Source: Candidatus Poribacteria bacterium (GTDB taxonomy: Bacteria; Poribacteria; WGA-4E; WGA-3G). From it: a stretch of 64,000 nt of DNA. A program made the position numbers and the translations under genes. Within the stretch, counting starts at the first letter, position 1, and each line of letters opens with the position of its first letter. This document shows, piece after piece, positions 1-64,000 of the stretch. The stretch spans positions 1 to 64,000 of the forward strand of contig JAPPBX010000102.1 in NCBI GenBank assembly GCA_026702755.1. The letters run 5' to 3'. The notes under the pieces are model-generated. The model was not told the origin of the DNA. It saw only the letters and a list, made by a program, of their open reading frames with translations, and did not search any database.

Positions 1-3
1 TGA

Positions 4-83
4 AGGATACCCAGTATCCTGACTTTTGGCAACTATTATTTATGAAACACCCTCAATTAATTGTAGGAGGGATTTGTAATCCC
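4..83. repeat. two short intergenic palindromes
   Basis: Two small hairpins lie before the first gene. AGGATAC/GTATCCT (4-20) has a 3-nt loop, and GGGATT/AATCCC (69-83) has a 3-nt loop and is preceded by TTGTAGGA. Both follow the pattern of many palindromes in this window, a short arm, a 1-5 nt loop and the complementary arm, often with TTGTAG or CTACAA on the outside. They are too weak and lack a T-run, so I do not call them terminators. Confidence 0.6.
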
Positions 84-167
84 GATCAGGCACACGCCAC
101 AGAATTACCCGATTAAATTCTTAATCTTCATCCGTGTGCCGTAGCCGTCTAAGGCAATGGAGAAAAT

Positions 168-1520
168 ATGAAGAGATTTTGCCTAATCATCTGTCTATTG
201 ATGTTAATCTTGAGCCAACAGTTTCTATATGCACAACAACTGCAAGTTAAAGAGGAATCTGTTGAAGATTTTGTTAAATTAGAAATGCCTTTAGAAGAAG
301 CACTCATCAAAACTACGTTTGTCGTTCGGTGGTTAAGTGGAGATGGAAGTACTGAAGTAAATTTTCAAGGTGAGAACGTAATCCGCACCCCTGATTACAT
401 AGAACTCCGCATACCGTATGAAGATGATAGCGGCAGGTACAGTTCTTATAAGATTCTAACTGAGTATGCAGTTGAAACGAATCGGTACATTTTTGTCCCT
501 TTAGACGACTGGGGTGGGGGTTCGGGAATCTTTAGGAGTCTCCACGCGATTGACAAAAAAACGCTCAGAACTGTTGAGGAAATCGCGTTAGGGGGTCGAT
601 CCGGGATCTGGGGACTGACTGCCGCCGATCCAGCCACGAACACGATCGCTATGACTTATATAAGAGAAGAGGATTGGCGCGGTAACCTTACAGATTCCCT
701 CGATAAAGCAATCACAGGACATCTGAGAATGATAGAGGGTAAACTTCGAGATGTGGCAGGTCCGCGAAGTCCGATCCCACCTGATATGGCGTTCTTTAGG
801 GCAGGCAGATTTTTTAGGATGGGAAGCGACAAGCGGGAAAAAGATGCCGAAACAGATGAGAAGCCACATCACAACGTCCACCTCGATGCGTTCTATATGG
901 ACAAATACGAAACGACAAATGCACAATATAAGGAATTTATTGATGCGAACCCACAGTGGCAGAAAAATCGTATCCCAAAAAAATATCACGATGGAGATTA
1001 TCTGAAGCATTGGAATGGAAATGATTATCCACCCGACAAAGGCAACCACCCCGTTGTTTATGTGAGTTGGTACGCAGCAATGGCTTATGCAGAATGGCGC
1101 GGGAAACGCCTGCCGACAGAAGCAGAATGGGAGCGCGCAGCACGGAGTTCTTGGCATTGGCGTGCCATTAATGCGGACACAGCAAACTATGGTGAAAATG
1201 TCGGCGATACGACACCCGTCGGAATGTATCCTCTGGACGCAAGCGGGTTATACGATATGGCAGGCAACGTCTGGGAATGGTGCCTTGATGAATACAATCC
1301 CGACTTTTATTCTGTTTCTCCACCTCATAATCCTGTTTCCGGTGGCACTGTGGATACTATCGTATCTGATTGGATGAATATTAAAAGCGTTCGTGTGTTG
1401 CGCGGCGGCTCTTGGGTTAGTGATGCGAAGTTTGTGCGGGTTTCTGATCGGACAAGGTTCACGCCGAAAATCACGAACAAGGCTCGTGGATTCCGTTGCG
1501 TTAAGCCTGTAACACATTAG
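168..1520 (+). CDS. secreted SUMF1/FGE-type domain protein, probably non-catalytic
   Basis: The 450-residue product starts with a signal peptide (residues 1-22, ending LYAQ) and GGAG lies 5 nt before the ATG. Residues about 30-200 form an unrecognised module. Residues about 203-447 are a formylglycine-generating-enzyme (SUMF1) domain with the typical motifs DAFYMDKYETTNAQY, LPTEAEWERAAR, DMAGNVWEWC, VLRGGSW and ARGFRCV. In genuine FGE two cysteines lie in the segment after RGGSW. Here that segment reads VRVSDRTRFTP and has no cysteine, so sulfatase activation is unlikely and a binding or structural role is more plausible. It is a single gene with no obvious operon partner. Confidence 0.85.
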   Translation: MKRFCLIICLLMLILSQQFLYAQQLQVKEESVEDFVKLEMPLEEALIKTTFVVRWLSGDGSTEVNFQGENVIRTPDYIELRIPYEDDSGRYSSYKILTEYAVETNRYIFVPLDDWGGGSGIFRSLHAIDKKTLRTVEEIALGGRSGIWGLTAADPATNTIAMTYIREEDWRGNLTDSLDKAITGHLRMIEGKLRDVAGPRSPIPPDMAFFRAGRFFRMGSDKREKDAETDEKPHHNVHLDAFYMDKYETTNAQYKEFIDANPQWQKNRIPKKYHDGDYLKHWNGNDYPPDKGNHPVVYVSWYAAMAYAEWRGKRLPTEAEWERAARSSWHWRAINADTANYGENVGDTTPVGMYPLDASGLYDMAGNVWEWCLDEYNPDFYSVSPPHNPVSGGTVDTIVSDWMNIKSVRVLRGGSWVSDAKFVRVSDRTRFTPKITNKARGFRCVKPVTH

Positions 1521-1554
1521 TGAGGAGTTGGCGAATTGCGAAGAAACCAACATC

Positions 1555-1583
1555 TTGCAATTAACTGTCCAGTAGAGTATAAT
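1555..1583 (+). promoter_or_regulatory. sigma70-type promoter of the nitroreductase gene
   Basis: TTGCAA (1555-1560), a 17-nt spacer and a perfect TATAAT (1578-1583) lie 28 nt before the ATG at 1611, with AAGGAGG between. Spacing and both hexamers fit a housekeeping promoter. Confidence 0.75.
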
Positions 1584-1610
1584 TCAATTCTATAAGGAGG
1601 ATGCAACATA

Positions 1611-2180
1611 ATGGATGTTAAAGACGCGATTCTTTCACGACGGACTATTTTTAAGTTCAAACCGGAACCGGTGCCGAACGATGTCATTGAACAGGTTTTC
1701 AGTTTCGGAATATGGGCACCCAATCACCATGTTACGGAACCGTGGCGTTTCACTGTGATCGGTGAGGAGACAAAACTAATCCTTGCAGACCGCTACCGAG
1801 AGATTAAAATGGAGGATACACCCGACCACGTTGATGCTGAGAATCTCGCCAAAATCGGTGAACTGGCTTACGAGAAGTTTATGTCTAAGCCGACGATTAT
1901 TGCGGTATCATGTATACAAGAGGGCGATGAACAACGCCGCCGCGAAGACTACGCCGCTGCCTGTTGTGCGATGCAGAACGTGCAACTCGCTGCATGGGAT
2001 GCTGGGGTCGGGATGCAGTGGAGCACCGGTAGAATCACATTTGAAGAACAGACGTATCAGTTGTTAGGCATTGATTCGTCACAGGAGTATATCATCGGCT
2101 TCTTCTACACGGGTTACCCCGCCGACATTGGGCAACCGAAACGGCAACCGGCGGGCGAGTTTATCCGCTGGGTCGCATAA
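1611..2180 (+). CDS. nitroreductase-family FMN oxidoreductase
   Basis: The 189-residue protein fits the short nitroreductase family. The N-terminal motif DAILSRRTIFKFKPEPVP and the following APNHHVTEPWRFTVIG are the typical FMN-phosphate and dimer-interface region. The C-terminal half has AAWDAGVGMQWSTG and the IIGFFYTGYPA segment seen in the family. AAGGAGG stands 10 nt before the ATG. These proteins are cytosolic homodimers that use NAD(P)H to reduce nitro compounds or other electrophiles. The physiological substrate cannot be told. The next small ORF begins 21 nt after its stop and may be cotranscribed. Confidence 0.88.
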   Translation: MDVKDAILSRRTIFKFKPEPVPNDVIEQVFSFGIWAPNHHVTEPWRFTVIGEETKLILADRYREIKMEDTPDHVDAENLAKIGELAYEKFMSKPTIIAVSCIQEGDEQRRREDYAAACCAMQNVQLAAWDAGVGMQWSTGRITFEEQTYQLLGIDSSQEYIIGFFYTGYPADIGQPKRQPAGEFIRWVA

Positions 2181-2201
2181 TGTGTTACCGCAGTTGACAT
2201 T

Positions 2202-2396
2202 ATGTTTCAACGTATTAGAGACACTCTCAAAAGAGAGCGAGAACTTAAAGCCCAAGTCAGCGCGGAAGCCAGAGCGGAAGGTAGAGCCGAAGGCAGAGCG
2301 GAGGCTTACCGAGAGATGGCTGAGTGGAATAGCCGAAGGTTGGCAGCGGAGGCGCGCGGTGAGAAATTCACGGAGCCGCCTCCCGGGGCACCTTAA
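2202..2396 (+). CDS. small charged coiled-coil hypothetical protein
   Basis: This 64-residue ORF directly follows the nitroreductase gene. Its middle is a run of short Ala/Glu/Arg repeats (AEARAEGRAEGRAEA), predicting a single amphipathic helix. The tail is EPPPGAP. I see no good Shine-Dalgarno, so translation would depend on the upstream gene. Similar RAEGRAEG repeats occur at the ends of transposase-like and Rpn-family proteins, so it could be a fragment. Its stop codon overlaps the convergent amidohydrolase stop (2393-2396). Confidence 0.4.
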   Translation: MFQRIRDTLKRERELKAQVSAEARAEGRAEGRAEAYREMAEWNSRRLAAEARGEKFTEPPPGAP

Positions 2397-3229
2397 ATCA
2401 CTAACTGGTACGCTGCCTTAGCATTCTGCCAAAAATACTTGGCTTTCACTGCGTCGCCTTTCGCGCTGAAATAGTCGTTCACAATCTGTTGCACGACTTT
2501 ATATGGGGCGAAGCGTTCGGATACGGGCCAATTGCTTCCGTAGATGAGTCTATCCTCACCAAACGCCTCCCATAAGACATCGATTATTGGGGTGTAATAG
2601 GCGACATCTGTCGGTGCGGGGATTTGTCCGGTATTTTCTGCCAGAGCCGAAACTTTGCAGTAGATGTTTGGATAGCGAGCGACTTCGTTGATTGCGGAGA
2701 CCCACCCCGGATCGGGTGGCTCTTCTGATATGCGCGCACCAGCAATGTGGTTGATAACGAGGCGCATCTCCGGTGTATGTTCAACCAGTGTCGGCAGTGT
2801 TGATAACATTCCGGGATTAATCAGTAGATCCAGGGTGAGTTCTTTGGCTGCCAGTTTCTCAATATTCGCTAAGAACGTGCTGTCACCGATCGCCTGTAGA
2901 TGTCCGCCACCGAGGCGTATCCCGCGGAAAAGTGGATTTGCAGAAAACCGATTCAAGTTATCCTCAAAGTCTGGGTCGTCGGGTTCTAAGTGTCCAACGA
3001 ATCCGACGATGAAAGGCTCGTCTGCAGCGAGATCCAGAATCCACTGGTTATCCTCAAGCCATTTGCTTGCCTCAACAACGACGGTGCCTGTCGCTCCTTC
3101 AGGAACTGCGAGTGCTTTGTAATCGTCTGGCATGACGCGTCGGTAAAGCACATCGTCATCCGGATTGGGCCATGGCACACCTTCAGGTCGTGTTGGATCG
3201 TAGAAATGTGTATGTGTATCAATAATCAT
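2393..3229 (-). CDS. amidohydrolase-2 family metal-dependent hydrolase
   Basis: The protein has 278 residues. I start it at MIIDTHTHFYD because CGAGGAA lies 5 nt upstream; the longer reading frame runs back into repeat DNA. The N-terminal DTHTHFYDP carries the HxH metal ligands of the TIM-barrel amidohydrolase superfamily. Other family marks are EASKW, GFVGHLEP, GIRLGG, LVINHIAG (metal-binding His) and YGSNWPV near the C-terminus. Relatives (COG3618) act on lactones such as 2-pyrone-4,6-dicarboxylate or L-fucono/rhamnono-lactones, so a sugar-lactonase-like role is possible. It is cytosolic, convergent with the small ORF and divergent from the TPR gene. Confidence 0.85.
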   Translation of the reverse strand: MIIDTHTHFYDPTRPEGVPWPNPDDDVLYRRVMPDDYKALAVPEGATGTVVVEASKWLEDNQWILDLAADEPFIVGFVGHLEPDDPDFEDNLNRFSANPLFRGIRLGGGHLQAIGDSTFLANIEKLAAKELTLDLLINPGMLSTLPTLVEHTPEMRLVINHIAGARISEEPPDPGWVSAINEVARYPNIYCKVSALAENTGQIPAPTDVAYYTPIIDVLWEAFGEDRLIYGSNWPVSERFAPYKVVQQIVNDYFSAKGDAVKAKYFWQNAKAAYQLVI

Positions 3230-3239
3230 AGATATTCCT

Positions 3240-3375
3240 CGGAAAGTTTGCAAATGTGTGAAAGTTTGGAAGTTTGCAAGTTGCAAGGGTTAAAGGATTG
3301 GAAGATTGGAGGACAGCGTCTGCCCATCCTTCCAACGAAGTTCTTTCCATCTTTTCGCCCTTCCAATTTTTTCCT
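3240..3375. repeat. GGAAG/CTTCC hairpin element, copy 1
   Basis: A purine-rich stretch with repeated TTTGGAAG and ATTGGAAG units (about 3240-3310) is followed by a pyrimidine-rich arm with CCTTCCAA and CCTTCCAATTTTTTCC (3329-3375). The two arms can fold into a long imperfect hairpin. Related stretches occur at about 36985-37145, 55185-55275 and 62550-62612. Here it covers the start of the TPR gene. Confidence 0.65.
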
Positions 3376-4189
3376 TTCTTGTTTTTGCGACTTTGTACCT
3401 TTGGTAATCCTTTTAATAGGTTTGCTGTTCGGCTGTAATCCGTCTGATCAGACGCAGCAGCAGAGACGGGAACTTCAACGTGATGCCTTAAAACTCAGAA
3501 TGGGGCAGGCACTTAATCCGACAGATGCGGAGGGACATATTCAACTCGGCAATGTCTACCGTGAGTTGGGTGAATATGAGAAAGCGATAGAATCTTTTCA
3601 AAACGCTATCGCGCTTGATGACGAACATCCGCACGCCTATAACAACCTCGGTTTGGTCTATACCGATACCCGCCTATTTGCGCTTGCGATTGATATGTTC
3701 CTCGCTGCACTTGAGTTGTCTCCCGGAAATCCCGCCTTCTACAACAATCTCGGCTATGCTTACGACCTAACAGATCAGTTCGAGGAAGCACTCGATGCCT
3801 TTCATAACGCCCTTGAATCAGAACCGACCTTTGTTGATGCCTATTACAACCTCGCGGATGCCTATCTGCACCGCGAGATGTATCAGGACGCTATTAAGAC
3901 TTATGAGGCAGGACTCGAAATAGAAGAGGGCGATGCTGATGTCTATTTTAACCTCGGACTCGCTTACGAGGAGAACGAGGAATCTCTTTCCGCTATCCAA
4001 TCCTACGAAAAAGGTTTATCTCTTGATGACAGTGACGCGGAGGCTTACTATCGTCTCGCGCAGGCATATCAAAAAAATGGCGATCCACTTATGATGCGTC
4101 GTTATTTAGAGATATTCTTGGAGCGGGCAGAGGGTCTTCCTCATCTTGAAGAGCAGGTCCGCACTGCTGAGCAGCTGGTTGATAAGTAG
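3254..4189 (+). CDS. TPR-repeat protein, probable lipoprotein
   Basis: From the ATG at 3254 the product has 311 residues; the start is uncertain because the open frame continues upstream into the antisense of the amidohydrolase gene. A hydrophobic segment ending LLIGLLFGCN looks like a lipobox, which would anchor the mature protein in the membrane. After it come six tetratricopeptide repeats (for example GNVYRELGEYEKAIESFQNA and NNLGYAYDLTDQFEEALDAF) that fill the rest of the protein. TPR solenoids act as protein-protein scaffolds; no partner is indicated. The first 30 or so residues are encoded by a dispersed GGAAG/CTTCC hairpin repeat. The last 101 nt overlap the convergent methyltransferase gene. 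Confidence 0.75.
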   Translation: MCESLEVCKLQGLKDWKIGGQRLPILPTKFFPSFRPSNFFLSCFCDFVPLVILLIGLLFGCNPSDQTQQQRRELQRDALKLRMGQALNPTDAEGHIQLGNVYRELGEYEKAIESFQNAIALDDEHPHAYNNLGLVYTDTRLFALAIDMFLAALELSPGNPAFYNNLGYAYDLTDQFEEALDAFHNALESEPTFVDAYYNLADAYLHREMYQDAIKTYEAGLEIEEGDADVYFNLGLAYEENEESLSAIQSYEKGLSLDDSDAEAYYRLAQAYQKNGDPLMMRRYLEIFLERAEGLPHLEEQVRTAEQLVDK

Positions 4190-5510
4190 CATCCCTCCTT
4201 AAAATCAGCAAAAATTCCGACTTCATTCCGTCCGGGTTCTTATTCTTCCGTGCGCCGAAGAGTTTCCGGGTTTTAATCCTGTCCTCATAAACTTTCTCGA
4301 ACACAAATCCACGCTCCGTGAAATACTCCGCCAATATTCGCCAGAGTTCAACCGTTATGCCATCAATCCGTGGGTTGCCGACAAAGATGCAAGCAGCTGC
4401 GTTTGGTTTCAATTGATTCATCGAATTTTCAAGGGCATTGATTGTATGGCAGAAATAGGAGTCAAGCCGTTTGTGGAGGTCGTCCCGAGTGAGCATTTCT
4501 CTGACTTTGTCCAACGTTTCGGTCTGAATCATCCTATCTGCCTTCCGATACGGAATCTCAAGCCGTGATAATTCTTGAATCTCCTCCTCAGTATGCCCTA
4601 ACCAAAAGAGGTCCATCTTCGTAGAGCGGATATATTCTTGTGCTTGGAGGTAGGGCGGTGATGTGATTAGCGCGTCACATTCTCTTGGCACAGTGGCATA
4701 AGATGAATCAACGCCTCCCTGCCAGTGTACCTCTGGGGATCCCTCGTTTTGATGTTGCTGCGTGTGCATCACGAAGTCGTTAAGGCTTTTTAATGTTTTC
4801 AGGGAGAGGCTGTAAAGCATCTCATCTAACTTTTCTCTCCAATTTTCCTTGAGCAGTTCTTCTATGGCACTTAACTTACGCTTGGATTTGGCAAGTTTCG
4901 GTGTTCTGTCCTCTGTATAGGAGAAACGTTTGCTCGCCTTTAACAGTGCTGATTTGATAATGGTAGAATAGACCCCACCGTCCGTGTTATTGATGAAACC
5001 CCAATAGCATGACAAGACCTCTAACATTTCAGGGGCGTACCAGTAGGCAACATTTGACCAAGCAGGTGTGAATTGGTGACGACTCTCTTGCATTCCCTCT
5101 AACAGTTTGCACAAATCCGCTTCATTTAACCTATCTGTCCCGCGATAAATTTTCAGTGGCATGATATGATTTAAAAGTAGGTTGAGATCGAGTAGAACGG
5201 CGTTGCGTTTGCACAGATACGCCTCGACACCCACTGTTCCTGAACCTGCGAACGGATCAACAATCCAATCCCCTTCTTTTGTATAGGTTTTAATCGCGTA
5301 CCGAACGATCTGTGGGATAAATTTCGCAGGATATGCGAAAATAGCGTGTGTCAAGTAGCCGGTATCGTTGATTTCAGGGACGAGTTCTCGGAACGAAACC
5401 AACTCTACCCCGTCAGAGGTCGTTTCCTCTTTTGAGGTTTCAAACTCGGTATCTATGGGAAAGAGCGTGAATTGTTCTTCCAAGTTTCGGTTTTTCATGT
5501 GCAAACGCAT
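4089..5510 (-). CDS. orphan DNA methyltransferase (N4/N6 amino class)
   Basis: About 473 residues from the ATG at 5510; an ATG at 5552 in the same frame would overlap cytochrome b by 35 nt. The SAM-binding motif I is VDPFAGSGTVGVEAY near the N-terminus. Catalytic motif IV is ALITSPPYLQ, roughly 200 residues later. This order and the SPPY form fit the adenine-N6/cytosine-N4 methyltransferase superfamily. No restriction endonuclease or specificity subunit is next to it, so it appears solitary. The start lies just after the cytochrome b stop, suggesting read-on from that operon. The C-terminal 34 residues overlap the convergent TPR gene and may be an extended tail. Confidence 0.75.
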   Translation of the reverse strand: MRLHMKNRNLEEQFTLFPIDTEFETSKEETTSDGVELVSFRELVPEINDTGYLTHAIFAYPAKFIPQIVRYAIKTYTKEGDWIVDPFAGSGTVGVEAYLCKRNAVLLDLNLLLNHIMPLKIYRGTDRLNEADLCKLLEGMQESRHQFTPAWSNVAYWYAPEMLEVLSCYWGFINNTDGGVYSTIIKSALLKASKRFSYTEDRTPKLAKSKRKLSAIEELLKENWREKLDEMLYSLSLKTLKSLNDFVMHTQQHQNEGSPEVHWQGGVDSSYATVPRECDALITSPPYLQAQEYIRSTKMDLFWLGHTEEEIQELSRLEIPYRKADRMIQTETLDKVREMLTRDDLHKRLDSYFCHTINALENSMNQLKPNAAACIFVGNPRIDGITVELWRILAEYFTERGFVFEKVYEDRIKTRKLFGARKNKNPDGMKSEFLLILRRDATYQPAAQQCGPALQDEEDPLPAPRISLNNDAS

Positions 5511-5517
5511 CAAAAAG

Positions 5518-6774
5518 TTATTGCGATTCTCCCACTTCTCTTGCGCCTTCAATTTCTTCCTCTGTCAGTTGGAAGTCAAACACCTCCTCCGCTTCTTCCG
5601 TTCCCTCAATTTCTTCTTCTGTCAATTGAAAATCAAAGACTTCTTCCGCTTCCTCAACCGCTTCCGTAGGCACAGTGTTTTCGATTTCGGCTGTGGGTTG
5701 TGGTGCTTCTTGTGTTTCAAGTTTCGGTGAACTCGCACCGAGGATTGTCAGTCCTACAATTGCCACAACAGAGACACTTGTGACCGTCAACGCGATTGGG
5801 CGTTTCCAGAGGACAGCGCGCTCGCTTCTGTCTAAGAACGGGAGGAGGAGCAGTAGGACCATACCGACCGTCGGAATTACAAATGTTCCAATGATTTCAA
5901 GGGGACCTTGGAAGTACTTCAGCAGTTGGAATAGGAACAGAAAATACCATTCGGGGCGCGGGTCGTAATCAGCGTTTGTCGGATCGGCGACATCTTCAAG
6001 TGGAACAGGGACGAACAGCGCGACGCATGCTAATACCACAAAGAGAATGAGCATTCCAACAACGTCTTCAAAGACCTGATGCGGATAGAAGGGTTTCCCC
6101 TCCTCTATAGGTTGAGAAGGCATTTCTTCTGGCGTATTCTGGGGTATGCCTGAGGAGCCGTAATATCGGACGAAGAAGAGATGCACGCCGACCAAACCAA
6201 AGGCTAACCACGGCAACCAGATCGTGTGGAGTGCGTAAAACCGGGACAGTGTCACCGCGCCTATCTCCGCTCCGCCGCGTAAAACCTTCGCTACGAAATC
6301 GCCGAGGACTGGGGCAGTACTGGCGATTTCGACCCCTACGACCGTCGCCCAATACGCTTTCTCATCCCATGGAAGAAGATAGCCGGTGAACCCAAAGCCG
6401 AGTACGACCAATAGCAGCAGAACACCGAAGATCCATGTGAGTTCACGCGGTGCCTTATATGAACCGTAGAGAACAACACGGAGCAGATGCAGAAAGACGA
6501 TAATGACCATCGCGCTGGCACCCCAATGGTGCAAGCCACGCACGAACGCGCCGAACGGAACCTCTTCGCTGATGTAAGTTACCGCGTTATGGGCATGCTC
6601 CGGTGAGGGCGAGTAGTATAGTGCTAAAAACGCGCCCGTAGCCGCCTGAAGTAGCAGCAGAAACATCGCCAAGCTACCCAGTGAGAAGAGCAGGTTGATG
6701 TGTTTCGGTAAAGGTTTGCGTAAATGCTCGGAGAACTCCGTTAGCGGGAGGCGTTCTTTGAGAAATTCCCTCAT
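5518..6774 (-). CDS. cytochrome b (b6/f- or bc1-type, fused N and C halves)
   Basis: The 418-residue membrane protein combines the N-terminal haem-binding half and the C-terminal half of cytochrome b. Visible marks are RGLHHWGASAMVIIVFLHLLR and HTIWLPW..GVHLFF (paired haem-ligand histidines), the glycine-rich GFTGYLLPWDEKAYWA, and PEWYFLF, the PEWY loop of the quinol-oxidation site. It oxidises quinol and passes electrons to the Rieske protein. Its ATG overlaps the Rieske stop (TAATG at 6772-6776), so the two are translationally coupled. The C-terminus carries an unusual acidic extension made of two 19-residue repeats. No cytochrome c1 or f gene is adjacent. Confidence 0.93.
   Translation of the reverse strand: MREFLKERLPLTEFSEHLRKPLPKHINLLFSLGSLAMFLLLLQAATGAFLALYYSPSPEHAHNAVTYISEEVPFGAFVRGLHHWGASAMVIIVFLHLLRVVLYGSYKAPRELTWIFGVLLLLVVLGFGFTGYLLPWDEKAYWATVVGVEIASTAPVLGDFVAKVLRGGAEIGAVTLSRFYALHTIWLPWLAFGLVGVHLFFVRYYGSSGIPQNTPEEMPSQPIEEGKPFYPHQVFEDVVGMLILFVVLACVALFVPVPLEDVADPTNADYDPRPEWYFLFLFQLLKYFQGPLEIIGTFVIPTVGMVLLLLLPFLDRSERAVLWKRPIALTVTSVSVVAIVGLTILGASSPKLETQEAPQPTAEIENTVPTEAVEEAEEVFDFQLTEEEIEGTEEAEEVFDFQLTEEEIEGAREVGESQ
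5545..5658 (-). repeat. 57-bp tandem duplication at the cytochrome b C-terminus
   Basis: Residues 373-391 and 392-410 of cytochrome b are near-identical 19-residue units containing EEAEEVFDFQLTEEEIEG. The duplication is visible at DNA level as two successive 57-bp units. The unit is strongly acidic and lies after the last membrane helix. Confidence 0.85.
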
Positions 6775-7244
6775 TACGTTTCCTTTACATATAAAATGCC
6801 TGCTTCGACTTTGGTTTCGAGTTTCTGCAAGGGTTCCGGCGGCGGACCAGCGACAACTGCTCCATTCTTATCAAATATGGCACCGTGACATGGACAGAGA
6901 AAGGAATCCTGTTTTTCGTCCCATCGGACGAGGCAACCGAGATGTGAGCAGGTTCGCGAGAAAACGCTCCACTCCCCGTTACCAGTATCGGTTACGTAGA
7001 CGGAGCGTTTCTTCGTTGCTTGGACCCAGCCGTCTTTCGCAGTGAAGGTATAGTCTACCTTTTTAAAGCGGCTGTTTTTGAGCCGATCGGCGAGACCCAA
7101 GTCAACCCATTTTGACTCCCCTTTTTTGAAAGCGGGCGAAATCGCAAAGCCGATGAGGGGAATGCCTGCTGCGAGGCTTAGCACTCCCCCGATAATAGCA
7201 CTTGCGATTCCTAAGAATGAGCGTCGGTTTCCCCGTTTCTCCAT
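6774..7244 (-). CDS. Rieske [2Fe-2S] iron-sulfur protein with Tat signal
   Basis: The 156-residue protein starts at MEKRGNRRSFLG, with AAGGAGGAAA just upstream. The twin-arginine NRRSFLG followed by a hydrophobic helix (about residues 10-32) predicts Tat export and an N-terminal membrane anchor, as usual for Rieske subunits. The cluster ligands are in CSHLGC and CPCHGA. It accepts electrons from quinol bound to cytochrome b and passes them on to a c-type cytochrome. Its stop codon overlaps the cytochrome b start, giving a two-gene operon with the methyltransferase gene downstream. Confidence 0.93.
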   Translation of the reverse strand: MEKRGNRRSFLGIASAIIGGVLSLAAGIPLIGFAISPAFKKGESKWVDLGLADRLKNSRFKKVDYTFTAKDGWVQATKKRSVYVTDTGNGEWSVFSRTCSHLGCLVRWDEKQDSFLCPCHGAIFDKNGAVVAGPPPEPLQKLETKVEAGILYVKET

Positions 7245-7348
7245 CCGTTTCCTCCTTTTGATTAAACATCTCGGATGTGTTGCGAGCTCCATTTGCACAC
7301 GCTAAAGACAAGGATAATAGCACAAACTTTGCGGATGTTGCACATCTG

Positions 7349-7373
7349 GCACAAACTATAAAGTTTGCGCTAC
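7349..7373. repeat. palindrome AAACT/AGTTT near the Gfo/Idh gene
   Basis: CACAAACT-ATAA-AGTTTGCGCTAC forms a hairpin between the Rieske and dehydrogenase genes. The same GCACAA..TTGCGCTAC outer words recur at 51837-51885, 50664-50690 and 58981-59002. Confidence 0.55.
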
Positions 7374-7389
7374 ATTTATCAAACTCACG

Positions 7390-8469
7390 TTACTTCGCTT
7401 TTTTAGGCTTTTGCCACGTTTGCCCTTCAAATGGTCTACGCAGATCGTATTTGCCTTCGACTAAGACGGGGAGCGTGCCGTCGTTAACCATGAGTTCAAG
7501 GGGTAACTCTTTCGTTTCCATCGGCATTGTAACGACATTTTTGATGCGCAACGATTCATAGATAGCCATCATGATTTCAAGCGTGTAGCGTGCTTGAACG
7601 CCGCTGCCGCGATGGTCAGAAATGTCCCCTTCGATCCACTCGATGAGTTCATCGTACTGATTTTTCATTTGTGGAGGTGGTGTAACGCTTTGCCAACCCT
7701 TCGCGTCTCCGTTTTGGAGCAGAATTGTGCCGTCAGGTCCGTTACGAATTTGTCCCTCTGTTCCAGCGATTCTGGGCATGGAGACTGACGGTTCCGGCAG
7801 ATCGCCTTCGTAGATACCGCGTGCGCCGCCTTCAAAACAGACCAAGCCCATACAGAGGTCCTCACAAATCGTGCGACGTTCCCACCGATCGCTCTCGCGG
7901 GAGGTCTGTCCGATGACCCACAGTGTTTCAGGATCAGACAGAATGAATCGCCACCCATCGATGGCGTGTGTGCCTGTATTCAACAGTCCTGCGTGCCTTT
8001 TGGCACTGTGGTGGACAGTTGTTGGTTCACCAATCGCTCCGGCAGCGACGAGTCTGCGTGTCTCTATATTTCCAGGCGCGAACCTGCCTTGGTGACCGAT
8101 GACAAGCTTGACATCGTTCTCTTCACAGGCAGCAATCATAGCGTCAGCTTGCCCGAGTGAAGCTGCCATGGGCTTCTCACCGATAATCCCTTTCACACCT
8201 GCTTTCGCTGCGGCGACCGTGGCTTCCGCCCTCGGTCCCTGCCATGTTGTAACGCTGACGATGTCCAAATCCTCTTTTGCTAACATTTCGTCAACGTCGG
8301 TGTAGACAGCGGATACATCGTACTCGTCTGTGATGCGTTTTGTTGCCTCTTCGTAGATGTCCATTATTGCTACGACTTCTGCCCTGGGATGTGCCGTCCA
8401 TGCTCTGGTGTGGGACCTGCCCATTCCGCCGCAGCCAATGATTCCGACACGGTATGTCTGATTTGCCAT
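7390..8469 (-). CDS. Gfo/Idh/MocA-family dehydrogenase
   Basis: The 359-residue protein has the Rossmann motif VGIIGCGGMGRSHTRAW at its N-terminus. IGEKPMA (about residue 100) contains the EKP lysine typical of the family. HHSAKRHAG and NTGTHAIDGWRFI are the C-terminal-domain substrate region with the conserved His. These enzymes oxidise or epimerise sugars, inositols or sugar acids with NAD(P). Uncultured Poribacteria-like genomes carry many of them, and the substrate cannot be assigned. AAGGAG precedes the ATG by 9 nt and a consensus-like promoter lies 54 nt upstream, so it is a single-gene unit. Confidence 0.9.
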   Translation of the reverse strand: MANQTYRVGIIGCGGMGRSHTRAWTAHPRAEVVAIMDIYEEATKRITDEYDVSAVYTDVDEMLAKEDLDIVSVTTWQGPRAEATVAAAKAGVKGIIGEKPMAASLGQADAMIAACEENDVKLVIGHQGRFAPGNIETRRLVAAGAIGEPTTVHHSAKRHAGLLNTGTHAIDGWRFILSDPETLWVIGQTSRESDRWERRTICEDLCMGLVCFEGGARGIYEGDLPEPSVSMPRIAGTEGQIRNGPDGTILLQNGDAKGWQSVTPPPQMKNQYDELIEWIEGDISDHRGSGVQARYTLEIMMAIYESLRIKNVVTMPMETKELPLELMVNDGTLPVLVEGKYDLRRPFEGQTWQKPKKAK

Positions 8470-8522
8470 CTGTTAATCTCCTTATTTTGGTATTCAAGCA
8501 AATTCCTAAAACCGTGCTGACT

Positions 8523-8552
8523 ATTCTATCACTCCCTCACTGTTTTTGTCAA
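8523..8552 (-). promoter_or_regulatory. sigma70-type promoter of the Gfo/Idh/MocA gene
   Basis: Read on the minus strand, TTGACA (8552-8547), an 18-nt spacer and TAGAAT (8528-8523) precede the gene start at 8469 by about 54 nt. The -35 hexamer is perfect. Confidence 0.7.
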
Positions 8553-8780
8553 ATTTTTCCCTAAGATTCCCGAGACATCCATGTTTTTATCTCTTAGCCT
8601 TGTCCCTATTTTGTAGGCGAAGGATCAGCCGCTACCCGTTATTGGGAACGGGTGGCTACTAATACCATATCTGATTGACTATTTCTCATCAATATGTTAT
8701 TCTCTGCTACATGATTTCTAAAGGAGTGAAGCGTCGATGAATAAAAAATTGCCAGACATTGGGGAAATCCGCAAAAGCTC

Positions 8781-8847
8781 CCTCGCCAGCGGCGGTGGGG
8801 TGTTTGTTCCCTGACGACCTGTAAACATATTTTCGGATTTTACTATA
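8781..8847. repeat. MITE-like family B, right-hand fragment
   Basis: CCTCGCCAGCGGCGGTGGGG followed by a TTTGTTCCCTGACGA...CTGTAAACATATTTT tail ends in CGGATTTTACTATA. It matches the right half of the copy at 28944-29060. The left half with the opposite terminal repeat is missing. Confidence 0.75.
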
Positions 8848-8966
8848 AAAACGATAACACTTTTCGCCAATGCTCGTTAAGAACAATGGCGAATAAGTTT
8901 CAATCCCCATATATTTTTTGGGAAGTAATTTATCGAAAATTTTGACGGTTTTTCGGAGGAGTGCCT

Positions 8967-10541
8967 ATGAATCGAAAAAAAATTGCGGTTATTGATTTGA
9001 CGACTAACAAGAGTCGTCATTCTTTATACGGACGTGTTATGTATCCGAACTTTGCAAGTATTATGCCTCAAGCAATAGCGGTCTGGTGTAGGGCAGAAGG
9101 ACACGATGTTACATTTGTATGTTATACGGGTCATGAAGATTTAATTGAAGATTTGCCAGATGACCTGGACCTCGCAATTATCGGGACCTTTACGCTCGGT
9201 GCACAACTTGCTTATGCCTTAAGCAACCGCCTTAGGTCGGAAGGTGTCATCACTGTATTAGGGGGTCCACACGCGCGATGCTACCCGGAGGATGCACAGC
9301 AATACTTTGATTACGTGCTGGGTTTTACGGATAAAACCGTCATTAGAGAAGTCTTATCTGATTGTTCAAAATATCGTCCGATTGGTGCCTATATGGCTGC
9401 GAAACAACAACCGGTGGAACTTCCGAGCGTCCGTGAGCGTTGGTCGTTTATTGAACCGATATTGCAAAAAGCATGGCTTTTCAAGGGCATCCCGATGTTA
9501 GGAAGTCTTGGATGCCCGTATACTTGTGCTTTCTGTATTGATGCGGATATCCCGTATCAACCGCTCGATTTTGATGTTATCAAGGAGGATCTCCGTTTTC
9601 TTTTGGCTCAAGTCAAGCATCCTATAGTCGGCTGGCATGATCCGAATTTCGGGGTTCGATTTGATGACTATATGGGTGCGATTGAAGAGGCGATACCGCC
9701 AAATAGCATCCGTTTCATTGCCGAAAGTAGTTTGTCGCTGTTGCCTGAGCGACATCTCAAACGTCTCCAGAAGAATGGGTTTAAAGCGATCCTACCGGGT
9801 ATTGAGTCGTGGTTTGACCTCGGCAACAAATCAAAAACAGGTTCAATGATGGGGATGGAGAAGGTCCGAAAGATCTCTCATGAGGTCAATACTATCTTGA
9901 GATATATCCCTTATGTTCAAGCTAATTTTGTGTTCGGACTCGATACCGATGAAGGTGCGGAACCTTTTGAATTGACGAAACGATTTGTAGATATGACTCC
10001 CGGCATATATCCAGCCTACAATATCGTTACCGCTTATGGAAGGGCCGCAGTACTGAATCTCGATTACCAACGTGCGAATCGTGTTATACCGATACCGTTT
10101 CATTTCATGAACAATTTATGCACGAACGTAAAACCGAGTAATTATTCATGGACCGAATTCTACACATATATGATTGATTTAAACGATCACGCGTTCTCAT
10201 GGAAATCGATTGTAAATCGTTGCAGAGTCAATAAGGAGCCGATTCCACGATGGACGAATGTTGTAAGAGGTATAGAGGCGCGAGCTGGTAAAATGAAGAT
10301 GCATAGAGAAATGCTTCGGCAATTTGATACCGATCCGAAGTTTCGCGCTTACTTTGAACAGGAAACAACAGAACTCCCGCAGTTCTATGTAGATCGCATA
10401 CGAAATGACCTGGGTCCGTTATGGGAGTGGCTTCCAGAGGGTGCTTTGCATTACGATCCGAACGCTTATCTCAAATCGGAGCAGAGCAGGGCTTTAACTA
10501 TAGCAGACAGCCCGACGGGGCAAAATCGGAAGGAGATATGA
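8967..10541 (+). CDS. cobalamin-binding-domain radical SAM protein
   Basis: I start at the ATG at 8967, 6 nt after GGAGGA; a GTG at 8961 is too close to that site. The product has about 524 residues. Residues about 1-140 resemble the B12-binding domain that heads class-B radical SAM enzymes (LAIIGTFTLGAQLAYALSNRLR, VLGGPHARCYPEDA). GSLGCPYTCAFC near residue 175 holds the CxxxCxxC ligands of the [4Fe-4S] cluster, and a TIM-barrel-like domain continues to about 360. Such enzymes often methylate or rearrange carbon skeletons. The product is unknown and no biosynthetic neighbours point to one. It stands 99 nt before the dehydratase gene. Confidence 0.85.
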   Translation: MNRKKIAVIDLTTNKSRHSLYGRVMYPNFASIMPQAIAVWCRAEGHDVTFVCYTGHEDLIEDLPDDLDLAIIGTFTLGAQLAYALSNRLRSEGVITVLGGPHARCYPEDAQQYFDYVLGFTDKTVIREVLSDCSKYRPIGAYMAAKQQPVELPSVRERWSFIEPILQKAWLFKGIPMLGSLGCPYTCAFCIDADIPYQPLDFDVIKEDLRFLLAQVKHPIVGWHDPNFGVRFDDYMGAIEEAIPPNSIRFIAESSLSLLPERHLKRLQKNGFKAILPGIESWFDLGNKSKTGSMMGMEKVRKISHEVNTILRYIPYVQANFVFGLDTDEGAEPFELTKRFVDMTPGIYPAYNIVTAYGRAAVLNLDYQRANRVIPIPFHFMNNLCTNVKPSNYSWTEFYTYMIDLNDHAFSWKSIVNRCRVNKEPIPRWTNVVRGIEARAGKMKMHREMLRQFDTDPKFRAYFEQETTELPQFYVDRIRNDLGPLWEWLPEGALHYDPNAYLKSEQSRALTIADSPTGQNRKEI

Positions 10542-10640
10542 GGAGAATGGTTGTCGGTTTTCAGAAGAATAGCCGTCAGCGGTCAGTAAGGGAACGCGGT
10601 ATAGACTTATAGACTACACGGAAAGAGAGGACATCATCAA

Positions 10641-11738
10641 ATGGCAGACTATGAAGATAAGGGTTCACAGATTCGAGTGACAAACCTTGAGGCTTTCCCG
10701 ATGGGTGTGAAAGCCTACGTCAAGATTGAAACGAACATGGGTGTTACGGGGTGGGGCGAGATCAATAATATGGAGACAACCGTCACCTGTGCGTTGGCGC
10801 GTTCGTTGTCGGAAATGATTATTGGTGAGAACCCGACGCGTATTGAACATCACTGGCAACGTCTGTTCCGCGCGCATCGCAACATCCGGGGTGGTGGGTT
10901 GATGGTGCATACGATCTCCGCTATTGATATGGCGTTGTGGGATATTGCCGGAAAACTCTGGGGTGTGCCGGTCTATCGCCTACTTGGAGGTCCCTGCCGC
11001 GATAAAATTTGGAAGTATCCGAGTCCGAAAGCGATTAAAACGGGACCGGGAGGTTCTAAGCCGTTTGCAGGTTCCCCTGATGAGATCGCGGATCTCGTTC
11101 AGCGGGTGCGGGACGCGCGGGAGAGGGTCGGTTCCGACGGTGCTGTTATGTTTGATGCGCATAGCTGCTTGCCACCACCTATCGTCAAACAGTTCGCGAG
11201 TTGCTTACAGCCCGATGACCTCCTCTTTTTAGAGGAAGCGTGGGTTCCGGGCAATATCGAAGTGATGCGCAAAATCAGGGAGTCCGTTCCTGTACCACTG
11301 GCGACAGGGGAGCGCGACCGCACAATATGGGAGGTTCGTGAAATCCTTGAGGCGCAGGTGATTGACATCCTTCAACCCGATGTTGGACACGGTGGGGGCA
11401 TTACACAGGTTAAAAAGGTCGCGGCACTCGCGGAAGCGCATCACGTCCCGATCGCACCGCACTGCACGATGTCCTACCTCGGTCTCACTGCGAGTTTTCA
11501 CTTATCCGCTGCTGTGCCGTTTTTCCTTATCCACGAAGGCTATGAGAACGTCCTTCCAGAGGGTGTTGCTCGCAAGACGTGGGAGATGGACGAGGAGGGC
11601 TATGTGTCGCTTCCTGAAGGCCCCGGTTTAGGGGTCGAGGTGGATGAGGCAAAGGTTATTGAAGTCGGACAGGAGGAGGGTAGACGTTTCACTTGGCCGA
11701 ACAGTCGATTGGCGGATGGCTCCATCGCCGATTATTAG
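10641..11738 (+). CDS. enolase-superfamily acid-sugar dehydratase (mandelate racemase/muconate lactonizing type)
   Basis: The 365-residue protein shows the alpha+beta capping domain (MGVTGWGEINN, AIDMALWDIAGKLWGVPVYRLLGG) and the barrel. Visible catalytic-site segments are VMFDAHSC (metal-ligand Asp, with the DxH arrangement typical of galactonate/mannonate-type dehydratases), LFLEEAW (second ligand), LATGERD (third) and IAPHC near the C-terminus (general acid/base His). It would dehydrate an aldonic or related sugar acid with Mg2+ in the cytosol. The exact acid is not readable. AAGAGAGGA lies upstream, and a hairpin directly after the stop is a likely terminator. Confidence 0.88.
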   Translation: MADYEDKGSQIRVTNLEAFPMGVKAYVKIETNMGVTGWGEINNMETTVTCALARSLSEMIIGENPTRIEHHWQRLFRAHRNIRGGGLMVHTISAIDMALWDIAGKLWGVPVYRLLGGPCRDKIWKYPSPKAIKTGPGGSKPFAGSPDEIADLVQRVRDARERVGSDGAVMFDAHSCLPPPIVKQFASCLQPDDLLFLEEAWVPGNIEVMRKIRESVPVPLATGERDRTIWEVREILEAQVIDILQPDVGHGGGITQVKKVAALAEAHHVPIAPHCTMSYLGLTASFHLSAAVPFFLIHEGYENVLPEGVARKTWEMDEEGYVSLPEGPGLGVEVDEAKVIEVGQEEGRRFTWPNSRLADGSIADY

Positions 11739-11760
11739 AAGCGTAAACGCTTCTTCTTTG
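11739..11760 (+). terminator. rho-independent terminator after the dehydratase gene
   Basis: GAAGCG-TAAA-CGCTTC (11739-11754) forms a perfect 6-bp stem with a 4-nt loop immediately after the TAG stop, followed by the pyrimidine run TTCTTT. Confidence 0.65.
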
Positions 11761-11832
11761 CTGGCGAGGTTTCCTGTAGAGGCACCCCTTGTGGGTGCCC
11801 GTAAACTTGCTCCACTACAATTTTTTTTATAT

Positions 11833-11985
11833 ACCTAAGTTGCCACCTGTTTGTGCACATAGCACTCCGCTGGAGTGCAAGAAGTTGTGGATCCCGATTT
11901 CTATAGATATACCACCCCGCTGGGGTGAGGAAAATACCTAAAACCGTCGTTGGAACGTTCAGAATTTGTTAGTAGCAACTTAGGT
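11833..11985. mobile_element. MITE-like family C, copy 1 (153 bp)
   Basis: The element is bounded by ACCTAAGTTGCCACC (left) and GTAGCAACTTAGGT (right), which are inverted complements over about 13 nt. Inside are two palindromes, GCACTCC-GC-TGGAGTGC and ACCCCGCTGGGGT. A copy of exactly the same length (153 bp), with the same ends and both inner palindromes, lies at 58803-58955. No coding capacity is present. Confidence 0.75.
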
Positions 11986-12033
11986 TTTTATATAAGCACT
12001 TCCTTCCATTTTCTCCACAATAACAAAAAATTT

Positions 12034-12080
12034 TTGCATAAAATGCATTTTATGCAACCTTTCCTTCCTTAAAATACGAC
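12034..12080 (+). promoter_or_regulatory. ECF-type promoter P1 with overlapping 24-bp palindrome
   Basis: GCAACC (12054-12059), a 17-nt spacer and CGACATAA (from 12077) match the arrangement of ECF-sigma promoters. The same arrangement is upstream of 20560 and 23527. Only here a perfect 24-bp palindrome (12034-12057, arms TTGCATAAAATG/CATTTTATGCAA) overlaps the -35, a likely operator. Confidence 0.65.
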
Positions 12081-12152
12081 ATAACGTCACAAGGCAATTT
12101 CGGCGAAACTTGCAAGTCGAAACTTGTTATCAGATGGCTTTGGAGGATTGTT

Positions 12153-15122
12153 ATGAAAAATGAAGACGTTACGCTGATTCAACGCGTCTTGTCGGGTGAT
12201 GAAGGTGCGTTCACCGTGCTGATGGAAAGACATCGGAAGTGGATTCATTCGCTTGCATGGCGTGAGATCGGTGATTTCCACGCGGCACAAGAAATTACGC
12301 AGGACACATTCATTCAGGCTTTTAAGTCACTTCCAAATTTAAGAGACACCAATCGTTTTTTAGGATGGTTATATGTAATAGCAAAACGTCAGTGTATTGA
12401 ATGGCTGCGGCGGAAGCCGATTACCATGCAATCACTGGATGCGATGCCGAAAGCCGAGTTAGAAACGGTATTCTATACGCAGTATCTTGAGAAGGAGCAG
12501 ACGCAAGCATCAACGGATGGATTGCGTGAAGTTGTGGAACGCCTTCTTCAGAAGTTACCAGAAGCAGAACGTTCAGTGATGGTATTGCACTATTTCAACG
12601 GCTTGACATGTGAGGAGGTAAGTACGCGTTTGGATGTAACTCTGAACACAGTGAAAAGTCGACTATATCGTGCACGAAAACGGTTGGAGCAGGAGGAGTC
12701 GATGCTTCGAGAAAACTTAAGTCCAAATTTATTGAAAAGCGAACCGCGATACATTGGTGTTCAAGCCACCGCGGCAACCGAAACCGGTCAACATTTAGCG
12801 GAAGGCGGTTTCGACCTCAGTCAAACCGATAAGGTTTTCACATCTATCGGTTCTCGTACGACAGGACTCAGAGGTGACTACCCGCTACCAATGTACATGT
12901 TGCTACACTATATTAACCATCGTCGTAATGAGATAAACCTCTTTAAATTCCCTTTGGTTATTGGAAGTCGTTGGGAGCAGGAAGGTCCTCACCAATCGAA
13001 GGCAACAATAACCTTGGAAGGGTATGAAGATGTCGAAATCTCTGCTGGGAGTTTCGCATCGTGTCTGAAACATAAAACTGTCTTCGCAGACGCTGACGTG
13101 GAAGACCCCGATGCTGAAGACGGGAACGCATATATAAACGGCACGCGTTATCTGTGGTTTGCCGAGGGCGTTGGACTCGTGAAGATGCGCTATGAGCATT
13201 CCAGTGGTGTTATTACAGAAGCCGAGTTGCTTGAATATGAAATGCCTGTCCAAGAACAAGAATATCTACCTTCGCAAATTGGCACGCAGTGGACATACAA
13301 ATGGCACAACGATTATCGCGATGAAGCGATCGTTGAAGAGTGGCACGTCATCCGGAATTTCAGTCATCCCGCGAATCTTGATAACCCAATGGAGCTTGCT
13401 TCAGCGAGATATGAGGTTAAAATAGAAGCCGCTGAACGACGCGTGGCGGATGTCAAGTGTGTACTAACACCGAAAGTTAACAACGGCGCAAGAGAGGACC
13501 AAAAGCCGTTGCTGTTATCTATGAGTCGCTTTGGGGCGGAGTGGGTATATGATGGATATGGTCGGTATCTTCGAGATTTGACCGTTACCGATGCAAAAGG
13601 TGAGAGGTTACCGGTAGAGGAGATCGGCAAAACACAGTGGTTAGTTGAAACACGAGATGAATCCCCTGTAACGTTGCGTTACAAAGTGTTGCTGAATCAC
13701 GATGAACGGGAGTGGGCACCGGGTCCAGATGAAGCCCCTTATGTCCAAGAGGACTGTATTTTCTGTCCGGGGTATGCGCTGTTTGTTGTCAGTGAGGTGA
13801 GCGATATTGAACTGTACCTTGATGTTCCTAATAATTGGCATGTCTCAACGCCTTGGGAGCGGATTGAGTCTGATGGACACCGTTTCGTTTGCAAGGATCA
13901 GGACGACTTGATGTTTGCGTATCTCGTGATTGGTGAACACTGTGAGCATCTGGCGAAGGTTGGGGATACCGAGATTGTGCTGGCGGCTGGTGCACACTTC
14001 AAAGCGTCTATGAATGAAGTCCAGGGTACTGTTGAGGCACTGCTGAACGCATATTCAGGGATATTTGGTGGCACCCCGAGCGGTAAGCTGTTATTTGTCG
14101 CAAACCCATATCACGAAAAGGGAAGCATGAGTGGCGGTGCGTCCGGACGCAGCATCAGCGTGTTGATCGGTGGTGAATTGGATGAAGCGAGCAGACGTTT
14201 TTGGTTACCGCTGGTGGGATACATGGTTTCCTCTCTCTGGATTGGCGGGCAGATTCTCAATTTTAAGGAGCAGGAATATTGGTTGGGCGCGGGTTTCCCG
14301 AGATATTATTCAGATATTGTTTCTGTCCGTCTTGGACTTACTTCTGAAAGCGAATTTCTCAGGAGTTTTGAACGCAGGTGGGAAGCGTATCTATTCCAAC
14401 AGGGGGAGTTGTCTATCCGAGAGGCAGGGAAAGATAAATCTGCTAACCGAGAACTCGTTTATGATGGCGGTAGTTTAGTCGCTGCGGCTTTGGACTTGCA
14501 AATTCGCAATCTCACGGAAAACCGAAGCAGCTTAGACGATGTGATGAAGCAGATGTATCGAAAATTCGGTCTTACCGACAGCACGTACACGATGAACGAT
14601 GTCATCAGGATCGTCAGCCAGATTACGGGTAAAGATTTTAAACCCTTCTTCCACAAATATGTGGCAGGGACAGAGCGGTTGCCGTTAGAGGCGTATCTTA
14701 AGGATGCCGGTATGGATGTTGAGATAGACTTTGGTGAAAGACTTCCGAGCCTTGGATATATTCTTTTTGAGATGCTTCAGATTAATTCTCTTGGGGGGCC
14801 AACAGATGGTGGTATGTTCATCCACCATTCACCGCAGTACCAAGATGACGATGAATTGATAGGTATCAACGGCACACCGGTGAAGACATTTGACGACATC
14901 AGGAAGGTTGCCAAAGGTTGGAAATCCGGTGATGTGGTGGATTTAACCATTGGGCGAGGAGGCAAAGAGATTATCCTGCCTATAACATTAGCAGGTGATG
15001 CTTCTAAAAAACCGCCTGTAGAGACGGGAGTTATTGATGTTACGATCACGAAAAGTGAAGATAGCACGGAATCGCAACGCGCCATCTGGTTGGAGATGTT
15101 AGGCAAGGAGAATTCTAACTGA
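12153..15122 (+). CDS. ECF sigma factor fused to an inactivated M61-like peptidase/PDZ protein
   Basis: The 989-residue product begins with a complete ECF sigma factor (residues about 1-185). Region 2 is seen in SGDEGAFTVLMERHRKWIHSLAW, and the region 4 helix-turn-helix in TCEEVSTRLDVTLNTVKSRLYRARKRL. From about residue 200 it matches its three downstream paralogues: a beta-rich module (NGTRYLWFAEGVGLVKMRYE), an M61-like metallopeptidase domain and a C-terminal PDZ (DELIGINGTPVKTFDDIRK). At the zinc site, where paralogues have HEVFH, this copy has YMVSS (690-694), and the third ligand SEGFTEYY has become GAGFPRYY. It is therefore a pseudoenzyme, perhaps a regulatory sensor. GGAGG precedes the ATG, and promoter P1 lies 70 nt upstream. 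Its stop overlaps the next ATG. Confidence 0.85.
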   Translation: MKNEDVTLIQRVLSGDEGAFTVLMERHRKWIHSLAWREIGDFHAAQEITQDTFIQAFKSLPNLRDTNRFLGWLYVIAKRQCIEWLRRKPITMQSLDAMPKAELETVFYTQYLEKEQTQASTDGLREVVERLLQKLPEAERSVMVLHYFNGLTCEEVSTRLDVTLNTVKSRLYRARKRLEQEESMLRENLSPNLLKSEPRYIGVQATAATETGQHLAEGGFDLSQTDKVFTSIGSRTTGLRGDYPLPMYMLLHYINHRRNEINLFKFPLVIGSRWEQEGPHQSKATITLEGYEDVEISAGSFASCLKHKTVFADADVEDPDAEDGNAYINGTRYLWFAEGVGLVKMRYEHSSGVITEAELLEYEMPVQEQEYLPSQIGTQWTYKWHNDYRDEAIVEEWHVIRNFSHPANLDNPMELASARYEVKIEAAERRVADVKCVLTPKVNNGAREDQKPLLLSMSRFGAEWVYDGYGRYLRDLTVTDAKGERLPVEEIGKTQWLVETRDESPVTLRYKVLLNHDEREWAPGPDEAPYVQEDCIFCPGYALFVVSEVSDIELYLDVPNNWHVSTPWERIESDGHRFVCKDQDDLMFAYLVIGEHCEHLAKVGDTEIVLAAGAHFKASMNEVQGTVEALLNAYSGIFGGTPSGKLLFVANPYHEKGSMSGGASGRSISVLIGGELDEASRRFWLPLVGYMVSSLWIGGQILNFKEQEYWLGAGFPRYYSDIVSVRLGLTSESEFLRSFERRWEAYLFQQGELSIREAGKDKSANRELVYDGGSLVAAALDLQIRNLTENRSSLDDVMKQMYRKFGLTDSTYTMNDVIRIVSQITGKDFKPFFHKYVAGTERLPLEAYLKDAGMDVEIDFGERLPSLGYILFEMLQINSLGGPTDGGMFIHHSPQYQDDDELIGINGTPVKTFDDIRKVAKGWKSGDVVDLTIGRGGKEIILPITLAGDASKKPPVETGVIDVTITKSEDSTESQRAIWLEMLGKENSN

Positions 15123-17551
15123 TGAAAAAAACGGTTAAATCCAAACGCAATATTGTCCTGGGTGCCAGTGCCGCTACGGAAAGTGGTGAGCATTTGGCAG
15201 AAGGGACTCTCAGTTTCAAGAAAACCGATACCGCTTTGGCATCTACCGGTTCTCACACGAGAGGAAACAGTGGCGGCTATCCGCTGCCGATGTACATGTT
15301 GCTACACTATGTTAGTTATGGTGGTAATGTTAACCTCTTTAGATTTCCTTTAGTTACTGGAAATGGTTGGGAGCGGGAGGGTCCTGGTGGATCAAAAGCA
15401 GCCGCGAGTTTGGAAGGGTATGAGACGGTCGAAACCTCCACTGGGAGTTTCGCATCGTGTCTGAAACATAAAACTGTGTTCACAGACGCTGACGTTTCGG
15501 GTCCCAATGCTGAACTGGGGAAGGCGTACTTAGACGGCACGCGCTATCTATGGTTTGCCGAGGGCGTTGGACTCGTGAAGATGCGTTATGAACATTCCAA
15601 CGGTGTTGTAACAGAAGCCGAGCTGCTTGAATATCAAATTCCTGCCGAAGCACAAGAATATCTTCCCTCGCAAATCGGTAATACATGGACCTACAAATGG
15701 CAGAACGATTATCGCGACGAAGCGATTGTTGAGAAGTGGCACGTCATCAGAAATTTCAGTGCGCCTGAAAATCTTGATAATCCCATGGAACTTGTGTCGG
15801 CGCGGTATAAAGTTAAAATAGATGCTACTGAACGGCGCGTAGCACACGTCAAGTGTGTCTTAACGCCGAAAGTAAGTGGTGATCTAAACGGAGATAGAAA
15901 GCCGTTACTCTTGTCCATGAGCCATTTTGGTGCTGGGAACTTATACGATGGATATGGCAGATATCTCCGCGATTTAAGAGCTACCAATACCAATGGCGAA
16001 AAAATACCGGTCACAGAGATTGGCAAAACACAGTGGATGGTTGAAACTGAGAATGACGCACCTGTGACACTGGACTACAAAGTATTGCTAAATCATGATG
16101 AGCGGGAGTGGCAATTCGGTAAGCCTGAAACCCCTTATCTCCAAGAGGACTGTATTTTCTTGCCCGGATATGCGGTGTTCATTGTCGCGGAAGTGGGGAA
16201 TATCGAACTTTATCTTGATGTTCCTGAGCATTGGCGTGTCTCAACGTCATGGCAGCGTATTGGAAACGAAGGACACCGTTTTGCTATCACGGACGAGAAC
16301 AATTTGATGTCTGCTTATCTCTTACTTGGAACGCATTCCGAAAGGATAGCACGTTTATCAAAGGAGGCGGATGGGACAGAAATTGTGCTTGCACTGGGTG
16401 GACGCTTCAAAGCATCTATGGATGAAGTTCAAAAAACTGTTGAATCACTCCTACACACGTATTCCGGAGTTTTCGAGGGCACGCCAAAGGATCGTATGCT
16501 GTTTGTGGCAAACCCCGATGAGAAACACCGCGGAGGTGGTGTTTCTGGACGCAGTATCAGTGTTCTGACGAGTGGATCTTTGAGTGAAACGGATAGGAGT
16601 TTTTGGGGGCCGCTGGTTGCGCATGAGGTTTTCCATATCTGGCTCGGAAAAACGATCGGTTTTAAATGGCAGGAATACTGGTTTAGCGAAGGTTTCACCG
16701 AATACTATTCAAGAATTGTCTGTACCCGCCTCGGATTAACTTCTGAGAGTGATTTTCTCAGAGATCTTGAAAGCAAGTGGGAATCGTATCTATCCCGACA
16801 GGGTGAGTTCTCTATCCGAGAGGCGGGCGAGGACAAGTCCGCCAACCGAGAACTCGTCTATCAAGGAGGGAATCTGATTGCTGCGGCTTTGGACTTACAG
16901 ATTCGCAGTCTCACGCAAAACCGGAAAAGCTTGGACGATGTGATGAAGCAGATGTATCGGAAATTCGGTCTCACCGGAAGCAAATACACAATGCGTGATG
17001 TCATCAGAATTGTCAACCAAGTTGCGGGTGAGAATTTTGAACCCTTCTTCTGCAAGTATGTGGCAGGGACAGATCAATTGCCTCTGGAAAAATATCTCAG
17101 GGATGCAGGTGTGGATGCAAATGTGGAATTTAGCGAAGAGCTGCCACGTTTTAGCTATATCGTTCATGAGATGCTTGGTATCAGTTCAATCGGGGGCCCG
17201 ACGGGCGGCGGTATGTTTATCCACGGGTCCAAGCAGTATCAGAATGACGACAACTTGATAGGTGTCAACGGCACACCGGTGAAGTTTTTTGACGACATCA
17301 GAAAGGCTGCCAAAGATTGGAAACCCGGTGATCTGGTGGAGTTAACCCTTGAAAGAGAGGGAAAAGAGATTATCCTGCCCATCACGTTAGAAGGGGATGC
17401 GTCTAAAGAACCCCCATTGGAGGCGGGTCCTATTGATGTTACCATTACGAAGAGAACGGATAGCACAGAATCGCAATGCGCAATCTGGTCAGGGATGTTG
17501 GGCAATGGAAATCATCCTTTTCAGGAGGAAACTCATGAAAGAAACAATTAA
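15122..17551 (+). CDS. M61-like metallopeptidase with N-terminal beta module and PDZ
   Basis: The 809-residue paralogue has no signal peptide. Residues about 10-210 are the shared beta-rich module (ETSTGSFASCLKHKTVF, NGTRYLWFAEGVGLVKMRYE). The peptidase domain carries an intact gluzincin site: HEVFH at 501-505 and the third ligand in WFSEGFTEYY (Glu about 523), as in M61 glycyl aminopeptidases. A PDZ domain follows near residues 705-775 (DDNLIGVNGTPVKFFDDIRK). AAGGAG lies before the ATG, and the start shares one base with the previous stop (TGATG), so translation is coupled. The substrate is unknown. The lack of an export signal contrasts with the copy at 20560. Confidence 0.82.
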   Translation: MKKTVKSKRNIVLGASAATESGEHLAEGTLSFKKTDTALASTGSHTRGNSGGYPLPMYMLLHYVSYGGNVNLFRFPLVTGNGWEREGPGGSKAAASLEGYETVETSTGSFASCLKHKTVFTDADVSGPNAELGKAYLDGTRYLWFAEGVGLVKMRYEHSNGVVTEAELLEYQIPAEAQEYLPSQIGNTWTYKWQNDYRDEAIVEKWHVIRNFSAPENLDNPMELVSARYKVKIDATERRVAHVKCVLTPKVSGDLNGDRKPLLLSMSHFGAGNLYDGYGRYLRDLRATNTNGEKIPVTEIGKTQWMVETENDAPVTLDYKVLLNHDEREWQFGKPETPYLQEDCIFLPGYAVFIVAEVGNIELYLDVPEHWRVSTSWQRIGNEGHRFAITDENNLMSAYLLLGTHSERIARLSKEADGTEIVLALGGRFKASMDEVQKTVESLLHTYSGVFEGTPKDRMLFVANPDEKHRGGGVSGRSISVLTSGSLSETDRSFWGPLVAHEVFHIWLGKTIGFKWQEYWFSEGFTEYYSRIVCTRLGLTSESDFLRDLESKWESYLSRQGEFSIREAGEDKSANRELVYQGGNLIAAALDLQIRSLTQNRKSLDDVMKQMYRKFGLTGSKYTMRDVIRIVNQVAGENFEPFFCKYVAGTDQLPLEKYLRDAGVDANVEFSEELPRFSYIVHEMLGISSIGGPTGGGMFIHGSKQYQNDDNLIGVNGTPVKFFDDIRKAAKDWKPGDLVELTLEREGKEIILPITLEGDASKEPPLEAGPIDVTITKRTDSTESQCAIWSGMLGNGNHPFQEETHERNN

Positions 17552-19928
17552 ATCCGAACGCAATATTGTCCTTAGTGCCACCACCACTACAGAAAATGGA
17601 GAACGTTTAGCGGAAGGAGATTTTAGTTTTAAAAGAACTGATGATGTTTTGACCCTTACAAATTTTGGCTCCAGCGGGACCGGTCGAGCCGATCCATCGC
17701 CGAGATATATGTTGCTGTATTATATTGGTCACCATGCAACGGATCTCTTCAGATTTTCTCTGGATGTAGGGGATACCTGGATACAGGAGGGTAGTTCGCA
17801 CGCATGGCACGCGCAGATGAAGACAAGCTTGGAAGGTTATGAACAGGTAGGCGTTTCCGCAGGCGTTTTTTCAGACTGCCTGAAGCATAAAACTGTCTTC
17901 ACAGGTGCTAAAGCAGGTTCTACACTGAGAAGTGCGCTTGTGAACGGTACACGTTATCTGTGGTTTGCTAAAGGGATTGGGGTTGTGAAGATGCGATATG
18001 AGCATTCCAACGGTGTTATTACGGAGGCCGAATTGCTTGAATATGAAGTTCCTATTGAAGCGCAAGAATACTTCCCCTTGCATGTTGATAATATGTGGCG
18101 ATATAAATGGCAAAACGATTATCGCGATGAGCCGGTTATTGAAACATGTCACGTTGTCAGCAACTTCGGTGCGTCCGACACTCTTGAGAACCCGATGGAA
18201 CTTGCGTCAGCGAGGTATGAAGTTAAAATAGATGCTGACGAACCGCGTGTGGCGCATGTTAGGGGTGTCTTAACCCCGAAACATGACAACGGCGAAGGGC
18301 TTCTATTGTCTATGAGTGAGTTTGGCGCGAACGGGATACACGATGGATATGGCAGGTACCTCCGAGATCTGTCGGTCACGAATGCTGACGGAGAAAAACT
18401 ACCACTGGTACTTCTCGGTAAAACGCAGTGGGCGGTTAAAACAAGGGATAAGTCGCCTGTGACGTTAAGTTACAAAGTATTGCTGAACCATGATGAAATA
18501 GAATGGCCCCCTGGTCGCGATGAGGCTCCCTACGTCCAAGAGGACTGTATTTTTTGTCCCGGATATGCCTTGTTTGTCGTTGGTGAGGTGAGCGATATTG
18601 AACTGTCTGTTGATGTACCTGATGATTGGCACGTCTCGACCCCTTGGCAACACGTCGACGATAAAGGACACCGTTTCACTATTGCAGACCAAGACGATTT
18701 GATGTATGCATATATGGTGCTTGGTACGCATTCTGAGAAGATAGCACGTTTGTCAAATAGGGAAACCAATGAAGCAGAGATTGTATTGGCAATCGGTGGC
18801 AGTTTTAAAGTCGCTGCTGATGAAATCCAGCGCACAGTTGAAGCACTTTTACATGCGTATTCAAGGGTTTTCGGCGGGACCCCGAAAGAGAAGATGCTGT
18901 TTGTTGCAAACCCTTATGGCGGAAAGGGTGAAACGCGGGGCGGCGTTTCTGGACGCAGCATCAGCACGCTGATGGGGGGTCCCTTAGATGAAAATAGTAA
19001 AAATTTTTGGGTGCCGCTGGTTGCACATGAAGTTTGTCATATTTGGATCGGGACAGCCATTAAGTTTTTTGACGAGCAGGAATACTGGTTTATGGAAGGG
19101 TTCACCGATTATTATTCAGAGATTATCTCTGTTCGGCTCGGGCTTCTATCTGAAGCCGATTTCTTCAAAAACCTTGAACGGATCTGTGAATCGTATCTAC
19201 GTCAAGCTGGCACACTCTCCATGCGCGAGGCGGGAGCAGACAAAATGGGAAACTCGGGTTTGGTCTATTGTGGTGGCGGGCTGGTTGCTGCCGCATTAGA
19301 TATGCAGATTCGTAAACTCACACACGTCTCAATGGACGCGGGGCAAAAGAGTCTGGACGATGTGATGAAACAGATGTATCAGGAGTTTGGTACCACCGAT
19401 GAAAAGTATACGATAGATGATGTCATCCGCGTTGTCACTGACGTTGTGGGTAAAGATTTTGAGCCGTTCTTCCGCAAGTATGTTTCGGGAACGGAAAGGT
19501 TGCCGCTCGCTGAATATTTCGGAGAGGCGGGTCTGGACGTGCAGATAGAAGATGCGCTTCCTGAGCTCGGTTATGTCCTTAAAGAGATGCTCGGTATCAG
19601 GTCCCTTACACGAACACAAGGGGGAACTCTAATTATTGATAAATCCCCGGCGTTTAGAGATGGAGATAATCTGGCTGCCATCAATGGTACACCTGTGAAT
19701 TCATTTAGCGGCATGGCGAAACTTGCCAAAGATTGGAAATCTGGTGATGTGGTCGAATTAACTCTCGAAAGAAGTGGTGAAAAAATCACATTGCCCGTCA
19801 CATTAGGCGGAACAGCTGGGGAACTGCCGATAGAAGAGGAAGTGGTGAGTGTCGCAATAAGCAAAAGCACAGGTGGTACAAACTTCCAACGCTCCATTTT
19901 GGATGGTATTTTAGGCAGCAGTCAGTGA
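17535..19928 (+). CDS. M61-like metallopeptidase paralogue 3
   Basis: Start chosen at MKETIKSERN (AGGAGGAA 5 nt upstream), giving 797 residues and a 17-nt overlap with the preceding gene. The longer frame upstream is not supported. It has the same three modules: beta-rich module (VSAGVFSDCLKHKTVF, NGTRYLWFAKGIGVVKMRYE), an M61-like domain with HEVCH at 498-502 and Glu about 521 in WFMEGFTDYY, and a C-terminal PDZ (DNLAAINGTPVNSFSGMAK). It belongs to one operon with the two preceding genes, presumably under promoter P1. It also lacks a signal peptide. Confidence 0.83.
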   Translation: MKETIKSERNIVLSATTTTENGERLAEGDFSFKRTDDVLTLTNFGSSGTGRADPSPRYMLLYYIGHHATDLFRFSLDVGDTWIQEGSSHAWHAQMKTSLEGYEQVGVSAGVFSDCLKHKTVFTGAKAGSTLRSALVNGTRYLWFAKGIGVVKMRYEHSNGVITEAELLEYEVPIEAQEYFPLHVDNMWRYKWQNDYRDEPVIETCHVVSNFGASDTLENPMELASARYEVKIDADEPRVAHVRGVLTPKHDNGEGLLLSMSEFGANGIHDGYGRYLRDLSVTNADGEKLPLVLLGKTQWAVKTRDKSPVTLSYKVLLNHDEIEWPPGRDEAPYVQEDCIFCPGYALFVVGEVSDIELSVDVPDDWHVSTPWQHVDDKGHRFTIADQDDLMYAYMVLGTHSEKIARLSNRETNEAEIVLAIGGSFKVAADEIQRTVEALLHAYSRVFGGTPKEKMLFVANPYGGKGETRGGVSGRSISTLMGGPLDENSKNFWVPLVAHEVCHIWIGTAIKFFDEQEYWFMEGFTDYYSEIISVRLGLLSEADFFKNLERICESYLRQAGTLSMREAGADKMGNSGLVYCGGGLVAAALDMQIRKLTHVSMDAGQKSLDDVMKQMYQEFGTTDEKYTIDDVIRVVTDVVGKDFEPFFRKYVSGTERLPLAEYFGEAGLDVQIEDALPELGYVLKEMLGIRSLTRTQGGTLIIDKSPAFRDGDNLAAINGTPVNSFSGMAKLAKDWKSGDVVELTLERSGEKITLPVTLGGTAGELPIEEEVVSVAISKSTGGTNFQRSILDGILGSSQ

Positions 19929-19933
19929 TTTTG

Positions 19934-20152
19934 TCATGAGATGGTTCGGGTCAAGGCGAGTTCTAAAAAAGCAATTGCCTGTTCCCGAGAAACCGAGGGG
20001 AACCCTTCAAGAAAATAGTCAAGGCTCTCTCCAGCTTTGAGATGATCAATAAGTGCCTTTACAGGAACACGGGTGCCCGAAAACACCGGTGTCCCTCCAT
20101 GAATCTCAGGATCTTGGTTTATCACGTGTTCGGGTTTCATTTTGAGGGTCAT
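19934..20152 (-). CDS. DUF433-family (VapB-like) small protein
   Basis: The 72-residue protein reads INQDPEIHGGTPVFSGTRVPV followed by a short helix pair, the standard DUF433 pattern with a winged-helix-like DNA-binding fold. Such proteins are usually antitoxins paired with a DUF5615 PIN-like toxin. No toxin gene lies next to it, because its 3' side meets the convergent peptidase gene after 5 nt, so it looks orphaned. CGGAGG precedes the ATG and a promoter lies at 20187-20215. Confidence 0.85.
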   Translation of the reverse strand: MTLKMKPEHVINQDPEIHGGTPVFSGTRVPVKALIDHLKAGESLDYFLEGFPSVSREQAIAFLELALTRTIS

Positions 20153-20186
20153 AACCTCCGATAATTTTTATGTCTGATTTGTTATG

Positions 20187-20215
20187 AGTATACTACATTT
20201 CAAACCTTATATCAA
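20187..20215 (-). promoter_or_regulatory. sigma70-type promoter of the DUF433 gene
   Basis: On the minus strand TTGATA (20215-20210), a 17-nt spacer and TATACT (20192-20187) lie 35 nt before the start at 20152. Confidence 0.65.
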
Positions 20216-20326
20216 CGGGAAAATGTTTTTATCCATCACAAAAAGAATGAATAGCACGGACTTCTAACACGCCATCCTGTCCGAAATTTTACCGGAAAAT
20301 AAACATCACGGATGAAAAAAGTTGCC

Positions 20327-20400
20327 TAAAGATACATTTTATGCAACCTTTCCTCCTTTAAAACACGACACAACGTCATAAGGCAATATTCTTTGGTGGA
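20327..20400 (+). promoter_or_regulatory. ECF-type promoter P2, conserved leader copy
   Basis: GCAACC (20343-20348), a 17-nt spacer and CGAC (20366-20369) lie in a block of about 70 bp nearly identical to 23395-23466. The block begins TTGCCTAAAGATACATTTTA and ends CGTCATAAGGCAATATTCTTT. GCCT/AGGC arms frame it. Confidence 0.65.
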
Positions 20401-20411
20401 GTGAGGAAAAT

Positions 20412-20533
20412 GTGCCTGGTTCGCCTACCGGTGTTACCATCAGATACTTTGAGGATATGATGTGTGAAGAGATAAGGAATTTTTAGGTGTATCGGCAAAT
20501 ACGATTAAGAGTCATCTCCACCAATCGCAGTAA
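20412..20533 (+). pseudogene. relic of an ECF sigma factor region 4
   Basis: Reading from about 20412, the frame gives VTIRYFEDMMCEEIRNF up to 20483. After a 1-nt shift in the T-run the next frame gives LGVSANTIKSHLHQSQ and a stop (20531-20533). This aligns with sigma region 4 of the product of 43465-44787 (HYLGEMKVKDISKFLGVSAN then TIKSRL). Only the last 40 or so codons survive, between promoter P2 and the peptidase gene, and everything upstream in the sigma gene has been deleted. Confidence 0.75.
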
Positions 20534-20559
20534 CACTAAAAAATAAAAAGGAGAAATCC

Positions 20560-23157
20560 ATGATTCGACAGGCACGAGACAGTTTCCAACTGTCAATAAA
20601 TCTAACTGAGAAAATTATGTGGGCAATTTCCCGCATCAAATTGTTTTTTTCGCGGATAATCACCATTTCAACCGTTCTTGCGGTGATATTAATATTAGGC
20701 ATAGAGCATGGATTTGCCCCGATAGCAAATCAGGTTTTATGTGCTGCTGCACACGCGGGTGAATCGGAAGAACCCACTGCTGCTAATGAAGGGAATCGTT
20801 ACATTACACTCAGTGCCAACACTGATGAAGAAAGTGGAGCACCTTTAGCAAGCGGAAGTTTCTATCTGACGAGGACAGATGCAGCTTTAATCTCTGCAGG
20901 TTTTGGGACGCAAGGGACTGGTAAAGGGGACCCAAATCCGATGTACATGTTGATGTATTACATTTTCCACTATAATACTGATCTTTTCAGGTATCCTTTA
21001 GTTGTGGGGAATTCTTGGACGCAATCAGGACACTGGGGATCGCAGGCGGAGACGACCATGGAGGGTTATGAACAGGTGGAAATTACCACAGGGACTTTCC
21101 CAGACTGCCTTAAGCATAAAACTGTCTTTACTGAGGCTAAAGCAGGCACCCCCCTCAAGAGTTCTCTTGTGAACGGCACGCGTTATTTATGGTTTGCCAA
21201 AGGCATTGGCATCGTGAAAATGCGCTATGAACATGCTAATGGTGTCATAACCGAAGCAGAATTGCTTGAATACGATGTTCCAGTCAAAGGTGAAGTATAC
21301 CTCCCTTTACAGGTAGATAACGCTTGGACCTACAAATGGCAAAACGACTATCGCGGTGAAGCAATTATTGAGAAGTGCCAAGTCGCCGAGAATAGCGATA
21401 AGTCTCCAGGTTCTGATGAGGATATAGTGATCCCTGAGTCCGAGAAAATGGTGCTTACGTCCGCGAGATATGAAGTCACAATAGAAGCAGATGAACGGCG
21501 TGTGGCACACGTCAGGTGTGTTTTAACGCCGAAAGAGGACACTGGGGAGACACTTCCGTTATACATGAGTCGCTTTGGCACTGAAACAGTACGCAACGGC
21601 TATGCTGAGTATCTCCGAGATTTGGCGGTTACCACTATTGACCAAGGAGAATTGCCTATAAAGAAACTCGGCAAAACTCGCTGGGCGGTTAAAGTAGGGA
21701 ATAAATCACCTTTGGTACTGGATTACAAAGTATTACTAAACCACGACGAAAGGCAATGGCCCCCCGGCAGGTCTGAAACACCTTACGTTCAGGAAGATTG
21801 TATCTTCTTGCCGGGATATGCACTATTCGTCATTGGTGAGGTGGACGATGTTGAACTGCGTGTTAATGTTCCTGATGACTGGTACGTTTCAACCCCTTGG
21901 CACCAGATCGGAGACGAAGGACATCGTTTTGCTGTGAAAGATCAGAATGATTTGATATATGCGTATATGGTGCTTGGTACGCATTCCGAAAAGGTGGCAA
22001 AATCTGGCGAAGCGGAGGTTATTGTAGCAGTCGGTGGAAGTTTTAAGAGAGCTGCTGCCGAAATACAAAGCACAGTTGAATCCTTCTTGAAGGCATATTC
22101 GGGAGTATTCAGCGGCACACCGAAGGGCAAAATGATATTTGTCGCGAATCCTTATGGCGCGCGAGGACGCTTAGGAGGTGGCGTATCAGGACGCAGCATT
22201 AGCGTTCTGATAGGTGGCGCGCTGAATGAAGCGAGCAACCGATTTTGGGTGCCACTTGTCGGACACGAGGTTTTCCATATCTGGAACGGGACAACTATCA
22301 ATTTTAGTGAACAAGAATACTGGTTTAGCGAAGGATTCACTGAGTACTATTCAAGAATTACCTCTGCCCGACTCGGTTTTACCTCTGAAAGCGATTTTCT
22401 CAGAGATCTTGAACGCGCATGTGAATTGTATCTGTCTAAGTCAGGGAAACTCTCTATGCGAGAGGCAGGGAGAAACAAATTTGCCAACATGGATTTGGTG
22501 TACCAAGGGGGGAATCTAATTGCTGCTACTTTGGATGTACAGATCCGCAAACTCACACAGAATCAAAAGAGCCTTGACGATGTGATGAAGCAGATATATC
22601 GAGAGTTTGGTACCACCGGCGAAACGTATACGATAGATGATGTTGTCCGCATTGTTACTGACATTGCGGGTAAAGATTTCGAGCCGTTCTTTCGCGAGTA
22701 TGTTTCCGGAACAGAAAGGTTGCCACTCGCCGAATATTTCGGAAATGCGGGTGTGGATGTTAAGATAGAATTGGGTGAACAAGTTCCGAACTGGAATTAC
22801 GTGGTCTATACGATGCTTCATATCAATTCGCTGACACAGACAAATAGGGGGTTGATTATCCATAGGTCTCCAAGGGTTGGCTATAAAGATGAAGACAACC
22901 TGATTGGCATTAACGGTGCACCAGTGAGAACGTTTAACGACATCAGGGACGCTGCCAAGGATTGGAAGGGTGGTGATATAATAAAGTTAACGCTTGAACG
23001 GGATGGTGAAAAAATTACCTTACCTATCACATTAGGTGGACCATCCCATAAACCGCCGATGGAGGCAGCAAATATTGATGTTACCATCACAAAAAGAGCA
23101 GATAGGACCGATTCACAGCACTTGATCTGGTCGGGCATATTGACGAACAGCCGGTAA
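20560..23157 (+). CDS. exported M61-like metallopeptidase paralogue 4
   Basis: The 865-residue protein has a long N-terminal export segment (hydrophobic core about residues 33-50, possible cleavage near AAAHAG, about 66), unlike its cytosolic-looking paralogues. The shared beta-rich module follows (ITTGTFPDCLKHKTVF, NGTRYLWFAKGIGIVKMRYE). The M61-like site is intact (HEVFH 569-573, third ligand in WFSEGFTEYY). The C-terminal PDZ contains DNLIGINGAPVRTFNDIRD. AAAAGGAGAAAT precedes the ATG. It has its own promoter (P2) and sits directly behind the remains of a sigma gene, so its ancestor was probably linked to an ECF factor as at 12153. Confidence 0.85.
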   Translation: MIRQARDSFQLSINLTEKIMWAISRIKLFFSRIITISTVLAVILILGIEHGFAPIANQVLCAAAHAGESEEPTAANEGNRYITLSANTDEESGAPLASGSFYLTRTDAALISAGFGTQGTGKGDPNPMYMLMYYIFHYNTDLFRYPLVVGNSWTQSGHWGSQAETTMEGYEQVEITTGTFPDCLKHKTVFTEAKAGTPLKSSLVNGTRYLWFAKGIGIVKMRYEHANGVITEAELLEYDVPVKGEVYLPLQVDNAWTYKWQNDYRGEAIIEKCQVAENSDKSPGSDEDIVIPESEKMVLTSARYEVTIEADERRVAHVRCVLTPKEDTGETLPLYMSRFGTETVRNGYAEYLRDLAVTTIDQGELPIKKLGKTRWAVKVGNKSPLVLDYKVLLNHDERQWPPGRSETPYVQEDCIFLPGYALFVIGEVDDVELRVNVPDDWYVSTPWHQIGDEGHRFAVKDQNDLIYAYMVLGTHSEKVAKSGEAEVIVAVGGSFKRAAAEIQSTVESFLKAYSGVFSGTPKGKMIFVANPYGARGRLGGGVSGRSISVLIGGALNEASNRFWVPLVGHEVFHIWNGTTINFSEQEYWFSEGFTEYYSRITSARLGFTSESDFLRDLERACELYLSKSGKLSMREAGRNKFANMDLVYQGGNLIAATLDVQIRKLTQNQKSLDDVMKQIYREFGTTGETYTIDDVVRIVTDIAGKDFEPFFREYVSGTERLPLAEYFGNAGVDVKIELGEQVPNWNYVVYTMLHINSLTQTNRGLIIHRSPRVGYKDEDNLIGINGAPVRTFNDIRDAAKDWKGGDIIKLTLERDGEKITLPITLGGPSHKPPMEAANIDVTITKRADRTDSQHLIWSGILTNSR

Positions 23158-23167
23158 TTTCGTTACA

Positions 23168-23293
23168 AGGACTTACGCAACGCACAATAAAGCGCGCGAC
23201 TACGAACCACACAGAAACCTTTGAGAAACAGACGTATTTCCAAGGTGTATCTATTGGTAGTAAAGTGATTTATCGCTGGTCTGCGTAAGTCCT
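23168..23293. mobile_element. MITE-like family A, copy 1 (126 bp)
   Basis: AGGACTTACGCA at 23168-23179 and its exact complement TGCGTAAGTCCT at 23282-23293 bound a non-coding 126-bp stretch. A further solitary end, TGCGTAAGTCTT, stands at 23311-23322. Similar ends bound 28821-28943 and 62512-62642. Confidence 0.8.
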
Positions 23294-23394
23294 AACACAT
23301 TTTAATATATTGCGTAAGTCTTACTTGAATTAAAGGGGTATGGAGTTAAATCCACTGATTCTGGTGGAAAGTAGACACCACAGACAAGGAAGAT

Positions 23395-23466
23395 TGCCTA
23401 AAGATACATTTTATGCAACCTTTCCTCCTTTAAAACACGACATAACGTCATAAGGCAATATTCTTT
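23395..23466 (+). promoter_or_regulatory. ECF-type promoter P3, conserved leader copy
   Basis: GCAACC (23415-23420), a 17-nt spacer and CGAC (23438-23441) lie within a block that matches 20327-20400 at almost every base. It is about 85 nt before the start at 23527. Confidence 0.65.
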
Positions 23467-23526
23467 TTCTGAAGTTATTCCTTGAGATTCCATCGATTTT
23501 CAGGAGAAGTTAGGAGAAAACAAAAA

Positions 23527-26500
23527 ATGACAAACGGTTTCGTCTTTTTGGTAGTGTTAATAGTCCTCTTGTTCGGGGCATCAAGTGCTATTTGGGCGCA
23601 GTTAGGTACAGTACTATCCCGTGATTTTGTTCGCATCACAGGCACTGAAGACCTGGATTTTTCAAAAGGGTTGACTGCCCGTGTGACAGCAAACCCGGCA
23701 GCGGGATTTTCCTTTCCTTATTATCTGTTTGTTCCACAAGAAATAGATTTCGGCAAACCCGTTCATTTGCTGGTAGAACCGTGTAATACCGGAACGACCA
23801 GTGACGACTTTGAATCCCACGATAGCAAGGCAAAGTCCTTAGCGTTAAAAAGATCCTCCCACGCCAACAAAATTGCACGTAAGTTAAAAGTTCCGCTGCT
23901 TGTTCCTGTTTTCCCGCGACCAGGTGGAGAGCGGTGGCGAATCTATACACACGCCTTGGATAGAGACACCTTATTGTTTAAAGAGGGAGACCTGAGAAGA
24001 ATAGACGAGCAACTTATCAAAATGATAGCGCACGCGCAACAACTCCTGCGGCACAACAACGTAAAGGTAAATGAGCAGGTCTTCATGAACGGATTTTCGG
24101 CTTCTGGAACATTTACGAATCGGTTTGCGATTTTACACCCAACACTTGTTCGTGCTGTAGCGACTGGTGGAGTCAACTGCATTCCAACCTTTCCAACGGA
24201 TCAATGGAACGGGACCACAATGCGTTACCCTGTTGGAATTGCTGACATAAAAGAGATCGCTGGTATTGATTTTGACGAAGCGGCATATAAACGTGTTTCC
24301 CAGTACATTTATATGGGTGCCTTGGATAACAACGATACCGTTCCTTACCGAGATGGCTATGATGAAGTGGATGCCGAGTTAGTCAAAAGCCTCATTGGCG
24401 CGAAAATGATGCCGGATCGGTGGGAGATGAGTCAGTCAATATACAAGGCACTTGAGATTCCTGCCCAATTTGTCACGTATGAGAATACTCGACATGAAAT
24501 CAGGCGGGAAATAATTGATGATGTCGTCGCGTTTTTCAAGGCGAATTCGGGTACCGATATAGTTGAAATTAACCCGTATCAATATTCAGATGAACGCACC
24601 ATCGTTCTGAGTGCCAGTGCTGCTACCGAAAGCGGAGAACATTTGGCGGATGGCACTGTTACGCTCAGGGAAACCGATACGGTTTTGACATCCGCAACTT
24701 ATGGAACCCGTGGGATGGGTAAAAACGATCCATCGCCGAGGTACATGTTAATAAGTTATCTTGTGCACCATCCAACAGACCTGTTTAGATTTCCCCTGAT
24801 TGTCGGAGATACTTGGACACAGGAAGGGGATTGGGAAGCACAAATAGAGATAACCTTAGAGGGGCATGAAGCGGTGGAGGTCTCCGCAGACATTTTCACG
24901 ATATGCCTGAAACATAAAACCGTCTTCACTGGTACTGATACCGGTTCTGAACTTAAGAATTCGCTTGTGAACGGTACACGTTATTTGTGGTTCGCCAAGG
25001 GTGTTGGACTCGTGAAAATGCGCTATGAACATGCCAACGGTGTTGTAACGGAAGCCGAGCTGCTTGAATACGACGTTCCAGTCAAAGGGGAAGAATACCT
25101 TCCCTTGCAGATTGGCAACACGTGGACATATAGATGGCAAAATAGTTATCGGGACGAGGCGGTTATTGAGAAATGGCAAGTCGCCGACTTTTTTAGATAC
25201 GACGGGGCCGATGTGGCGCAACAAGGGACAACACCGCCAAAAGTTGTAAAGACTATTCCGGACGTATCTAAAAAAGTTTCTACGGATCTAAAAGAGATAC
25301 GGGTCGTCTTCAGCGAGAGGATGCAGGGAATGGATGTCGGGTTTGCTGGGGTTCCAGTCGGCGATATCCAGTGGGAAGATGACAATACAACCCTCGTTAT
25401 TTCGTTTAATCAACGTCTATCACCTTCAAAAATTTACCGGCTTATATTGGGACGCAATGAAGGTTACAGGGATATGACTGGAGTTCCGCTGGAAGAGTAT
25501 ATCCTAACATTTACAACGGAAGGCACCGATCCAGTTACGCCTACTTTTGTGGATATGATACCTATTCATGTAACAGGTATTGAAGAATTAAACCTCTCGA
25601 ATGAATCGCTTTATCGCATTTCAGCCGACCTCACAGAAGGGTTTGCTTTTCCGTATTATCTGTTTGTTCCACAAGGAATGGATTCCAGCAAACCGGTTCA
25701 TCTACTGATAGAGCCTTGCAACACCGGAACAGTTAGCGACAATTTTAAAATCCACGATAAGAATGTGAAAGGATTAGCAGAGGCATCTCATGCGACTGAC
25801 ATCGCAAGGAAACTGAAAGTACCACTGCTTGTGCCTGTTTTTCCGAGACCCGGCGGCGATCGGACGCATATCTACACGCATGCTTTAGATAGAGATACCC
25901 TCCTGATTGAAGAAGGTGGGCTTAGGCGGATCGACTTGCAACTCATCAAAATGATAAACCATGCACAGCAACTTCTGCGATACAACGACCTAAAGGTAAA
26001 TGATCAGGTCTTCATGAATGGATTTTCGGCTTCTGGGACGTTTACAAATCGGTTTACGATTTTACACCCGACGGTGGTCCGTGCGGTCGCGACGGGTGGC
26101 ATCAACTGTATTCCGACCTTCCCAACGGATCGCTGGGACGGGACCACGATGCGTTACCCAGTTGGGATCTCGGATGTGAAGGAAATCGCTGGTATTGAAT
26201 TTGACGAGATGGCGTATAAGAAGGTTTCCCAGTATATTTACATGGGCGCGCTTGACGATAATGACACCGTTCCCTTCCGAGATGCTTATGATGAGGTGGA
26301 TGCTGAGTTAGTCAAAAGCCTCATTGGGGCGAAAATGATGCCGGATCGGTGGGAGATGAGTCAGTTGATATACAAGGCACTTGGGGTTCCTGCCCAATTT
26401 GTTACTTATGAGGATACCCGGCATGAAATCAAAAGTGAAATGATTGATGATATTGTCGCCTTTTTCAAGGCGAACGCTGCGGATGAAATTGTTGAAATCG

Positions 26501-26529
26501 TTCCGCATCAATATCCGATTGGAGAGTGA
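23527..26529 (+). CDS. exported protein with duplicated alpha/beta hydrolase flanking the M61-family beta module
   Basis: Start chosen at MTNGFVFLVV (AGGAG upstream), giving 1000 residues with a signal peptide ending SAIWAQ. Residues about 45-345 and 690-985 are two near-identical alpha/beta-hydrolase (esterase/PHB-depolymerase-like) domains. Each has the nucleophile elbow GFSASG (Ser191 and Ser834), NDTVP with a candidate Asp, and TRHEI with a candidate His. Between them lies the beta-rich module of the M61-like paralogues (NGTRYLWFAKGVGLVKMRYE). An SbsA/Big_5-type Ig domain follows at about 568-665 (IRVVFSERM, TTLVISFNQRL). The M61 and PDZ parts are missing. Promoter P3 lies upstream and the LamG-like gene overlaps its stop. 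Confidence 0.82.
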   Translation: MTNGFVFLVVLIVLLFGASSAIWAQLGTVLSRDFVRITGTEDLDFSKGLTARVTANPAAGFSFPYYLFVPQEIDFGKPVHLLVEPCNTGTTSDDFESHDSKAKSLALKRSSHANKIARKLKVPLLVPVFPRPGGERWRIYTHALDRDTLLFKEGDLRRIDEQLIKMIAHAQQLLRHNNVKVNEQVFMNGFSASGTFTNRFAILHPTLVRAVATGGVNCIPTFPTDQWNGTTMRYPVGIADIKEIAGIDFDEAAYKRVSQYIYMGALDNNDTVPYRDGYDEVDAELVKSLIGAKMMPDRWEMSQSIYKALEIPAQFVTYENTRHEIRREIIDDVVAFFKANSGTDIVEINPYQYSDERTIVLSASAATESGEHLADGTVTLRETDTVLTSATYGTRGMGKNDPSPRYMLISYLVHHPTDLFRFPLIVGDTWTQEGDWEAQIEITLEGHEAVEVSADIFTICLKHKTVFTGTDTGSELKNSLVNGTRYLWFAKGVGLVKMRYEHANGVVTEAELLEYDVPVKGEEYLPLQIGNTWTYRWQNSYRDEAVIEKWQVADFFRYDGADVAQQGTTPPKVVKTIPDVSKKVSTDLKEIRVVFSERMQGMDVGFAGVPVGDIQWEDDNTTLVISFNQRLSPSKIYRLILGRNEGYRDMTGVPLEEYILTFTTEGTDPVTPTFVDMIPIHVTGIEELNLSNESLYRISADLTEGFAFPYYLFVPQGMDSSKPVHLLIEPCNTGTVSDNFKIHDKNVKGLAEASHATDIARKLKVPLLVPVFPRPGGDRTHIYTHALDRDTLLIEEGGLRRIDLQLIKMINHAQQLLRYNDLKVNDQVFMNGFSASGTFTNRFTILHPTVVRAVATGGINCIPTFPTDRWDGTTMRYPVGISDVKEIAGIEFDEMAYKKVSQYIYMGALDDNDTVPFRDAYDEVDAELVKSLIGAKMMPDRWEMSQLIYKALGVPAQFVTYEDTRHEIKSEMIDDIVAFFKANAADEIVEIVPHQYPIGE

Positions 26530-26531
26530 AA

Positions 26532-27338
26532 ATGAAAGGGATACTATTTCCTTTGGTTCTTGGGCTATTGGTAGTGGACTTCGTCTCTGCTGGGTTGGAT
26601 GAGGACCTTGTTGTTTATTTTACCTTTGACAGTGTGGAAGGCAAGAAGATTCTTGATGCCTCCAGTAACGATCTCCATGCCGATGTCATCGCAAATACCG
26701 ATTTTGTCAAAGGTCGATATGGAGATGCCATTCATATTGCCCGTGATGCCCAAAGAACAGATTGCATCAATGTTTCTTCTGATTCTATACTAAAAATCGA
26801 AAGTAAGATAACCATGATGGCGTGGGTGTACCATGAAGATTGGAACGAAGCTTCGGGCCAGTGGTTTGATAAAGGCTCTCATGTCCAACCTTTTGGCTAT
26901 GGCATGGGAGTATTCAAGGATATTGAGGGTTTTGGTTTCAAAGGTTTTGAAAAACAGATTGGGTTATTCCTTGGCGGCGAAGGCACATGGAAATTCTTTA
27001 CTGATAACCCGATAGCGGATAAAGGTTGGCATCACATCGCTGGCACCTACGATGGTGAGTTTGCGAAAATCTATCTGGATGGCGAGCTCATCTCTGAAGA
27101 TGAAAGTATATTTAAGCTCGTCACTGCTAATGATATGGACATGCGTATTGGTTGTGTCAAAGACCGTCCGCAATTCAACTTCAGAAACGGTTCTATTGAC
27201 GAAGTGGGTGTCTGGCGACGTGCGCTCTCTCAGGCTGAAATTAAGGAGGCGATGAAGGATTTTCTCGCGGTTTCATCGAAAGATAAGGTCGCCACCACTT
27301 GGGGAGATATTAAGCATAGGGCAATTACTGACGAATAG
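26532..27338 (+). CDS. secreted LamG/concanavalin-like domain protein
   Basis: Start at the ATG 26532, with GGAG about 8 nt upstream; a GTG at 26526 overlaps the previous stop and is less likely. The 268-residue product has a signal peptide (MKGILFPLVLGLLVVDFVSA). The rest is a single LamG-like jelly-roll. Marks are LVVYFTFDS, DASSNDLHADV, TMMAWVYHEDW, WHHIAGTYDGEFAKIYLDGE and GSIDEVGVWRRALSQAEIKE. Such domains bind carbohydrates or protein ligands outside the cell. It is translationally coupled to the hydrolase gene. Confidence 0.88.
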   Translation: MKGILFPLVLGLLVVDFVSAGLDEDLVVYFTFDSVEGKKILDASSNDLHADVIANTDFVKGRYGDAIHIARDAQRTDCINVSSDSILKIESKITMMAWVYHEDWNEASGQWFDKGSHVQPFGYGMGVFKDIEGFGFKGFEKQIGLFLGGEGTWKFFTDNPIADKGWHHIAGTYDGEFAKIYLDGELISEDESIFKLVTANDMDMRIGCVKDRPQFNFRNGSIDEVGVWRRALSQAEIKEAMKDFLAVSSKDKVATTWGDIKHRAITDE

Positions 27339-27478
27339 GTATCGGTTCCCCAAGGGATATAGTACAATCTGAACATAAATTGAGGTTGTAAGGGTTGCGT
27401 CTCTATACAAAATTATCGGAGGAAATTGCCCACGTATTAAAAACCAACACAAAAAATCTTTCAAAAGGAGAAATAATC

Positions 27479-28738
27479 ATGAGATTTCCAAACTTCAGAC
27501 ACCCGCTTGTGGCTCTCGTTGGGATTTTAGTACTTTTGCTTGTTGCACCATTGCTTAGTAGGGGCGAGGTAACCTCGCCCCTACAAGAGGACGCGAGTAC
27601 CCTCTCAGGGCGCGTTGTCGGTATGGCGGGGAATCCCGTTTCCGAGCTTACGTTGGGAATTCAACCGATTGATATTATTGATGGAAAGATGTGGCAGATA
27701 CCCACACCGATGCAACAATCTCGGACCAATTCAATCGGTAGTTTCCGCATCGGCAGCATCGTTCCGGGGCACGCGAAATTGGTGGTGGTTCCAAAGTCAG
27801 GAACCATTGAACCCGATACGGAAATTCGCTCCATCGACATTGGCGGCTTGAGTTTCTTACCAATTGACATGCCAAATTTCCAGATATCGCATGAGCAGCG
27901 TATTAGGTTCCTTTCTACTTTTGAAGTCGAACCGAAGAAAGTGTCAACTGTGGGTGGTATCCCACTTTACATCAAGTCGGGGGTGGATATTAAAGACATA
28001 ACAGTAACCGTGCAACCTCGAATGCACATCCGTTGTCGGGTCCTTTTGGCGGATGGCACACCCTTAACCGACGCAACCGTAAAACTTCACCTAAGCTATC
28101 GGAGTTTAGATGATGTGATGAGCGGGAGTTTCAGCAGGAGTCCAACCTATACAGATTCGGGTGGCTACATTGTGATGTATGTGAATTTGCCAGCGTTTTG
28201 CACAGTGTCTGTAGAATATCAAGGAGACACGGCAACAGCGGAAACGTTTAAGATCGCAGAGGGGCAACGCCGTCATGATTTGGTTTTCCGGTTGAGCGAG
28301 GCTTCAGTTCCGCCTGTCCCGAAGATGCCGATGCCGAACCCAATGGAAGCGTGGGTCGTGAATCCTGCCAATGGGCACGCCTATAAAAAGATTCGGTGTA
28401 AAAGTTGGGAGGATGCCCACACTACGGCGGCTGCCGAAAGAGCACACTTGGTGTCGATTAACGACGAAGCAGAGCAGAAGTGGCTTGTGGAAACATTCGG
28501 GGAAGAACCGTTTTTAATCGGGTTGACTCAGCTGGCAAATCAAACCGAATGGCAGTGGACGAGTGGTGAACCGGTTACGTACACGAACTGGGCACTTCAG
28601 GAATCGAAAATGGATCAAGGTGCGCTTGTGTTTGTGGATATGATAAATGGAAAATGGCATATCGGGACATCTGAGAGTTTACAACGTATCGGCATTGCGC
28701 TCCTCGAAAAAGAGGACGGCAATGCTGAAGTAAAGTAG
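27479..28738 (+). CDS. secreted protein with C-terminal C-type-lectin-like domain
   Basis: Start at the ATG 27479 (AAAAGGAG 9 nt before), giving 419 residues. A signal peptide (core LVALVGILVLLLVAPLL) is followed directly by RGEVTSPLQ, which is encoded by a palindromic repeat of the intergenic type. Two carboxypeptidase-regulatory-like beta domains seem to follow (LSGRVVGMAGNPVSELTLGI; IRCRVLLADGTPLTDATVKL). The last 115 residues are a C-type-lectin-like fold: EDAHTTAAAERAHLVSINDE, TEWQWTSGEPVTYTNW and ALVFVD. The usual disulfide cysteines are not evident. The role is probably surface ligand binding. Confidence 0.82.
   Translation: MRFPNFRHPLVALVGILVLLLVAPLLSRGEVTSPLQEDASTLSGRVVGMAGNPVSELTLGIQPIDIIDGKMWQIPTPMQQSRTNSIGSFRIGSIVPGHAKLVVVPKSGTIEPDTEIRSIDIGGLSFLPIDMPNFQISHEQRIRFLSTFEVEPKKVSTVGGIPLYIKSGVDIKDITVTVQPRMHIRCRVLLADGTPLTDATVKLHLSYRSLDDVMSGSFSRSPTYTDSGGYIVMYVNLPAFCTVSVEYQGDTATAETFKIAEGQRRHDLVFRLSEASVPPVPKMPMPNPMEAWVVNPANGHAYKKIRCKSWEDAHTTAAAERAHLVSINDEAEQKWLVETFGEEPFLIGLTQLANQTEWQWTSGEPVTYTNWALQESKMDQGALVFVDMINGKWHIGTSESLQRIGIALLEKEDGNAEVK
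27558..27584. repeat. palindromic repeat inside a coding sequence
   Basis: A near-perfect 27-nt palindrome (arms GTAGGGGCGAGGT/ACCTCGCCCCTAC) lies in frame just after the signal peptide of the lectin-domain protein and encodes SRGEVTSPL. The same palindrome is intergenic at 32387-32413 and, shortened, at 29070-29093. Confidence 0.85.
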
Positions 28739-28820
28739 TCGACGGTCGTCAGCAGTCAGCCCTCAGTAAGATCGGTCTGTGGCAGAAAGCAGGACGCAAC
28801 CGCAGCTACTCTATTATAAT

Positions 28821-28943
28821 TAGGACTTACGCAAATTGAACAGACAAAATATGTTTTTTGCTGAAAAAGTTGTTATTTCGGTGTCTTTAACCCCCTAAAT
28901 CCCCCTTATCAGGGGGACTTTAAGAGGAAGCGCGTAAGTCCTA
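28821..28943. mobile_element. MITE-like family A, copy 2 (123 bp)
   Basis: TAGGACTTACGC (28821) and GCGTAAGTCCTA (28932-28943) are perfect inverted repeats. The interior contains a hairpin, CCCCCTTATCAGGGGG (about 28902-28917), and no ORF. It abuts a family-B element on its right. Confidence 0.8.
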
Positions 28944-29060
28944 ATAATAAAACCCGTAATTACCTATATACCAACACAAGGGCGAGGTTGCAAACCTCGC
29001 CAGCGGCGGTGGGGTTTTTGTTCACTGAGGAACTGTAAACATATTTTCAGATTTTACTAT
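28944..29060. mobile_element. MITE-like family B, most complete copy (117 bp)
   Basis: The left end ATAATAAAACCCG and right end CAGATTTTACTAT are imperfect inverted complements. Inside are ACCTATATACCAACACAAG, a GCGAGGTT-GCA-AACCTCGC palindrome, CAGCGGCGGTGGGG and CTGTAAACATATTTT. Other copies or pieces are at 8781-8847, 60716-60812 and 49149-49587. Confidence 0.7.
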
Positions 29061-29069
29061 GACACATAT

Positions 29070-29093
29070 CGGGCGAGGTGACCTCGCCCCTAC
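29070..29093. repeat. GGGCGAGGT/ACCTCGCCC palindrome
   Basis: GGGCGAGGT-G-ACCTCGCCCCTAC, a short member of the palindrome family, lies 40 nt before the permease gene at 29131. Confidence 0.7.
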
Positions 29094-29130
29094 GACAACT
29101 AACAACTGATAACCATTCAGAGGTAAGTTT

Positions 29131-30669
29131 ATGGCTATGCTTTGGTTGATTATCCAACGAGAATTCGTTTCAAATGTGTTAACATCCCGATTTATGATTG
29201 GGTTTATCGTGTGTGTGCTTTCAACGGCTGTCGCGGTTTTCGTCCAGGTGGATGATCACGAAAAGCGTTTGGTGGGATATAACACGGCTGTCCGGGAATC
29301 TCAGGCGGAGGTGCAGAATTGGAAACTCTACACGGATATTAGCGCGAAGGTGCACAGAAAACCGAATCCGCTCGGCATTTTTAACATCGGGATGGAAACC
29401 TCTGGTGTAAATACGGTCGTTGTTGAGCCTGACAAACCGATTTGGACACGGGATAGCCGTTCCCCCGGTTGGGGCGAAACGACTCAGAAAATGGGAGCAG
29501 ACAACCCTTTTCTCGCAATGTTTCTCTCCGTTGATGTGGTTTTCATCTTCAAGATCGTACTCAGTGCGTTAGCGATTCTGTTTGCTTACAACACAATTTC
29601 GGGCGAAAGAGAGGATGGCACACTGAAACTCGTGTTATCCAATTCGGTACCGAGGGATACGGTCGTTTTGGGGAAATACCTCGGTGGTATGTTGTCGCTG
29701 TTCCCTATTGTTGTGGTGAGTTTGATTGTGGCACTGTTAATGGCAATCTCTTCACCTGATGTCGCCTTTGATGGAAACGATATTGCACACGTTATCCTGA
29801 TATTCGCTGTTTCGCTGTTGTACGTGTCAACGTGGTATCTTTTAGGACTGCTCTTATCTGTTTGGACGAAGGAAGCAACAACGACATTAATTCTTTCGAT
29901 GTTTCTCTGGGTGATCCTGACGAGTGTTCATGCGAACGTGGCGACATTTGCGGTGACGAAATTTTCGCCACATAAACCGGACTCGGAGGAAAAAGTTTTT
30001 CAACAGACGATTCAACTCTGGAAGGATTTCAGAAAAGAACGCGACGATTACCTGAAAAAAAGGGGGTACGATAGTCCAACGAAGACGGTCTCTTGGCACC
30101 GCGATGAAAAAGGTAGAAGTGGTGGGTCTGCTGGTACTTCCTCTACCTCTGCGGAATGGTTTGTTACAGAGAGTTATCGCATTGGAAATATGAAGTACGC
30201 CGACGTTTCTGTTCTCCAGGAATTTTTAAGTTATCAGGAACCACTTCGGATTGCGTATACGGATAGGGCGGAAGAAATTCTCAGAAAAGCTGCGGACGAC
30301 CGAGAGCGGAACGCAAAGTTCGCAGATTTTCTCTCCCGTATTTCCTTCGCAGATGTGTACCGCTTTGCTGTTGGGGCAATAGCAGGGACCGACCGGGAGA
30401 GTTATAATGACTTTCTTGAGAGTTCCAGGACCCATAAGCGTGAGGTTGTTGAGTATTTGAAAGATAAAAAGGCATTTTCTTCGCGAGCGTGGTTTTCGGA
30501 TGACCAGGGTGCTGCGGATTTGACGGATCTGCCGGTTTATCGACATCAGCGGTTCTCCCTCTCCGAAAGTTTCTCACGCGCTTCTGTGGATATTCTGATC
30601 TTGTTAGCATGGAATATCATTCTGTTTATGTTGGCTTATGTGTCTTTTCTGAGATATGAGATGAGTTGA
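29131..30669 (+). CDS. ABC-2 type transporter permease
   Basis: The 512-residue membrane protein has one N-terminal helix (about 18-38) and an extracytoplasmic segment of about 100 residues. A bundle of five helices follows (about 140-280) with the hallmark GEREDGTLKLVLSNSVPRDTVVLGK. A second soluble loop of about 200 residues follows, then a final helix (about 485-508). This layout fits the NosY/GldF-like ABC-2 permeases with large periplasmic insertions. AGAGG lies upstream. A second permease is encoded 229 nt downstream on the same strand, so the two could form a heterodimer. No ATPase gene is next to them; the nearest is at 37159-37893. Confidence 0.85.
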   Translation: MAMLWLIIQREFVSNVLTSRFMIGFIVCVLSTAVAVFVQVDDHEKRLVGYNTAVRESQAEVQNWKLYTDISAKVHRKPNPLGIFNIGMETSGVNTVVVEPDKPIWTRDSRSPGWGETTQKMGADNPFLAMFLSVDVVFIFKIVLSALAILFAYNTISGEREDGTLKLVLSNSVPRDTVVLGKYLGGMLSLFPIVVVSLIVALLMAISSPDVAFDGNDIAHVILIFAVSLLYVSTWYLLGLLLSVWTKEATTTLILSMFLWVILTSVHANVATFAVTKFSPHKPDSEEKVFQQTIQLWKDFRKERDDYLKKRGYDSPTKTVSWHRDEKGRSGGSAGTSSTSAEWFVTESYRIGNMKYADVSVLQEFLSYQEPLRIAYTDRAEEILRKAADDRERNAKFADFLSRISFADVYRFAVGAIAGTDRESYNDFLESSRTHKREVVEYLKDKKAFSSRAWFSDDQGAADLTDLPVYRHQRFSLSESFSRASVDILILLAWNIILFMLAYVSFLRYEMS

Positions 30670-30898
30670 AAGGAGGGTTATCGGTTTTTAGTTTTCAGTT
30701 TTCAGTTAAGAGGCGTTTTGTAATACCAAATCTAAAAAATAAAGTCGCATTTCAGTGGTTTTGAAACGCATTAAAAGTTTCTGCATGTAAGAGCGCAATG
30801 AATTGCGCAACTACGAACCGGCTTTTCGTTATTGTTACCAGAAACCTCTTGTGACTGATGACTGTTAACTGACTACTATTAACCGACAACTATTAAAA
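30670..30898. other. intergenic repeat-rich DNA between two permease genes
   Basis: It contains CAGTTTTCAGTT-type oligomers (about 30685-30705), a palindrome GCGCAAT-GA-ATTGCGC followed by AACTACGAACC (30793-30820), and ACTGATGACTGTTAACTGAC oligomers (30852-30895). Related oligomers occur at 10553-10590, 28740-28775 and 29093-29115. No ORF or clear promoter is visible. Confidence 0.55.
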
Positions 30899-32383
30899 AT
30901 GATTTTACACATTGCGAAGAAAGAGATTCATCACAATCTCACAACGCTCCGGTTCGCTTTGATGATAATTCTGCTACCCCTTCTGATGATAGCAAACGCG
31001 TTGATATACGGTTATGGTGATGATGGATACATAACACGGGTCAATGCTTACAATAAGCAAATAGAAAAAAAGTTATCTCATGTTGAAACGTATGCCGCCC
31101 AGGGTTTAGGGGAATTGGCGGTGATAGGCCCCGGGGATATGCCGAAACGTCCGAGTCCTCTGAAATTCTCCGCCAATGGGGCTGATGAAGTGATACCGCG
31201 TTATGTCATCATGCAGGAGTACGGATATGCCAGTCGCAGTGATAGGTCTGGTGAGTTTGAAGCTTATGCATGGAAGGGACCCTGGACGTTAAGGTATCCG
31301 TTGAATAGTTTTGATGAAGGAAGTGCAACCCGCGGTATCAAAATTGACTGGGTTTTCATCGGTGTGCTGATGAGTTTTTTCGCCATCTTGTTCACTTTCG
31401 ATGCCGTCGCTGGGGAACGATCGAGCGGCACACTCAGTTTGATGATGTCCAACACGGTCTCGCGCAGCCAAGTGTTGTTGGGAAAATCCGTCGGCGCATT
31501 TCTGACGCTCATGGTGCCACTCGTAATTGGCATCCTGATGAATCTACTACTTATCCAACTTTCTGGGAGTCTTTCCTTTGATTCGGGAACCTCTCTCAGA
31601 ATTCTGGGTATGATAGGACTTTTTGGGTTGCTCATTTCTGCTTTTATTTTCGTCGGCTTGTTTTTTTCAAGTCGCGTCTCAAACGCCATTACAAGCTTGG
31701 TATGGCTCTTACTCACTTGGGTTTTCCTTGCGTTTGTCTTTCCGAATCTACTCGGGATTTTTGTCGGCAACCTGAATCCAATTCCATCGGTTGACGAAGT
31801 CTCATTGCGAAGAGATGCACAATTGAAGCAAATTAGTGAACAATTTCAGCCTTGGGGTGCGTACGGGCCTTGGGACGTGTCCGGCGAACCATCGAGTAAG
31901 TTGAACGAAGCACCCTCCACCGAAAATCCATCAGCGACGCGACAGTGGGCAACATATTTTACAACGCAGAAGGGAATAGAAACAAAAAGTCTTGATGAAC
32001 ATATTGATAAGCAGTTTAGACAGGTGCAGCTCGCCCGCGACCTTACCCAAATCTCACCAATAGCGACTTTCCAGTATGCGATGGAAGGACTTGCAAATAC
32101 GGGTATCGTGAGTTATATGAATTTTGTGAAACAGGCGCGCCGTTATCGGCAGACGTTCATAGACTTCATCAAAACCGAAGATCGGAGTGATCCAGAGAGT
32201 CTCCATATCTATCCTGTGAAGGAGGGATTGTCGCAGAAACCTGTGGATCCGGACGCTGTGCCGGTTTTTGAGGAGCAGATTTTTTATCGGAGTGTGTTAT
32301 CGCAGGTCGGGTTGTTGGTGCTGTTTAATCTGCTGTTCTTTATTGTCGCGCAGGTCTCTTTTTTGATGAGCGAGATTAAGTGA
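30899..32383 (+). CDS. ABC-2 type transporter permease
   Basis: The 494-residue product has the same topology as its upstream neighbour. The N-terminal part is ILHIAKKEIHHNLTTLRFAL followed by a helix. The core signature is TFDAVAGERSSGTLSLMMSN and the final helix is LLVLFNLLFFIVAQVSFL. The segment between helix 1 and the core and the long loop after the core are extracytoplasmic. It probably pairs with the 29131 product. No strong ribosome-binding site is seen before the ATG. The substrate is unknown. Confidence 0.83.
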   Translation: MILHIAKKEIHHNLTTLRFALMIILLPLLMIANALIYGYGDDGYITRVNAYNKQIEKKLSHVETYAAQGLGELAVIGPGDMPKRPSPLKFSANGADEVIPRYVIMQEYGYASRSDRSGEFEAYAWKGPWTLRYPLNSFDEGSATRGIKIDWVFIGVLMSFFAILFTFDAVAGERSSGTLSLMMSNTVSRSQVLLGKSVGAFLTLMVPLVIGILMNLLLIQLSGSLSFDSGTSLRILGMIGLFGLLISAFIFVGLFFSSRVSNAITSLVWLLLTWVFLAFVFPNLLGIFVGNLNPIPSVDEVSLRRDAQLKQISEQFQPWGAYGPWDVSGEPSSKLNEAPSTENPSATRQWATYFTTQKGIETKSLDEHIDKQFRQVQLARDLTQISPIATFQYAMEGLANTGIVSYMNFVKQARRYRQTFIDFIKTEDRSDPESLHIYPVKEGLSQKPVDPDAVPVFEEQIFYRSVLSQVGLLVLFNLLFFIVAQVSFLMSEIK

Positions 32384-32386
32384 TTT

Positions 32387-32636
32387 GTAGGGGCGAGGTA
32401 ACCTCGCCCCTACCGGGTTTGTGTATTTTTGGTGCGGTTAGGAAACCGCACCATAGGTGTCAATTTAAGGATATTTCGTTGTATTTTATAGAAACGTGCC
32501 AACAAATGCCGCCCGTACGGGGCTTTATCTTTTTTTATTCCCATTTCTACACAGATACCATCCCTACGGGATTCAAGAGGTTTTTGAACGCTTCAAAGTT
32601 TCTGTGTAAAACTCGGTTCGGTTAGGAAACCGAACC
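32387..32636. repeat. cluster of three palindromes
   Basis: Arms are GTAGGGGCGAGGT/ACCTCGCCCCTAC (32387-32413), GGTGCGGTT/AACCGCACC (32431-32452) and GGTTCGGTT/AACCGAACC (32615-32636), the last abutting the sigma-gene stop. They lie between two convergent genes, with GTACGGGG and CTACGGGAT words in between. They could act as bidirectional terminators although T-runs are weak. Confidence 0.7.
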
Positions 32637-33268
32637 TACCGGATATGGTGCTCAAGCGGTTCGTTTTGGAGGTAGGGGCGCAGCATATTTTGAAGTTTTT
32701 TTCGGGCATGATGCAGGGTCGTTTTAACAGTGCTCTCCGACTTGTTCATGTGTAAGGCAATTTGCTTTATCGGGAGTTCATGAAAGTACCGCAAACAAAA
32801 CACTTGACGTTGGCGAGGTGGCAATTGCTGCACTGCCCTACGGATAGTGTGCCCAAGTTCCTCCTTCTCAAGGATTTGACAAGGCGATGGCTGCATCTGA
32901 ATCATCGGAAGGACATCGTCTGCGTTTTGGGGTAATGATTCGCAGGCGAAAATGATCTGTTTCTTTTGTTTCCGCTTGCGGAGGAAGTCAATACTGCAAT
33001 TGACAGCAATTTTGTAGAGCCAAGTATAGAACACAGATTGTCCCTTAAATTTTGGCAGTGCTTGCCATGCCTTGAGGAATGTCTCTTGGCAGAGGTCTTT
33101 CGCTGTCTCACGATCATGAACCTGACGGTAAATCAGACGATAGATTTTCTGCTGATATTTGCGCACAAGTGGGTTAAACGCATCAGCATCACCATTCAGA
33201 ACACGCGTGACAAGTTCCTGCTCATCAAAATGGTTGGGTTCAGCGTGTATTGTTGAAGCACTTTTCAT
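32636..33268 (-). CDS. ECF sigma factor (stand-alone)
   Basis: Start at MKSASTIHAE because GGAGAA lies 4 nt upstream; an ATG at 33280 is the alternative. The protein has 210 residues. Region 2 is visible in ADAFNPLVRKYQQKIYRLIY and DLCQETFLKAWQALPKF. Region 4 is LPPRQRQVFCLRYFHELPIK followed by the helix-turn-helix SESTVKTTLHHARKKL. No extension is fused. The gene begins about 10-20 nt after the TolC-like stop, so it closes an operon that starts at the ATPase gene. That operon has an ECF-type promoter at 38050-38076, so positive autoregulation is possible. No anti-sigma gene is adjacent. Confidence 0.88.
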   Translation of the reverse strand: MKSASTIHAEPNHFDEQELVTRVLNGDADAFNPLVRKYQQKIYRLIYRQVHDRETAKDLCQETFLKAWQALPKFKGQSVFYTWLYKIAVNCSIDFLRKRKQKKQIIFACESLPQNADDVLPMIQMQPSPCQILEKEELGHTIRRAVQQLPPRQRQVFCLRYFHELPIKQIALHMNKSESTVKTTLHHARKKLQNMLRPYLQNEPLEHHIR

Positions 33269-33289
33269 ATTTTTCTCCATGTGGATATC

Positions 33290-34687
33290 TTATTGGATCC
33301 ATTGCATTGTTTCTCGGAGTTTTTCCTTCGCCTCCGCGTAGTCTCGGCGTGTTTGATAAAAGACGCGTTGTGCCTCTGTAAATTGTGCCTGTGCTTGAAA
33401 CGCGTCGGTGAAGGTCAGACCTTGATAGCCCGGTATAGGTATATCAAACGTGACTTCATCAAGCACGCGCTCTATTGTCCGCAGTTGTTGTTCACGGATA
33501 CTCAATCGTGTCTCCTCGATCTCCATCCGTTCTTTCGCATTCGCCACGGCGCGGTAGTCCCGTCTCACAGCGACCCGAATCAATTTCGTTTTTTCAGTGT
33601 GTTCCAGCTGGAGTCGTTCCAGTTCCGCGAGTTCTACAGAGCGAAGGTTGGCGGTCTTTTTGCCATCATATAGCGGGATATTGAGGTTGAAGCGGACCTC
33701 CCATCCATCTTGTGTACGAGGGTTCGTCTCAAAAATGCTGGGCACATCTCGTTCCCGATCAAATATCACCGGATCGTAGAGTGCCTTTGCGTCCCAGGTT
33801 CGGTTCTGTTGGTGTTGTTCCAACAGCAGATGGAGATCTTTGTAGCGGGCTTCAGCCGAGAGTTCGGGGAACCGGTTCCATAGTGTCTCTGCAGCGAGGC
33901 GTTCTTGTCGGATAATATCACCACGTAAGTCGCGCAAATCAAGGCTGTTTACAAGTGCGAGTTCAACAGCGTCATCCAATGTTATATCATCATCAGGGAG
34001 GGATTGTGAAAGCACGACCTGTGCGAGTGGGTCGAGTCCAGTGAGTCTAATGAGTTCAGCGGTATCTACATCGAGCCGTCGCTGAAGTTCGTTAAGCGCG
34101 AGCCGCTGTTCCGAGAGTTCAAGTTCCGTATTGAGACGACTCAGGTAGCGGATTCGTTTTTCTTCATGCTTGCTTATCGTGCCTGCTAATTTTTCATCCA
34201 GTTCAATCTCAATCGTACGGCGTTGTTTAATTTCTTCCTGTGTTAAGATGATATTGTGCCAGAGATTCCGAACAGCGTGGACGCTCTCCTTTTTTGCGCG
34301 TTCGTGGTCAATCTCTGCTTTACGTACCTCTTCTTGTGCAATATCGAGTGCTTCAGGAATTTCACCGAATTGGGCGAGAAGCATACTCATCTGTGCCCGG
34401 GTGAGATAGTCTCTTTCATCGATATCGCCATTTTTTTGACGTTGATATTCGCTGGTGACACCTACCTGGGGTAGGTAAATGGCTTTGGACACACGGAGGT
34501 TCGCCTTGGCACGTTCTACGACCTTTTCTGCTTTTCTCACCGTCTCGTTGTTCTGTAAAGCGAGTTCTATTGCGCGTGCTGGCTGGAGCGAGATCAGTTG
34601 TTGTGCTGAGACAACACCGACGATAGAGAAAAGAAGCCAGACTGCAAGTGCCATCAACCTTTTGTTTATTCTAATTTTTTTAATCAT
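33290..34687 (-). CDS. TolC-family outer membrane efflux protein
   Basis: The 465-residue protein has a signal peptide (ending VVSAQ, about 29) and the OEP repeat structure. Marks are LQPARAIELALQNNETVRKA, SKAIYLPQVGVTSEYQ, a first long helical hairpin, then DDAVELALVNSLDLRDLRGD and the second barrel segment GWEVRFNLNIPLYDGKKTA. It would form a trimeric outer-membrane channel. Its place between a NEW3-domain membrane protein with an ABC ATPase upstream and an ECF sigma factor downstream suggests a tripartite export system, although no HlyD-like adaptor is recognisable. The 801-residue protein may fill that place. Confidence 0.88.
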   Translation of the reverse strand: MIKKIRINKRLMALAVWLLFSIVGVVSAQQLISLQPARAIELALQNNETVRKAEKVVERAKANLRVSKAIYLPQVGVTSEYQRQKNGDIDERDYLTRAQMSMLLAQFGEIPEALDIAQEEVRKAEIDHERAKKESVHAVRNLWHNIILTQEEIKQRRTIEIELDEKLAGTISKHEEKRIRYLSRLNTELELSEQRLALNELQRRLDVDTAELIRLTGLDPLAQVVLSQSLPDDDITLDDAVELALVNSLDLRDLRGDIIRQERLAAETLWNRFPELSAEARYKDLHLLLEQHQQNRTWDAKALYDPVIFDRERDVPSIFETNPRTQDGWEVRFNLNIPLYDGKKTANLRSVELAELERLQLEHTEKTKLIRVAVRRDYRAVANAKERMEIEETRLSIREQQLRTIERVLDEVTFDIPIPGYQGLTFTDAFQAQAQFTEAQRVFYQTRRDYAEAKEKLRETMQWIQ

Positions 34688-34732
34688 GCCTATCTCGTAT
34701 TGTGTTTTGGGTGGTTGTCATTAATTTGAAAA

Positions 34733-37138
34733 TTAACGTCGGCTGATGCGGATTGTGACGATAACGATCGCAATCATAAGGAGTATCAATGCCCCAAACA
34801 GCAGTGTTGTCACCGACATTTGCGTCTTTGACTCGACTTGCACCGTAATTGATCGGTCGCGTGCCTCAAACTTACGGTTATCAACGGTGACTTCTGCGTT
34901 CAACTTCGCTTGATATTCACCGACCCCGATATCCGCAGGTGGACTCAGCGTCAGTTGTATTTCCGTCTCCTCGTTCCGTCCGAGTGAACCGATGACTTCT
35001 GGGATAACGGTGTATTTCCAATCCGTGTTGACATCAACAACCATGCGGATGTCAACCAAATCACGGGTACCGATATTTTTTAGCGTCGCTGTCATGTTGA
35101 CCTCTTCGCCGATTTTAATCGTCTGGAACGCATTCGGCACGAACACCTCAATCTCCGGCACACCCTTTGGAATCAATTCAAATCGCTCGACACCGCCTTG
35201 TATACTCGCAATCCTATCAGCGGGTAGGTCCAACCGATTGTTGACACCACCGAGTTCGTTGGCTTCCGTTTCGTCAAGCACAGCGACGTGGAACTCAAGG
35301 GTACTGTCAAGATAGGAGGCATCCAATTCTTCTGGTAGGTAGACAATCAACGACAGATTCCGTTTCGACTGCTCCTGCGTAAATTTCACCTGGGACTGCC
35401 GAGATTTCGTCTCCGGATCCTGGAATTCAAAGTTAAGGCGGTTGAGTAGGTTAATGACACGCAACTGGAATGTATTTTCGGTTTCCGCCAACCGGTCGAG
35501 CGTCAAATCATAAGTGATGCTGCTCCCCAAGTTGCCTTCCTGCGAAAATCGGAGCGAACTGACATTGACGACATCCAGCGCAGATTCTTTTTGCAGGTAG
35601 ATCAGTCGTGTATCAGGTTCGGCAAGTTCGGGATAATTTAACGATACCTGTAGACTCTCGACGTCTTTCTGGAGTTGGAAGGTCAATTCCACGGTTTCGT
35701 TGTAGCCGAGGACTGGGATCTTCTCTTCATACGGTTTAACGATGTTCGTGCCATCGAGGACATCGAGTAAGGAGACATAAATCGAGCGAATCTCATTCGC
35801 TGCTGCAATCTCTTCAGGGGTCGCATTGATCGACATCGCTTCAGTTGTAGATGTATTCTTTAGTTGAAGCGTTACCATCATCTGGTTGTCGACGCGAAAC
35901 TTCTTCGCACTCAGGATAGAGATATGGCGCGTGTCCTCCTCAAGATGGATTTTATACGGGATTATTTGTTCAAGGTATGTGAGACTAATAATGACGCTGT
36001 CCACATTCCGCCGTAGTTCAAAATCGAGGGTTTTCTCTTCACCGTCTTTCAGTGTCGGAATACGGTGTTCATAAGGGAAACCGATGATAGCAGCGGTGTC
36101 GTCTTTGATAGAGACGTAGATGTTATTAATTTCTTGTGCTGTGGTCTCTATTTCCGTGGTGGTGTCTATTTCCTCTGTTTCGGTACTTAACGCACCGTAC
36201 GTGAGGACGACTTCCAACCGTCGGCGGTCACCCTCTTTATAACGCCTCGCGGACACGACAGAGATATACGGATCCTCCTGTTTGAGGTGGATATTTTTCT
36301 TTTCCTCACGACCCGAATACTTCAACTCTACGACGACATCTCGTATGTTCTCTTTGATGAGTTCAAAGTCCAAAGTGACAGATTCACCCTCTTTGAGTGT
36401 CTCAATGCGTCGTTCATAGGGTTCGGTGATAATCGCCCCACTTGAGCCATAACTTTCCTGCTCTCTAATGGTGACGAAGATGTCATCAATCTGTGCACTG
36501 ATGATAATATCTTGCCCGACGACTTCGGAGCTTTCTACAAGTTTGACAGGAGATGAACTGTTCTGCAGGGTAATTGAGAATCGCTCTCTACCATCCTCAG
36601 ATTCATAGAGGCGGGTCTTTTCAACGGTGATGTGCCATTCATCTTGTAGCGATTCAAGTTCGACCTGTTGCAGTGTCAGCTTCGCCTGTTCATATTCAGA
36701 GACAGCTGTTTCGTAGTCTTCCTCTGCGGTATTTACTTCGGCGACGGTGACGATGTTGTTTTCCTCCGTCATCATCGCCTTGAGTTTTTCGAGCTCAATC
36801 AACTTTTTTGTCATCAGCCTTTTTGCTGATTCCATCTTCTGACGCTCGATTTCTATCTTGATATGACGATCCTGTTCATCTCTGGTTCTCGTGCTTTCTC
36901 CATTAGGCGGGACAGGCTCTTCCGTCTGCGCTGATAGTTGAACGGGCATTGATAGCCCTATCGCGCCGATGAAAACCAGCAAGAACGTTAAAGCTTGGAA
37001 GCTTGGAAGCTTGGAGGTTGGAAAGTTGGAAGTTTGGAAGCTTGAAAGCGTGTTGCTCCCTTCTATCCATCCGTTCTTCCACGCATCCGTCCAGCCATCC
37101 ATGCTTCCATCTTTCCGTTTTTCCTTCCATCTTTCCAT
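34733..37138 (-). CDS. NEW3-domain membrane-anchored protein
   Basis: Up to 801 residues. The hydrophobic export segment (ALTFLLVFIGAIGLSMPVQLSAQ, split as ALTFLLVFIG and AIGLSMPVQLSAQ) ends near residue 71. The 50 residues before it are encoded by a GGAAG/CTTCC hairpin repeat, so the true start is uncertain. A short coiled coil (about 80-165, RQKMESAKRLMTKKLIELEK) precedes several repeated beta domains (phrases like PYEHRIPTLKDGEEKTLDFEL recur three times). A NEW3-type Ig domain follows (VNMTATLKNIGTRDLVDIRM) and then one C-terminal helix. It would be anchored in the inner membrane facing the periplasm. It lies 20 nt behind the ABC ATPase gene and before the TolC-like gene. Confidence 0.75.
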   Translation of the reverse strand: MERWKEKRKDGSMDGWTDAWKNGWIEGSNTLSSFQTSNFPTSKLPSFQALTFLLVFIGAIGLSMPVQLSAQTEEPVPPNGESTRTRDEQDRHIKIEIERQKMESAKRLMTKKLIELEKLKAMMTEENNIVTVAEVNTAEEDYETAVSEYEQAKLTLQQVELESLQDEWHITVEKTRLYESEDGRERFSITLQNSSSPVKLVESSEVVGQDIIISAQIDDIFVTIREQESYGSSGAIITEPYERRIETLKEGESVTLDFELIKENIRDVVVELKYSGREEKKNIHLKQEDPYISVVSARRYKEGDRRRLEVVLTYGALSTETEEIDTTTEIETTAQEINNIYVSIKDDTAAIIGFPYEHRIPTLKDGEEKTLDFELRRNVDSVIISLTYLEQIIPYKIHLEEDTRHISILSAKKFRVDNQMMVTLQLKNTSTTEAMSINATPEEIAAANEIRSIYVSLLDVLDGTNIVKPYEEKIPVLGYNETVELTFQLQKDVESLQVSLNYPELAEPDTRLIYLQKESALDVVNVSSLRFSQEGNLGSSITYDLTLDRLAETENTFQLRVINLLNRLNFEFQDPETKSRQSQVKFTQEQSKRNLSLIVYLPEELDASYLDSTLEFHVAVLDETEANELGGVNNRLDLPADRIASIQGGVERFELIPKGVPEIEVFVPNAFQTIKIGEEVNMTATLKNIGTRDLVDIRMVVDVNTDWKYTVIPEVIGSLGRNEETEIQLTLSPPADIGVGEYQAKLNAEVTVDNRKFEARDRSITVQVESKTQMSVTTLLFGALILLMIAIVIVTIRISRR

Positions 37139-37145
37139 ATTGTTT
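36985..37145. repeat. GGAAG/CTTCC hairpin element, copy 2 (in coding sequence)
   Basis: AAGCTTGGAAGCTTGGAAGC and further TTGGAAG units (36988-37045) face CCATCCATGCTTCC, CCATCTTTCC and CTTCCATC units (37060-37140). The element lies inside the 5' end of the NEW3-protein gene and encodes its first 50 residues. Confidence 0.7.
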
Positions 37146-37158
37146 CACCCTTCCCTGT

Positions 37159-37893
37159 TTACTCGGTCGCGTCTTCCGCAGGTTCGTATCCGGCAACATA
37201 ATGCAGATACAGTGCCTCGAGGTCCTCTTCTTGAATCTCCTCACGCGTCAATTCTCGTTCAAGGTTGCCCTGCACGAGAATGCCAATCCTGTCGGCGATC
37301 TCTTTCGCTCGAAAGATGTCGTGCGTGGACATGAAAATGGCTTTGCCTTCCTCTTTTAGTTCACGGAGCAGATTCAGAAAATCGGCACCGCCCTTCGGAT
37401 CGAGTCCGGAAGTCGGTTCGTCGAGTAGGACGGCTTGTGCGTTCTTCATAATCGCAATCGCAATGCCCAGGCGTTGGCGCATCCCTTTGGAGAAGGTCTT
37501 GACGCGCCGTGTAAAGGCTTCCTCGGGTAAACCGACGCGTCCAAGGGTCGCATCGAGTTCTTCATTTGATACCTTCTTCCGTCCGCCGAGTTTCGCAAAA
37601 AAAGAGAGGTTTTGTCGTGCTGTAAAGTTGCGATAGAGTTCCACGTTCTCGGAGACGTAGGCGAGATGCTTCTTTGCTTCGAGTGGAAACTTGGGGATCT
37701 CAATGTCACCGATCAGGGCAGTACCGCTCGTCGGTTCGATGAAGTTCAGCAGCATAGAGATGGTCGTGCTTTTTCCAGCACCGTTCGCGCCGAGGACGAC
37801 ATAGATTTCGCCGTCGTCTACTTTCAAATTCAATTCGTTGACGGCTAACACGCTTTCGTTGTAAACTTTCGTGAGGTCACGAGTTTCTAACAT
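37159..37893 (-). CDS. ABC transporter ATP-binding protein
   Basis: The 244-residue ATPase has all motifs: Walker A GANGAGKST (about 34-42), signature FSKGMRQRLGIA, Walker B AVLLDEPTSGLDPKGG and H-loop FMSTHDIF. The type (ABC-2, drug/NatA/GldA-like) fits the many ABC-2 permeases in the window. It is the only ATPase in the 64 kb, whereas eight permease genes are present. CCGGAGGAG lies before the ATG. It heads a set with the NEW3-domain, TolC-like and sigma genes, and an ECF-type promoter stands 160 nt upstream. Confidence 0.93.
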   Translation of the reverse strand: MLETRDLTKVYNESVLAVNELNLKVDDGEIYVVLGANGAGKSTTISMLLNFIEPTSGTALIGDIEIPKFPLEAKKHLAYVSENVELYRNFTARQNLSFFAKLGGRKKVSNEELDATLGRVGLPEEAFTRRVKTFSKGMRQRLGIAIAIMKNAQAVLLDEPTSGLDPKGGADFLNLLRELKEEGKAIFMSTHDIFRAKEIADRIGILVQGNLERELTREEIQEEDLEALYLHYVAGYEPAEDATE

Positions 37894-38049
37894 CGGGTTT
37901 CTCCTCCGGTTGATTTTCCGCTATATAATACCAGAAGTCTAAGGCGTTTTCAAACAAGACTTACTGGTTTAACCTAAGAGACGTTGTATTCCTTCATTCT
38001 ATTTTTTTGAAGTTTAGCCACGAAACGATATTTTGGCTTATGTTATAGT

Positions 38050-38076
38050 GACGCGTTTTGAAGGTGAAAAGGTTGC
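38050..38076 (-). promoter_or_regulatory. ECF-type promoter P4 upstream of the ABC ATPase operon
   Basis: Minus strand: GCAACC (38076-38071), a 17-nt spacer and CGTC (38053-38050). The hexamer, spacing and -10 core are the same as in P1-P3. It lies 157 nt before the ATPase start. Confidence 0.6.
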
Positions 38077-38120
38077 ATTATTTTCAAAAGAATCGTGAAA
38101 AATATGAATTTTAATCTGAA

Positions 38121-38212
38121 ATGAGTTGTTTCAATCCGCTCCGTGCATTTTGAGGTTGTTGTTACTACTACAAACGAGTTTCAAAAAAGTTGTGTTTTAT
38201 TTTATTTTTAAA
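38121..38212. repeat. 90-bp intergenic repeat, copy 1
   Basis: It contains GCATTTTGAGGTTGTTGTTA and CTACAAACGAGTTTCAAAAA, matching 59061-59150 with few differences. Both copies lie downstream of an ABC-2 permease gene and upstream of the next minus-strand gene. Confidence 0.7.
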
Positions 38213-38430
38213 TTTTGAAAATTGAGGGTTTGTCTGTTAGAGACCCTTCGTACGGTAAAAGATAGTAATAATTTTACCTATACACCAACACAATGGTGCG
38301 GTTCCTATGGGAAATCCGCAGAAATATCCAAGCGAAAACACCTCTTTCCGTGAAGTGGTGTATGATCCCCTTTTATAATTAAGGATATAAGTTTGGGACG
38401 AAAAGGGTGCATAAAACGAAGAATACTATC

Positions 38431-38500
38431 AAGACTTACGCAATTTTTTTACCAATAGGGACTACCATACGCCGCTGGCGAGGTTTTAAACCTCGCCAGC
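38431..38500. repeat. solo family-A end and GCTGGCGAGG palindrome
   Basis: AAGACTTACGCA (38431-38442) matches a family-A terminal repeat without a partner. GCTGGCGAGGTTT/AAACCTCGCCAGC (38474-38500) is a palindrome of the GGCGAGG family. Confidence 0.6.
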
Positions 38501-38589
38501 GAGGAAGCAGTATGAACATACAAGATTTGGTATTTCCACAGTCTAATTACACACTGTTTCCTCAGAGAAGTTCCGAAAATAGTGGAGGT

Positions 38590-40149
38590 TCACACATCTG
38601 AACGGATGAAGACGAGGAAGGCACCTGAAAGAAACACACCGAGCAATAAAACGAGGAGTAGCATATCCACTATCGCTGCATTGAACGTATCACTAAAAGT
38701 GATCTTATCCTCAAATCTTGGAAGTGCCTGTGGTGAAATCGGTTTTTTAGACATTCCCTCGGGGACTCCGATGATATGGAGGCTTTCTGTATCGGCGCGA
38801 TCGGTTTCAGTGATGAAGTCTCGGAACTGTTTGATATGAATATCCACACCTTTGAGGAATTGCAAATGCCGGTTCAACCCTGTGCCGGTCATTGATTGAA
38901 GGGCGTATTGGACAATCGCTGCCGGTGAGAATCGGGTTACCATCCTTGCACGCTGGACCTGCGCGAGTTGTGCGCTTAAATGCTCGCGGTTCAGCCGTTC
39001 CCGAACCTCAACATCTCTGTTGATGAGCTCAGCCCTGATGCGCAATTCCTCCGGACCTGCCTTTTGGGATGCCAATTGCGCCACCGCTAATCTGAGTTCT
39101 GCCTCGTTCTCCTTCGCTAATTTTTCTGCCTCTTCAGGCGAGGTTTTCCAAAGTTCCTCGAGTTCATTGAGAAGACTGGCTGCAGGTGACTGTGCCTCTC
39201 GTTTGTTCCTCATTCGCTCGTCAAAATCTTCGTTAATCTGCTCAAGCGCGCTACTTCTTGCCATTTTCCGTTGGTGAGCGGTCTGGACAGGGGACATCCA
39301 TTTTGTGGCAAGCGTGCCGAGGGTAGAAGGCATAAAGACGACGAGTGCCACCCAAACAATCAATAGCACAACGAGACTGACTCGGCTATCCCGCGTGCTG
39401 GCGGAGACCATCAACCCTACTGCGATGAAGATGCTGGTATAGCCTGAAGCGATCAGCATAATCATTCCCAAACGTCCCCAGTCCGCTGCCCCGAGCTGTG
39501 TCCAACTATCTAAAGAAATCACTGCCAGATTCAGCAGAACTGCAAAGACGAAAGGAATGAGAACGGTTATTAGAGTCCCTAAAAATTTTCCGACTAACAA
39601 CGCGGGGCGAGAAATTGGGTTCGCGAGACACAACCGAAGCGTTCCCCTTTCTCTTTCGCCGGAGAGGGCATCAAACGTAAACAAAAGCGGGATGAAAGAG
39701 AGCAGATAGGTGATAATGAATACCCAGTCTATCTTGGTTGCTTTGGGACGAAGGTTCCGCGCATTCGGATTGGCAGTTGGATAGTCCAGCGACCAGATAC
39801 TCCTTACCTTTCCGCTGGATCCTGTAGTTCTACTCCAAGACCCCCAATTTGTCGTTCCGCGATTCGGTAGAAAGGCATCCCCACCGTCTGCAATGAAAGT
39901 CAGTGCGGATGGCTGTTTGTAAAGTGTACCGGGCCCCTCTTTCAGGAGTTCATAGAGTTCTGTCCGGGACTGCAATTTGTTTTGGTCGGCGGTAATGTTC
40001 TCAGAGTACCTTCGGACTTTGTCTGGATGGCTCTGAAGATGCACCACAGCGTTCGTTACCATGAGTGCTGCCAGAATAAGCGTGGTTAAGGCGAAGCGGA
40101 GACTGTTGAGATGGTCAAAGAATTCTCTTTTAACAATATGTCCGATCAT
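38590..40149 (-). CDS. ABC-2 type transporter permease
   Basis: The 519-residue product starts IGHIVKREFFDHLNSLRFAL, followed by helix 1 and an extracytoplasmic region. The core has TFDALSGERERGTLRLCLAN and NPISRPALLVGKFLGTL, and then four or five helices. A soluble loop rich in charged residues (about 290-470) and a terminal helix complete it. It is a close paralogue of the 51958 product (same motifs throughout). GGAG lies 7 nt before the ATG. The gene lies 18 nt behind the 40168 permease gene, so the two are cotranscribed and probably form a heterodimer. Confidence 0.87.
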   Translation of the reverse strand: MIGHIVKREFFDHLNSLRFALTTLILAALMVTNAVVHLQSHPDKVRRYSENITADQNKLQSRTELYELLKEGPGTLYKQPSALTFIADGGDAFLPNRGTTNWGSWSRTTGSSGKVRSIWSLDYPTANPNARNLRPKATKIDWVFIITYLLSFIPLLFTFDALSGERERGTLRLCLANPISRPALLVGKFLGTLITVLIPFVFAVLLNLAVISLDSWTQLGAADWGRLGMIMLIASGYTSIFIAVGLMVSASTRDSRVSLVVLLIVWVALVVFMPSTLGTLATKWMSPVQTAHQRKMARSSALEQINEDFDERMRNKREAQSPAASLLNELEELWKTSPEEAEKLAKENEAELRLAVAQLASQKAGPEELRIRAELINRDVEVRERLNREHLSAQLAQVQRARMVTRFSPAAIVQYALQSMTGTGLNRHLQFLKGVDIHIKQFRDFITETDRADTESLHIIGVPEGMSKKPISPQALPRFEDKITFSDTFNAAIVDMLLLVLLLGVFLSGAFLVFIRSDV

Positions 40150-40167
40150 CGTGTTTCTCCAATTTTT

Positions 40168-41643
40168 TTATACTTCAACTTTGATAAAAATCAGGAATGT
40201 CACTATAAACAGGATCAGATTCATGAGAAAAAGGAGTAACACATCTGCTAAGGCGCGTTGTGCGTTTTCCGAGACATCCGTCCGTTCAAAGCGAAACTGG
40301 GGCAAATCCCACCAATCTACGGTGCCTTGATCAGAAGCGAACCATTGCCGACTCGCAAGCGCGTCTTTATCATGGAAATAGTCAATCAGCATCTGGCGGT
40401 ATCCTTGGGTGGTACGACTAAAATCTAACATGCCATCTAAATCGGTGCCTGCCCAGGCGGAGGTTGCAAAGGTATAGAGGCTTGCAGGACTGAATTTCAT
40501 CAACCGTTTATCCCACGTTGCTTGCCGGATGTCTGTCCGTGCCAAGCGTTGTTCGCGTATCAACGCAGCTTTTTCTGCCAGGCGGATGTGCGTCGCACCG
40601 ATGAATGCCTGATAGTTTTGGAAATGCGGGACGGACGGTTCTGACTCCTCGTTCACTTTGGTCATGTTAAACTCATACCTTCTGCCGCTCCAAGAGCTTG
40701 ACCCTGAATATCCTATGTTAAACTTAGGGGGATCCCCCTCAAGCGGACTGTTTGCTAAAAATCGTTGTTCTTCCCGGTCTGCTTCTTCCCAAATTTGGTC
40801 AATCTGTTGACTCGCGGACTGTCTTTCGGCGCGCATATCGCCCACCGGATTAATGGAAAAGCGACTCCAGTTCGGATAAACGAGGACCAAACCGACCCAT
40901 AAGAACATACAGAGCATCAGGGATGTAGCCGTGCGCCGGGTTGTTGTGGAAATCAATAGTCCGATGAGGTAGAAAAGGGATAAGTAGACAATCGTCGTCC
41001 AGACTATCCCGCCAATCCGGAGCAGATCCGCTGTGCTGAACTGGATCGAACTGGCGAGGGAGCACAAAATCAACACCATCAGCAGACTCATTAGCACAGG
41101 CAGCAGCAAGCATATCATGGCAGCGATATATTTCCCAAACAGAATCAACCCGCGCCGCACGGGATGTGAGATAACCAGTCGCAAGGTACCGCTTTCCCAG
41201 TCGCCGGCAATTGCATCGTAAGCGAAGAGTAGGGACAGTAGGCTTAGGACGACTTGAAAGATGGATACCAAGTCAATCTGCGAAAAGAGATTTAGATACG
41301 GATTCTCCAAGTTTCGTGCGGAGACACTTGAAATCATCGGTACCTCTCCGTGATAAATTTCGACGGTGGTTCCCAACTGCTTGTCCAACCCTGCACTAAA
41401 AAGACTTAGGGGGTTCGGAGGACGTTCAACAAAGAGTTCCAACCTTGAATAGGTTTCCGCTGCCACCGCTTTCTCACGATGAACTTTCTCTTGCTGGCTA
41501 TAACTCGCCACGCGGTTTTCGTGCTCGTCAATTAGCACAACTGTATTGGCGACGACGAGTAGGAGCGTAATAACGACCGCGGCGAGGAAGCGCGCGCTCA
41601 TCATAAGGGATAGAAGTTCTTGGTTTATCAGTGTGCGTAACAT
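40168..41643 (-). CDS. ABC-2 type transporter permease
   Basis: The 491-residue protein has the layout helix, extracytoplasmic segment, core bundle, large loop, helix. The core signature is FAYDAIAGDWESGTLRLVIS and HPVRRGLILFGKYIAAMICL. It is a paralogue of the 53529 product and more distantly of 29131. GAGG precedes the ATG. It is the first gene of a two-permease unit, and the SelN-like gene at 41666 lies 22 nt upstream on the same strand, so all three may share a transcript. Confidence 0.87.
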   Translation of the reverse strand: MLRTLINQELLSLMMSARFLAAVVITLLLVVANTVVLIDEHENRVASYSQQEKVHREKAVAAETYSRLELFVERPPNPLSLFSAGLDKQLGTTVEIYHGEVPMISSVSARNLENPYLNLFSQIDLVSIFQVVLSLLSLLFAYDAIAGDWESGTLRLVISHPVRRGLILFGKYIAAMICLLLPVLMSLLMVLILCSLASSIQFSTADLLRIGGIVWTTIVYLSLFYLIGLLISTTTRRTATSLMLCMFLWVGLVLVYPNWSRFSINPVGDMRAERQSASQQIDQIWEEADREEQRFLANSPLEGDPPKFNIGYSGSSSWSGRRYEFNMTKVNEESEPSVPHFQNYQAFIGATHIRLAEKAALIREQRLARTDIRQATWDKRLMKFSPASLYTFATSAWAGTDLDGMLDFSRTTQGYRQMLIDYFHDKDALASRQWFASDQGTVDWWDLPQFRFERTDVSENAQRALADVLLLFLMNLILFIVTFLIFIKVEV

Positions 41644-41665
41644 GTTTGAACCTCAATTTACCTAA

Positions 41666-43363
41666 CTATTTGGTTTGATTGATGGATTCCTGAATGGAGA
41701 TTCGTGCTCGAAAGGCATTGATACCTCCTTTCTCACCGACCCAACCCCCGGTAGCCCTCAATTGAAAAACCTGTCCTTTGTCAAATTGATATGTGATTGT
41801 TCCTGTTTCACCGGGTTGAATCCCCCATGCCTGTGCAAGTATGCTCTCGGGTGTTTCTTCTGTGGGGGGATCGCTATTGCCATCAAACAGATCGAACGAA
41901 CCTACAGGGGCTGCGCGACCGACGTGAATATCAATGGTGAGTGTGCCACCGTTTTCAAACGCTGTGGCATCTATTTTAATAACGGTGTCATCTTGAGAAC
42001 CTGCCACAGGTGCCTGAAAAGTGTCTAATACCTCTATTGAGGGTTGCGCACGATCAAGCACAACGTTCAGACTGCTTGATAAAGCGACAGGGTCTTTCTC
42101 GCCCAATCCGGGACGTTTTCCTTCCAATGATTCCACAAGGAACAACTGATAATGTTCTGCCTTCATGTACCACTCGTGCCTGGAGAGTTCGTTGACGGGT
42201 TGCCTGCCCATGATTCCAAGTTCAGGCGAGATAATCAAGCAATCTGTAGGTGAGTGTCTCTTCCACGCCCGAACGATTGTTTGGGGCAAAGGAAGCATTT
42301 CGTCAATACCTTTTGCATCGCGCAAACGTTTCATATCGGTATTGAGCACCCATGTGTTGACGAAATTTTCATTCAAGAATTTGATGTTCCCATCATCAGA
42401 GAGGGCAGTTGCCCTCAAACCTTTGCCACTCCCGCCACATGCTTCGTCATCAAGCGGACCATTTATTGAGATAACATGAATGAGCTTCTGTTGTGTCTTT
42501 GCTATTTCCAACGCTTCGTTTACCGATACCCAATTGATTTGTTGTGATTTATAAAAACGCAGTGTCAGGACACGTTTGGCTTCTGCTAAGGTTATTGCTT
42601 CAGAAAATTGAGTGTCTTGAATTATATTTTCCGTCCCCGTACGGAGTTCGATTTGTGGACAAAAGCCCATATCCGCACCAAAGGAGCGACCACCGGGACG
42701 ATGATAGCGGTTGACATCAAAATTGATTGTGCGTTTGGGAACGGACATCTTGAAGAAGGCAATTTTCCCTGCTGTCCGGTTGATAACAAGATTCCCAGTA
42801 AATTGTGAGGGTGTGAACCAGCCGTTCTCTAACTTAAACTCTGCATGAATCCGCAATACGATATCCGCAAATTCAGCGTTATAAGCGCGCAGACACGCCC
42901 ATGCCCCGCGAGAGTCTCCCCAATTGAGGTGCATATCCAGATTGGGATTGGGATGAAGTTGTCTCAGCAATTCCAGTAATCCATCTTGTTCAATCTGCCA
43001 GACTTCGCCAACAGAAACACTATTTCCTTTTTTTGTAAGATTTTCGTGAGGAGATCTCTTTAATTCCTGCCGAGACGGTTTTTCTCTTCCCTTCTGCAGG
43101 CGTGCTTCAGTCGGGAGAAATGCCTCAAACACCGAAGCAGGATGATGCTTTTCAGGTTCGGCGACTCGCAGATTCGCCAGTGCATCCCACGTCAGATGGA
43201 AGTTGTCTTGGGTGTACTCAATTGGGGCAATGAAACCCTTAATCAACACTTTGGCGTTGTGGTCAAGCGTGAGTGCAATTCTATTAGAGGTAGATGCCTC
43301 ATCCGCGAATCCATATTGTAAAGATAGGATAAAAATCAGACAACCGGTACCTAATGTTTTCAT
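41666..43363 (-). CDS. SelN-like secreted redox protein with Gly at the Sec position
   Basis: 565 residues from the ATG at 43363; the frame extends 5 codons further with TTG. A signal peptide (ILSLQYGFADE) is followed by the SelN-type N-terminal region (VGEVWQIEQDGLLELLRQLH; FTPSQFTGNLVINR). The thioredoxin-like domain follows (ISINGPLDDEACGGSGKGLR). Two paralogues have an in-frame UGA at position 310; here it is GGC (Gly, 42434-42436), with the preceding Cys kept. The C-terminal beta domain (IKIDATAFENGGTLTIDIHV; FDLFDGNSDPPTE; INAFRARISI) is shared with the ECF protein and the next SelN copy. Loss of the attacking residue suggests a non-catalytic or altered role. It lies next to the permease pair. 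Confidence 0.83.
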   Translation of the reverse strand: MKTLGTGCLIFILSLQYGFADEASTSNRIALTLDHNAKVLIKGFIAPIEYTQDNFHLTWDALANLRVAEPEKHHPASVFEAFLPTEARLQKGREKPSRQELKRSPHENLTKKGNSVSVGEVWQIEQDGLLELLRQLHPNPNLDMHLNWGDSRGAWACLRAYNAEFADIVLRIHAEFKLENGWFTPSQFTGNLVINRTAGKIAFFKMSVPKRTINFDVNRYHRPGGRSFGADMGFCPQIELRTGTENIIQDTQFSEAITLAEAKRVLTLRFYKSQQINWVSVNEALEIAKTQQKLIHVISINGPLDDEACGGSGKGLRATALSDDGNIKFLNENFVNTWVLNTDMKRLRDAKGIDEMLPLPQTIVRAWKRHSPTDCLIISPELGIMGRQPVNELSRHEWYMKAEHYQLFLVESLEGKRPGLGEKDPVALSSSLNVVLDRAQPSIEVLDTFQAPVAGSQDDTVIKIDATAFENGGTLTIDIHVGRAAPVGSFDLFDGNSDPPTEETPESILAQAWGIQPGETGTITYQFDKGQVFQLRATGGWVGEKGGINAFRARISIQESINQTK

Positions 43364-43408
43364 TTTAAAATATCCCAAAAAAGATTGAATAGGATTTACA
43401 CACCCTTT

Positions 43409-43435
43409 GCTGGCGAGGTTTCAAACCTCGCCAGC
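43409..43435. repeat. GCTGGCGAGG palindrome
   Basis: GCTGGCGAGGTTT-C-AAACCTCGCCAGC lies between the ECF and SelN-like genes, downstream of the ECF stop. Confidence 0.75.
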
Positions 43436-43464
43436 GTTGGGTAGCAAGTGTATCTGTTCGAGAT

Positions 43465-44787
43465 TTACCGAATGGAAATTCGTGCGTGAAAAGCATTGAT
43501 GCTCCCTTTCTCACTGAACCAATCGCCAGTAGCACCCAATTGAAAGACTTTGCCTTGATTGAATCGATAAGCGATTATCCCTGTTCCACCGGGCGGAATT
43601 CCCCATTCATGTGCGAGTCTGTTGTTGGGTATGCCTTCTGTAGGCAGCTCACTGGTCCCATTGAACAGATCAAACGAGCCAGATGCTTTGCCGCTACCGA
43701 CTCGGATATCAATGGTTAGCATACCACCGTCTTCAAACGCGGTAGCATCAATTTTTACAACGGTATAATCCTGATGCTCTCTTTCCGGCGTCCGAAAAAA
43801 GTCTAAGACCTCTGTTTGAATCTGTTGTATCTCTTCTATTTCTGCTTTTGTCTCTTGCGTTTGCGCACCTATTACTCGGAGGCTGTCTACTTGTGGATTG
43901 GATCTACTATTTTTACCCGATGTGTCTATCTTACCCAGTTGTGTTCGCACAGCAGGTTTCGCCTTGATAATGGGTTTCGCTGTTGCCTCCACAATGTCAA
44001 CCTTTATAGCAGAGACTGCTTCCAAACTATAGGGTTGTTGGAAATGGGATAGATATTTATTGCTTATTCCGAGAGTGAGTGTCGCCAAAATAGCGACTGA
44101 CGCGGCTATCGCCCATGGCACTATGGGTTTGCCGTTTGAAGAAGGAACAGGTTTGATGCGGTTGGCTTCTCGTATAATGTTCTCGGTTAAATTGCTGGGC
44201 AATTGTACGCTACTGAGCACTTCACTAATCAAAATTTCTTCGCCGCGTGCCTGTAAACGCTTTCGCGCACGGCTAAGCCGACTCTTAATTGTGTTCGCCG
44301 ATACACCCAAAAATTTGCTAATATCCTTCACTTTCATTTCACCAAGATAATGGAGCGTCACCACCGTCCGTTCGCTCTCCGGCAGTCTTTCCAGAAGTCT
44401 TTTGACGATTTTATGCCGTTGTTCAGTCGTTTCCAGGTCGAGTTGTTCCGATACATGATGTGTATAAGAGGCTTCTTCTATTTCTTCCACGGGTGTGTCT
44501 TCCAGTGATTGCATCATGTATCTGTTTCTTTGAATCCAATTAATACAAAGTCGGTCTACAATGACATAAAGCCATCCAGAAAACTGATTGGGATTCTTTA
44601 GTGTTGAGAGGCTTTTATAGACTCGAAGGAAGGCATCTTGCGTAATTTCTTCAGCAAGGTGAAAGTCCCCAAGTTTGCGCCACGCCAGGGCGTGAACGCT
44701 TTTCTGATGTTTTCGGACTAATGCACCGAATGCCTCTTCGTCCCCGGACAAAATTTTATGAATTAGTTGAACATCGTTTTCTTCCAT
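43465..44787 (-). CDS. membrane-anchored ECF sigma factor with C-terminal beta domain
   Basis: The 440-residue product starts with an ECF sigma factor (about 1-185: SGDEEAFGALVRKHQKSVHA, LAEEITQDAFLRVYKSLSTL, region 4 ISKFLGVSANTIKSRLSRAR). Then comes one membrane helix (about 222-243, WAIAASVAILATLTLGI), a linker, and a C-terminal beta domain (about 335-440, KIDATAFEDGGMLTIDIRV and INAFHARISI). That domain is also in two SelN-like proteins and would lie outside the cytoplasm. A one-chain signal transducer is suggested: an external domain on a sigma factor with no separate anti-sigma. AAAGGAAG precedes the ATG, 13 nt after the 44801 stop. Confidence 0.85.
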   Translation of the reverse strand: MEENDVQLIHKILSGDEEAFGALVRKHQKSVHALAWRKLGDFHLAEEITQDAFLRVYKSLSTLKNPNQFSGWLYVIVDRLCINWIQRNRYMMQSLEDTPVEEIEEASYTHHVSEQLDLETTEQRHKIVKRLLERLPESERTVVTLHYLGEMKVKDISKFLGVSANTIKSRLSRARKRLQARGEEILISEVLSSVQLPSNLTENIIREANRIKPVPSSNGKPIVPWAIAASVAILATLTLGISNKYLSHFQQPYSLEAVSAIKVDIVEATAKPIIKAKPAVRTQLGKIDTSGKNSRSNPQVDSLRVIGAQTQETKAEIEEIQQIQTEVLDFFRTPEREHQDYTVVKIDATAFEDGGMLTIDIRVGSGKASGSFDLFNGTSELPTEGIPNNRLAHEWGIPPGGTGIIAYRFNQGKVFQLGATGDWFSEKGSINAFHARISIR

Positions 44788-44800
44788 CGGAATACTTCCT

Positions 44801-45175
44801 TTATGCTTTGGGTTCTTCTACCTGTTCGGGTTGAGGGTTGCGGAATTTTCCCAGTCGCCACTCTCTATAAACGAGGAAACCACCAAGCAAACATAAGCAG
44901 CTGTATAGCAAGGGTTTTACCAGGGCAACACTCATTAGGAAATCTCCGATATTCATATTCTGCACTCGCTCACCGGTTATTTCACTCGCTATCCATCGAT
45001 CCATATATAAACCAAGGACTTGTTCAAAAATCGAATTAAACATTCCACTGGTAAGGAGTATCGCGCTAATGAGTATCAACCCCTTTGACCTCGTCCGAAG
45101 ACATAAAACCACCAGTAGCACTGCAAGTGCCAACCATACAATAATATTCAGACCGTAAAAAACGCTATTAAACAT
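44801..45175 (-). CDS. small membrane protein with three or four helices
   Basis: Start at MFNSVFYGLN with GGAGG 8 nt upstream, giving 124 residues. Helices are seen at about 10-30, 36-54 and 85-105 (IIVWLALAVLLVVLCL, GLILISAILLTSGM, ALVKPLLYSCLCLLGGFLVY). The tail is cytoplasmic and proline-rich. I do not recognise a family. It is encoded 13 nt before the membrane-anchored ECF factor on the same strand, so a role in controlling that factor is possible but unproven. Confidence 0.72.
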   Translation of the reverse strand: MFNSVFYGLNIIVWLALAVLLVVLCLRTRSKGLILISAILLTSGMFNSIFEQVLGLYMDRWIASEITGERVQNMNIGDFLMSVALVKPLLYSCLCLLGGFLVYREWRLGKFRNPQPEQVEEPKA

Positions 45176-45197
45176 CGTCAGAACCTCCAACGAGATA

Positions 45198-45260
45198 GCG
45201 AAACCCAACGCAAACCTGCCATGTTTGTAGCGTTTGACCTAAAGAACGTTGGGTTTCGCT
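45198..45260. repeat. inverted repeat AGCGAAACCCAACG
   Basis: AGCGAAACCCAACG (45198-45211) and its perfect complement CGTTGGGTTTCGCT (45247-45260) bracket 35 nt directly upstream of the small membrane protein gene. It is part of the promoter/leader region. Confidence 0.8.
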
Positions 45261-45397
45261 GGATTTCTCTATGCATACGCGGGTATATCAGATTTGATGT
45301 ATTTTGAAATATCTACCTTTGATTTTCAATCCCGCTCAACCCAACCTACGGACCTCTAACAGGATAGCAGCGGGAGAATTCAATTTTGAAATTTGAA

Positions 45398-47377
45398 TCA
45401 CTTGGCATCATAAATGCGCCAGATACCTTCCACTTTTCGCATCTTAACAGGTACTTCCGGCGGCTGCGCCGTCGGTACTCTTAATCGGAAGTGGAATTCA
45501 TCACCCACATATTCGCTGCTTACAATCTCCATCTGACTCAACATTTGACGTATCTGAGGACGCATATCCTCTGGCATATCCTCAAAATCACTTTCAAATG
45601 TCTCTCTGGCATCTCCTGTAAGCATCGAGCGTATTGTCTCTGAATCAAGATTTTTAAATGCTTCCACGAAAGTGTTCATTACATCTTCCGGAGATTGCCC
45701 CGTGCGCGCTGATGACACTTTTCTCGGCTCTGAATTCGGTTCGACAGAGATTTTTGCCCAAAAAGCGTTGACCAACCCTTTCTCGCTGAACCAACTGCCA
45801 GTACCCCCCAACTTAAAGAGCTGCCCTCGGTCAAAAGGGTGAACGATTTGTTCACTCATGCCCGGCTCAATATCCCACGCAGAAGCCAACGCATTATCAG
45901 GTACACCTGTTGTGGGAAGTTCCGTATCTCCGGCGAATAGATCGAACGAACCCTGCCCTTCGCCATTGCCCACCCAGATATCAATGGTGAGTTTACCACC
46001 GTCTTCAAACGGTGTGGTGTCAATCTCAACGGTTGTGTAATCCTGATTACCCCGGCCGGGCGCGCGAAAAATGTTCAGGATCTCCATTGAGGGTCGCTGA
46101 GCGTTGAGTGCGACGTGTCGACTACTACTCGGTCCGCGGTGTTTCCCAAGTGCCGCCAAAGCATCCTTTAGAAATGTTTCATACTTTTTCACGTCAATAT
46201 TGGACTCGCCCGGTTTGCGATAGGGTAAATGACTTATCAACTCTAACTCGGGTGAGAGTATAAAAGTGTTTACCGAGCGACCTACCTTGTGTTGTACCAC
46301 AGCCTCTTCAAGTGTTGTAGAAATCGTGCTTGCCAATCTACTTACCGGTTCACCCTTCGTCCCGCTCTGAAATTCAGGAAGGTCCCCTAAAAGTACGAAT
46401 ACATTGACAAATTGTTCGTTGAGAAGTCCTATAATTTTTGAATTGGAGAGGACACCTGCCCTCAAAGATTTGCCGCTCCCTCAGCACGATTCATCATCAA
46501 ATACACCCCATGTCATCAGCACATGAATAGGGCGATCCTTCGCTTGTGCCTGTGCAACAACCTCTTCAATAGGGAACCTCTTGATCTCGGCAGACTTGTA
46601 GAAGGCAGCCGCCAACATCGCCTTCGTCTCTTCTTCTGTAATGGCAGTCTCCCAGACAATATCACTCTGATCATCTGCGTTCTGTCCGATAAGTTCCATG
46701 CGTGGGACGAAAACCATATCCGCTGCGTTAAAGGCGTTGATGTCAACATTGGTATTGCGAGAAGGGAGATAGAGCCAAAATTCTCGAATTGTCCCATTGT
46801 TCCGATTCAGCACCAATCGTCCAGTAAATTGTGCCGGTGTAAAGTAAGCAGGAGCGTCCTTATCCAAGAGGAATTCCGCATGAACTCTGAAAACAATTTC
46901 TGCATAATCGGACGATAGTGCCCGTAGACACGCGAAGCCACCGTCCGACTCCATACCACTTACGGCTCTACGATGATCTGCTGTCGTATACCAGCCACCC
47001 GGATTTAAATGCATTTCAGCAGTTGCCCCGGGGTGAAATTGACGAAGAAAGGGGACAATCTTGTTAACATCAAGTTCCCATAGGTCTCCGACGGTAACAT
47101 CTCCGTTGGGGAAAAAGGCTGTGAAAGCGTCTGCTTTATATTCCTGACTTGGATGCGCCGGTGAAAGGTTGTTGAAGATGGCTGCATTTTCCGGTGAGTA
47201 ATTGGACAGACCCAATGCTGAATCTGCAATAGGTTCCCAATAGGCACGCACTTGTAAAGTTGCCTTCTCATCCAATGTATTCTCCATGTTTATCTTATTA
47301 GCGGCACTTTGAAGGGTTAAGTTCAACCCTAAAACCCATATTACTAATATTGAGACAATCAACCAATTCCTTTTCAT
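45398..47377 (-). CDS. SelN-like selenoprotein (in-frame UGA, Sec299)
   Basis: Read through the UGA at 46481-46483, the product has 659 residues. A signal peptide (about 1-26) is followed by the SelN-type region (VGDLWELDVNKIVPFLRQFH; FTPAQFTGRLVLNR). The thioredoxin-like domain then reads HVLMTWGVFDDESC-U-GSGKSLR, very close to human SELENON around SCUGSGRTLR. After it come the LLNEQFVNVFVLLGDL segment, the beta domain shared with the ECF protein (FEDGGKLTIDIWVG) and an NTF2-like C-terminus (VMNTFVEAFKNLDSETIRSM). Downstream of UGA, GAGGGC-AGGT-GTCCTC forms a SECIS-like hairpin. AGGAG precedes the ATG. If UGA were a true stop, the C-terminal half would have no start signal. Confidence 0.85.
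46448..46463 (-). promoter_or_regulatory. SECIS-like hairpin of the first SelN-like gene
   Basis: In the mRNA, 17 nt after the UGA, GAGGGC pairs with GTCCTC (6 bp, one G-U) around the loop AGGU. The loop has a G at its second position. Size, distance and loop G fit bacterial SECIS elements, which lie inside the coding region. The same hairpin occurs in the second gene at the same distance. Confidence 0.75.
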
Positions 47378-47567
47378 TATTAACTCCTGGATTTGATTTA
47401 TCGTGAATGATGAACATAGATGGAGATTTCAAGCTAAATAGACATAGCACTCCGCTGGAGTGCGGTCGCGCGGAGATTATGAAAGTGCTTGTTCGCCTGC
47501 TGTATCCTTTTTAGAGGGAGAATGTCTAACAGGATAGCAGCAGGAAAACTAAATTTTGAAATTTGAA
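47378..47567. repeat. intergenic DNA with a GCACTCC palindrome and a duplicated 3' sequence
   Basis: The palindrome GCACTCC-GC-TGGAGTGC (about 47445-47462) is also in both family-C elements. The block AACAGGATAGCAGC followed by AATTTTGAAATTTGAATCAC (47529-47575) recurs at 45359-45405, in each case spanning the end of a SelN-like gene, a trace of gene duplication. Confidence 0.7.
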
Positions 47568-49073
47568 TCACTTGACATCATAAATGAACCACACGCCCTC
47601 CACTTTTCGCATCTTAAAAGATTTCTCCGGCGACTGCGGCAGTCTTAATCGGAAGTGGAATTCATCATCTACATATTCGCTGCTCAAAACCTCCATCTGA
47701 CTTAACATTTGACGCATCTGGGTACGCACATCTTCTGGCAAATTTTCAGTATTCATTCCAAATGCTTCTCTGGCATCCTCTGTAAGCATCGGAAGCATTT
47801 TCTCTGAGTCAAGATTCTTAAATGCTTCCACGAAAGCGTTCATTACATTTTCCGCTGAGGTTCGCTGAACGTCGAGAACGTTGAGAGCGACATGTCGAGT
47901 ACTACCTAATCCGGGGCGTTTCCCTTCTAACGATTCCACGAGAAACCGACGGTAAGCCTCCTCCATGTTATTTATCGCATTGAATAGTTCATTGACCGGT
48001 TGCCGTCCCATCAGTTCCAGGTCTGGCGATATTACCAAGCAATCTACTGGAGAATGCCGCTTCCACCCACTAATAATTGTTCGCGCCAAAGGCTGCATTC
48101 CGTCAATTCCCTTCGCTTCACGTAATCTTTTCATATCAGTGTTCAGCACCCAAGTATTGACAAATTTTTCGTTTAGCGATTCGATGATTCGGTCATTGGA
48201 GAGGACAACTGCCCTCAAGGTTTTTCCGCTCCCTCAGCACGCCTCGTCGGTGAGCGGTCCATTGATCGAAACCACATGAATCGGCCGTTGTAGCGACTTT
48301 GCTATCTCTAACGCTTTGTCCATTGCTACCCATTCGATTTGTTCCGACTTGTAGAAACGGTGTATCAGCCTACGTTCCGCCTCTTCCTGGGTGATGGCTT
48401 CGGTGAATTGCGTGTCTGACGTGATAGCCTCTGTACCCGCAAGAAGTCCTATTTGGGGACAGAAGCCGGCATCCGTACCGTAGGAGGAACTGTTCTTGTG
48501 TTGCCGGTTCACATCGAAGTTGAGTGTGCCTTCAGGGACGGACATCTCAAAGAAGGCGACCTTAGCCTCGGCACGGTTGATAACCAAACGCCCAGCAAAC
48601 TGGGACGGGGTGAACCAACCGTCCTCTAAAGCAAATTCTGCATGAATGCGAAACACAATTTCGGCAAAGAGATCATTGTAAGCGCGAAGCGTTGCCCATA
48701 ATCCTGATGAATCCACAGGACTGTGCATCTCCACGTATGGGTTGGGGTGAAGTTGCTTCAGCAATTCCAGAACGCCCTCCGGTTTAACTTGCCACAGTTC
48801 GCCAACGGAAACAGGTTGATGCGGCAGAAATGCGTGGAAAACAGACGCTGCATATCGCTTTTCTGGCTCGGCGACTTTCAAGTTCGCTAATGTGTCCCAA
48901 TTCAGATGAAAGTTGTCTACTGTAAACTCAATCGGGGCAATGAAGCCTTTGACAGAGACTTCTGACATGCTATCAAGGTTAAGTGTGATTTTGTTAGGTA
49001 TGGCGTTCTCATCAGCGTTGAGTTGTCCACTCATCATCACCAGAATGAGAAGTCCAATCGTTAAAGTTTTCAT
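47568..49073 (-). CDS. SelN-like selenoprotein (in-frame UGA, Sec280)
   Basis: Read through the UGA at 48234-48236, the product has 501 residues. A signal peptide (LLILVMMSGQLNADE) is followed by the SelN-type region (VGELWQVKPEGVLELLKQLH; FTPSQFAGRLVINR). The thioredoxin-like domain is HVVSINGPLTDEAC-U-GSGKTLR, continuing LNEKFVNTWVLNTDMKRLRE. It lacks the beta domain of its neighbours and ends with the NTF2-like module (VMNAFVEAFKNLDSEKMLPM; FKMRKVEGVWFIYDVK). A SECIS-like hairpin follows the UGA. AAGGAG precedes the ATG. Sec in place of the first Cys of a CxxC-type site implies thiol-disulfide or peroxide chemistry outside the cytoplasm. Confidence 0.85.
48201..48216 (-). promoter_or_regulatory. 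SECIS-like hairpin of the second SelN-like gene
   Basis: GAGGGC-AGUU-GUCCUC begins 17 nt after the UGA and has a 6-bp stem with one G-U pair and a 4-nt loop with G at position 2. Only one loop base differs from the copy in the first gene. Confidence 0.75.
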
Positions 49074-49595
49074 TTTTAATCTCCTTAGTCATAATTAACA
49101 TTCTACACTAACAGCACTTATATAAAAAGTTGTTGCTTACATAGATTTTATAGTAAAGCCCAAAATTATCTGTGGGAGTTCATTACCCTTTATAATTAAA
49201 GACCCAGTTTTGCGCAAAAAGGTTGCATAATGTTAAAAAATGGGAAAATTTCAATTTTATTGGGGCGGGAGCTCGTTCCTAAAGAAAGATGGGAGGCGGC
49301 GCAGATACATCAACGGAATGGCGAGGTTATAAACCTCGCCAGCGGCGGTGAGGGTATTTTGGCAATGTAATACTAAGGAACGGATTTAGTCTAATCCCAG
49401 ACTATAGTGACCTCTAAAAATAATGAAACACATTTTGGAAGGCGGACGAGGAAACCTCGCCCCTACGAACCGGCTTCTGTTAAAGATGAAGTGTCTATTT
49501 AATTGTTGGTTTTACTATAAATCCAGTATTTCTGCGTATTTTCGTCGTTTACTAACCGACTGTCAACATATTTCGGATTTTACTATAGCCTGCTT
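49074..49595. other. 522-bp intergenic region of decayed repeats and a possible promoter
   Basis: It holds a GCAACC box with N16-17 spacing to GGTC (minus strand, 49226-49200), about 130 nt before the SelN-like gene. Family-B ends or pieces are at 49149-49161, 49508-49520 and 49574-49587. A GGCGAGGTT/AACCTCGCC palindrome is at 49320-49340, and a degenerate one with CCCCTACGAACC is at about 49445-49471. It looks like nested insertions that have decayed. No gene is visible. Confidence 0.6.
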
Positions 49596-50477
49596 TCACT
49601 TCAGGCGAATTTCACCCGTAGAGGCGTGCAATTTCAGTAAGGGTCCACCACCGTTCAGTGTTCCCTTTAGCAGATTTTCTGTAATTTCATCTTGAGGTTG
49701 AAGAGAGAAATCGCTTGAGATTTTCCCTTGGGTTTGAGCGTCTATGTCAATGGCAATATGGGGGCCGAGCGTAACATCTATCGCTCCACCCATTGATGCG
49801 TGCAAAGTCCAGGGATGTTGTGGTTGCATTGTCATTTCCGCACGGATATTTCCCATACCGGTTGTCAAGTTAACGCTACTTTGACACCCTTTGAGAGTAA
49901 TGTTCCCACTCAAACCGGTTTCTCCCCAGACTTCGTCTTGGATTTTTCCAAGATAAATATTACCGCCTAAAGCCTCTGCTCTAACTGACCCTATCAGGTC
50001 ACCGACATGAATATCTCCGCTGGATGCAGTTTTGAGCGTGACATTATACTGACGTGGGACTGTTGCTTGAATTTCAACTTTAAACCACTTCAATCCGTCT
50101 TGCCAATATTCCCGCCCACGCTTGAATTTTCCCACGACTCGGATATTCGATTGGGTATCCAGCCCTTCGTATTCAATCGTAGTTTCAAAATCCTCAAACA
50201 ATTCGTCCCGCCATCCGACAAGTTTCGGTCGCATTATTAGCAGTCTCGATCTCCATATTTTTTTAATGGCGATATCGACGTGATTGTGATCTGTGGTTTC
50301 TATATTGATTGTACCAAACTCTGTGTCAACTGTTAAATGTCCGGTAGGATAAACGTTGTGCCCTTCTGATCTCGAGCTTGATTGGCTGATTCCTGATGAG
50401 AGTAGACCAAGAATAATCAATGATAGGAACAGAAGCGGAAAGATCACAAAAGCGACGAACCGCTTGGACTTTGTCAT
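49596..50477 (-). CDS. DUF4097-like exported beta-repeat protein
   Basis: The 293-residue protein has an N-terminal hydrophobic segment (about 8-30, FVIFPLLFLSLIILGLLSSG) and then a beta-helix-like repeat. Marks are HLTVDTEFGTINIETTDHNH, VDIAIKKIW, TLKTASSGDIHVGDLIGS and GNITLKGCQSSVNL with GNIRAEM. The pattern of short TG.I.v segments fits the DUF4097 adhesin-like family. AAAAGGAG precedes the ATG. It stands alone between repeat-rich regions. Function is unknown; a periplasmic or surface structural role is plausible. Confidence 0.78.
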   Translation of the reverse strand: MTKSKRFVAFVIFPLLFLSLIILGLLSSGISQSSSRSEGHNVYPTGHLTVDTEFGTINIETTDHNHVDIAIKKIWRSRLLIMRPKLVGWRDELFEDFETTIEYEGLDTQSNIRVVGKFKRGREYWQDGLKWFKVEIQATVPRQYNVTLKTASSGDIHVGDLIGSVRAEALGGNIYLGKIQDEVWGETGLSGNITLKGCQSSVNLTTGMGNIRAEMTMQPQHPWTLHASMGGAIDVTLGPHIAIDIDAQTQGKISSDFSLQPQDEITENLLKGTLNGGGPLLKLHASTGEIRLK

Positions 50478-50903
50478 CTGAGTCTCCTTTTGTTAGTATC
50501 CAATTCACCAATGGGTTATTTAATACTATGCCTATCTGGCATACTTGTCAAGAAGATAAGCGGTGCCACTCTTGCGACTGCATCAAGAAGCCTTCCTGTC
50601 CCTCTTATACCATTTCTGAAAGTAGATATTGCATGAACAACTTTTCTGAAAGGGGCACGGTGGCACAGACTAACAGTCTATGCTACATGCACATTGAAAG
50701 GTATTCAATTAGAAATGGTATTATGCGAGGATTCGGGACAAGAAGGCTCCTTCTACAAATATTAACCCAAGTTGTCGTTTGGGTTCTCAAACAGCAACCT
50801 CAGCAGAATAAAATTACTGGCTATTTCCCAAAATACCTAACAGGATAACACACCGTTAGCTGTTGTTATTCTGACGTTTGATTGATGATGGACCGGAAGT
50901 TAC
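50478..50903. other. 426-bp intergenic region with one large inverted-repeat element
   Basis: Apart from the inverted-repeat element at 50590-50747 and a solitary AACCCAAGTTG word (about 50763, like the family-C end) I see nothing clear. The plus-strand open frame across it (50420-50848) has no start signal and no recognisable content. Confidence 0.55.
50590..50747. mobile_element. MITE-like family D (158 bp)
   Basis: The left arm has GCCTTCCTGTCCC (50590-50602) and TTATACCATTTCT (50605-50617). The right arm has AGAAATGGTATTAT (50711-50724) and GGGACAAGAAGGC (50735-50747). The arms are inverted complements in the same order with small indels. Inside is the palindrome GCACAGACT-AAC-AGTCTATGC (about 50664-50687). 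It has no coding capacity, and only one copy is seen here. Confidence 0.65.
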
Positions 50904-51794
50904 TTATTCGCTTCCCGAATCAGCCGATTTGACTTCATACTTCTTTAATTCCAAGTTTAATTCAGGGGGCTTGACTGTAGGCAGAGCTCCAACTTCAGGA
51001 GGCATAGTCGTAGAGATAGTTTTCAGAAAAATATCCTCGGCCTTTTGATGAAGCTTGACAATCCCGATATTGGGTGCTACCCACAGCGTTGTAACGGATT
51101 CGCCGGGCGGATCTGATCCCGTTTCCGGTGAAGGCACTGCTGCTACCTCTGTTTCTGTTCGGTATTCAATTTTCAAACAGTCTTCAAAAGTGCCAGCGGG
51201 TGTCTCAACGTTTTCTCTGCCCACCACGGTCCCTGTTTCGACAATAGTGAATTCGAGTGTGATTTCTGGAGGATCTTGGGGAGGAACAGGTGTCAGTGTG
51301 ATTTTGGCTTTTATCTGCGTTGCCTTCCACTTTTCGTTGAAGGTGACAGGGATCGGCAGTGCATAAAACGGGTCTTGTGCCTCTATCTCAATATTATAGA
51401 GCATAATAAACGGTGCCCCCATTTTCTGCAATAATTTCAGAAAAGCCTCCATCTCTTTGGTAAGATGTGCTTTGACGGCTTTCTCTGCCTCATCACCGAC
51501 CCAGAACGTGACCTTCTCCTCACCGATCCGATAGAAATTGGGATGGATGTGATAATCATAGTCTGCCCAATCCTCGAAGGCGGGTTCATAGTTGAAGGCA
51601 TGATACGTCTTACCCTCAATTTCTTTTTTCTCTACAGCACGGCGTGTCAATTCATTGCCATCCTGATCTTCGTAAACCCAGTAACTCCCTTGCACGTGTG
51701 GAAAATAGGCATCTTTGCTTTCCGCCGCGAACAGCGTTGTACTGAAGCTAAAAATGAGCAGTAGACTTAAAACGAAACGAAATCTTTTTAACAT
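50904..51794 (-). CDS. secreted protein related to the beta-rich module of the M61-like family
   Basis: Start at MLKRFRFVLS (AGAGGAA 7 nt upstream), giving 296 residues and a signal peptide ending TTLFAAES. The body resembles the N-terminal module of the peptidase paralogues: AYFPHVQGSYWVYEDQDG (like YFPLHVDNMWRYKW), ETPAGTFEDCLKIEYRTETE (like VSAGVFSDCLKHKTVF) and TTLWVAPNIGIVKLHQ (like RYLWFAKGIGVVKMRY). It therefore represents the free-standing version of that module. It is likely periplasmic or outer-membrane associated. The function is not known. Confidence 0.75.
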   Translation of the reverse strand: MLKRFRFVLSLLLIFSFSTTLFAAESKDAYFPHVQGSYWVYEDQDGNELTRRAVEKKEIEGKTYHAFNYEPAFEDWADYDYHIHPNFYRIGEEKVTFWVGDEAEKAVKAHLTKEMEAFLKLLQKMGAPFIMLYNIEIEAQDPFYALPIPVTFNEKWKATQIKAKITLTPVPPQDPPEITLEFTIVETGTVVGRENVETPAGTFEDCLKIEYRTETEVAAVPSPETGSDPPGESVTTLWVAPNIGIVKLHQKAEDIFLKTISTTMPPEVGALPTVKPPELNLELKKYEVKSADSGSE

Positions 51795-51836
51795 GATAGG
51801 TTCCTCTTTATTAGTAAGGTGAGTTCTGTATTTGTA

Positions 51837-51885
51837 GCGCAAACTTTTAGTTTGCGCCTTATGGGACACAATCTAAAAGATTGTG
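51837..51885. repeat. two palindromes in the leader of the 50904-51794 gene
   Basis: GCGCAAACT-TTT-AGTTTGCGC (51837-51857) and CACAATCT-AAA-AGATTGTG (51867-51885), flanked by TTTGTA and CTACAAA. They belong to the TTGTAG..CTACAA palindrome class. Confidence 0.75.
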
Positions 51886-51957
51886 CTACAAAAACGCCGC
51901 CGATTCTGAAAAGGACACGCGATGCGTTTCTGATGGTTGATGGTTATTCTTTGGCAT

Positions 51958-53487
51958 TTATACTTCTGCGCGTATGAAGATAAGAAATGCCCCCGAGAAA
52001 AATACACCGAGCAGTAAAACGAGCAACAGCAGATCTAAAGTCGCGGTGTTGAACGTATCGCTGAAGGCGATCTTATCCTCAAATTTCGGAATCGCTTCAC
52101 TTGAGAACGGTTTCTCGGACATGCCTTCAGGGATGCCGATGAGGTGGCGACTTTGCATGTCTGCTCTGTCGGTTTCGACGATGAATTGTCGGAATTGTTT
52201 TGTGTAATCGTGCACGCGTTCTAAGTATTGCAAGTGGCGGTTGAAGCCGGTACCTGCCATTGATTCAAGGGCGTATTGGACAATCGCCGCTGGTGAGAAC
52301 CGGGTTACAACCCTTGCGCGTTGTACCTGTACGATTTGTGCGTCTAAATACTCGCGGTTAAGGCGTTCTCGGGTTTCTATGTCTCTGTTGACGAGTTCCG
52401 CCTTGAGTGCCAGTTCTTCATCACCTTCTGTTTCCCACGCCGCCATATACTTTTCCGCTTCGGCTCTGGCAGCTTCAGGGTCAGTTTCAAAAAGTTTCTG
52501 AAGTTCACTTAAGCTTGGAAGGTTAGGGGTCTTTTTTTCTTTGATTGCGTTCAATCGATCATTATAGTCAGCGTCAATCTGACCAAGGGCTGCGTCTCTT
52601 GAGGCATGAAATTGATCGATCGTTTGGACGGGTGGCATCCATTTTGTGGAAAGGGTGCCGAGGGTTGACGGCATAAAAATCACAGTGGCTACCCAAATCA
52701 ATAGAAGCACAACGAGACTTATCCGAGGCTCTCGCGTGCCAGCAGAAACCATCAGTCCCAATCCGACAAAGATACCCGCGTAGCCGAAAGCAATCAGTAG
52801 AACCAATCCTAAACGTCCCCAATCGGCTGTACTTAGTTGTGTCCAATTGTCAGTCGAGATCACCGCCAGATTCAGCAATACTGCGAAAACAAACGGAATG
52901 AGGACAGTTATTAAAGTGCCTAAGAATTTACCGATCAACAGAACAGGGCGCGAAATCGGATTCGCGAGACACAATCGCAAGGTTCCCTGTTGTCGCTCAC
53001 CTGAAAGCGCGTCGAAGGTGAATAAAAGCGGAATAAAGGAGAGCAGATAGGTGATGATGAATACCCAATCTATCTTTGTTGCCTGCGGACGCAGGTCTCC
53101 TTCATCTGGATTCGCGGAGCCGTAACTCAGCCACCAATTGCTTTTCGCCTTCCACCCTGGACCACTTTTGGACCAAGTCCCCTCGCTCTTCGGTGTATGT
53201 CCCGGTAGATAAGCGTTGCCGCCGTCTGCAATGAAGGCAAGCGCAGAGGGACGTTTATGGAGGTTCCCTGGTCCCTTTTCGGCTAAAGTATACAACTGCG
53301 TCCGAGATTTCAACGTATTGAGGGACTCGGTAACATTCTTGGAATAATTACGGACCCTTTCTGAGTGTGTCCGAAGATGCACTACGGCGTTGGTGACCAT
53401 TAAGGCGGAAAGTATCACAACCGTTAGAATAAAACGCAGGCTATTGATGTGATCAAAGAGTTCTCGTTTGATAATATGCCAAATCAT
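51958..53487 (-). CDS. ABC-2 type transporter permease (paralogue of 38590-40149)
   Basis: The 509-residue membrane protein starts IWHIIKRELFDHINSLRFIL. It keeps TFDALSGERQQGTLRLCLAN and NPISRPVLLIGKFLGTL, and ends with helix LLLLVLLLGVFFSGAFLIF. Motif for motif it matches the 38590 product. The loop between the core and last helix is shorter and differs most. AAGGAAAA precedes the ATG. Together with the 53529 gene it forms a second copy of the permease pair at 38.6-41.6 kb, but here no ATPase gene follows. Confidence 0.87.
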   Translation of the reverse strand: MIWHIIKRELFDHINSLRFILTVVILSALMVTNAVVHLRTHSERVRNYSKNVTESLNTLKSRTQLYTLAEKGPGNLHKRPSALAFIADGGNAYLPGHTPKSEGTWSKSGPGWKAKSNWWLSYGSANPDEGDLRPQATKIDWVFIITYLLSFIPLLFTFDALSGERQQGTLRLCLANPISRPVLLIGKFLGTLITVLIPFVFAVLLNLAVISTDNWTQLSTADWGRLGLVLLIAFGYAGIFVGLGLMVSAGTREPRISLVVLLLIWVATVIFMPSTLGTLSTKWMPPVQTIDQFHASRDAALGQIDADYNDRLNAIKEKKTPNLPSLSELQKLFETDPEAARAEAEKYMAAWETEGDEELALKAELVNRDIETRERLNREYLDAQIVQVQRARVVTRFSPAAIVQYALESMAGTGFNRHLQYLERVHDYTKQFRQFIVETDRADMQSRHLIGIPEGMSEKPFSSEAIPKFEDKIAFSDTFNTATLDLLLLVLLLGVFFSGAFLIFIRAEV

Positions 53488-53528
53488 TTTTTTAATTTTC
53501 CTTGCGGTTTGATGTGGTTCGTTTGGTA

Positions 53529-55016
53529 TTAGACTTCAATTTTGGTGAAAATCAGAGATGTCAGCGTGAACAGAACCAGATTGATTAATAGGAGTAAAAA
53601 CAATTCGGGCAGTGCCCGCGTTGTGTTTTCCCAAACATCCGCCCGCTTAAAACGGAACTGTGGCAAGTCCCACCAGTCTACTGTGCCTTTGTCAGAAGCG
53701 AACCATTGCCGACTGCCGAATGCATCTTTGTCGTGGAAATAGTCAATGACCGTACGCCGGTAACCCTGAGCGGCTTGCACAAAATCAAACATGCCCTCCA
53801 AATCCGTGCCTGCCCAAGCGGAGGTTGCAAACGTATATAAGCTGGCAGGACTGAGTTTCATTAAACGTTCATGCCATATCGCTCTCCGGAGAGAGGTGGT
53901 ATCTAAAGTCTGTTTTCGGACTAAAGCGATCTGTTCTGCCGAACGGATGTACAAGGCACCCATAGTCGCATGATAGTTTTGAACGTGCGGCACGAGGGCA
54001 TCTGATTGATTTCCCAATTTCAGATCTATTCCATATCGTCTACTGAGGTGCCCGCCTGATGAGAAACTATTTGACTGCTGAACATCCAGATTAAACTTTC
54101 GAGGTTTGCCTTCGAGCGGACTGTTCGCTAAAAATTGGCTTTCCTCTCTGTCAACCTCCTCCCAAATCTGTTCAATCTGTTGATTCGCCGATGAATGTAT
54201 TGCGCGCGTATCACCCACCGGGGTGATGGCAAATCGGCTCCAATTTGGATAGACGAGTACCAAAGCTACCCACAAAAACATACAGAGCATCAATGATGTG
54301 GCAGTCCGGCGCGTTGTTGTGGAAATCAACAGTCCGATCAGATAAAAAGCAGACAAATAGATGGTTGTCGTCAGAACTATCCCGCCGATCCGAAGGAAAT
54401 CTTCTCCACCCAATTGGATTGAACCGACAGTAGATAACAGGATCAGGACCATCAGCAGGCTCATCAGTACGGGGAGCAGCAGGCAGGCCATAGCACCAAT
54501 ATATTTGGCAAGTAGAATGGATCCACGCCTCACTGGATGGGAGATAACCAGGCGTAAGGTGCCACTTTCCCAGTCTCCTGCAATTGCGTCATAAGCGAAA
54601 AGCAGTGCCATCAGGCTCAAAACGACTTGAAAAATGAGGACGAGATCAATCTTTGAAAAGAGGTTGAGAAACGCGTTATCGAGACTTCGCGCCGAACCAT
54701 CTGAAATCATCGGGACGCGACCGTAGTAGATGTCAAAAGTACTTCCAAGCCGCTTATCCAATCCCGCGCTAAAGAGACTTAAGGGGTTCGGCGGACGTTC
54801 AACAGATAGTTTTAGCATTGAGTAGGTTTTCGCTTCCTGCGCTTTCTGACGATGAACATTCTCTTGCTGGCTATATCTCACCAATCGACGCTCGTAATCT
54901 TCGAGAAGCACAACGGCATTGGCGAAAACGAGGAGAAGCGTAATCACAACAGCAGCAAAGAATCGCGCACTCATCAAATGCGTTAGAAGCTCTTGGCGGA
55001 TCAGGTTTCGTAGCAT
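53529..55016 (-). CDS. ABC-2 type transporter permease (paralogue of 40168-41643)
   Basis: The 495-residue protein has FAYDAIAGDWESGTLRLVIS and HPVRRGSILLAKYIGAMACL in the core. Its final segment, WDLPQFRFKRADVWENTTRA then a helix, parallels the 40168 product. TTAAGGAAG precedes the ATG. It is 41 nt upstream of the 51958 gene, so the two are cotranscribed and likely form one transporter. The duplication covers the full two-gene unit of about 3 kb. Confidence 0.87.
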   Translation of the reverse strand: MLRNLIRQELLTHLMSARFFAAVVITLLLVFANAVVLLEDYERRLVRYSQQENVHRQKAQEAKTYSMLKLSVERPPNPLSLFSAGLDKRLGSTFDIYYGRVPMISDGSARSLDNAFLNLFSKIDLVLIFQVVLSLMALLFAYDAIAGDWESGTLRLVISHPVRRGSILLAKYIGAMACLLLPVLMSLLMVLILLSTVGSIQLGGEDFLRIGGIVLTTTIYLSAFYLIGLLISTTTRRTATSLMLCMFLWVALVLVYPNWSRFAITPVGDTRAIHSSANQQIEQIWEEVDREESQFLANSPLEGKPRKFNLDVQQSNSFSSGGHLSRRYGIDLKLGNQSDALVPHVQNYHATMGALYIRSAEQIALVRKQTLDTTSLRRAIWHERLMKLSPASLYTFATSAWAGTDLEGMFDFVQAAQGYRRTVIDYFHDKDAFGSRQWFASDKGTVDWWDLPQFRFKRADVWENTTRALPELFLLLLINLVLFTLTSLIFTKIEV

Positions 55017-55326
55017 GATGCTTCCTTAAAAATTTGGGATTTGTCTATTAGAGACACTTTGGAGAAAAAAGGATAGTAAAAACTGTGCGGGATAGTGAAA
55101 TGGGGGAAATGTTGCTGTTAGTAGTCCCTGTGGTGGGAGAGGTAGGTTAAGCAAGTTGAAGTATTAACATTGAAGTTTTGCATTTCCAAGTGGGTTGGAA
55201 AGTTGGAAGGCGGGAAGGTTGGAAGATAGGGGGTACGATGTTGCTGCCAGTCTTCCTGTCTTCCACCCTTCCTCAAAACCTGATTCTGGTATTCTCCTTA
55301 TACCGTTGACAAACCTATCTTTACCT
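55017..55326. other. 310-bp intergenic region with GGAAG hairpin element
   Basis: It contains TTTGTCTATTAGAGACACTT (about 55037), similar to 38229-38250, and a GGAAG/CTTCC hairpin at 55185-55275 with AAGTTGGAAGG and GTCTTCCACCCTTCC arms. No ORF or clear promoter is visible. Confidence 0.55.
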
Positions 55327-56085
55327 CTATAGCGGTGGATAGGGTGACCTCTTCCGCATGTTCCGATTTGGTTGCTGGAGTGGGATCGGGTTCTGGAAAC
55401 GTTCTAAAGCCTCTTGGGCACGTCTGAGTTGTTTTGTAGCGTGCTCAATCTGTTTTCTGGCGTGTTCAACTTGTTTCGGATTGGGTTGTTTCTTGGCGCG
55501 CGCAATCCGTTCCTTGGCACTCTCAATTCGTTTCTTGGCGCGCTCCATTTGTTTCTTGTGGTCCTCAACCCGTTTGGCTACCAGTTTATCAATATAAGCG
55601 ACTTTATAAGCGTTCTGATTATCCATTAAAGGCATGCCAAGAAACCCGATTTCCTGCAAATCTGGATTGTCCTCCAAAAATGCCAAAGTATGTCGCTTTG
55701 ACAGGTAGATCCTATAATCGTCGAAATCCTCTATAGTGATACCTCTCTGCAAAAGCATCTGAAGCCACTCTATTCGTGAATGTCTCGCGTCTATTTCACC
55801 GCTAATTGCAAGCTCGCTACTGTAAACAACACCATCCTCACAGAGTGCTATCACCTTCGCCTTTGAATACTTTTGGTTGTATGCCGCATCAAAGGCGTTC
55901 ATCAACCCCTTCACGGTTTGCAACCCTTCATACTTTTCAGGAGTGGTATCTGGTGCTGGGTGCTTGGCTTCTATTGATTCTATGAAGGTATTAACTGTTT
56001 GCGAGTTTGCTTGGAAGCCAAAAAAAGTAGTGAACCCGAGAACTATCAAAATTATGAACATTCGCACGGCGTTTTTACGTGTCAT
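55327..56085 (-). CDS. secreted coiled-coil protein ending in PYPPL (paralogue of 57716-58744)
   Basis: The 252-residue protein has a signal peptide (about 1-29, FIILIVLGFTTFFGFQANSQ). A globular part follows with YEGLQTVKGLMNAFDAAYNQ, SRIEWLQMLLQRGITIEDFD and HTLAFLEDNPDLQEIGFLGMP. Then comes a long charged helix of short repeats (about 165-230, QMERAKKRIESAKERIARAK) and the C-terminal motif NRNMRKRSPYPPL. I do not recognise the family. GAAGGAGAGG precedes the ATG. It sits downstream of the 56265 permease gene, an arrangement repeated at 57716/59220. A periplasmic partner of the permease is a reasonable guess. Confidence 0.75.
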   Translation of the reverse strand: MTRKNAVRMFIILIVLGFTTFFGFQANSQTVNTFIESIEAKHPAPDTTPEKYEGLQTVKGLMNAFDAAYNQKYSKAKVIALCEDGVVYSSELAISGEIDARHSRIEWLQMLLQRGITIEDFDDYRIYLSKRHTLAFLEDNPDLQEIGFLGMPLMDNQNAYKVAYIDKLVAKRVEDHKKQMERAKKRIESAKERIARAKKQPNPKQVEHARKQIEHATKQLRRAQEALERFQNPIPLQQPNRNMRKRSPYPPL

Positions 56086-56168
56086 TTCGTTGCCTCTCCT
56101 TCGTTAGTCTTGTTTTGTGTAAACTTGTTGAGGTAATTCGCTATTGTCGTCGTGTCTTCTAATATTAA

Positions 56169-56196
56169 TGATCTAATTTGTGGACGAAAAGGGTGC
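56169..56196 (-). promoter_or_regulatory. possible ECF-type promoter, weak
   Basis: GCACCC (56196-56191), a 17-nt spacer and GATC (56173-56170) on the minus strand, followed by the gene at 56085. It resembles P1-P4, but the -35 has one change and the -10 core is poor. The same GCACCCTTTTCGTCC word is at 38410-38396. Confidence 0.35.
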
Positions 56197-56264
56197 ATAA
56201 TTTCAGATTTTGATGAGATAACTTGTAAGACCTTCGACTAATAGTATGCGAACTGGTGTGTGCG

Positions 56265-57674
56265 TCAAATATCCAATCTAAAAAATTTCAGGAACGCCAC
56301 GGTTGTCAACACCACTGATAGGAAACAGAGCAGCAGTAAATCTACTACAGAGTGTCGAAGGGTTTCTGATAAGGAGGTTTCTGTCATGTCTGGCGGCGGG
56401 GCAATCTTCTTGGGTTCAGCTTTACCAGATACGAATCGCGCCATTGTGGCAAAGTCATCGTCCGTAATTTCACTGAAATACTCTTCTTCAAGCTGAATGT
56501 AATAACGATTGCCCGCTTGAAAGTAGGTGTTTCTTTTTATTTTCCCGGTCTCGGCTAAATTCATGGCGAGGTAAATCAAGGAAGATGTGGGAGTGATTCG
56601 AGAAAGGGTTTCTCCAACCGATTCTTGCCGCTTTTTTTCACGCTGGTATTCTCGCTCGAGTTTGTCGACTTGCTCCTGAAACTTCTGTCGATATTCGGCA
56701 TCGATTGGTTCCCTGAGTTCCTTGATTTTTGGGAGAGTCTCGTTGAGACTAAACGAAGTCCCTAAAGTTTCTGTTATTTTTTTCCCAAGCACTTGTTCCT
56801 TTTCTGCATTAAGGTTATTGCGAATCGCAGTTTTTTCCATGTGGACGCTCTGAATCGCGCGTGTTGGGGCGATAAGTTTAGCGGTGAGAAACCCAACGCG
56901 TGGGGCAATCAGCACGGCAAGTACCCAGACGGTAAAGGCAATAATGAGTGCTGTTTTCGAGTTGTCTAAGTAGGTGGAAATTACGGTCCCTATTGCAAAA
57001 AATACACCGATGTAGAGCAACGAAACTAACGTCAAACTGAGCACACGTAGGAAGATGTCAGATTCACCCAAAGGAAACCCTTGCGAAACAAGCAGGAGTA
57101 AACCTAAGAGAAACGCTACGAGGAACGGAACAACAAACACGATATATCCACCAATTAGTTTACTCCACAAGAACAAATCTCGTGGTAAGGCATTTGCCAG
57201 AGTTATCCGAAGCGTTCCAGCCTCTTTTTCACCTGCGACAGCATCAAACGTAAACAACAGCGCAAGTAGACTGAAGACAGTGCTAACAACGAACAGAAAA
57301 TCGAGGTTCCCTAAAGCGGAGGAGAGAGGGGCTTCTGCAACGGACGTTGAACCCTGTTTTACACCGTTGCGTGTCATTCCAAGATAACTGGGAAGCGATT
57401 CCTCTAAACCTTTCGCGAAGACGCTCAAAGGTGTCGGTTCAAGAAAGAGTTTGGAAACTTCCAGGTCCGGGGCTGGGGAATCTGGCAGTTTCTCCTCGGT
57501 TTCTGCGTCCGATAGTTTGATGGATTCTTGATAATTGACTTGGTTTTGAAGGTAATTGCGGTAATTGATGTGTAGGGTGAGCGGAACAAGCAGGAGACAC
57601 ATCAACAGGAGCGCGACGAACCGGACGCTCAGAATATGATGCATCATCTCTTTTTGAATTAGCGTCATTAACAT
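56265..57674 (-). CDS. ABC-2 type transporter permease (paralogue of 59220-60635)
   Basis: The 469-residue protein starts LMTLIQKEMMHHILSVRFVA, followed by helix 1, a short extracytoplasmic segment and the core TFDAVAGEKEAGTLRITLAN with ALPRDLFLWSKLIGG. A long charged loop (about 270-370, coiled: KLEREYQREKKRQESVGETL) and a terminal helix (VVDLLLLCFLSVVLTTVAFL) follow. It belongs to a second subgroup of the ABC-2 permeases, distinct from the pairs at 38.6 and 52 kb. AAGGAG lies 10 nt before the ATG. It is 180 nt upstream of the coiled-coil protein gene. Confidence 0.86.
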   Translation of the reverse strand: MLMTLIQKEMMHHILSVRFVALLLMCLLLVPLTLHINYRNYLQNQVNYQESIKLSDAETEEKLPDSPAPDLEVSKLFLEPTPLSVFAKGLEESLPSYLGMTRNGVKQGSTSVAEAPLSSALGNLDFLFVVSTVFSLLALLFTFDAVAGEKEAGTLRITLANALPRDLFLWSKLIGGYIVFVVPFLVAFLLGLLLLVSQGFPLGESDIFLRVLSLTLVSLLYIGVFFAIGTVISTYLDNSKTALIIAFTVWVLAVLIAPRVGFLTAKLIAPTRAIQSVHMEKTAIRNNLNAEKEQVLGKKITETLGTSFSLNETLPKIKELREPIDAEYRQKFQEQVDKLEREYQREKKRQESVGETLSRITPTSSLIYLAMNLAETGKIKRNTYFQAGNRYYIQLEEEYFSEITDDDFATMARFVSGKAEPKKIAPPPDMTETSLSETLRHSVVDLLLLCFLSVVLTTVAFLKFFRLDI

Positions 57675-57715
57675 TTAGCGTGCTCCTTATGCAATGGACA
57701 AAACCTATCTTTCTC

Positions 57716-58744
57716 CTACAAAGGCGGATAGCGGGGTGTCCTTTTCATATTCTGGTTTGGTTCGTTAGGTGTTTTGTCACGTTCCAGAATCTTCTTGATG
57801 TGTTCCAACACCTCTTTGACCTGCTCCGCTGCGTCCGATCTGTTTTGACGTTCCAAATCTTCTACTGTCTGTTCTAATTGGTTCACAAGGCTCCGTAGAG
57901 GTGAAAGCGTCATCTCTTCAATTTCGCTGTGAAGCTGCGGAACTTGTGGGATTGTTGGAACGTTAGGTGCTTTTGGGATACTACTTTCGACAACTTCTAT
58001 CTGTGCCTTTATCCTTTTCTTGGCGGCTTCTACTCTCGTCTTTGAGGCTGCTATCCGTGCCTTAGTGGTTTCTATCCGTTTTGCAGTGGCTTCTGCTGGG
58101 ATTTTCCAATTCCGAGTATAGTATCTTACAAACCGATCAATATAATCGGCTTTGTAGGTTTCCCATGCCTCTGTTGACGGAATACCGTGAATCTCGGTTT
58201 TCCAGAGATACGGACTATCCTCAAGGAATGCCAACTGATGCCGATGTGCCATACAGAAAAAATAATCGATAAGGCTTTCTATGGTGATACCTCTCTCCAA
58301 AAGGAGTTGAAGCCATGCGGTTCGGGGGTACCGGGCATCTATTTCAGTGCCCTTAAAAGAGCTGGAGATACCTTTCTTTGAGAGCAGCTCTGACCACTTA
58401 TGGATCCCCACTATTTCGTCCGGTTTAATTTCAGCGATACTCGCTTTTGAGAATACGGTCGCTATGGTACGTGAGTGCTTGCGGTTATAGGCTTCATCAA
58501 AGGTGTGCATCAGTGCTTGTACGGTTTGTGGACCTCTATATTCTTTAGAACCGTAAGAGATTCCCTCATTGAATTCTGTCCGCACCAATGCCTTCTGTGA
58601 AGGATCCCACTTATCTCCTGCAGGCACCCATGTTATTGAGCGTTCAAGTACTATCGGACCCGCCTGCAGATCGAAAAAAGGGGAAGCACTCAACACAATC
58701 AAAAGGACGAGTATACACACGACATTTCTACGTTTTATTTCCAT
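57716..58744 (-). CDS. secreted coiled-coil protein ending in RYPPL
   Basis: The 342-residue paralogue of the 55327 product has a signal peptide (VCILVLLIVLSASPFFDLQA). A domain follows with YRGPQTVQALMHTFDEAYNR and ARYPRTAWLQLLLERGITIE. A stretch of lysine-rich helical repeats (about 225-265, KRIETTKARIAASKTRVEAA) is followed by a proline-rich part (IPKAPNVPTIPQVPQL), a second helix and NQNMKRTPRYPPL at the C-terminus. CGGAGGAG precedes the ATG. The role is unknown. Because both paralogues have the same neighbour type and C-terminal motif, that motif is probably functional. Confidence 0.75.
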   Translation of the reverse strand: MEIKRRNVVCILVLLIVLSASPFFDLQAGPIVLERSITWVPAGDKWDPSQKALVRTEFNEGISYGSKEYRGPQTVQALMHTFDEAYNRKHSRTIATVFSKASIAEIKPDEIVGIHKWSELLSKKGISSSFKGTEIDARYPRTAWLQLLLERGITIESLIDYFFCMAHRHQLAFLEDSPYLWKTEIHGIPSTEAWETYKADYIDRFVRYYTRNWKIPAEATAKRIETTKARIAASKTRVEAAKKRIKAQIEVVESSIPKAPNVPTIPQVPQLHSEIEEMTLSPLRSLVNQLEQTVEDLERQNRSDAAEQVKEVLEHIKKILERDKTPNEPNQNMKRTPRYPPL

Positions 58745-58802
58745 AATGTCTCCTCCGTTTCTAAAGCAGATGTTTGCGTCATCGGTCGCTTTTCCTTATT
58801 AT

Positions 58803-58955
58803 AACCTAAGCCACCTATTTGTGCACATGGCACTCCGCTGGAGTGCAAGAGGTTGTAGACTGCATTTTCTATAGACATAGCACCCCTACGGGGTGAGGAA
58901 AGTATTTGAAAAACCGTGTTAGAATGCCAAAAATCCGTTGGTAGCAACTTGGGTT
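58803..58955. mobile_element. MITE-like family C, copy 2 (153 bp)
   Basis: AACCTAAGCCACC (58803) and GTAGCAACTTGGGTT (58941-58955) bound an element of the same length and internal order as 11833-11985: GCACTCC-GC-TGGAGTGC, then CACCCCTACGGGGTG. A further GCAAGTTGCCACC word follows at 58964-58976. Confidence 0.75.
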
Positions 58956-59219
58956 ATTATAACGCAAGTTGCCACCTTTCGTAGCATAATCTGTTAGATT
59001 GTGCAGAAGAAGGCGCAACCTAATAGGTTATTATACACATGTTAGCGAAAAAAGTTGCAATGAATTGCTTCAATTCCCACCGCGCATTTTGAGGTTGTCG
59101 TTACTACAAACGAGTTTCAAAAAAGTTGCATTTTATTTTAAAAAAACAGTATATCCAAGGAATCCTTGAAGCGGAAAGGCTAATTGGTTATCAATAAACG
59201 TACATCGCAGCTTGTTGCA
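58956..59219. other. repeat-rich intergenic region downstream of the second permease paralogue
   Basis: It contains the palindrome AATCT-GTT-AGATT with TTGTGC (58985-59004), AACCTAATAGGTTA (about 59018-59031), a TATAAT/TTGCAA pair on the minus strand (about 59025-59060) that could be a promoter for 58744, and the second copy of the 90-bp repeat (59061-59150). Confidence 0.55.
59061..59150. repeat. 90-bp intergenic repeat, copy 2
   Basis: GCATTTTGAGGTTGTCGTTA and CTACAAACGAGTTTCAAAAA, matching 38121-38212 in sequence and in its place behind an ABC-2 permease gene. Confidence 0.7.
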
Positions 59220-60635
59220 TCAAATATCCAACCTGAAGAATTTCAGGAATGACACAGTCGTCAACACGACTGCAAAGAAGCAGAGCAGGAGCACATCCAC
59301 GGCTGATTGGCGGACCGTTTCTGCTAAGGTTGTGGTTTCCAAAGGTGGCGGCTGTGTAATTTTGACGATATCAGTCGCCGGGTTCCACGTTCTTACGGAA
59401 GCATGATCTACAATTTTACTGAACAGATCCGTATGGAGTTCATTATAGTAACGCTCACCCGCTTGAAAGTAATTGCTCCTTTTTTGCTTCCCTGTCTGTG
59501 TCAAGTTTGTAGTGAGATAGATGAGGGATGATGTTGGCGTAATTCGTGAAAGCGTCTCACCTACCTGTTCTTGCTGTTCTGTTTCACGTTTGTAATCCCG
59601 GTCGAGTTTGTCAGCGTGATCTTGAAATTTCTGTCTATATTCCTCTTCAAAGGGTTTCATGCGTTCATCAACTTTGTTCGCAACCTCTCCAGCTATTATG
59701 CGTGTGCCCCGTTCATATGCGGGCATCTCCATGACAATTTTCTTTTTTTCTTCTGAGAGTGCCGCATTGAAATCATCTCGAATAGCTTTCTTTTCCATAT
59801 AGACGCTCTGTGAAGTTCGTGTTGGGGCGATAACCTTTGCTGCAAGGAATCCTATGCGTGGCGTAATCAGCACGGCGAACACCCAAAGGGTGAAAGCGAC
59901 GATGAGTGCTGTTTTGGCACTGTCCAAGTAGGTGGAAATCACGGTTCCTATTGCAAAAAACACCCCGATGTAGAGTAGTGAGGCGAGGGTTAGACTGAGG
60001 ACCCGTGGAAAAATATCTGACTCGCCAAGAGGAAACCCTTGCCAGACAAGTAGCAGTAAGCCGAATAGAAACGACACCAGAAAGGGAACAACAAACACAA
60101 GGTAGCCACCGATTAGCTTACTCCACAAAAAGAGATCGCGCGGCACAGCGTTTGATAGGGTAATCCGAATTGTACCTGCCTCTCGCTCCCCAGCAACGGC
60201 ATCAAATGTGAACAGGAGTGCAAGCAGGCTAAAAACGGTACCTACCACGAATAGAAAATCGAGATGTCCCAGAAGTTGGGAGAGCGGCGCAGAAAATGTA
60301 GAGGGTGGTCCCTGTGTGATTCCATTACGCGTCATCCCAAAGTAGCTCGGTAGTGAATCACCTAATCCGTTCGCGAAGACGCTCAAAGGTGTCGGTTTAA
60401 GAAAGAGTTTAGAAACTTCAATCTCCGGTTCCAGTGGTCTCTTCGGGTTTACTGTCTTTTCCTCGATGTTCGCCAGTTTAACCGCTTCTTGGTAATCCAC
60501 CAAGTCTTGCTGATAGTTTCGATAATTAATAGAAAGCGTGAGTGGAATAAGCAGGAGACACATCACGAGGAGCGCGACAAATCGGACACTCAAAATGTGA
60601 TGCATCATTTCTTTCTGAATTAGCGTTAGGAACAT
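59220..60635 (-). CDS. ABC-2 type transporter permease (paralogue of 56265-57674)
   Basis: Start at MFLTLIQKEM (AAGGTGAAAAC upstream), giving 471 residues. The longer frame adds 13 residues without a ribosome-binding site. Core TFDAVAGEREAGTIRITLSN and AVPRDLFLWSKLIGG are almost identical to the 56265 product. The soluble loop between core and last helix differs most (YERGTRIIAGEVANKVDERM). The last helix is VDVLLLCFFAVVLTTVSFL. The neighbouring secreted coiled-coil gene is downstream, as for the paralogue. No ATPase gene is adjacent. Confidence 0.87.
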   Translation of the reverse strand: MFLTLIQKEMMHHILSVRFVALLVMCLLLIPLTLSINYRNYQQDLVDYQEAVKLANIEEKTVNPKRPLEPEIEVSKLFLKPTPLSVFANGLGDSLPSYFGMTRNGITQGPPSTFSAPLSQLLGHLDFLFVVGTVFSLLALLFTFDAVAGEREAGTIRITLSNAVPRDLFLWSKLIGGYLVFVVPFLVSFLFGLLLLVWQGFPLGESDIFPRVLSLTLASLLYIGVFFAIGTVISTYLDSAKTALIVAFTLWVFAVLITPRIGFLAAKVIAPTRTSQSVYMEKKAIRDDFNAALSEEKKKIVMEMPAYERGTRIIAGEVANKVDERMKPFEEEYRQKFQDHADKLDRDYKRETEQQEQVGETLSRITPTSSLIYLTTNLTQTGKQKRSNYFQAGERYYNELHTDLFSKIVDHASVRTWNPATDIVKITQPPPLETTTLAETVRQSAVDVLLLCFFAVVLTTVSFLKFFRLDI

Positions 60636-60715
60636 GTTTTCACCTTGCCTTGCTATTCTAAGGTCAGTTTTCAATCAAGAAAGTCCTATAATGCTGAAAA
60701 TCCTGGTTCAGACAA

Positions 60716-60812
60716 TTATAGTAAAGCCCGTAAGTATTTATACACCAACACAAAGGCGAGGATACAATCCTCGCCAGCGGCGGTGGGGATTGTTTCCTGA
60801 CGAACTGTTATA
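60716..60812. mobile_element. MITE-like family B, right-truncated copy
   Basis: TATAGTAAAGCCCG (about 60718-60730), TATACACCAACACAAAGGCG, palindrome GCGAGGAT-ACA-ATCCTCGC and CAGCGGCGGTGGGG, then CTGACGAACTGT. The terminal TTTTACTATA is missing. Confidence 0.65.
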
Positions 60813-60821
60813 AGACCTATA

Positions 60822-62414
60822 TTACTTGATTAAATTCTTTATCTTCGTTGAAAGTGTCTCTGGATCGACATCTATAAGGACATCTTTGATAACGAGTTCC
60901 CGATTTAAAAGGAGTGTTATGAGCTCCGTTTGGGGTTCGGATGCCTCTCTATTGAGGAGCGACTGTATATTAAGGAACGTCCGTATTTGGTTGTTTTTAT
61001 CAACCCAGATGGGCATCGAAAGTTGGTGTTTTGCCTTGAACGCCTCAATTGCTGTCGCGGAATCATCCGTGCTAATGCCAACCGCTTGCAATTGGGTAGC
61101 GTCGTAGTTTGCAAGCAGTCTCTCCATCTGTTTTAGTTTCGGGCCGCAGGTGGGAACGTCTGTTGAAAACAGGTTCACAAGGACAAACTTGCCGCGGAGT
61201 GTCTCTAACTTAACGGGTTTCTCGGAAAGGTTCGTCAGCGCGATGTCTGGCATCGGTTTGCCCAATAGCAGTGCCAATTCCTCCTGATCTATGGACACGG
61301 TGGGTGTTGGCGTTAATTGCTGGAGTATTGCTTTTCCCTCTGGTGATTCCAGAAACGCCTCGCCGAGTTGTTCTTTGAGTTTCGTTTGTACGTCGTCCGA
61401 GGGCTTGATTTGGATTTGGAAGATGTTTCTTTTTACGTTATTATTGCCGCCTTTGAGAAGCTGCTCTGCCATTTGTTTCCTGACTTCTTCGGGCAAATCT
61501 GCTGGTAGGTTGGGTTGAATGGAAATCCTTGTCACGACTTTCGTTTCGTTATAGATATTTCTCTGCGGACCATTTCGATAAAGTTTTCCGCTAATGCTTA
61601 GATTGAGCAGATGATGTTGGCAGCGCACAATAGGTATCATGTCGCCTTCTATTTCCAGTAGAATTTCCTGTCCTGCTTTCTGTTCAGGGCGAAATTCGTA
61701 AAGATAACTACACGGCAGTGTCGGGTCCGATCCGTCGTCAGTGAGAACCCCAGGGATGCCTACTGTTGTGTCTGCAGGGCAGAGCAGCACTTTTTCCTCC
61801 AGATATTGTGGAGAGAGTTCAGATAGCCACTGTGGTTCTCCGTCTGTCTCAGCGCGGTAGTTTTCGAGTGCGAGTTTTATCTGCCTTAAATTCTCTCTGC
61901 ATCTCTCAATCCCTGTTGAATCGTCGGGGTTCTGTTTTTCGGAAGGCAAGGCTAACTCATAAGGATAGACATCTGCCAGAAGGAGACGGTTTAAACGGAT
62001 TAGGTCTTCTCCGCTTTGTGGGTTTTGCGCAAGGAGTTCCTGCGTCTGTTCGCTGAGTTCGATATTAGCGAGATGTTGTGCTTCGTAGAGTGGGGCGACT
62101 TGGAGCAGTCGGTTCAAATCGTCGAGCAGTGCTTTCTGAAGAGCCGGGGAAGGGTTACTTATACCATCATATTCGTCCAGCAGTCGCTGGGTTTCGGCGG
62201 AGAGTTGTGCAGCTATAGGTTTGGATACCGCAGCGCGTGTGTCTTGAAGTTTCACTGCTAAACTGCCGGGGTCTTTGAGATCTTCGAGATGAAACAGGAA
62301 TTGATTTTCATCTGCAAAGGCAACTGAAGTTAGACTCAGTAGGGTGGCAATCAGAAAGGTTGCAATTGTGTTCAGTAGGACGCGAGTTTTCAATCGTCCG
62401 ATTGTTTTTGGCAT
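60822..62414 (-). CDS. secreted TlpA/AhpC-like thioredoxin-fold protein
   Basis: Start at the ATG 62414 (GGAG 8 nt upstream), giving 530 residues with a signal peptide ending SVAFADE. Residues about 30-180 are helical. A pilin/G-like motif follows (CRENLRQIKLALENYRAETD; WLSELSPQYLEEKVLLCPAD). The C-terminal 160 residues are a redoxin domain: LLGKPMPDIALTNL, KLETLRGKFVLVNLFS, TDVPTCGPK and GISTDDSATAIEAFKAKH. The usual WCxxC is reduced to TCGPK, keeping one Cys only, so disulfide exchange in the classic way is not possible. It could be peroxiredoxin-like or inactive. No operon partner is evident. Confidence 0.8.
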   Translation of the reverse strand: MPKTIGRLKTRVLLNTIATFLIATLLSLTSVAFADENQFLFHLEDLKDPGSLAVKLQDTRAAVSKPIAAQLSAETQRLLDEYDGISNPSPALQKALLDDLNRLLQVAPLYEAQHLANIELSEQTQELLAQNPQSGEDLIRLNRLLLADVYPYELALPSEKQNPDDSTGIERCRENLRQIKLALENYRAETDGEPQWLSELSPQYLEEKVLLCPADTTVGIPGVLTDDGSDPTLPCSYLYEFRPEQKAGQEILLEIEGDMIPIVRCQHHLLNLSISGKLYRNGPQRNIYNETKVVTRISIQPNLPADLPEEVRKQMAEQLLKGGNNNVKRNIFQIQIKPSDDVQTKLKEQLGEAFLESPEGKAILQQLTPTPTVSIDQEELALLLGKPMPDIALTNLSEKPVKLETLRGKFVLVNLFSTDVPTCGPKLKQMERLLANYDATQLQAVGISTDDSATAIEAFKAKHQLSMPIWVDKNNQIRTFLNIQSLLNREASEPQTELITLLLNRELVIKDVLIDVDPETLSTKIKNLIK

Positions 62415-62511
62415 ATTCAAATCTCCTTAGCACTTACAATTTTGTAAGGCGCAGTATCGTATTATCGGATTGCACACCTCCTTTCCAGAAAGGTTCCCGA
62501 AAAATATGTGT

Positions 62512-62642
62512 TAGGACTTACGCAAAATCCGTTCCTCTCCTGCAGAATCGGAAAATTGGAAGGATGGAAGCCTGGATGGTGGGTTCCATCCTTCCCTACC
62601 TTCCACCCTTTCAGCCGAATATCCGCTTTCTGCGTGAGTCCT
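62512..62642. mobile_element. MITE-like family A, copy 3 (131 bp) carrying a GGAAG hairpin
   Basis: TAGGACTTACGCA (62512-62524) and TGCGTGAGTCCT (62631-62642, one mismatch) bound an element. Its interior is a GGAAG/CTTCC hairpin (TTGGAAGGATGGAAGCCTGG and CCATCCTTCCCTACCTTCC). Two repeat families of the window are thus nested. Confidence 0.8.
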
Positions 62643-62655
62643 GATATGTTTTAGC

Positions 62656-63066
62656 CTACGCGTCTAACAGTTCAGTTTTATATTCCTCAACAATCGCCTC
62701 TAAAATGGATTCTGGGATCTCCTCCAATTGGGATGCTAATTCTTCTTCAACATTAACCATCAGGCTGTGGTCGAAGGTTTCGCGTTCGGCGCATGGGTCG
62801 AGGTATTCGCCGTGTGCTTCCAACAGGACTGCTAAGCGTGCTGGTGTCAATCCTTCGGAAATACCGTGCAATCCCCATGCTGTACCTTGATAACCTTTTT
62901 CATAATCGGTGCCGAGATGTTTCTGTAGAATTTCTTCTCTTTCGGTACCTTGCGCACCGCTGTTTTCGAGTTCTTCTGCGGCAGCAATCGCTCGCGGATC
63001 CAGTTCAATTTGGAAGGCAGTTGATGCGTCTGCCGCTGGGACAGGGTAAATTTTATAGATTTCCAT
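62656..63066 (-). CDS. hypothetical protein, 136 residues, acidic
   Basis: An acidic cytosolic protein without signal peptide or membrane helix. Visible segments are YKIYPVPAADASTAFQIELD, GYQGTAWGLHGISEGLTPAR and an acidic helical tail (VEEELASQLEEIPESILEAI). I do not recognise a family. There is no strong ribosome-binding site, but codon use and length are gene-like and no better frame overlaps. It lies between a MITE-like element and the SDR gene, both spacers being repeat-rich. Confidence 0.6.
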   Translation of the reverse strand: MEIYKIYPVPAADASTAFQIELDPRAIAAAEELENSGAQGTEREEILQKHLGTDYEKGYQGTAWGLHGISEGLTPARLAVLLEAHGEYLDPCAERETFDHSLMVNVEEELASQLEEIPESILEAIVEEYKTELLDA

Positions 63067-63235
63067 TTTTTTAAGTACCTTTGATATTATGGCTTGTAAA
63101 GAAGAGCAGTTGGTTTGTAAAGAAGGGCAGCTACAAGGGCTGCCCCTACAAGGTTTGACAGTTCATCTATATGAATAGAGATTTCACTCAAAAACTGATG
63201 GGGTTAGGAAACCTCACCAGCGGTGGTGGGTTGTG
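63067..63235. repeat. palindromes between the hypothetical and SDR genes
   Basis: GGGCAG-CTACAAG-GGCTGCCC (about 63124-63143) with CTACAAGG after it, and a weak GGTTAGGAAACC (about 63203-63214) followed by TCACCAGCGGTGGTGGG, a degenerate family-B inner word. Confidence 0.5.
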
Positions 63236-64000
63236 CTACACGACTGCTGAGAGTCCGCCGTCAATGTTGATCGCTGTTCCAGTGATAAATGATGCACATT
63301 CGGAGACAAGGAAGGCGACGAGATGACCTACTTCACTCGGTTCACCTAAACGTCCAAGCGGATGTTCCGCACCGCGTTCCTCCCAATATTCCTCAAGTGT
63401 TCCCGGTGAACCCGCGGCTTTCCACGCGCGCTCCCCCTGAGCACTTTTAATTGAGGTGAGGCAGACGGTGTTAACCAAAATGTTGTGAGGTAAGAGTTCT
63501 TTGGAGAGTGCCTTCGTCAGAGCAATGCCAGCGGCTCGACTAACGGAGGTGGGGCAGGAACCCTCACTGGGCTGTTTGCCTCCGGGATGCGTGATATTGA
63601 TAATCCTTCCACTACCGTTGTTTTTCATGTGTGGGATCACCAATCGCGCACAGCGCACAGCACCCATTAACTTAAGGTCCAGGTCATCGTACCATGCTTC
63701 GTCGCTCATGGTTTCAAAATCGCCACCTGCTGAACGACCGGCGTTATTGACTAAAATATTGATCTTTCCAAAGTGGTTCGCGGTTTGTCTGATAAAATTC
63801 TCTAACGTCTCAGGTTTCGTTACATCAGCAGGGATTGCGAGGACTTCACCGCCGGTTTGTGTGCGGATCTCTTCAGCAGCGTCCGCTAAGACTGTTTCGC
63901 GTCTTCCGCAAATTGCGACTTTCGCGCCTTCTTCACATAAACGGCGCGCGATACCTTTACCGATTCCCTCGCTTCCACCAGTAATCACTGCGACTTTTCC
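63236..64000 (-). CDS. short-chain dehydrogenase/reductase, cut by the right edge
   Basis: Incomplete at the 5' end: the frame is open to the window edge (GKVAVITGGSEGIGKG), so the start lies outside. At least 254 residues are present. The NAD(P) motif TGGSEGIG, VNNAG and the C-terminal FITGTAINIDGGL are typical classical-SDR marks. The catalytic segment normally YxxxK reads TSVSRAAG here, with Thr for Tyr and Arg for Lys, so typical oxidoreductase catalysis is doubtful. It would be a cytosolic tetramer. The role is unknown. Confidence 0.85.
   Translation of the reverse strand, partial: GKVAVITGGSEGIGKGIARRLCEEGAKVAICGRRETVLADAAEEIRTQTGGEVLAIPADVTKPETLENFIRQTANHFGKINILVNNAGRSAGGDFETMSDEAWYDDLDLKLMGAVRCARLVIPHMKNNGSGRIINITHPGGKQPSEGSCPTSVSRAAGIALTKALSKELLPHNILVNTVCLTSIKSAQGERAWKAAGSPGTLEEYWEERGAEHPLGRLGEPSEVGHLVAFLVSECASFITGTAINIDGGLSAVV

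Follow-up and report, generated by a model that had tools for sequence, protein, structure and literature searches.

A predicted selenoprotein N family with thirteen UGA-containing copies in a genome of the Poribacteria

Selenoprotein N (SELENON) causes a human myopathy, and both its reaction and its structure are poorly known; an EF-hand makes the vertebrate protein a calcium sensor. The redox motif of the human protein is SCUG (PMC12839072, PMC8584023). None of the 119 prokaryotic selenoprotein families catalogued in 2026 is SelN-like (PMC13188914), and a review of SelN from the same year leaves bacteria unmentioned (PMC12839072). Our search for a bacterial SelN in open-access texts, which are part of the literature, found no description. 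Homologues in Poribacteria, a lineage with many bacteria that are sponge symbionts, may have been mentioned in writings on SELENON.

The bacterial proteins described herein appear to resemble SELENON in the order of an N-terminal and then a thioredoxin-like domain, in an S/A-C-U-G motif, in a predicted selenocysteine (Sec) and its flanking residues, and in an RNA hairpin that immediately follows the UGA (the SRE in vertebrates, PMC3541580). Several traits set them apart: the vertebrate EF-hand is absent, the SECIS lies inside the coding region whereas that of SELENON is in the 3′UTR, there are up to 15 copies per genome, and a beta domain, a tail or a TlpA domain has been added. Moreover, SELENON is a type II ER membrane protein acting on SERCA, whereas the bacterial proteins are predicted to be exported or cytoplasmic. 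With the thioredoxin-fold members of the 119 known bacterial families they share a UGA with a bSECIS, a predicted redox fold and the SelA/SelB/SelC/SelD route, but the usual motif there is UxxC or CxxU (PMC13188914) and here it is a vicinal C-U. A vicinal Cys-Sec redox pair also occurs in the C-terminal GCUG of mammalian thioredoxin reductase, a likeness of motif alone, neither of fold nor of position, that has been noted for SELENON itself (PMC12839072, PMC8584023). Finally, DUF255 or DsbH-type thioredoxin domains (PF03190), which are without the Sec pair, gave a weak match in two of 24 members at E 0.04, below the level of evidence.

The window, that is, the whole stretch of 64,000 nucleotides that was analyzed, comes from a draft Candidatus Poribacteria genome of 5.84 Mb in 126 contigs (96% complete). 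Three SelN copies lie within it, numbered 1 to 3 here. On the minus strand, copy 1 forms one frame of 659 residues that opens at ATG 47377 and closes with TGA at 45398-45400. Its sole interruption is the TGA at 46481-46483, in the protein context DDESC-U-GSGKSLR; this re-reading agrees with an earlier sequence-only reading, which had noted two adjacent frames of the same phase separated by that codon only. The following features were delimited for the three copies.

45398..47377, minus strand: SelN copy 1, a single coding sequence with an in-frame UGA, 659 residues; frame open through one TGA
47300..47377, minus strand: signal peptide or signal anchor, from hydropathy; close relatives have the lipobox LSLQSC here
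46658..47266, minus strand: N-terminal SelN domain with RxHAEF, FTPxQFxGxL and NxDxN; 95 bits against the provisional human SELENON
46142..46645, minus strand: thioredoxin-like domain with the Cys-Sec pair; 110 bits against the provisional human SELENON
46481..46483, minus strand: UGA predicted to be read as Sec, residue 299, after the invariant Cys298; 80 of the 85 distinct sequences of the family have TGA here
46448..46463, minus strand: bSECIS hairpin of copy 1, with a 6-bp stem GAGGGC/GUCCUC, apical loop AGGU and 23 nt from UGA to loop
45704..46105, minus strand: beta domain; phmmer 142 bits against the C-terminus of the adjacent ECF sigma factor
45401..45670, minus strand: C-terminal alpha/beta tail, possibly NTF2-like; weak Pfam matches, E 0.04-0.2
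47568..49073, minus strand: SelN copy 2, in-frame UGA at 48234-48236, DEAC-U-GSGKTLR
48201..48216, minus strand: bSECIS hairpin of copy 2
41666..43363, minus strand: SelN copy 3, with Gly (GGC 42434-42436) in place of Sec; SECIS loop G lost

The human SELENON sequence used for comparison was a provisional one, not taken from a database, and its residues were checked against published positions. Against this provisional query the family profile scored 213 bits (E about 1e-66), with identities of 27-34% and two main blocks, N-terminal (95 bits) and thioredoxin-like (110 bits), in the same order. Twenty-two columns were identical in all 24 bacterial rows and the provisional human sequence, including H293, G315, N340, G454, G465 and R469, among which we take N340 and H293 to be SELENON disease positions. 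Additionally, the ESC-U-GSGK of copy 1 is a SCUG-type motif with Sec. The likeness to SelN that had been proposed was recovered, and homology to SELENON over the N-terminal and thioredoxin-like domains appears strong, with a provisional human sequence as the query.

One competing explanation is convergence: a family of thioredoxin-like bacterial selenoproteins would have come to resemble SELENON around the CUGSG motif alone. The provisional nature of the human sequence leaves room for it, as do the weak matches in other phyla, confined to the thioredoxin-like part, and the lack of any model linking the family with SELENON in Pfam and NCBIfam, neither of which covers the family or gave a useful match. 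Yet the match extends over two separate domains of conserved order (95 and 110 bits), and the provisional sequence has the published residues at C461, U462, G463, R466 and R469 (PMC12839072, PMC3541580) and, at codon 315, a G and hence a codon starting with G, consistent with c.943G>A (PMC12839072). We regard convergence as improbable.

The codon that interrupts copy 1 was TGA in 80 of the 85 distinct family sequences, which came from about 45 genomes, while the remaining five had Gly or Ser and none had Cys; such conservation is confirmed to be far beyond chance. The equivalent of Cys298 was invariant across the family. An orthologue of copy 1 in genome G007, 87% identical, had TGA at the same codon, and dN/dS between the two was 0.19 before the TGA and 0.40 after it. 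Synonymous change was lowered in the thioredoxin-like part of this pair, which fits an overlapping RNA signal. Purifying selection also appears to act downstream of the UGA, as supported by the dN/dS of about 0.4.

The Sec-decoding background of the genome is established, with selA, selB, selD and the tRNA-Sec gene (selC) all found, the last directly after selB; the absence of this machinery, the main objection that the sequence-only reading had foreseen, is thereby removed. Across genomes of the same family, selB was present in 55 of 59. As a separate observation, selD itself has an in-frame TGA, in the context CAG-U-ASK (L067, G000:C96:159939-160862), and is a predicted selenoprotein.

A bacterial-type hairpin was found where a SECIS had been sought, 23 nt after the UGA, and it carries both compensatory changes and codon bias. 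The consensus of Sec-type genes is GAGRRC-[AGGU/AGUU]-GYYCUC, with six pairs, a four-base loop that has G second, and 23 nt from the UGA. The published bSECIS model has a stem of 4-16 bp, a loop of 3-9 nt with G in the first two loop positions, a distance of 16-37 nt from the UGA and an MFE of at most -7.5 (PMC13188914), and the 6 bp, 4-nt loop (AGGU/AGUU) and 23 nt seen here lie within these bounds. The 45-nt fold of copy 1 reached -9.9 kcal/mol, but its lowest-energy pairs differ from those of the hairpin, so that the energy item alone is weak and the support for a SECIS comes from comparison and not from a single folding energy. Specifically, 179 of 180 cells (99.4%) were paired across 30 dissimilar sequences, two of the six pairs had changed on both sides, and none of the slid registers that were compared approached this pairing. 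In 19 sequences that form a subfamily and mostly have Pro for Val, a register shift kept the hairpin, with 7 bp and a loop that was mostly GGUC. Codon usage was skewed at the same sites: Leu+11 was CTC in 79 of 80 sequences (vs 17% elsewhere in these genes), Arg+7 was AGG or AGA in 80 of 80 (vs 23% elsewhere), and Gly+9 was always GGT where the residue was Gly. A SECIS covariance model run on the genome returned exactly 14 family sites at E below 1e-5, the next match being at 0.01; the genome's best was that of copy 2 (48195-48239, 69.8 bits). The loop G was lost in copy 3 and its orthologue in genome G001, where ACT replaces GGT or GTT, as expected once the UGA is gone.

The presence of the Sec machinery, the conserved bSECIS hairpin, the retention of the UGA across the clade and the purifying selection downstream together support the reading of the UGA in copy 1 as Sec, and with it the single 659-residue protein first proposed from the letters, into which we infer that Sec is inserted. 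Were the TGA instead a real stop, two proteins would be made, the second by restart at TTG 46465. The sequence-only reading had held that no start codon with a ribosome-binding site lies near the TGA; this was incorrect in that the in-frame TTG at 46465 follows an SD-like GAGGGAG about 10 nt upstream, yet its import survives, for the matching codon was TTG in only 51 of 80 relatives and CTG or another codon in 29 (26 and 3, respectively). Because this codon is not conserved, restart was rejected. A stop at the TGA would also break the thioredoxin-like domain internally, the TGA is invariant in Sec-type genes with the nucleotides after it held to the hairpin, and the Sec machinery is present, all of which makes termination and restart very improbable. 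Sequencing error or pseudogene decay, to which a draft in 126 contigs might lend some credit and which had been named as a way in which the Sec reading could fall, is already refuted by conservation and its probability is negligible: 80 distinct sequences share the TGA at this codon, about 45 genomes contribute them, single-contig assemblies among these, and dN/dS is about 0.2 upstream and 0.4 downstream. Equally negligible is a general change of code, which would account for readthrough in copy 1, but UGA is the normal terminator of window genes, including copy 1 itself at 45398-45400, and a Sec-type gene of the family contains just one UGA internally, always at the same codon.

The predicted decoding of the UGA as Sec extends to most of a large family. 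Loci read individually gave 13 UGA paralogues and one Gly paralogue in this genome, so that the earlier description of copy 1 as a rare protein understated the case, with three of the 14 copies in the window alone. A protein search with the readthrough protein found matches in 68 of 146 relatives, and of the 85 Poribacteria genomes searched with the core profile, 65 had a match, all of one order. The same profile found nothing convincing in approximately 300 genomes of other phyla, where three had weak matches to the thioredoxin-like part alone. A contig search gave a single locus, from an uncultured Poribacteria MAG (L057), and a plasmid search gave no match. The SECIS model, applied to nine more genomes, counted between 0 and 15 sites in each, most in closed or nearly closed assemblies, and thus copy number differs between genomes and some members lack the family. 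Judged by these predicted sites, a Poribacteria genome may hold up to 15 copies of this expanded family.

Among 111 scored copies, in which overlapping loci were counted, the residue at this codon was Sec in 104, Gly in six and Ser in one. Cys homologues, usual for bacterial selenoproteins but not required, were represented by none of the 111. In a tree of 82 rows the residue changes at the Sec column needed at least four steps, and the group of copy 3 had Sec-type orthologues interleaved with Gly-type ones, copy 3 itself being placed among Sec-type orthologues. Sec had given way to Gly or Ser repeatedly, though never to Cys, as seen at window 42434-42436 and at L068, L070, L071, L072 and L073.

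The architecture behind the core is variable. The extra beta domain that had been proposed for copy 1 is real and is common to the adjacent ECF sigma factor (phmmer 142 bits); the tail behind it is alpha/beta, and its likeness to NTF2 is faint (E 0.04-0.2). No EF-hand was found by Pfam in the copy 1 protein or in 24 core sequences at E up to 1. AlphaFold gave low-confidence models for the whole protein and the core from five sequences (mean pLDDT 50 and 57), and the predicted order in the thioredoxin-like domain, alpha-beta-alpha-beta-alpha-beta-beta-alpha, fits a thioredoxin-like fold at that low confidence (mean pLDDT 57). PDB searches for a solved relative matched none, with no useful match from the profile search and nothing meaningful from a fold search with the low-confidence core model. 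About half of the copies had a signal peptide or lipobox and the rest had neither, and some family members are apparently exported and some cytoplasmic. One SelN paralogue is fused to a thioredoxin domain of the TlpA/AhpC-TSA type, in which the usual CxxC region reads WNSFC (L062, G000:C122:6000-10500); that domain replaces the beta domain and tail behind the core.

Copies 1 and 3 lie in a cluster with the following neighbors.

38590..41643, minus strand: two ABC-2 permeases beside copy 3, conserved neighbors
43465..44787, minus strand: ECF sigma factor, conserved neighbor of SelN, in which a C-terminal beta domain as in SelN follows a hydrophobic segment (Pfam Sigma70_r2 and r4; synteny in other genomes)
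44801..45208, minus strand: small membrane protein, conserved neighbor
49596..51869, minus strand: DUF4097-like and DUF3108-like exported proteins, conserved, upstream of SelN

The order DUF3108, DUF4097, SelN, small membrane protein, ECF sigma, SelN3 and ABC-2 permeases recurred in several genomes, and further cluster types too had an ECF sigma gene adjoining SelN. The ECF sigma factors with the beta domain, which stand beside SelN clusters in many genomes, are possibly membrane-tethered regulators. A second one with a hydrophobic segment and a SelN-type beta domain was noted beside the C17 cluster (L058:12897-14225), and a third, of 1008 residues, carries BNR-like repeats, SxDxGxTW, in its C-terminal portion (L058:14842-17868, G000:C17). 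Large, similar genes for ABC-2-type permeases, often paired, recur in the window (29131-32383, 38590-41643, 51958-55016 and 56265-60674), and those tested match PF12679 and DUF3526.

It is highly probable that copy 1 is a bacterial homologue of SELENON that gains Sec via a SECIS and is a Cys-Sec thioredoxin-like oxidoreductase encoded in a cluster with an ECF sigma factor. In the proposed sequence of events, SelB with Sec-tRNA would bind the SECIS 23 nt downstream and the ribosome would read the UGA at 46481-46483, yielding the 659-residue protein, which would be exported or anchored in the membrane or by a lipid. Vicinal Cys298-Sec299 would most likely form a reversible selenenylsulfide, and the pair may reduce or rearrange disulfides of envelope proteins, while the neighboring, presumably membrane-tethered ECF sigma may control SelN. 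The likely function, as predicted from sequence, is that of an exported or lipid-anchored Cys-Sec thioredoxin-fold oxidoreductase. Its conserved cluster, in which a presumably membrane-tethered ECF sigma shares the beta domain, suggests that copy 1 probably acts in a redox or stress response of the envelope. That Sec gives way to Gly or Ser, and in no scored copy to Cys, would be unusual in a simple thiol oxidoreductase, and this counts against the role proposed for Sec here.

What is new is that a selenoprotein family already known occurs in another domain of life, where its predicted decoding is bacterial, its domains are combined in new ways and its copies are many. The SRE after the UGA (PMC3541580) lies where the bacterial SECIS lies, and a common origin is possible. 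That SELENON passed between the Poribacteria lineage and early animals or other eukaryotes, leaving the vertebrate SRE as a remnant of a bacterial SECIS, strikes us as a rather unlikely history, but where SELENON and its SRE came from becomes testable now that a selenoprotein family discussed as eukaryotic is placed in a second domain of life. That some genomes have 13-15 predicted Sec genes of this family, and none a Cys variant, bears on why Sec is irreplaceable. Moreover, dozens of divergent bacterial copies, free of the EF-hand and makeable with bacterial Sec machinery, would be tractable for structure and chemistry, and a Poribacteria bacterium with thirteen SELENON relatives predicted to be decoded at UGA offers a bacterial branch on which this poorly understood protein may be studied.
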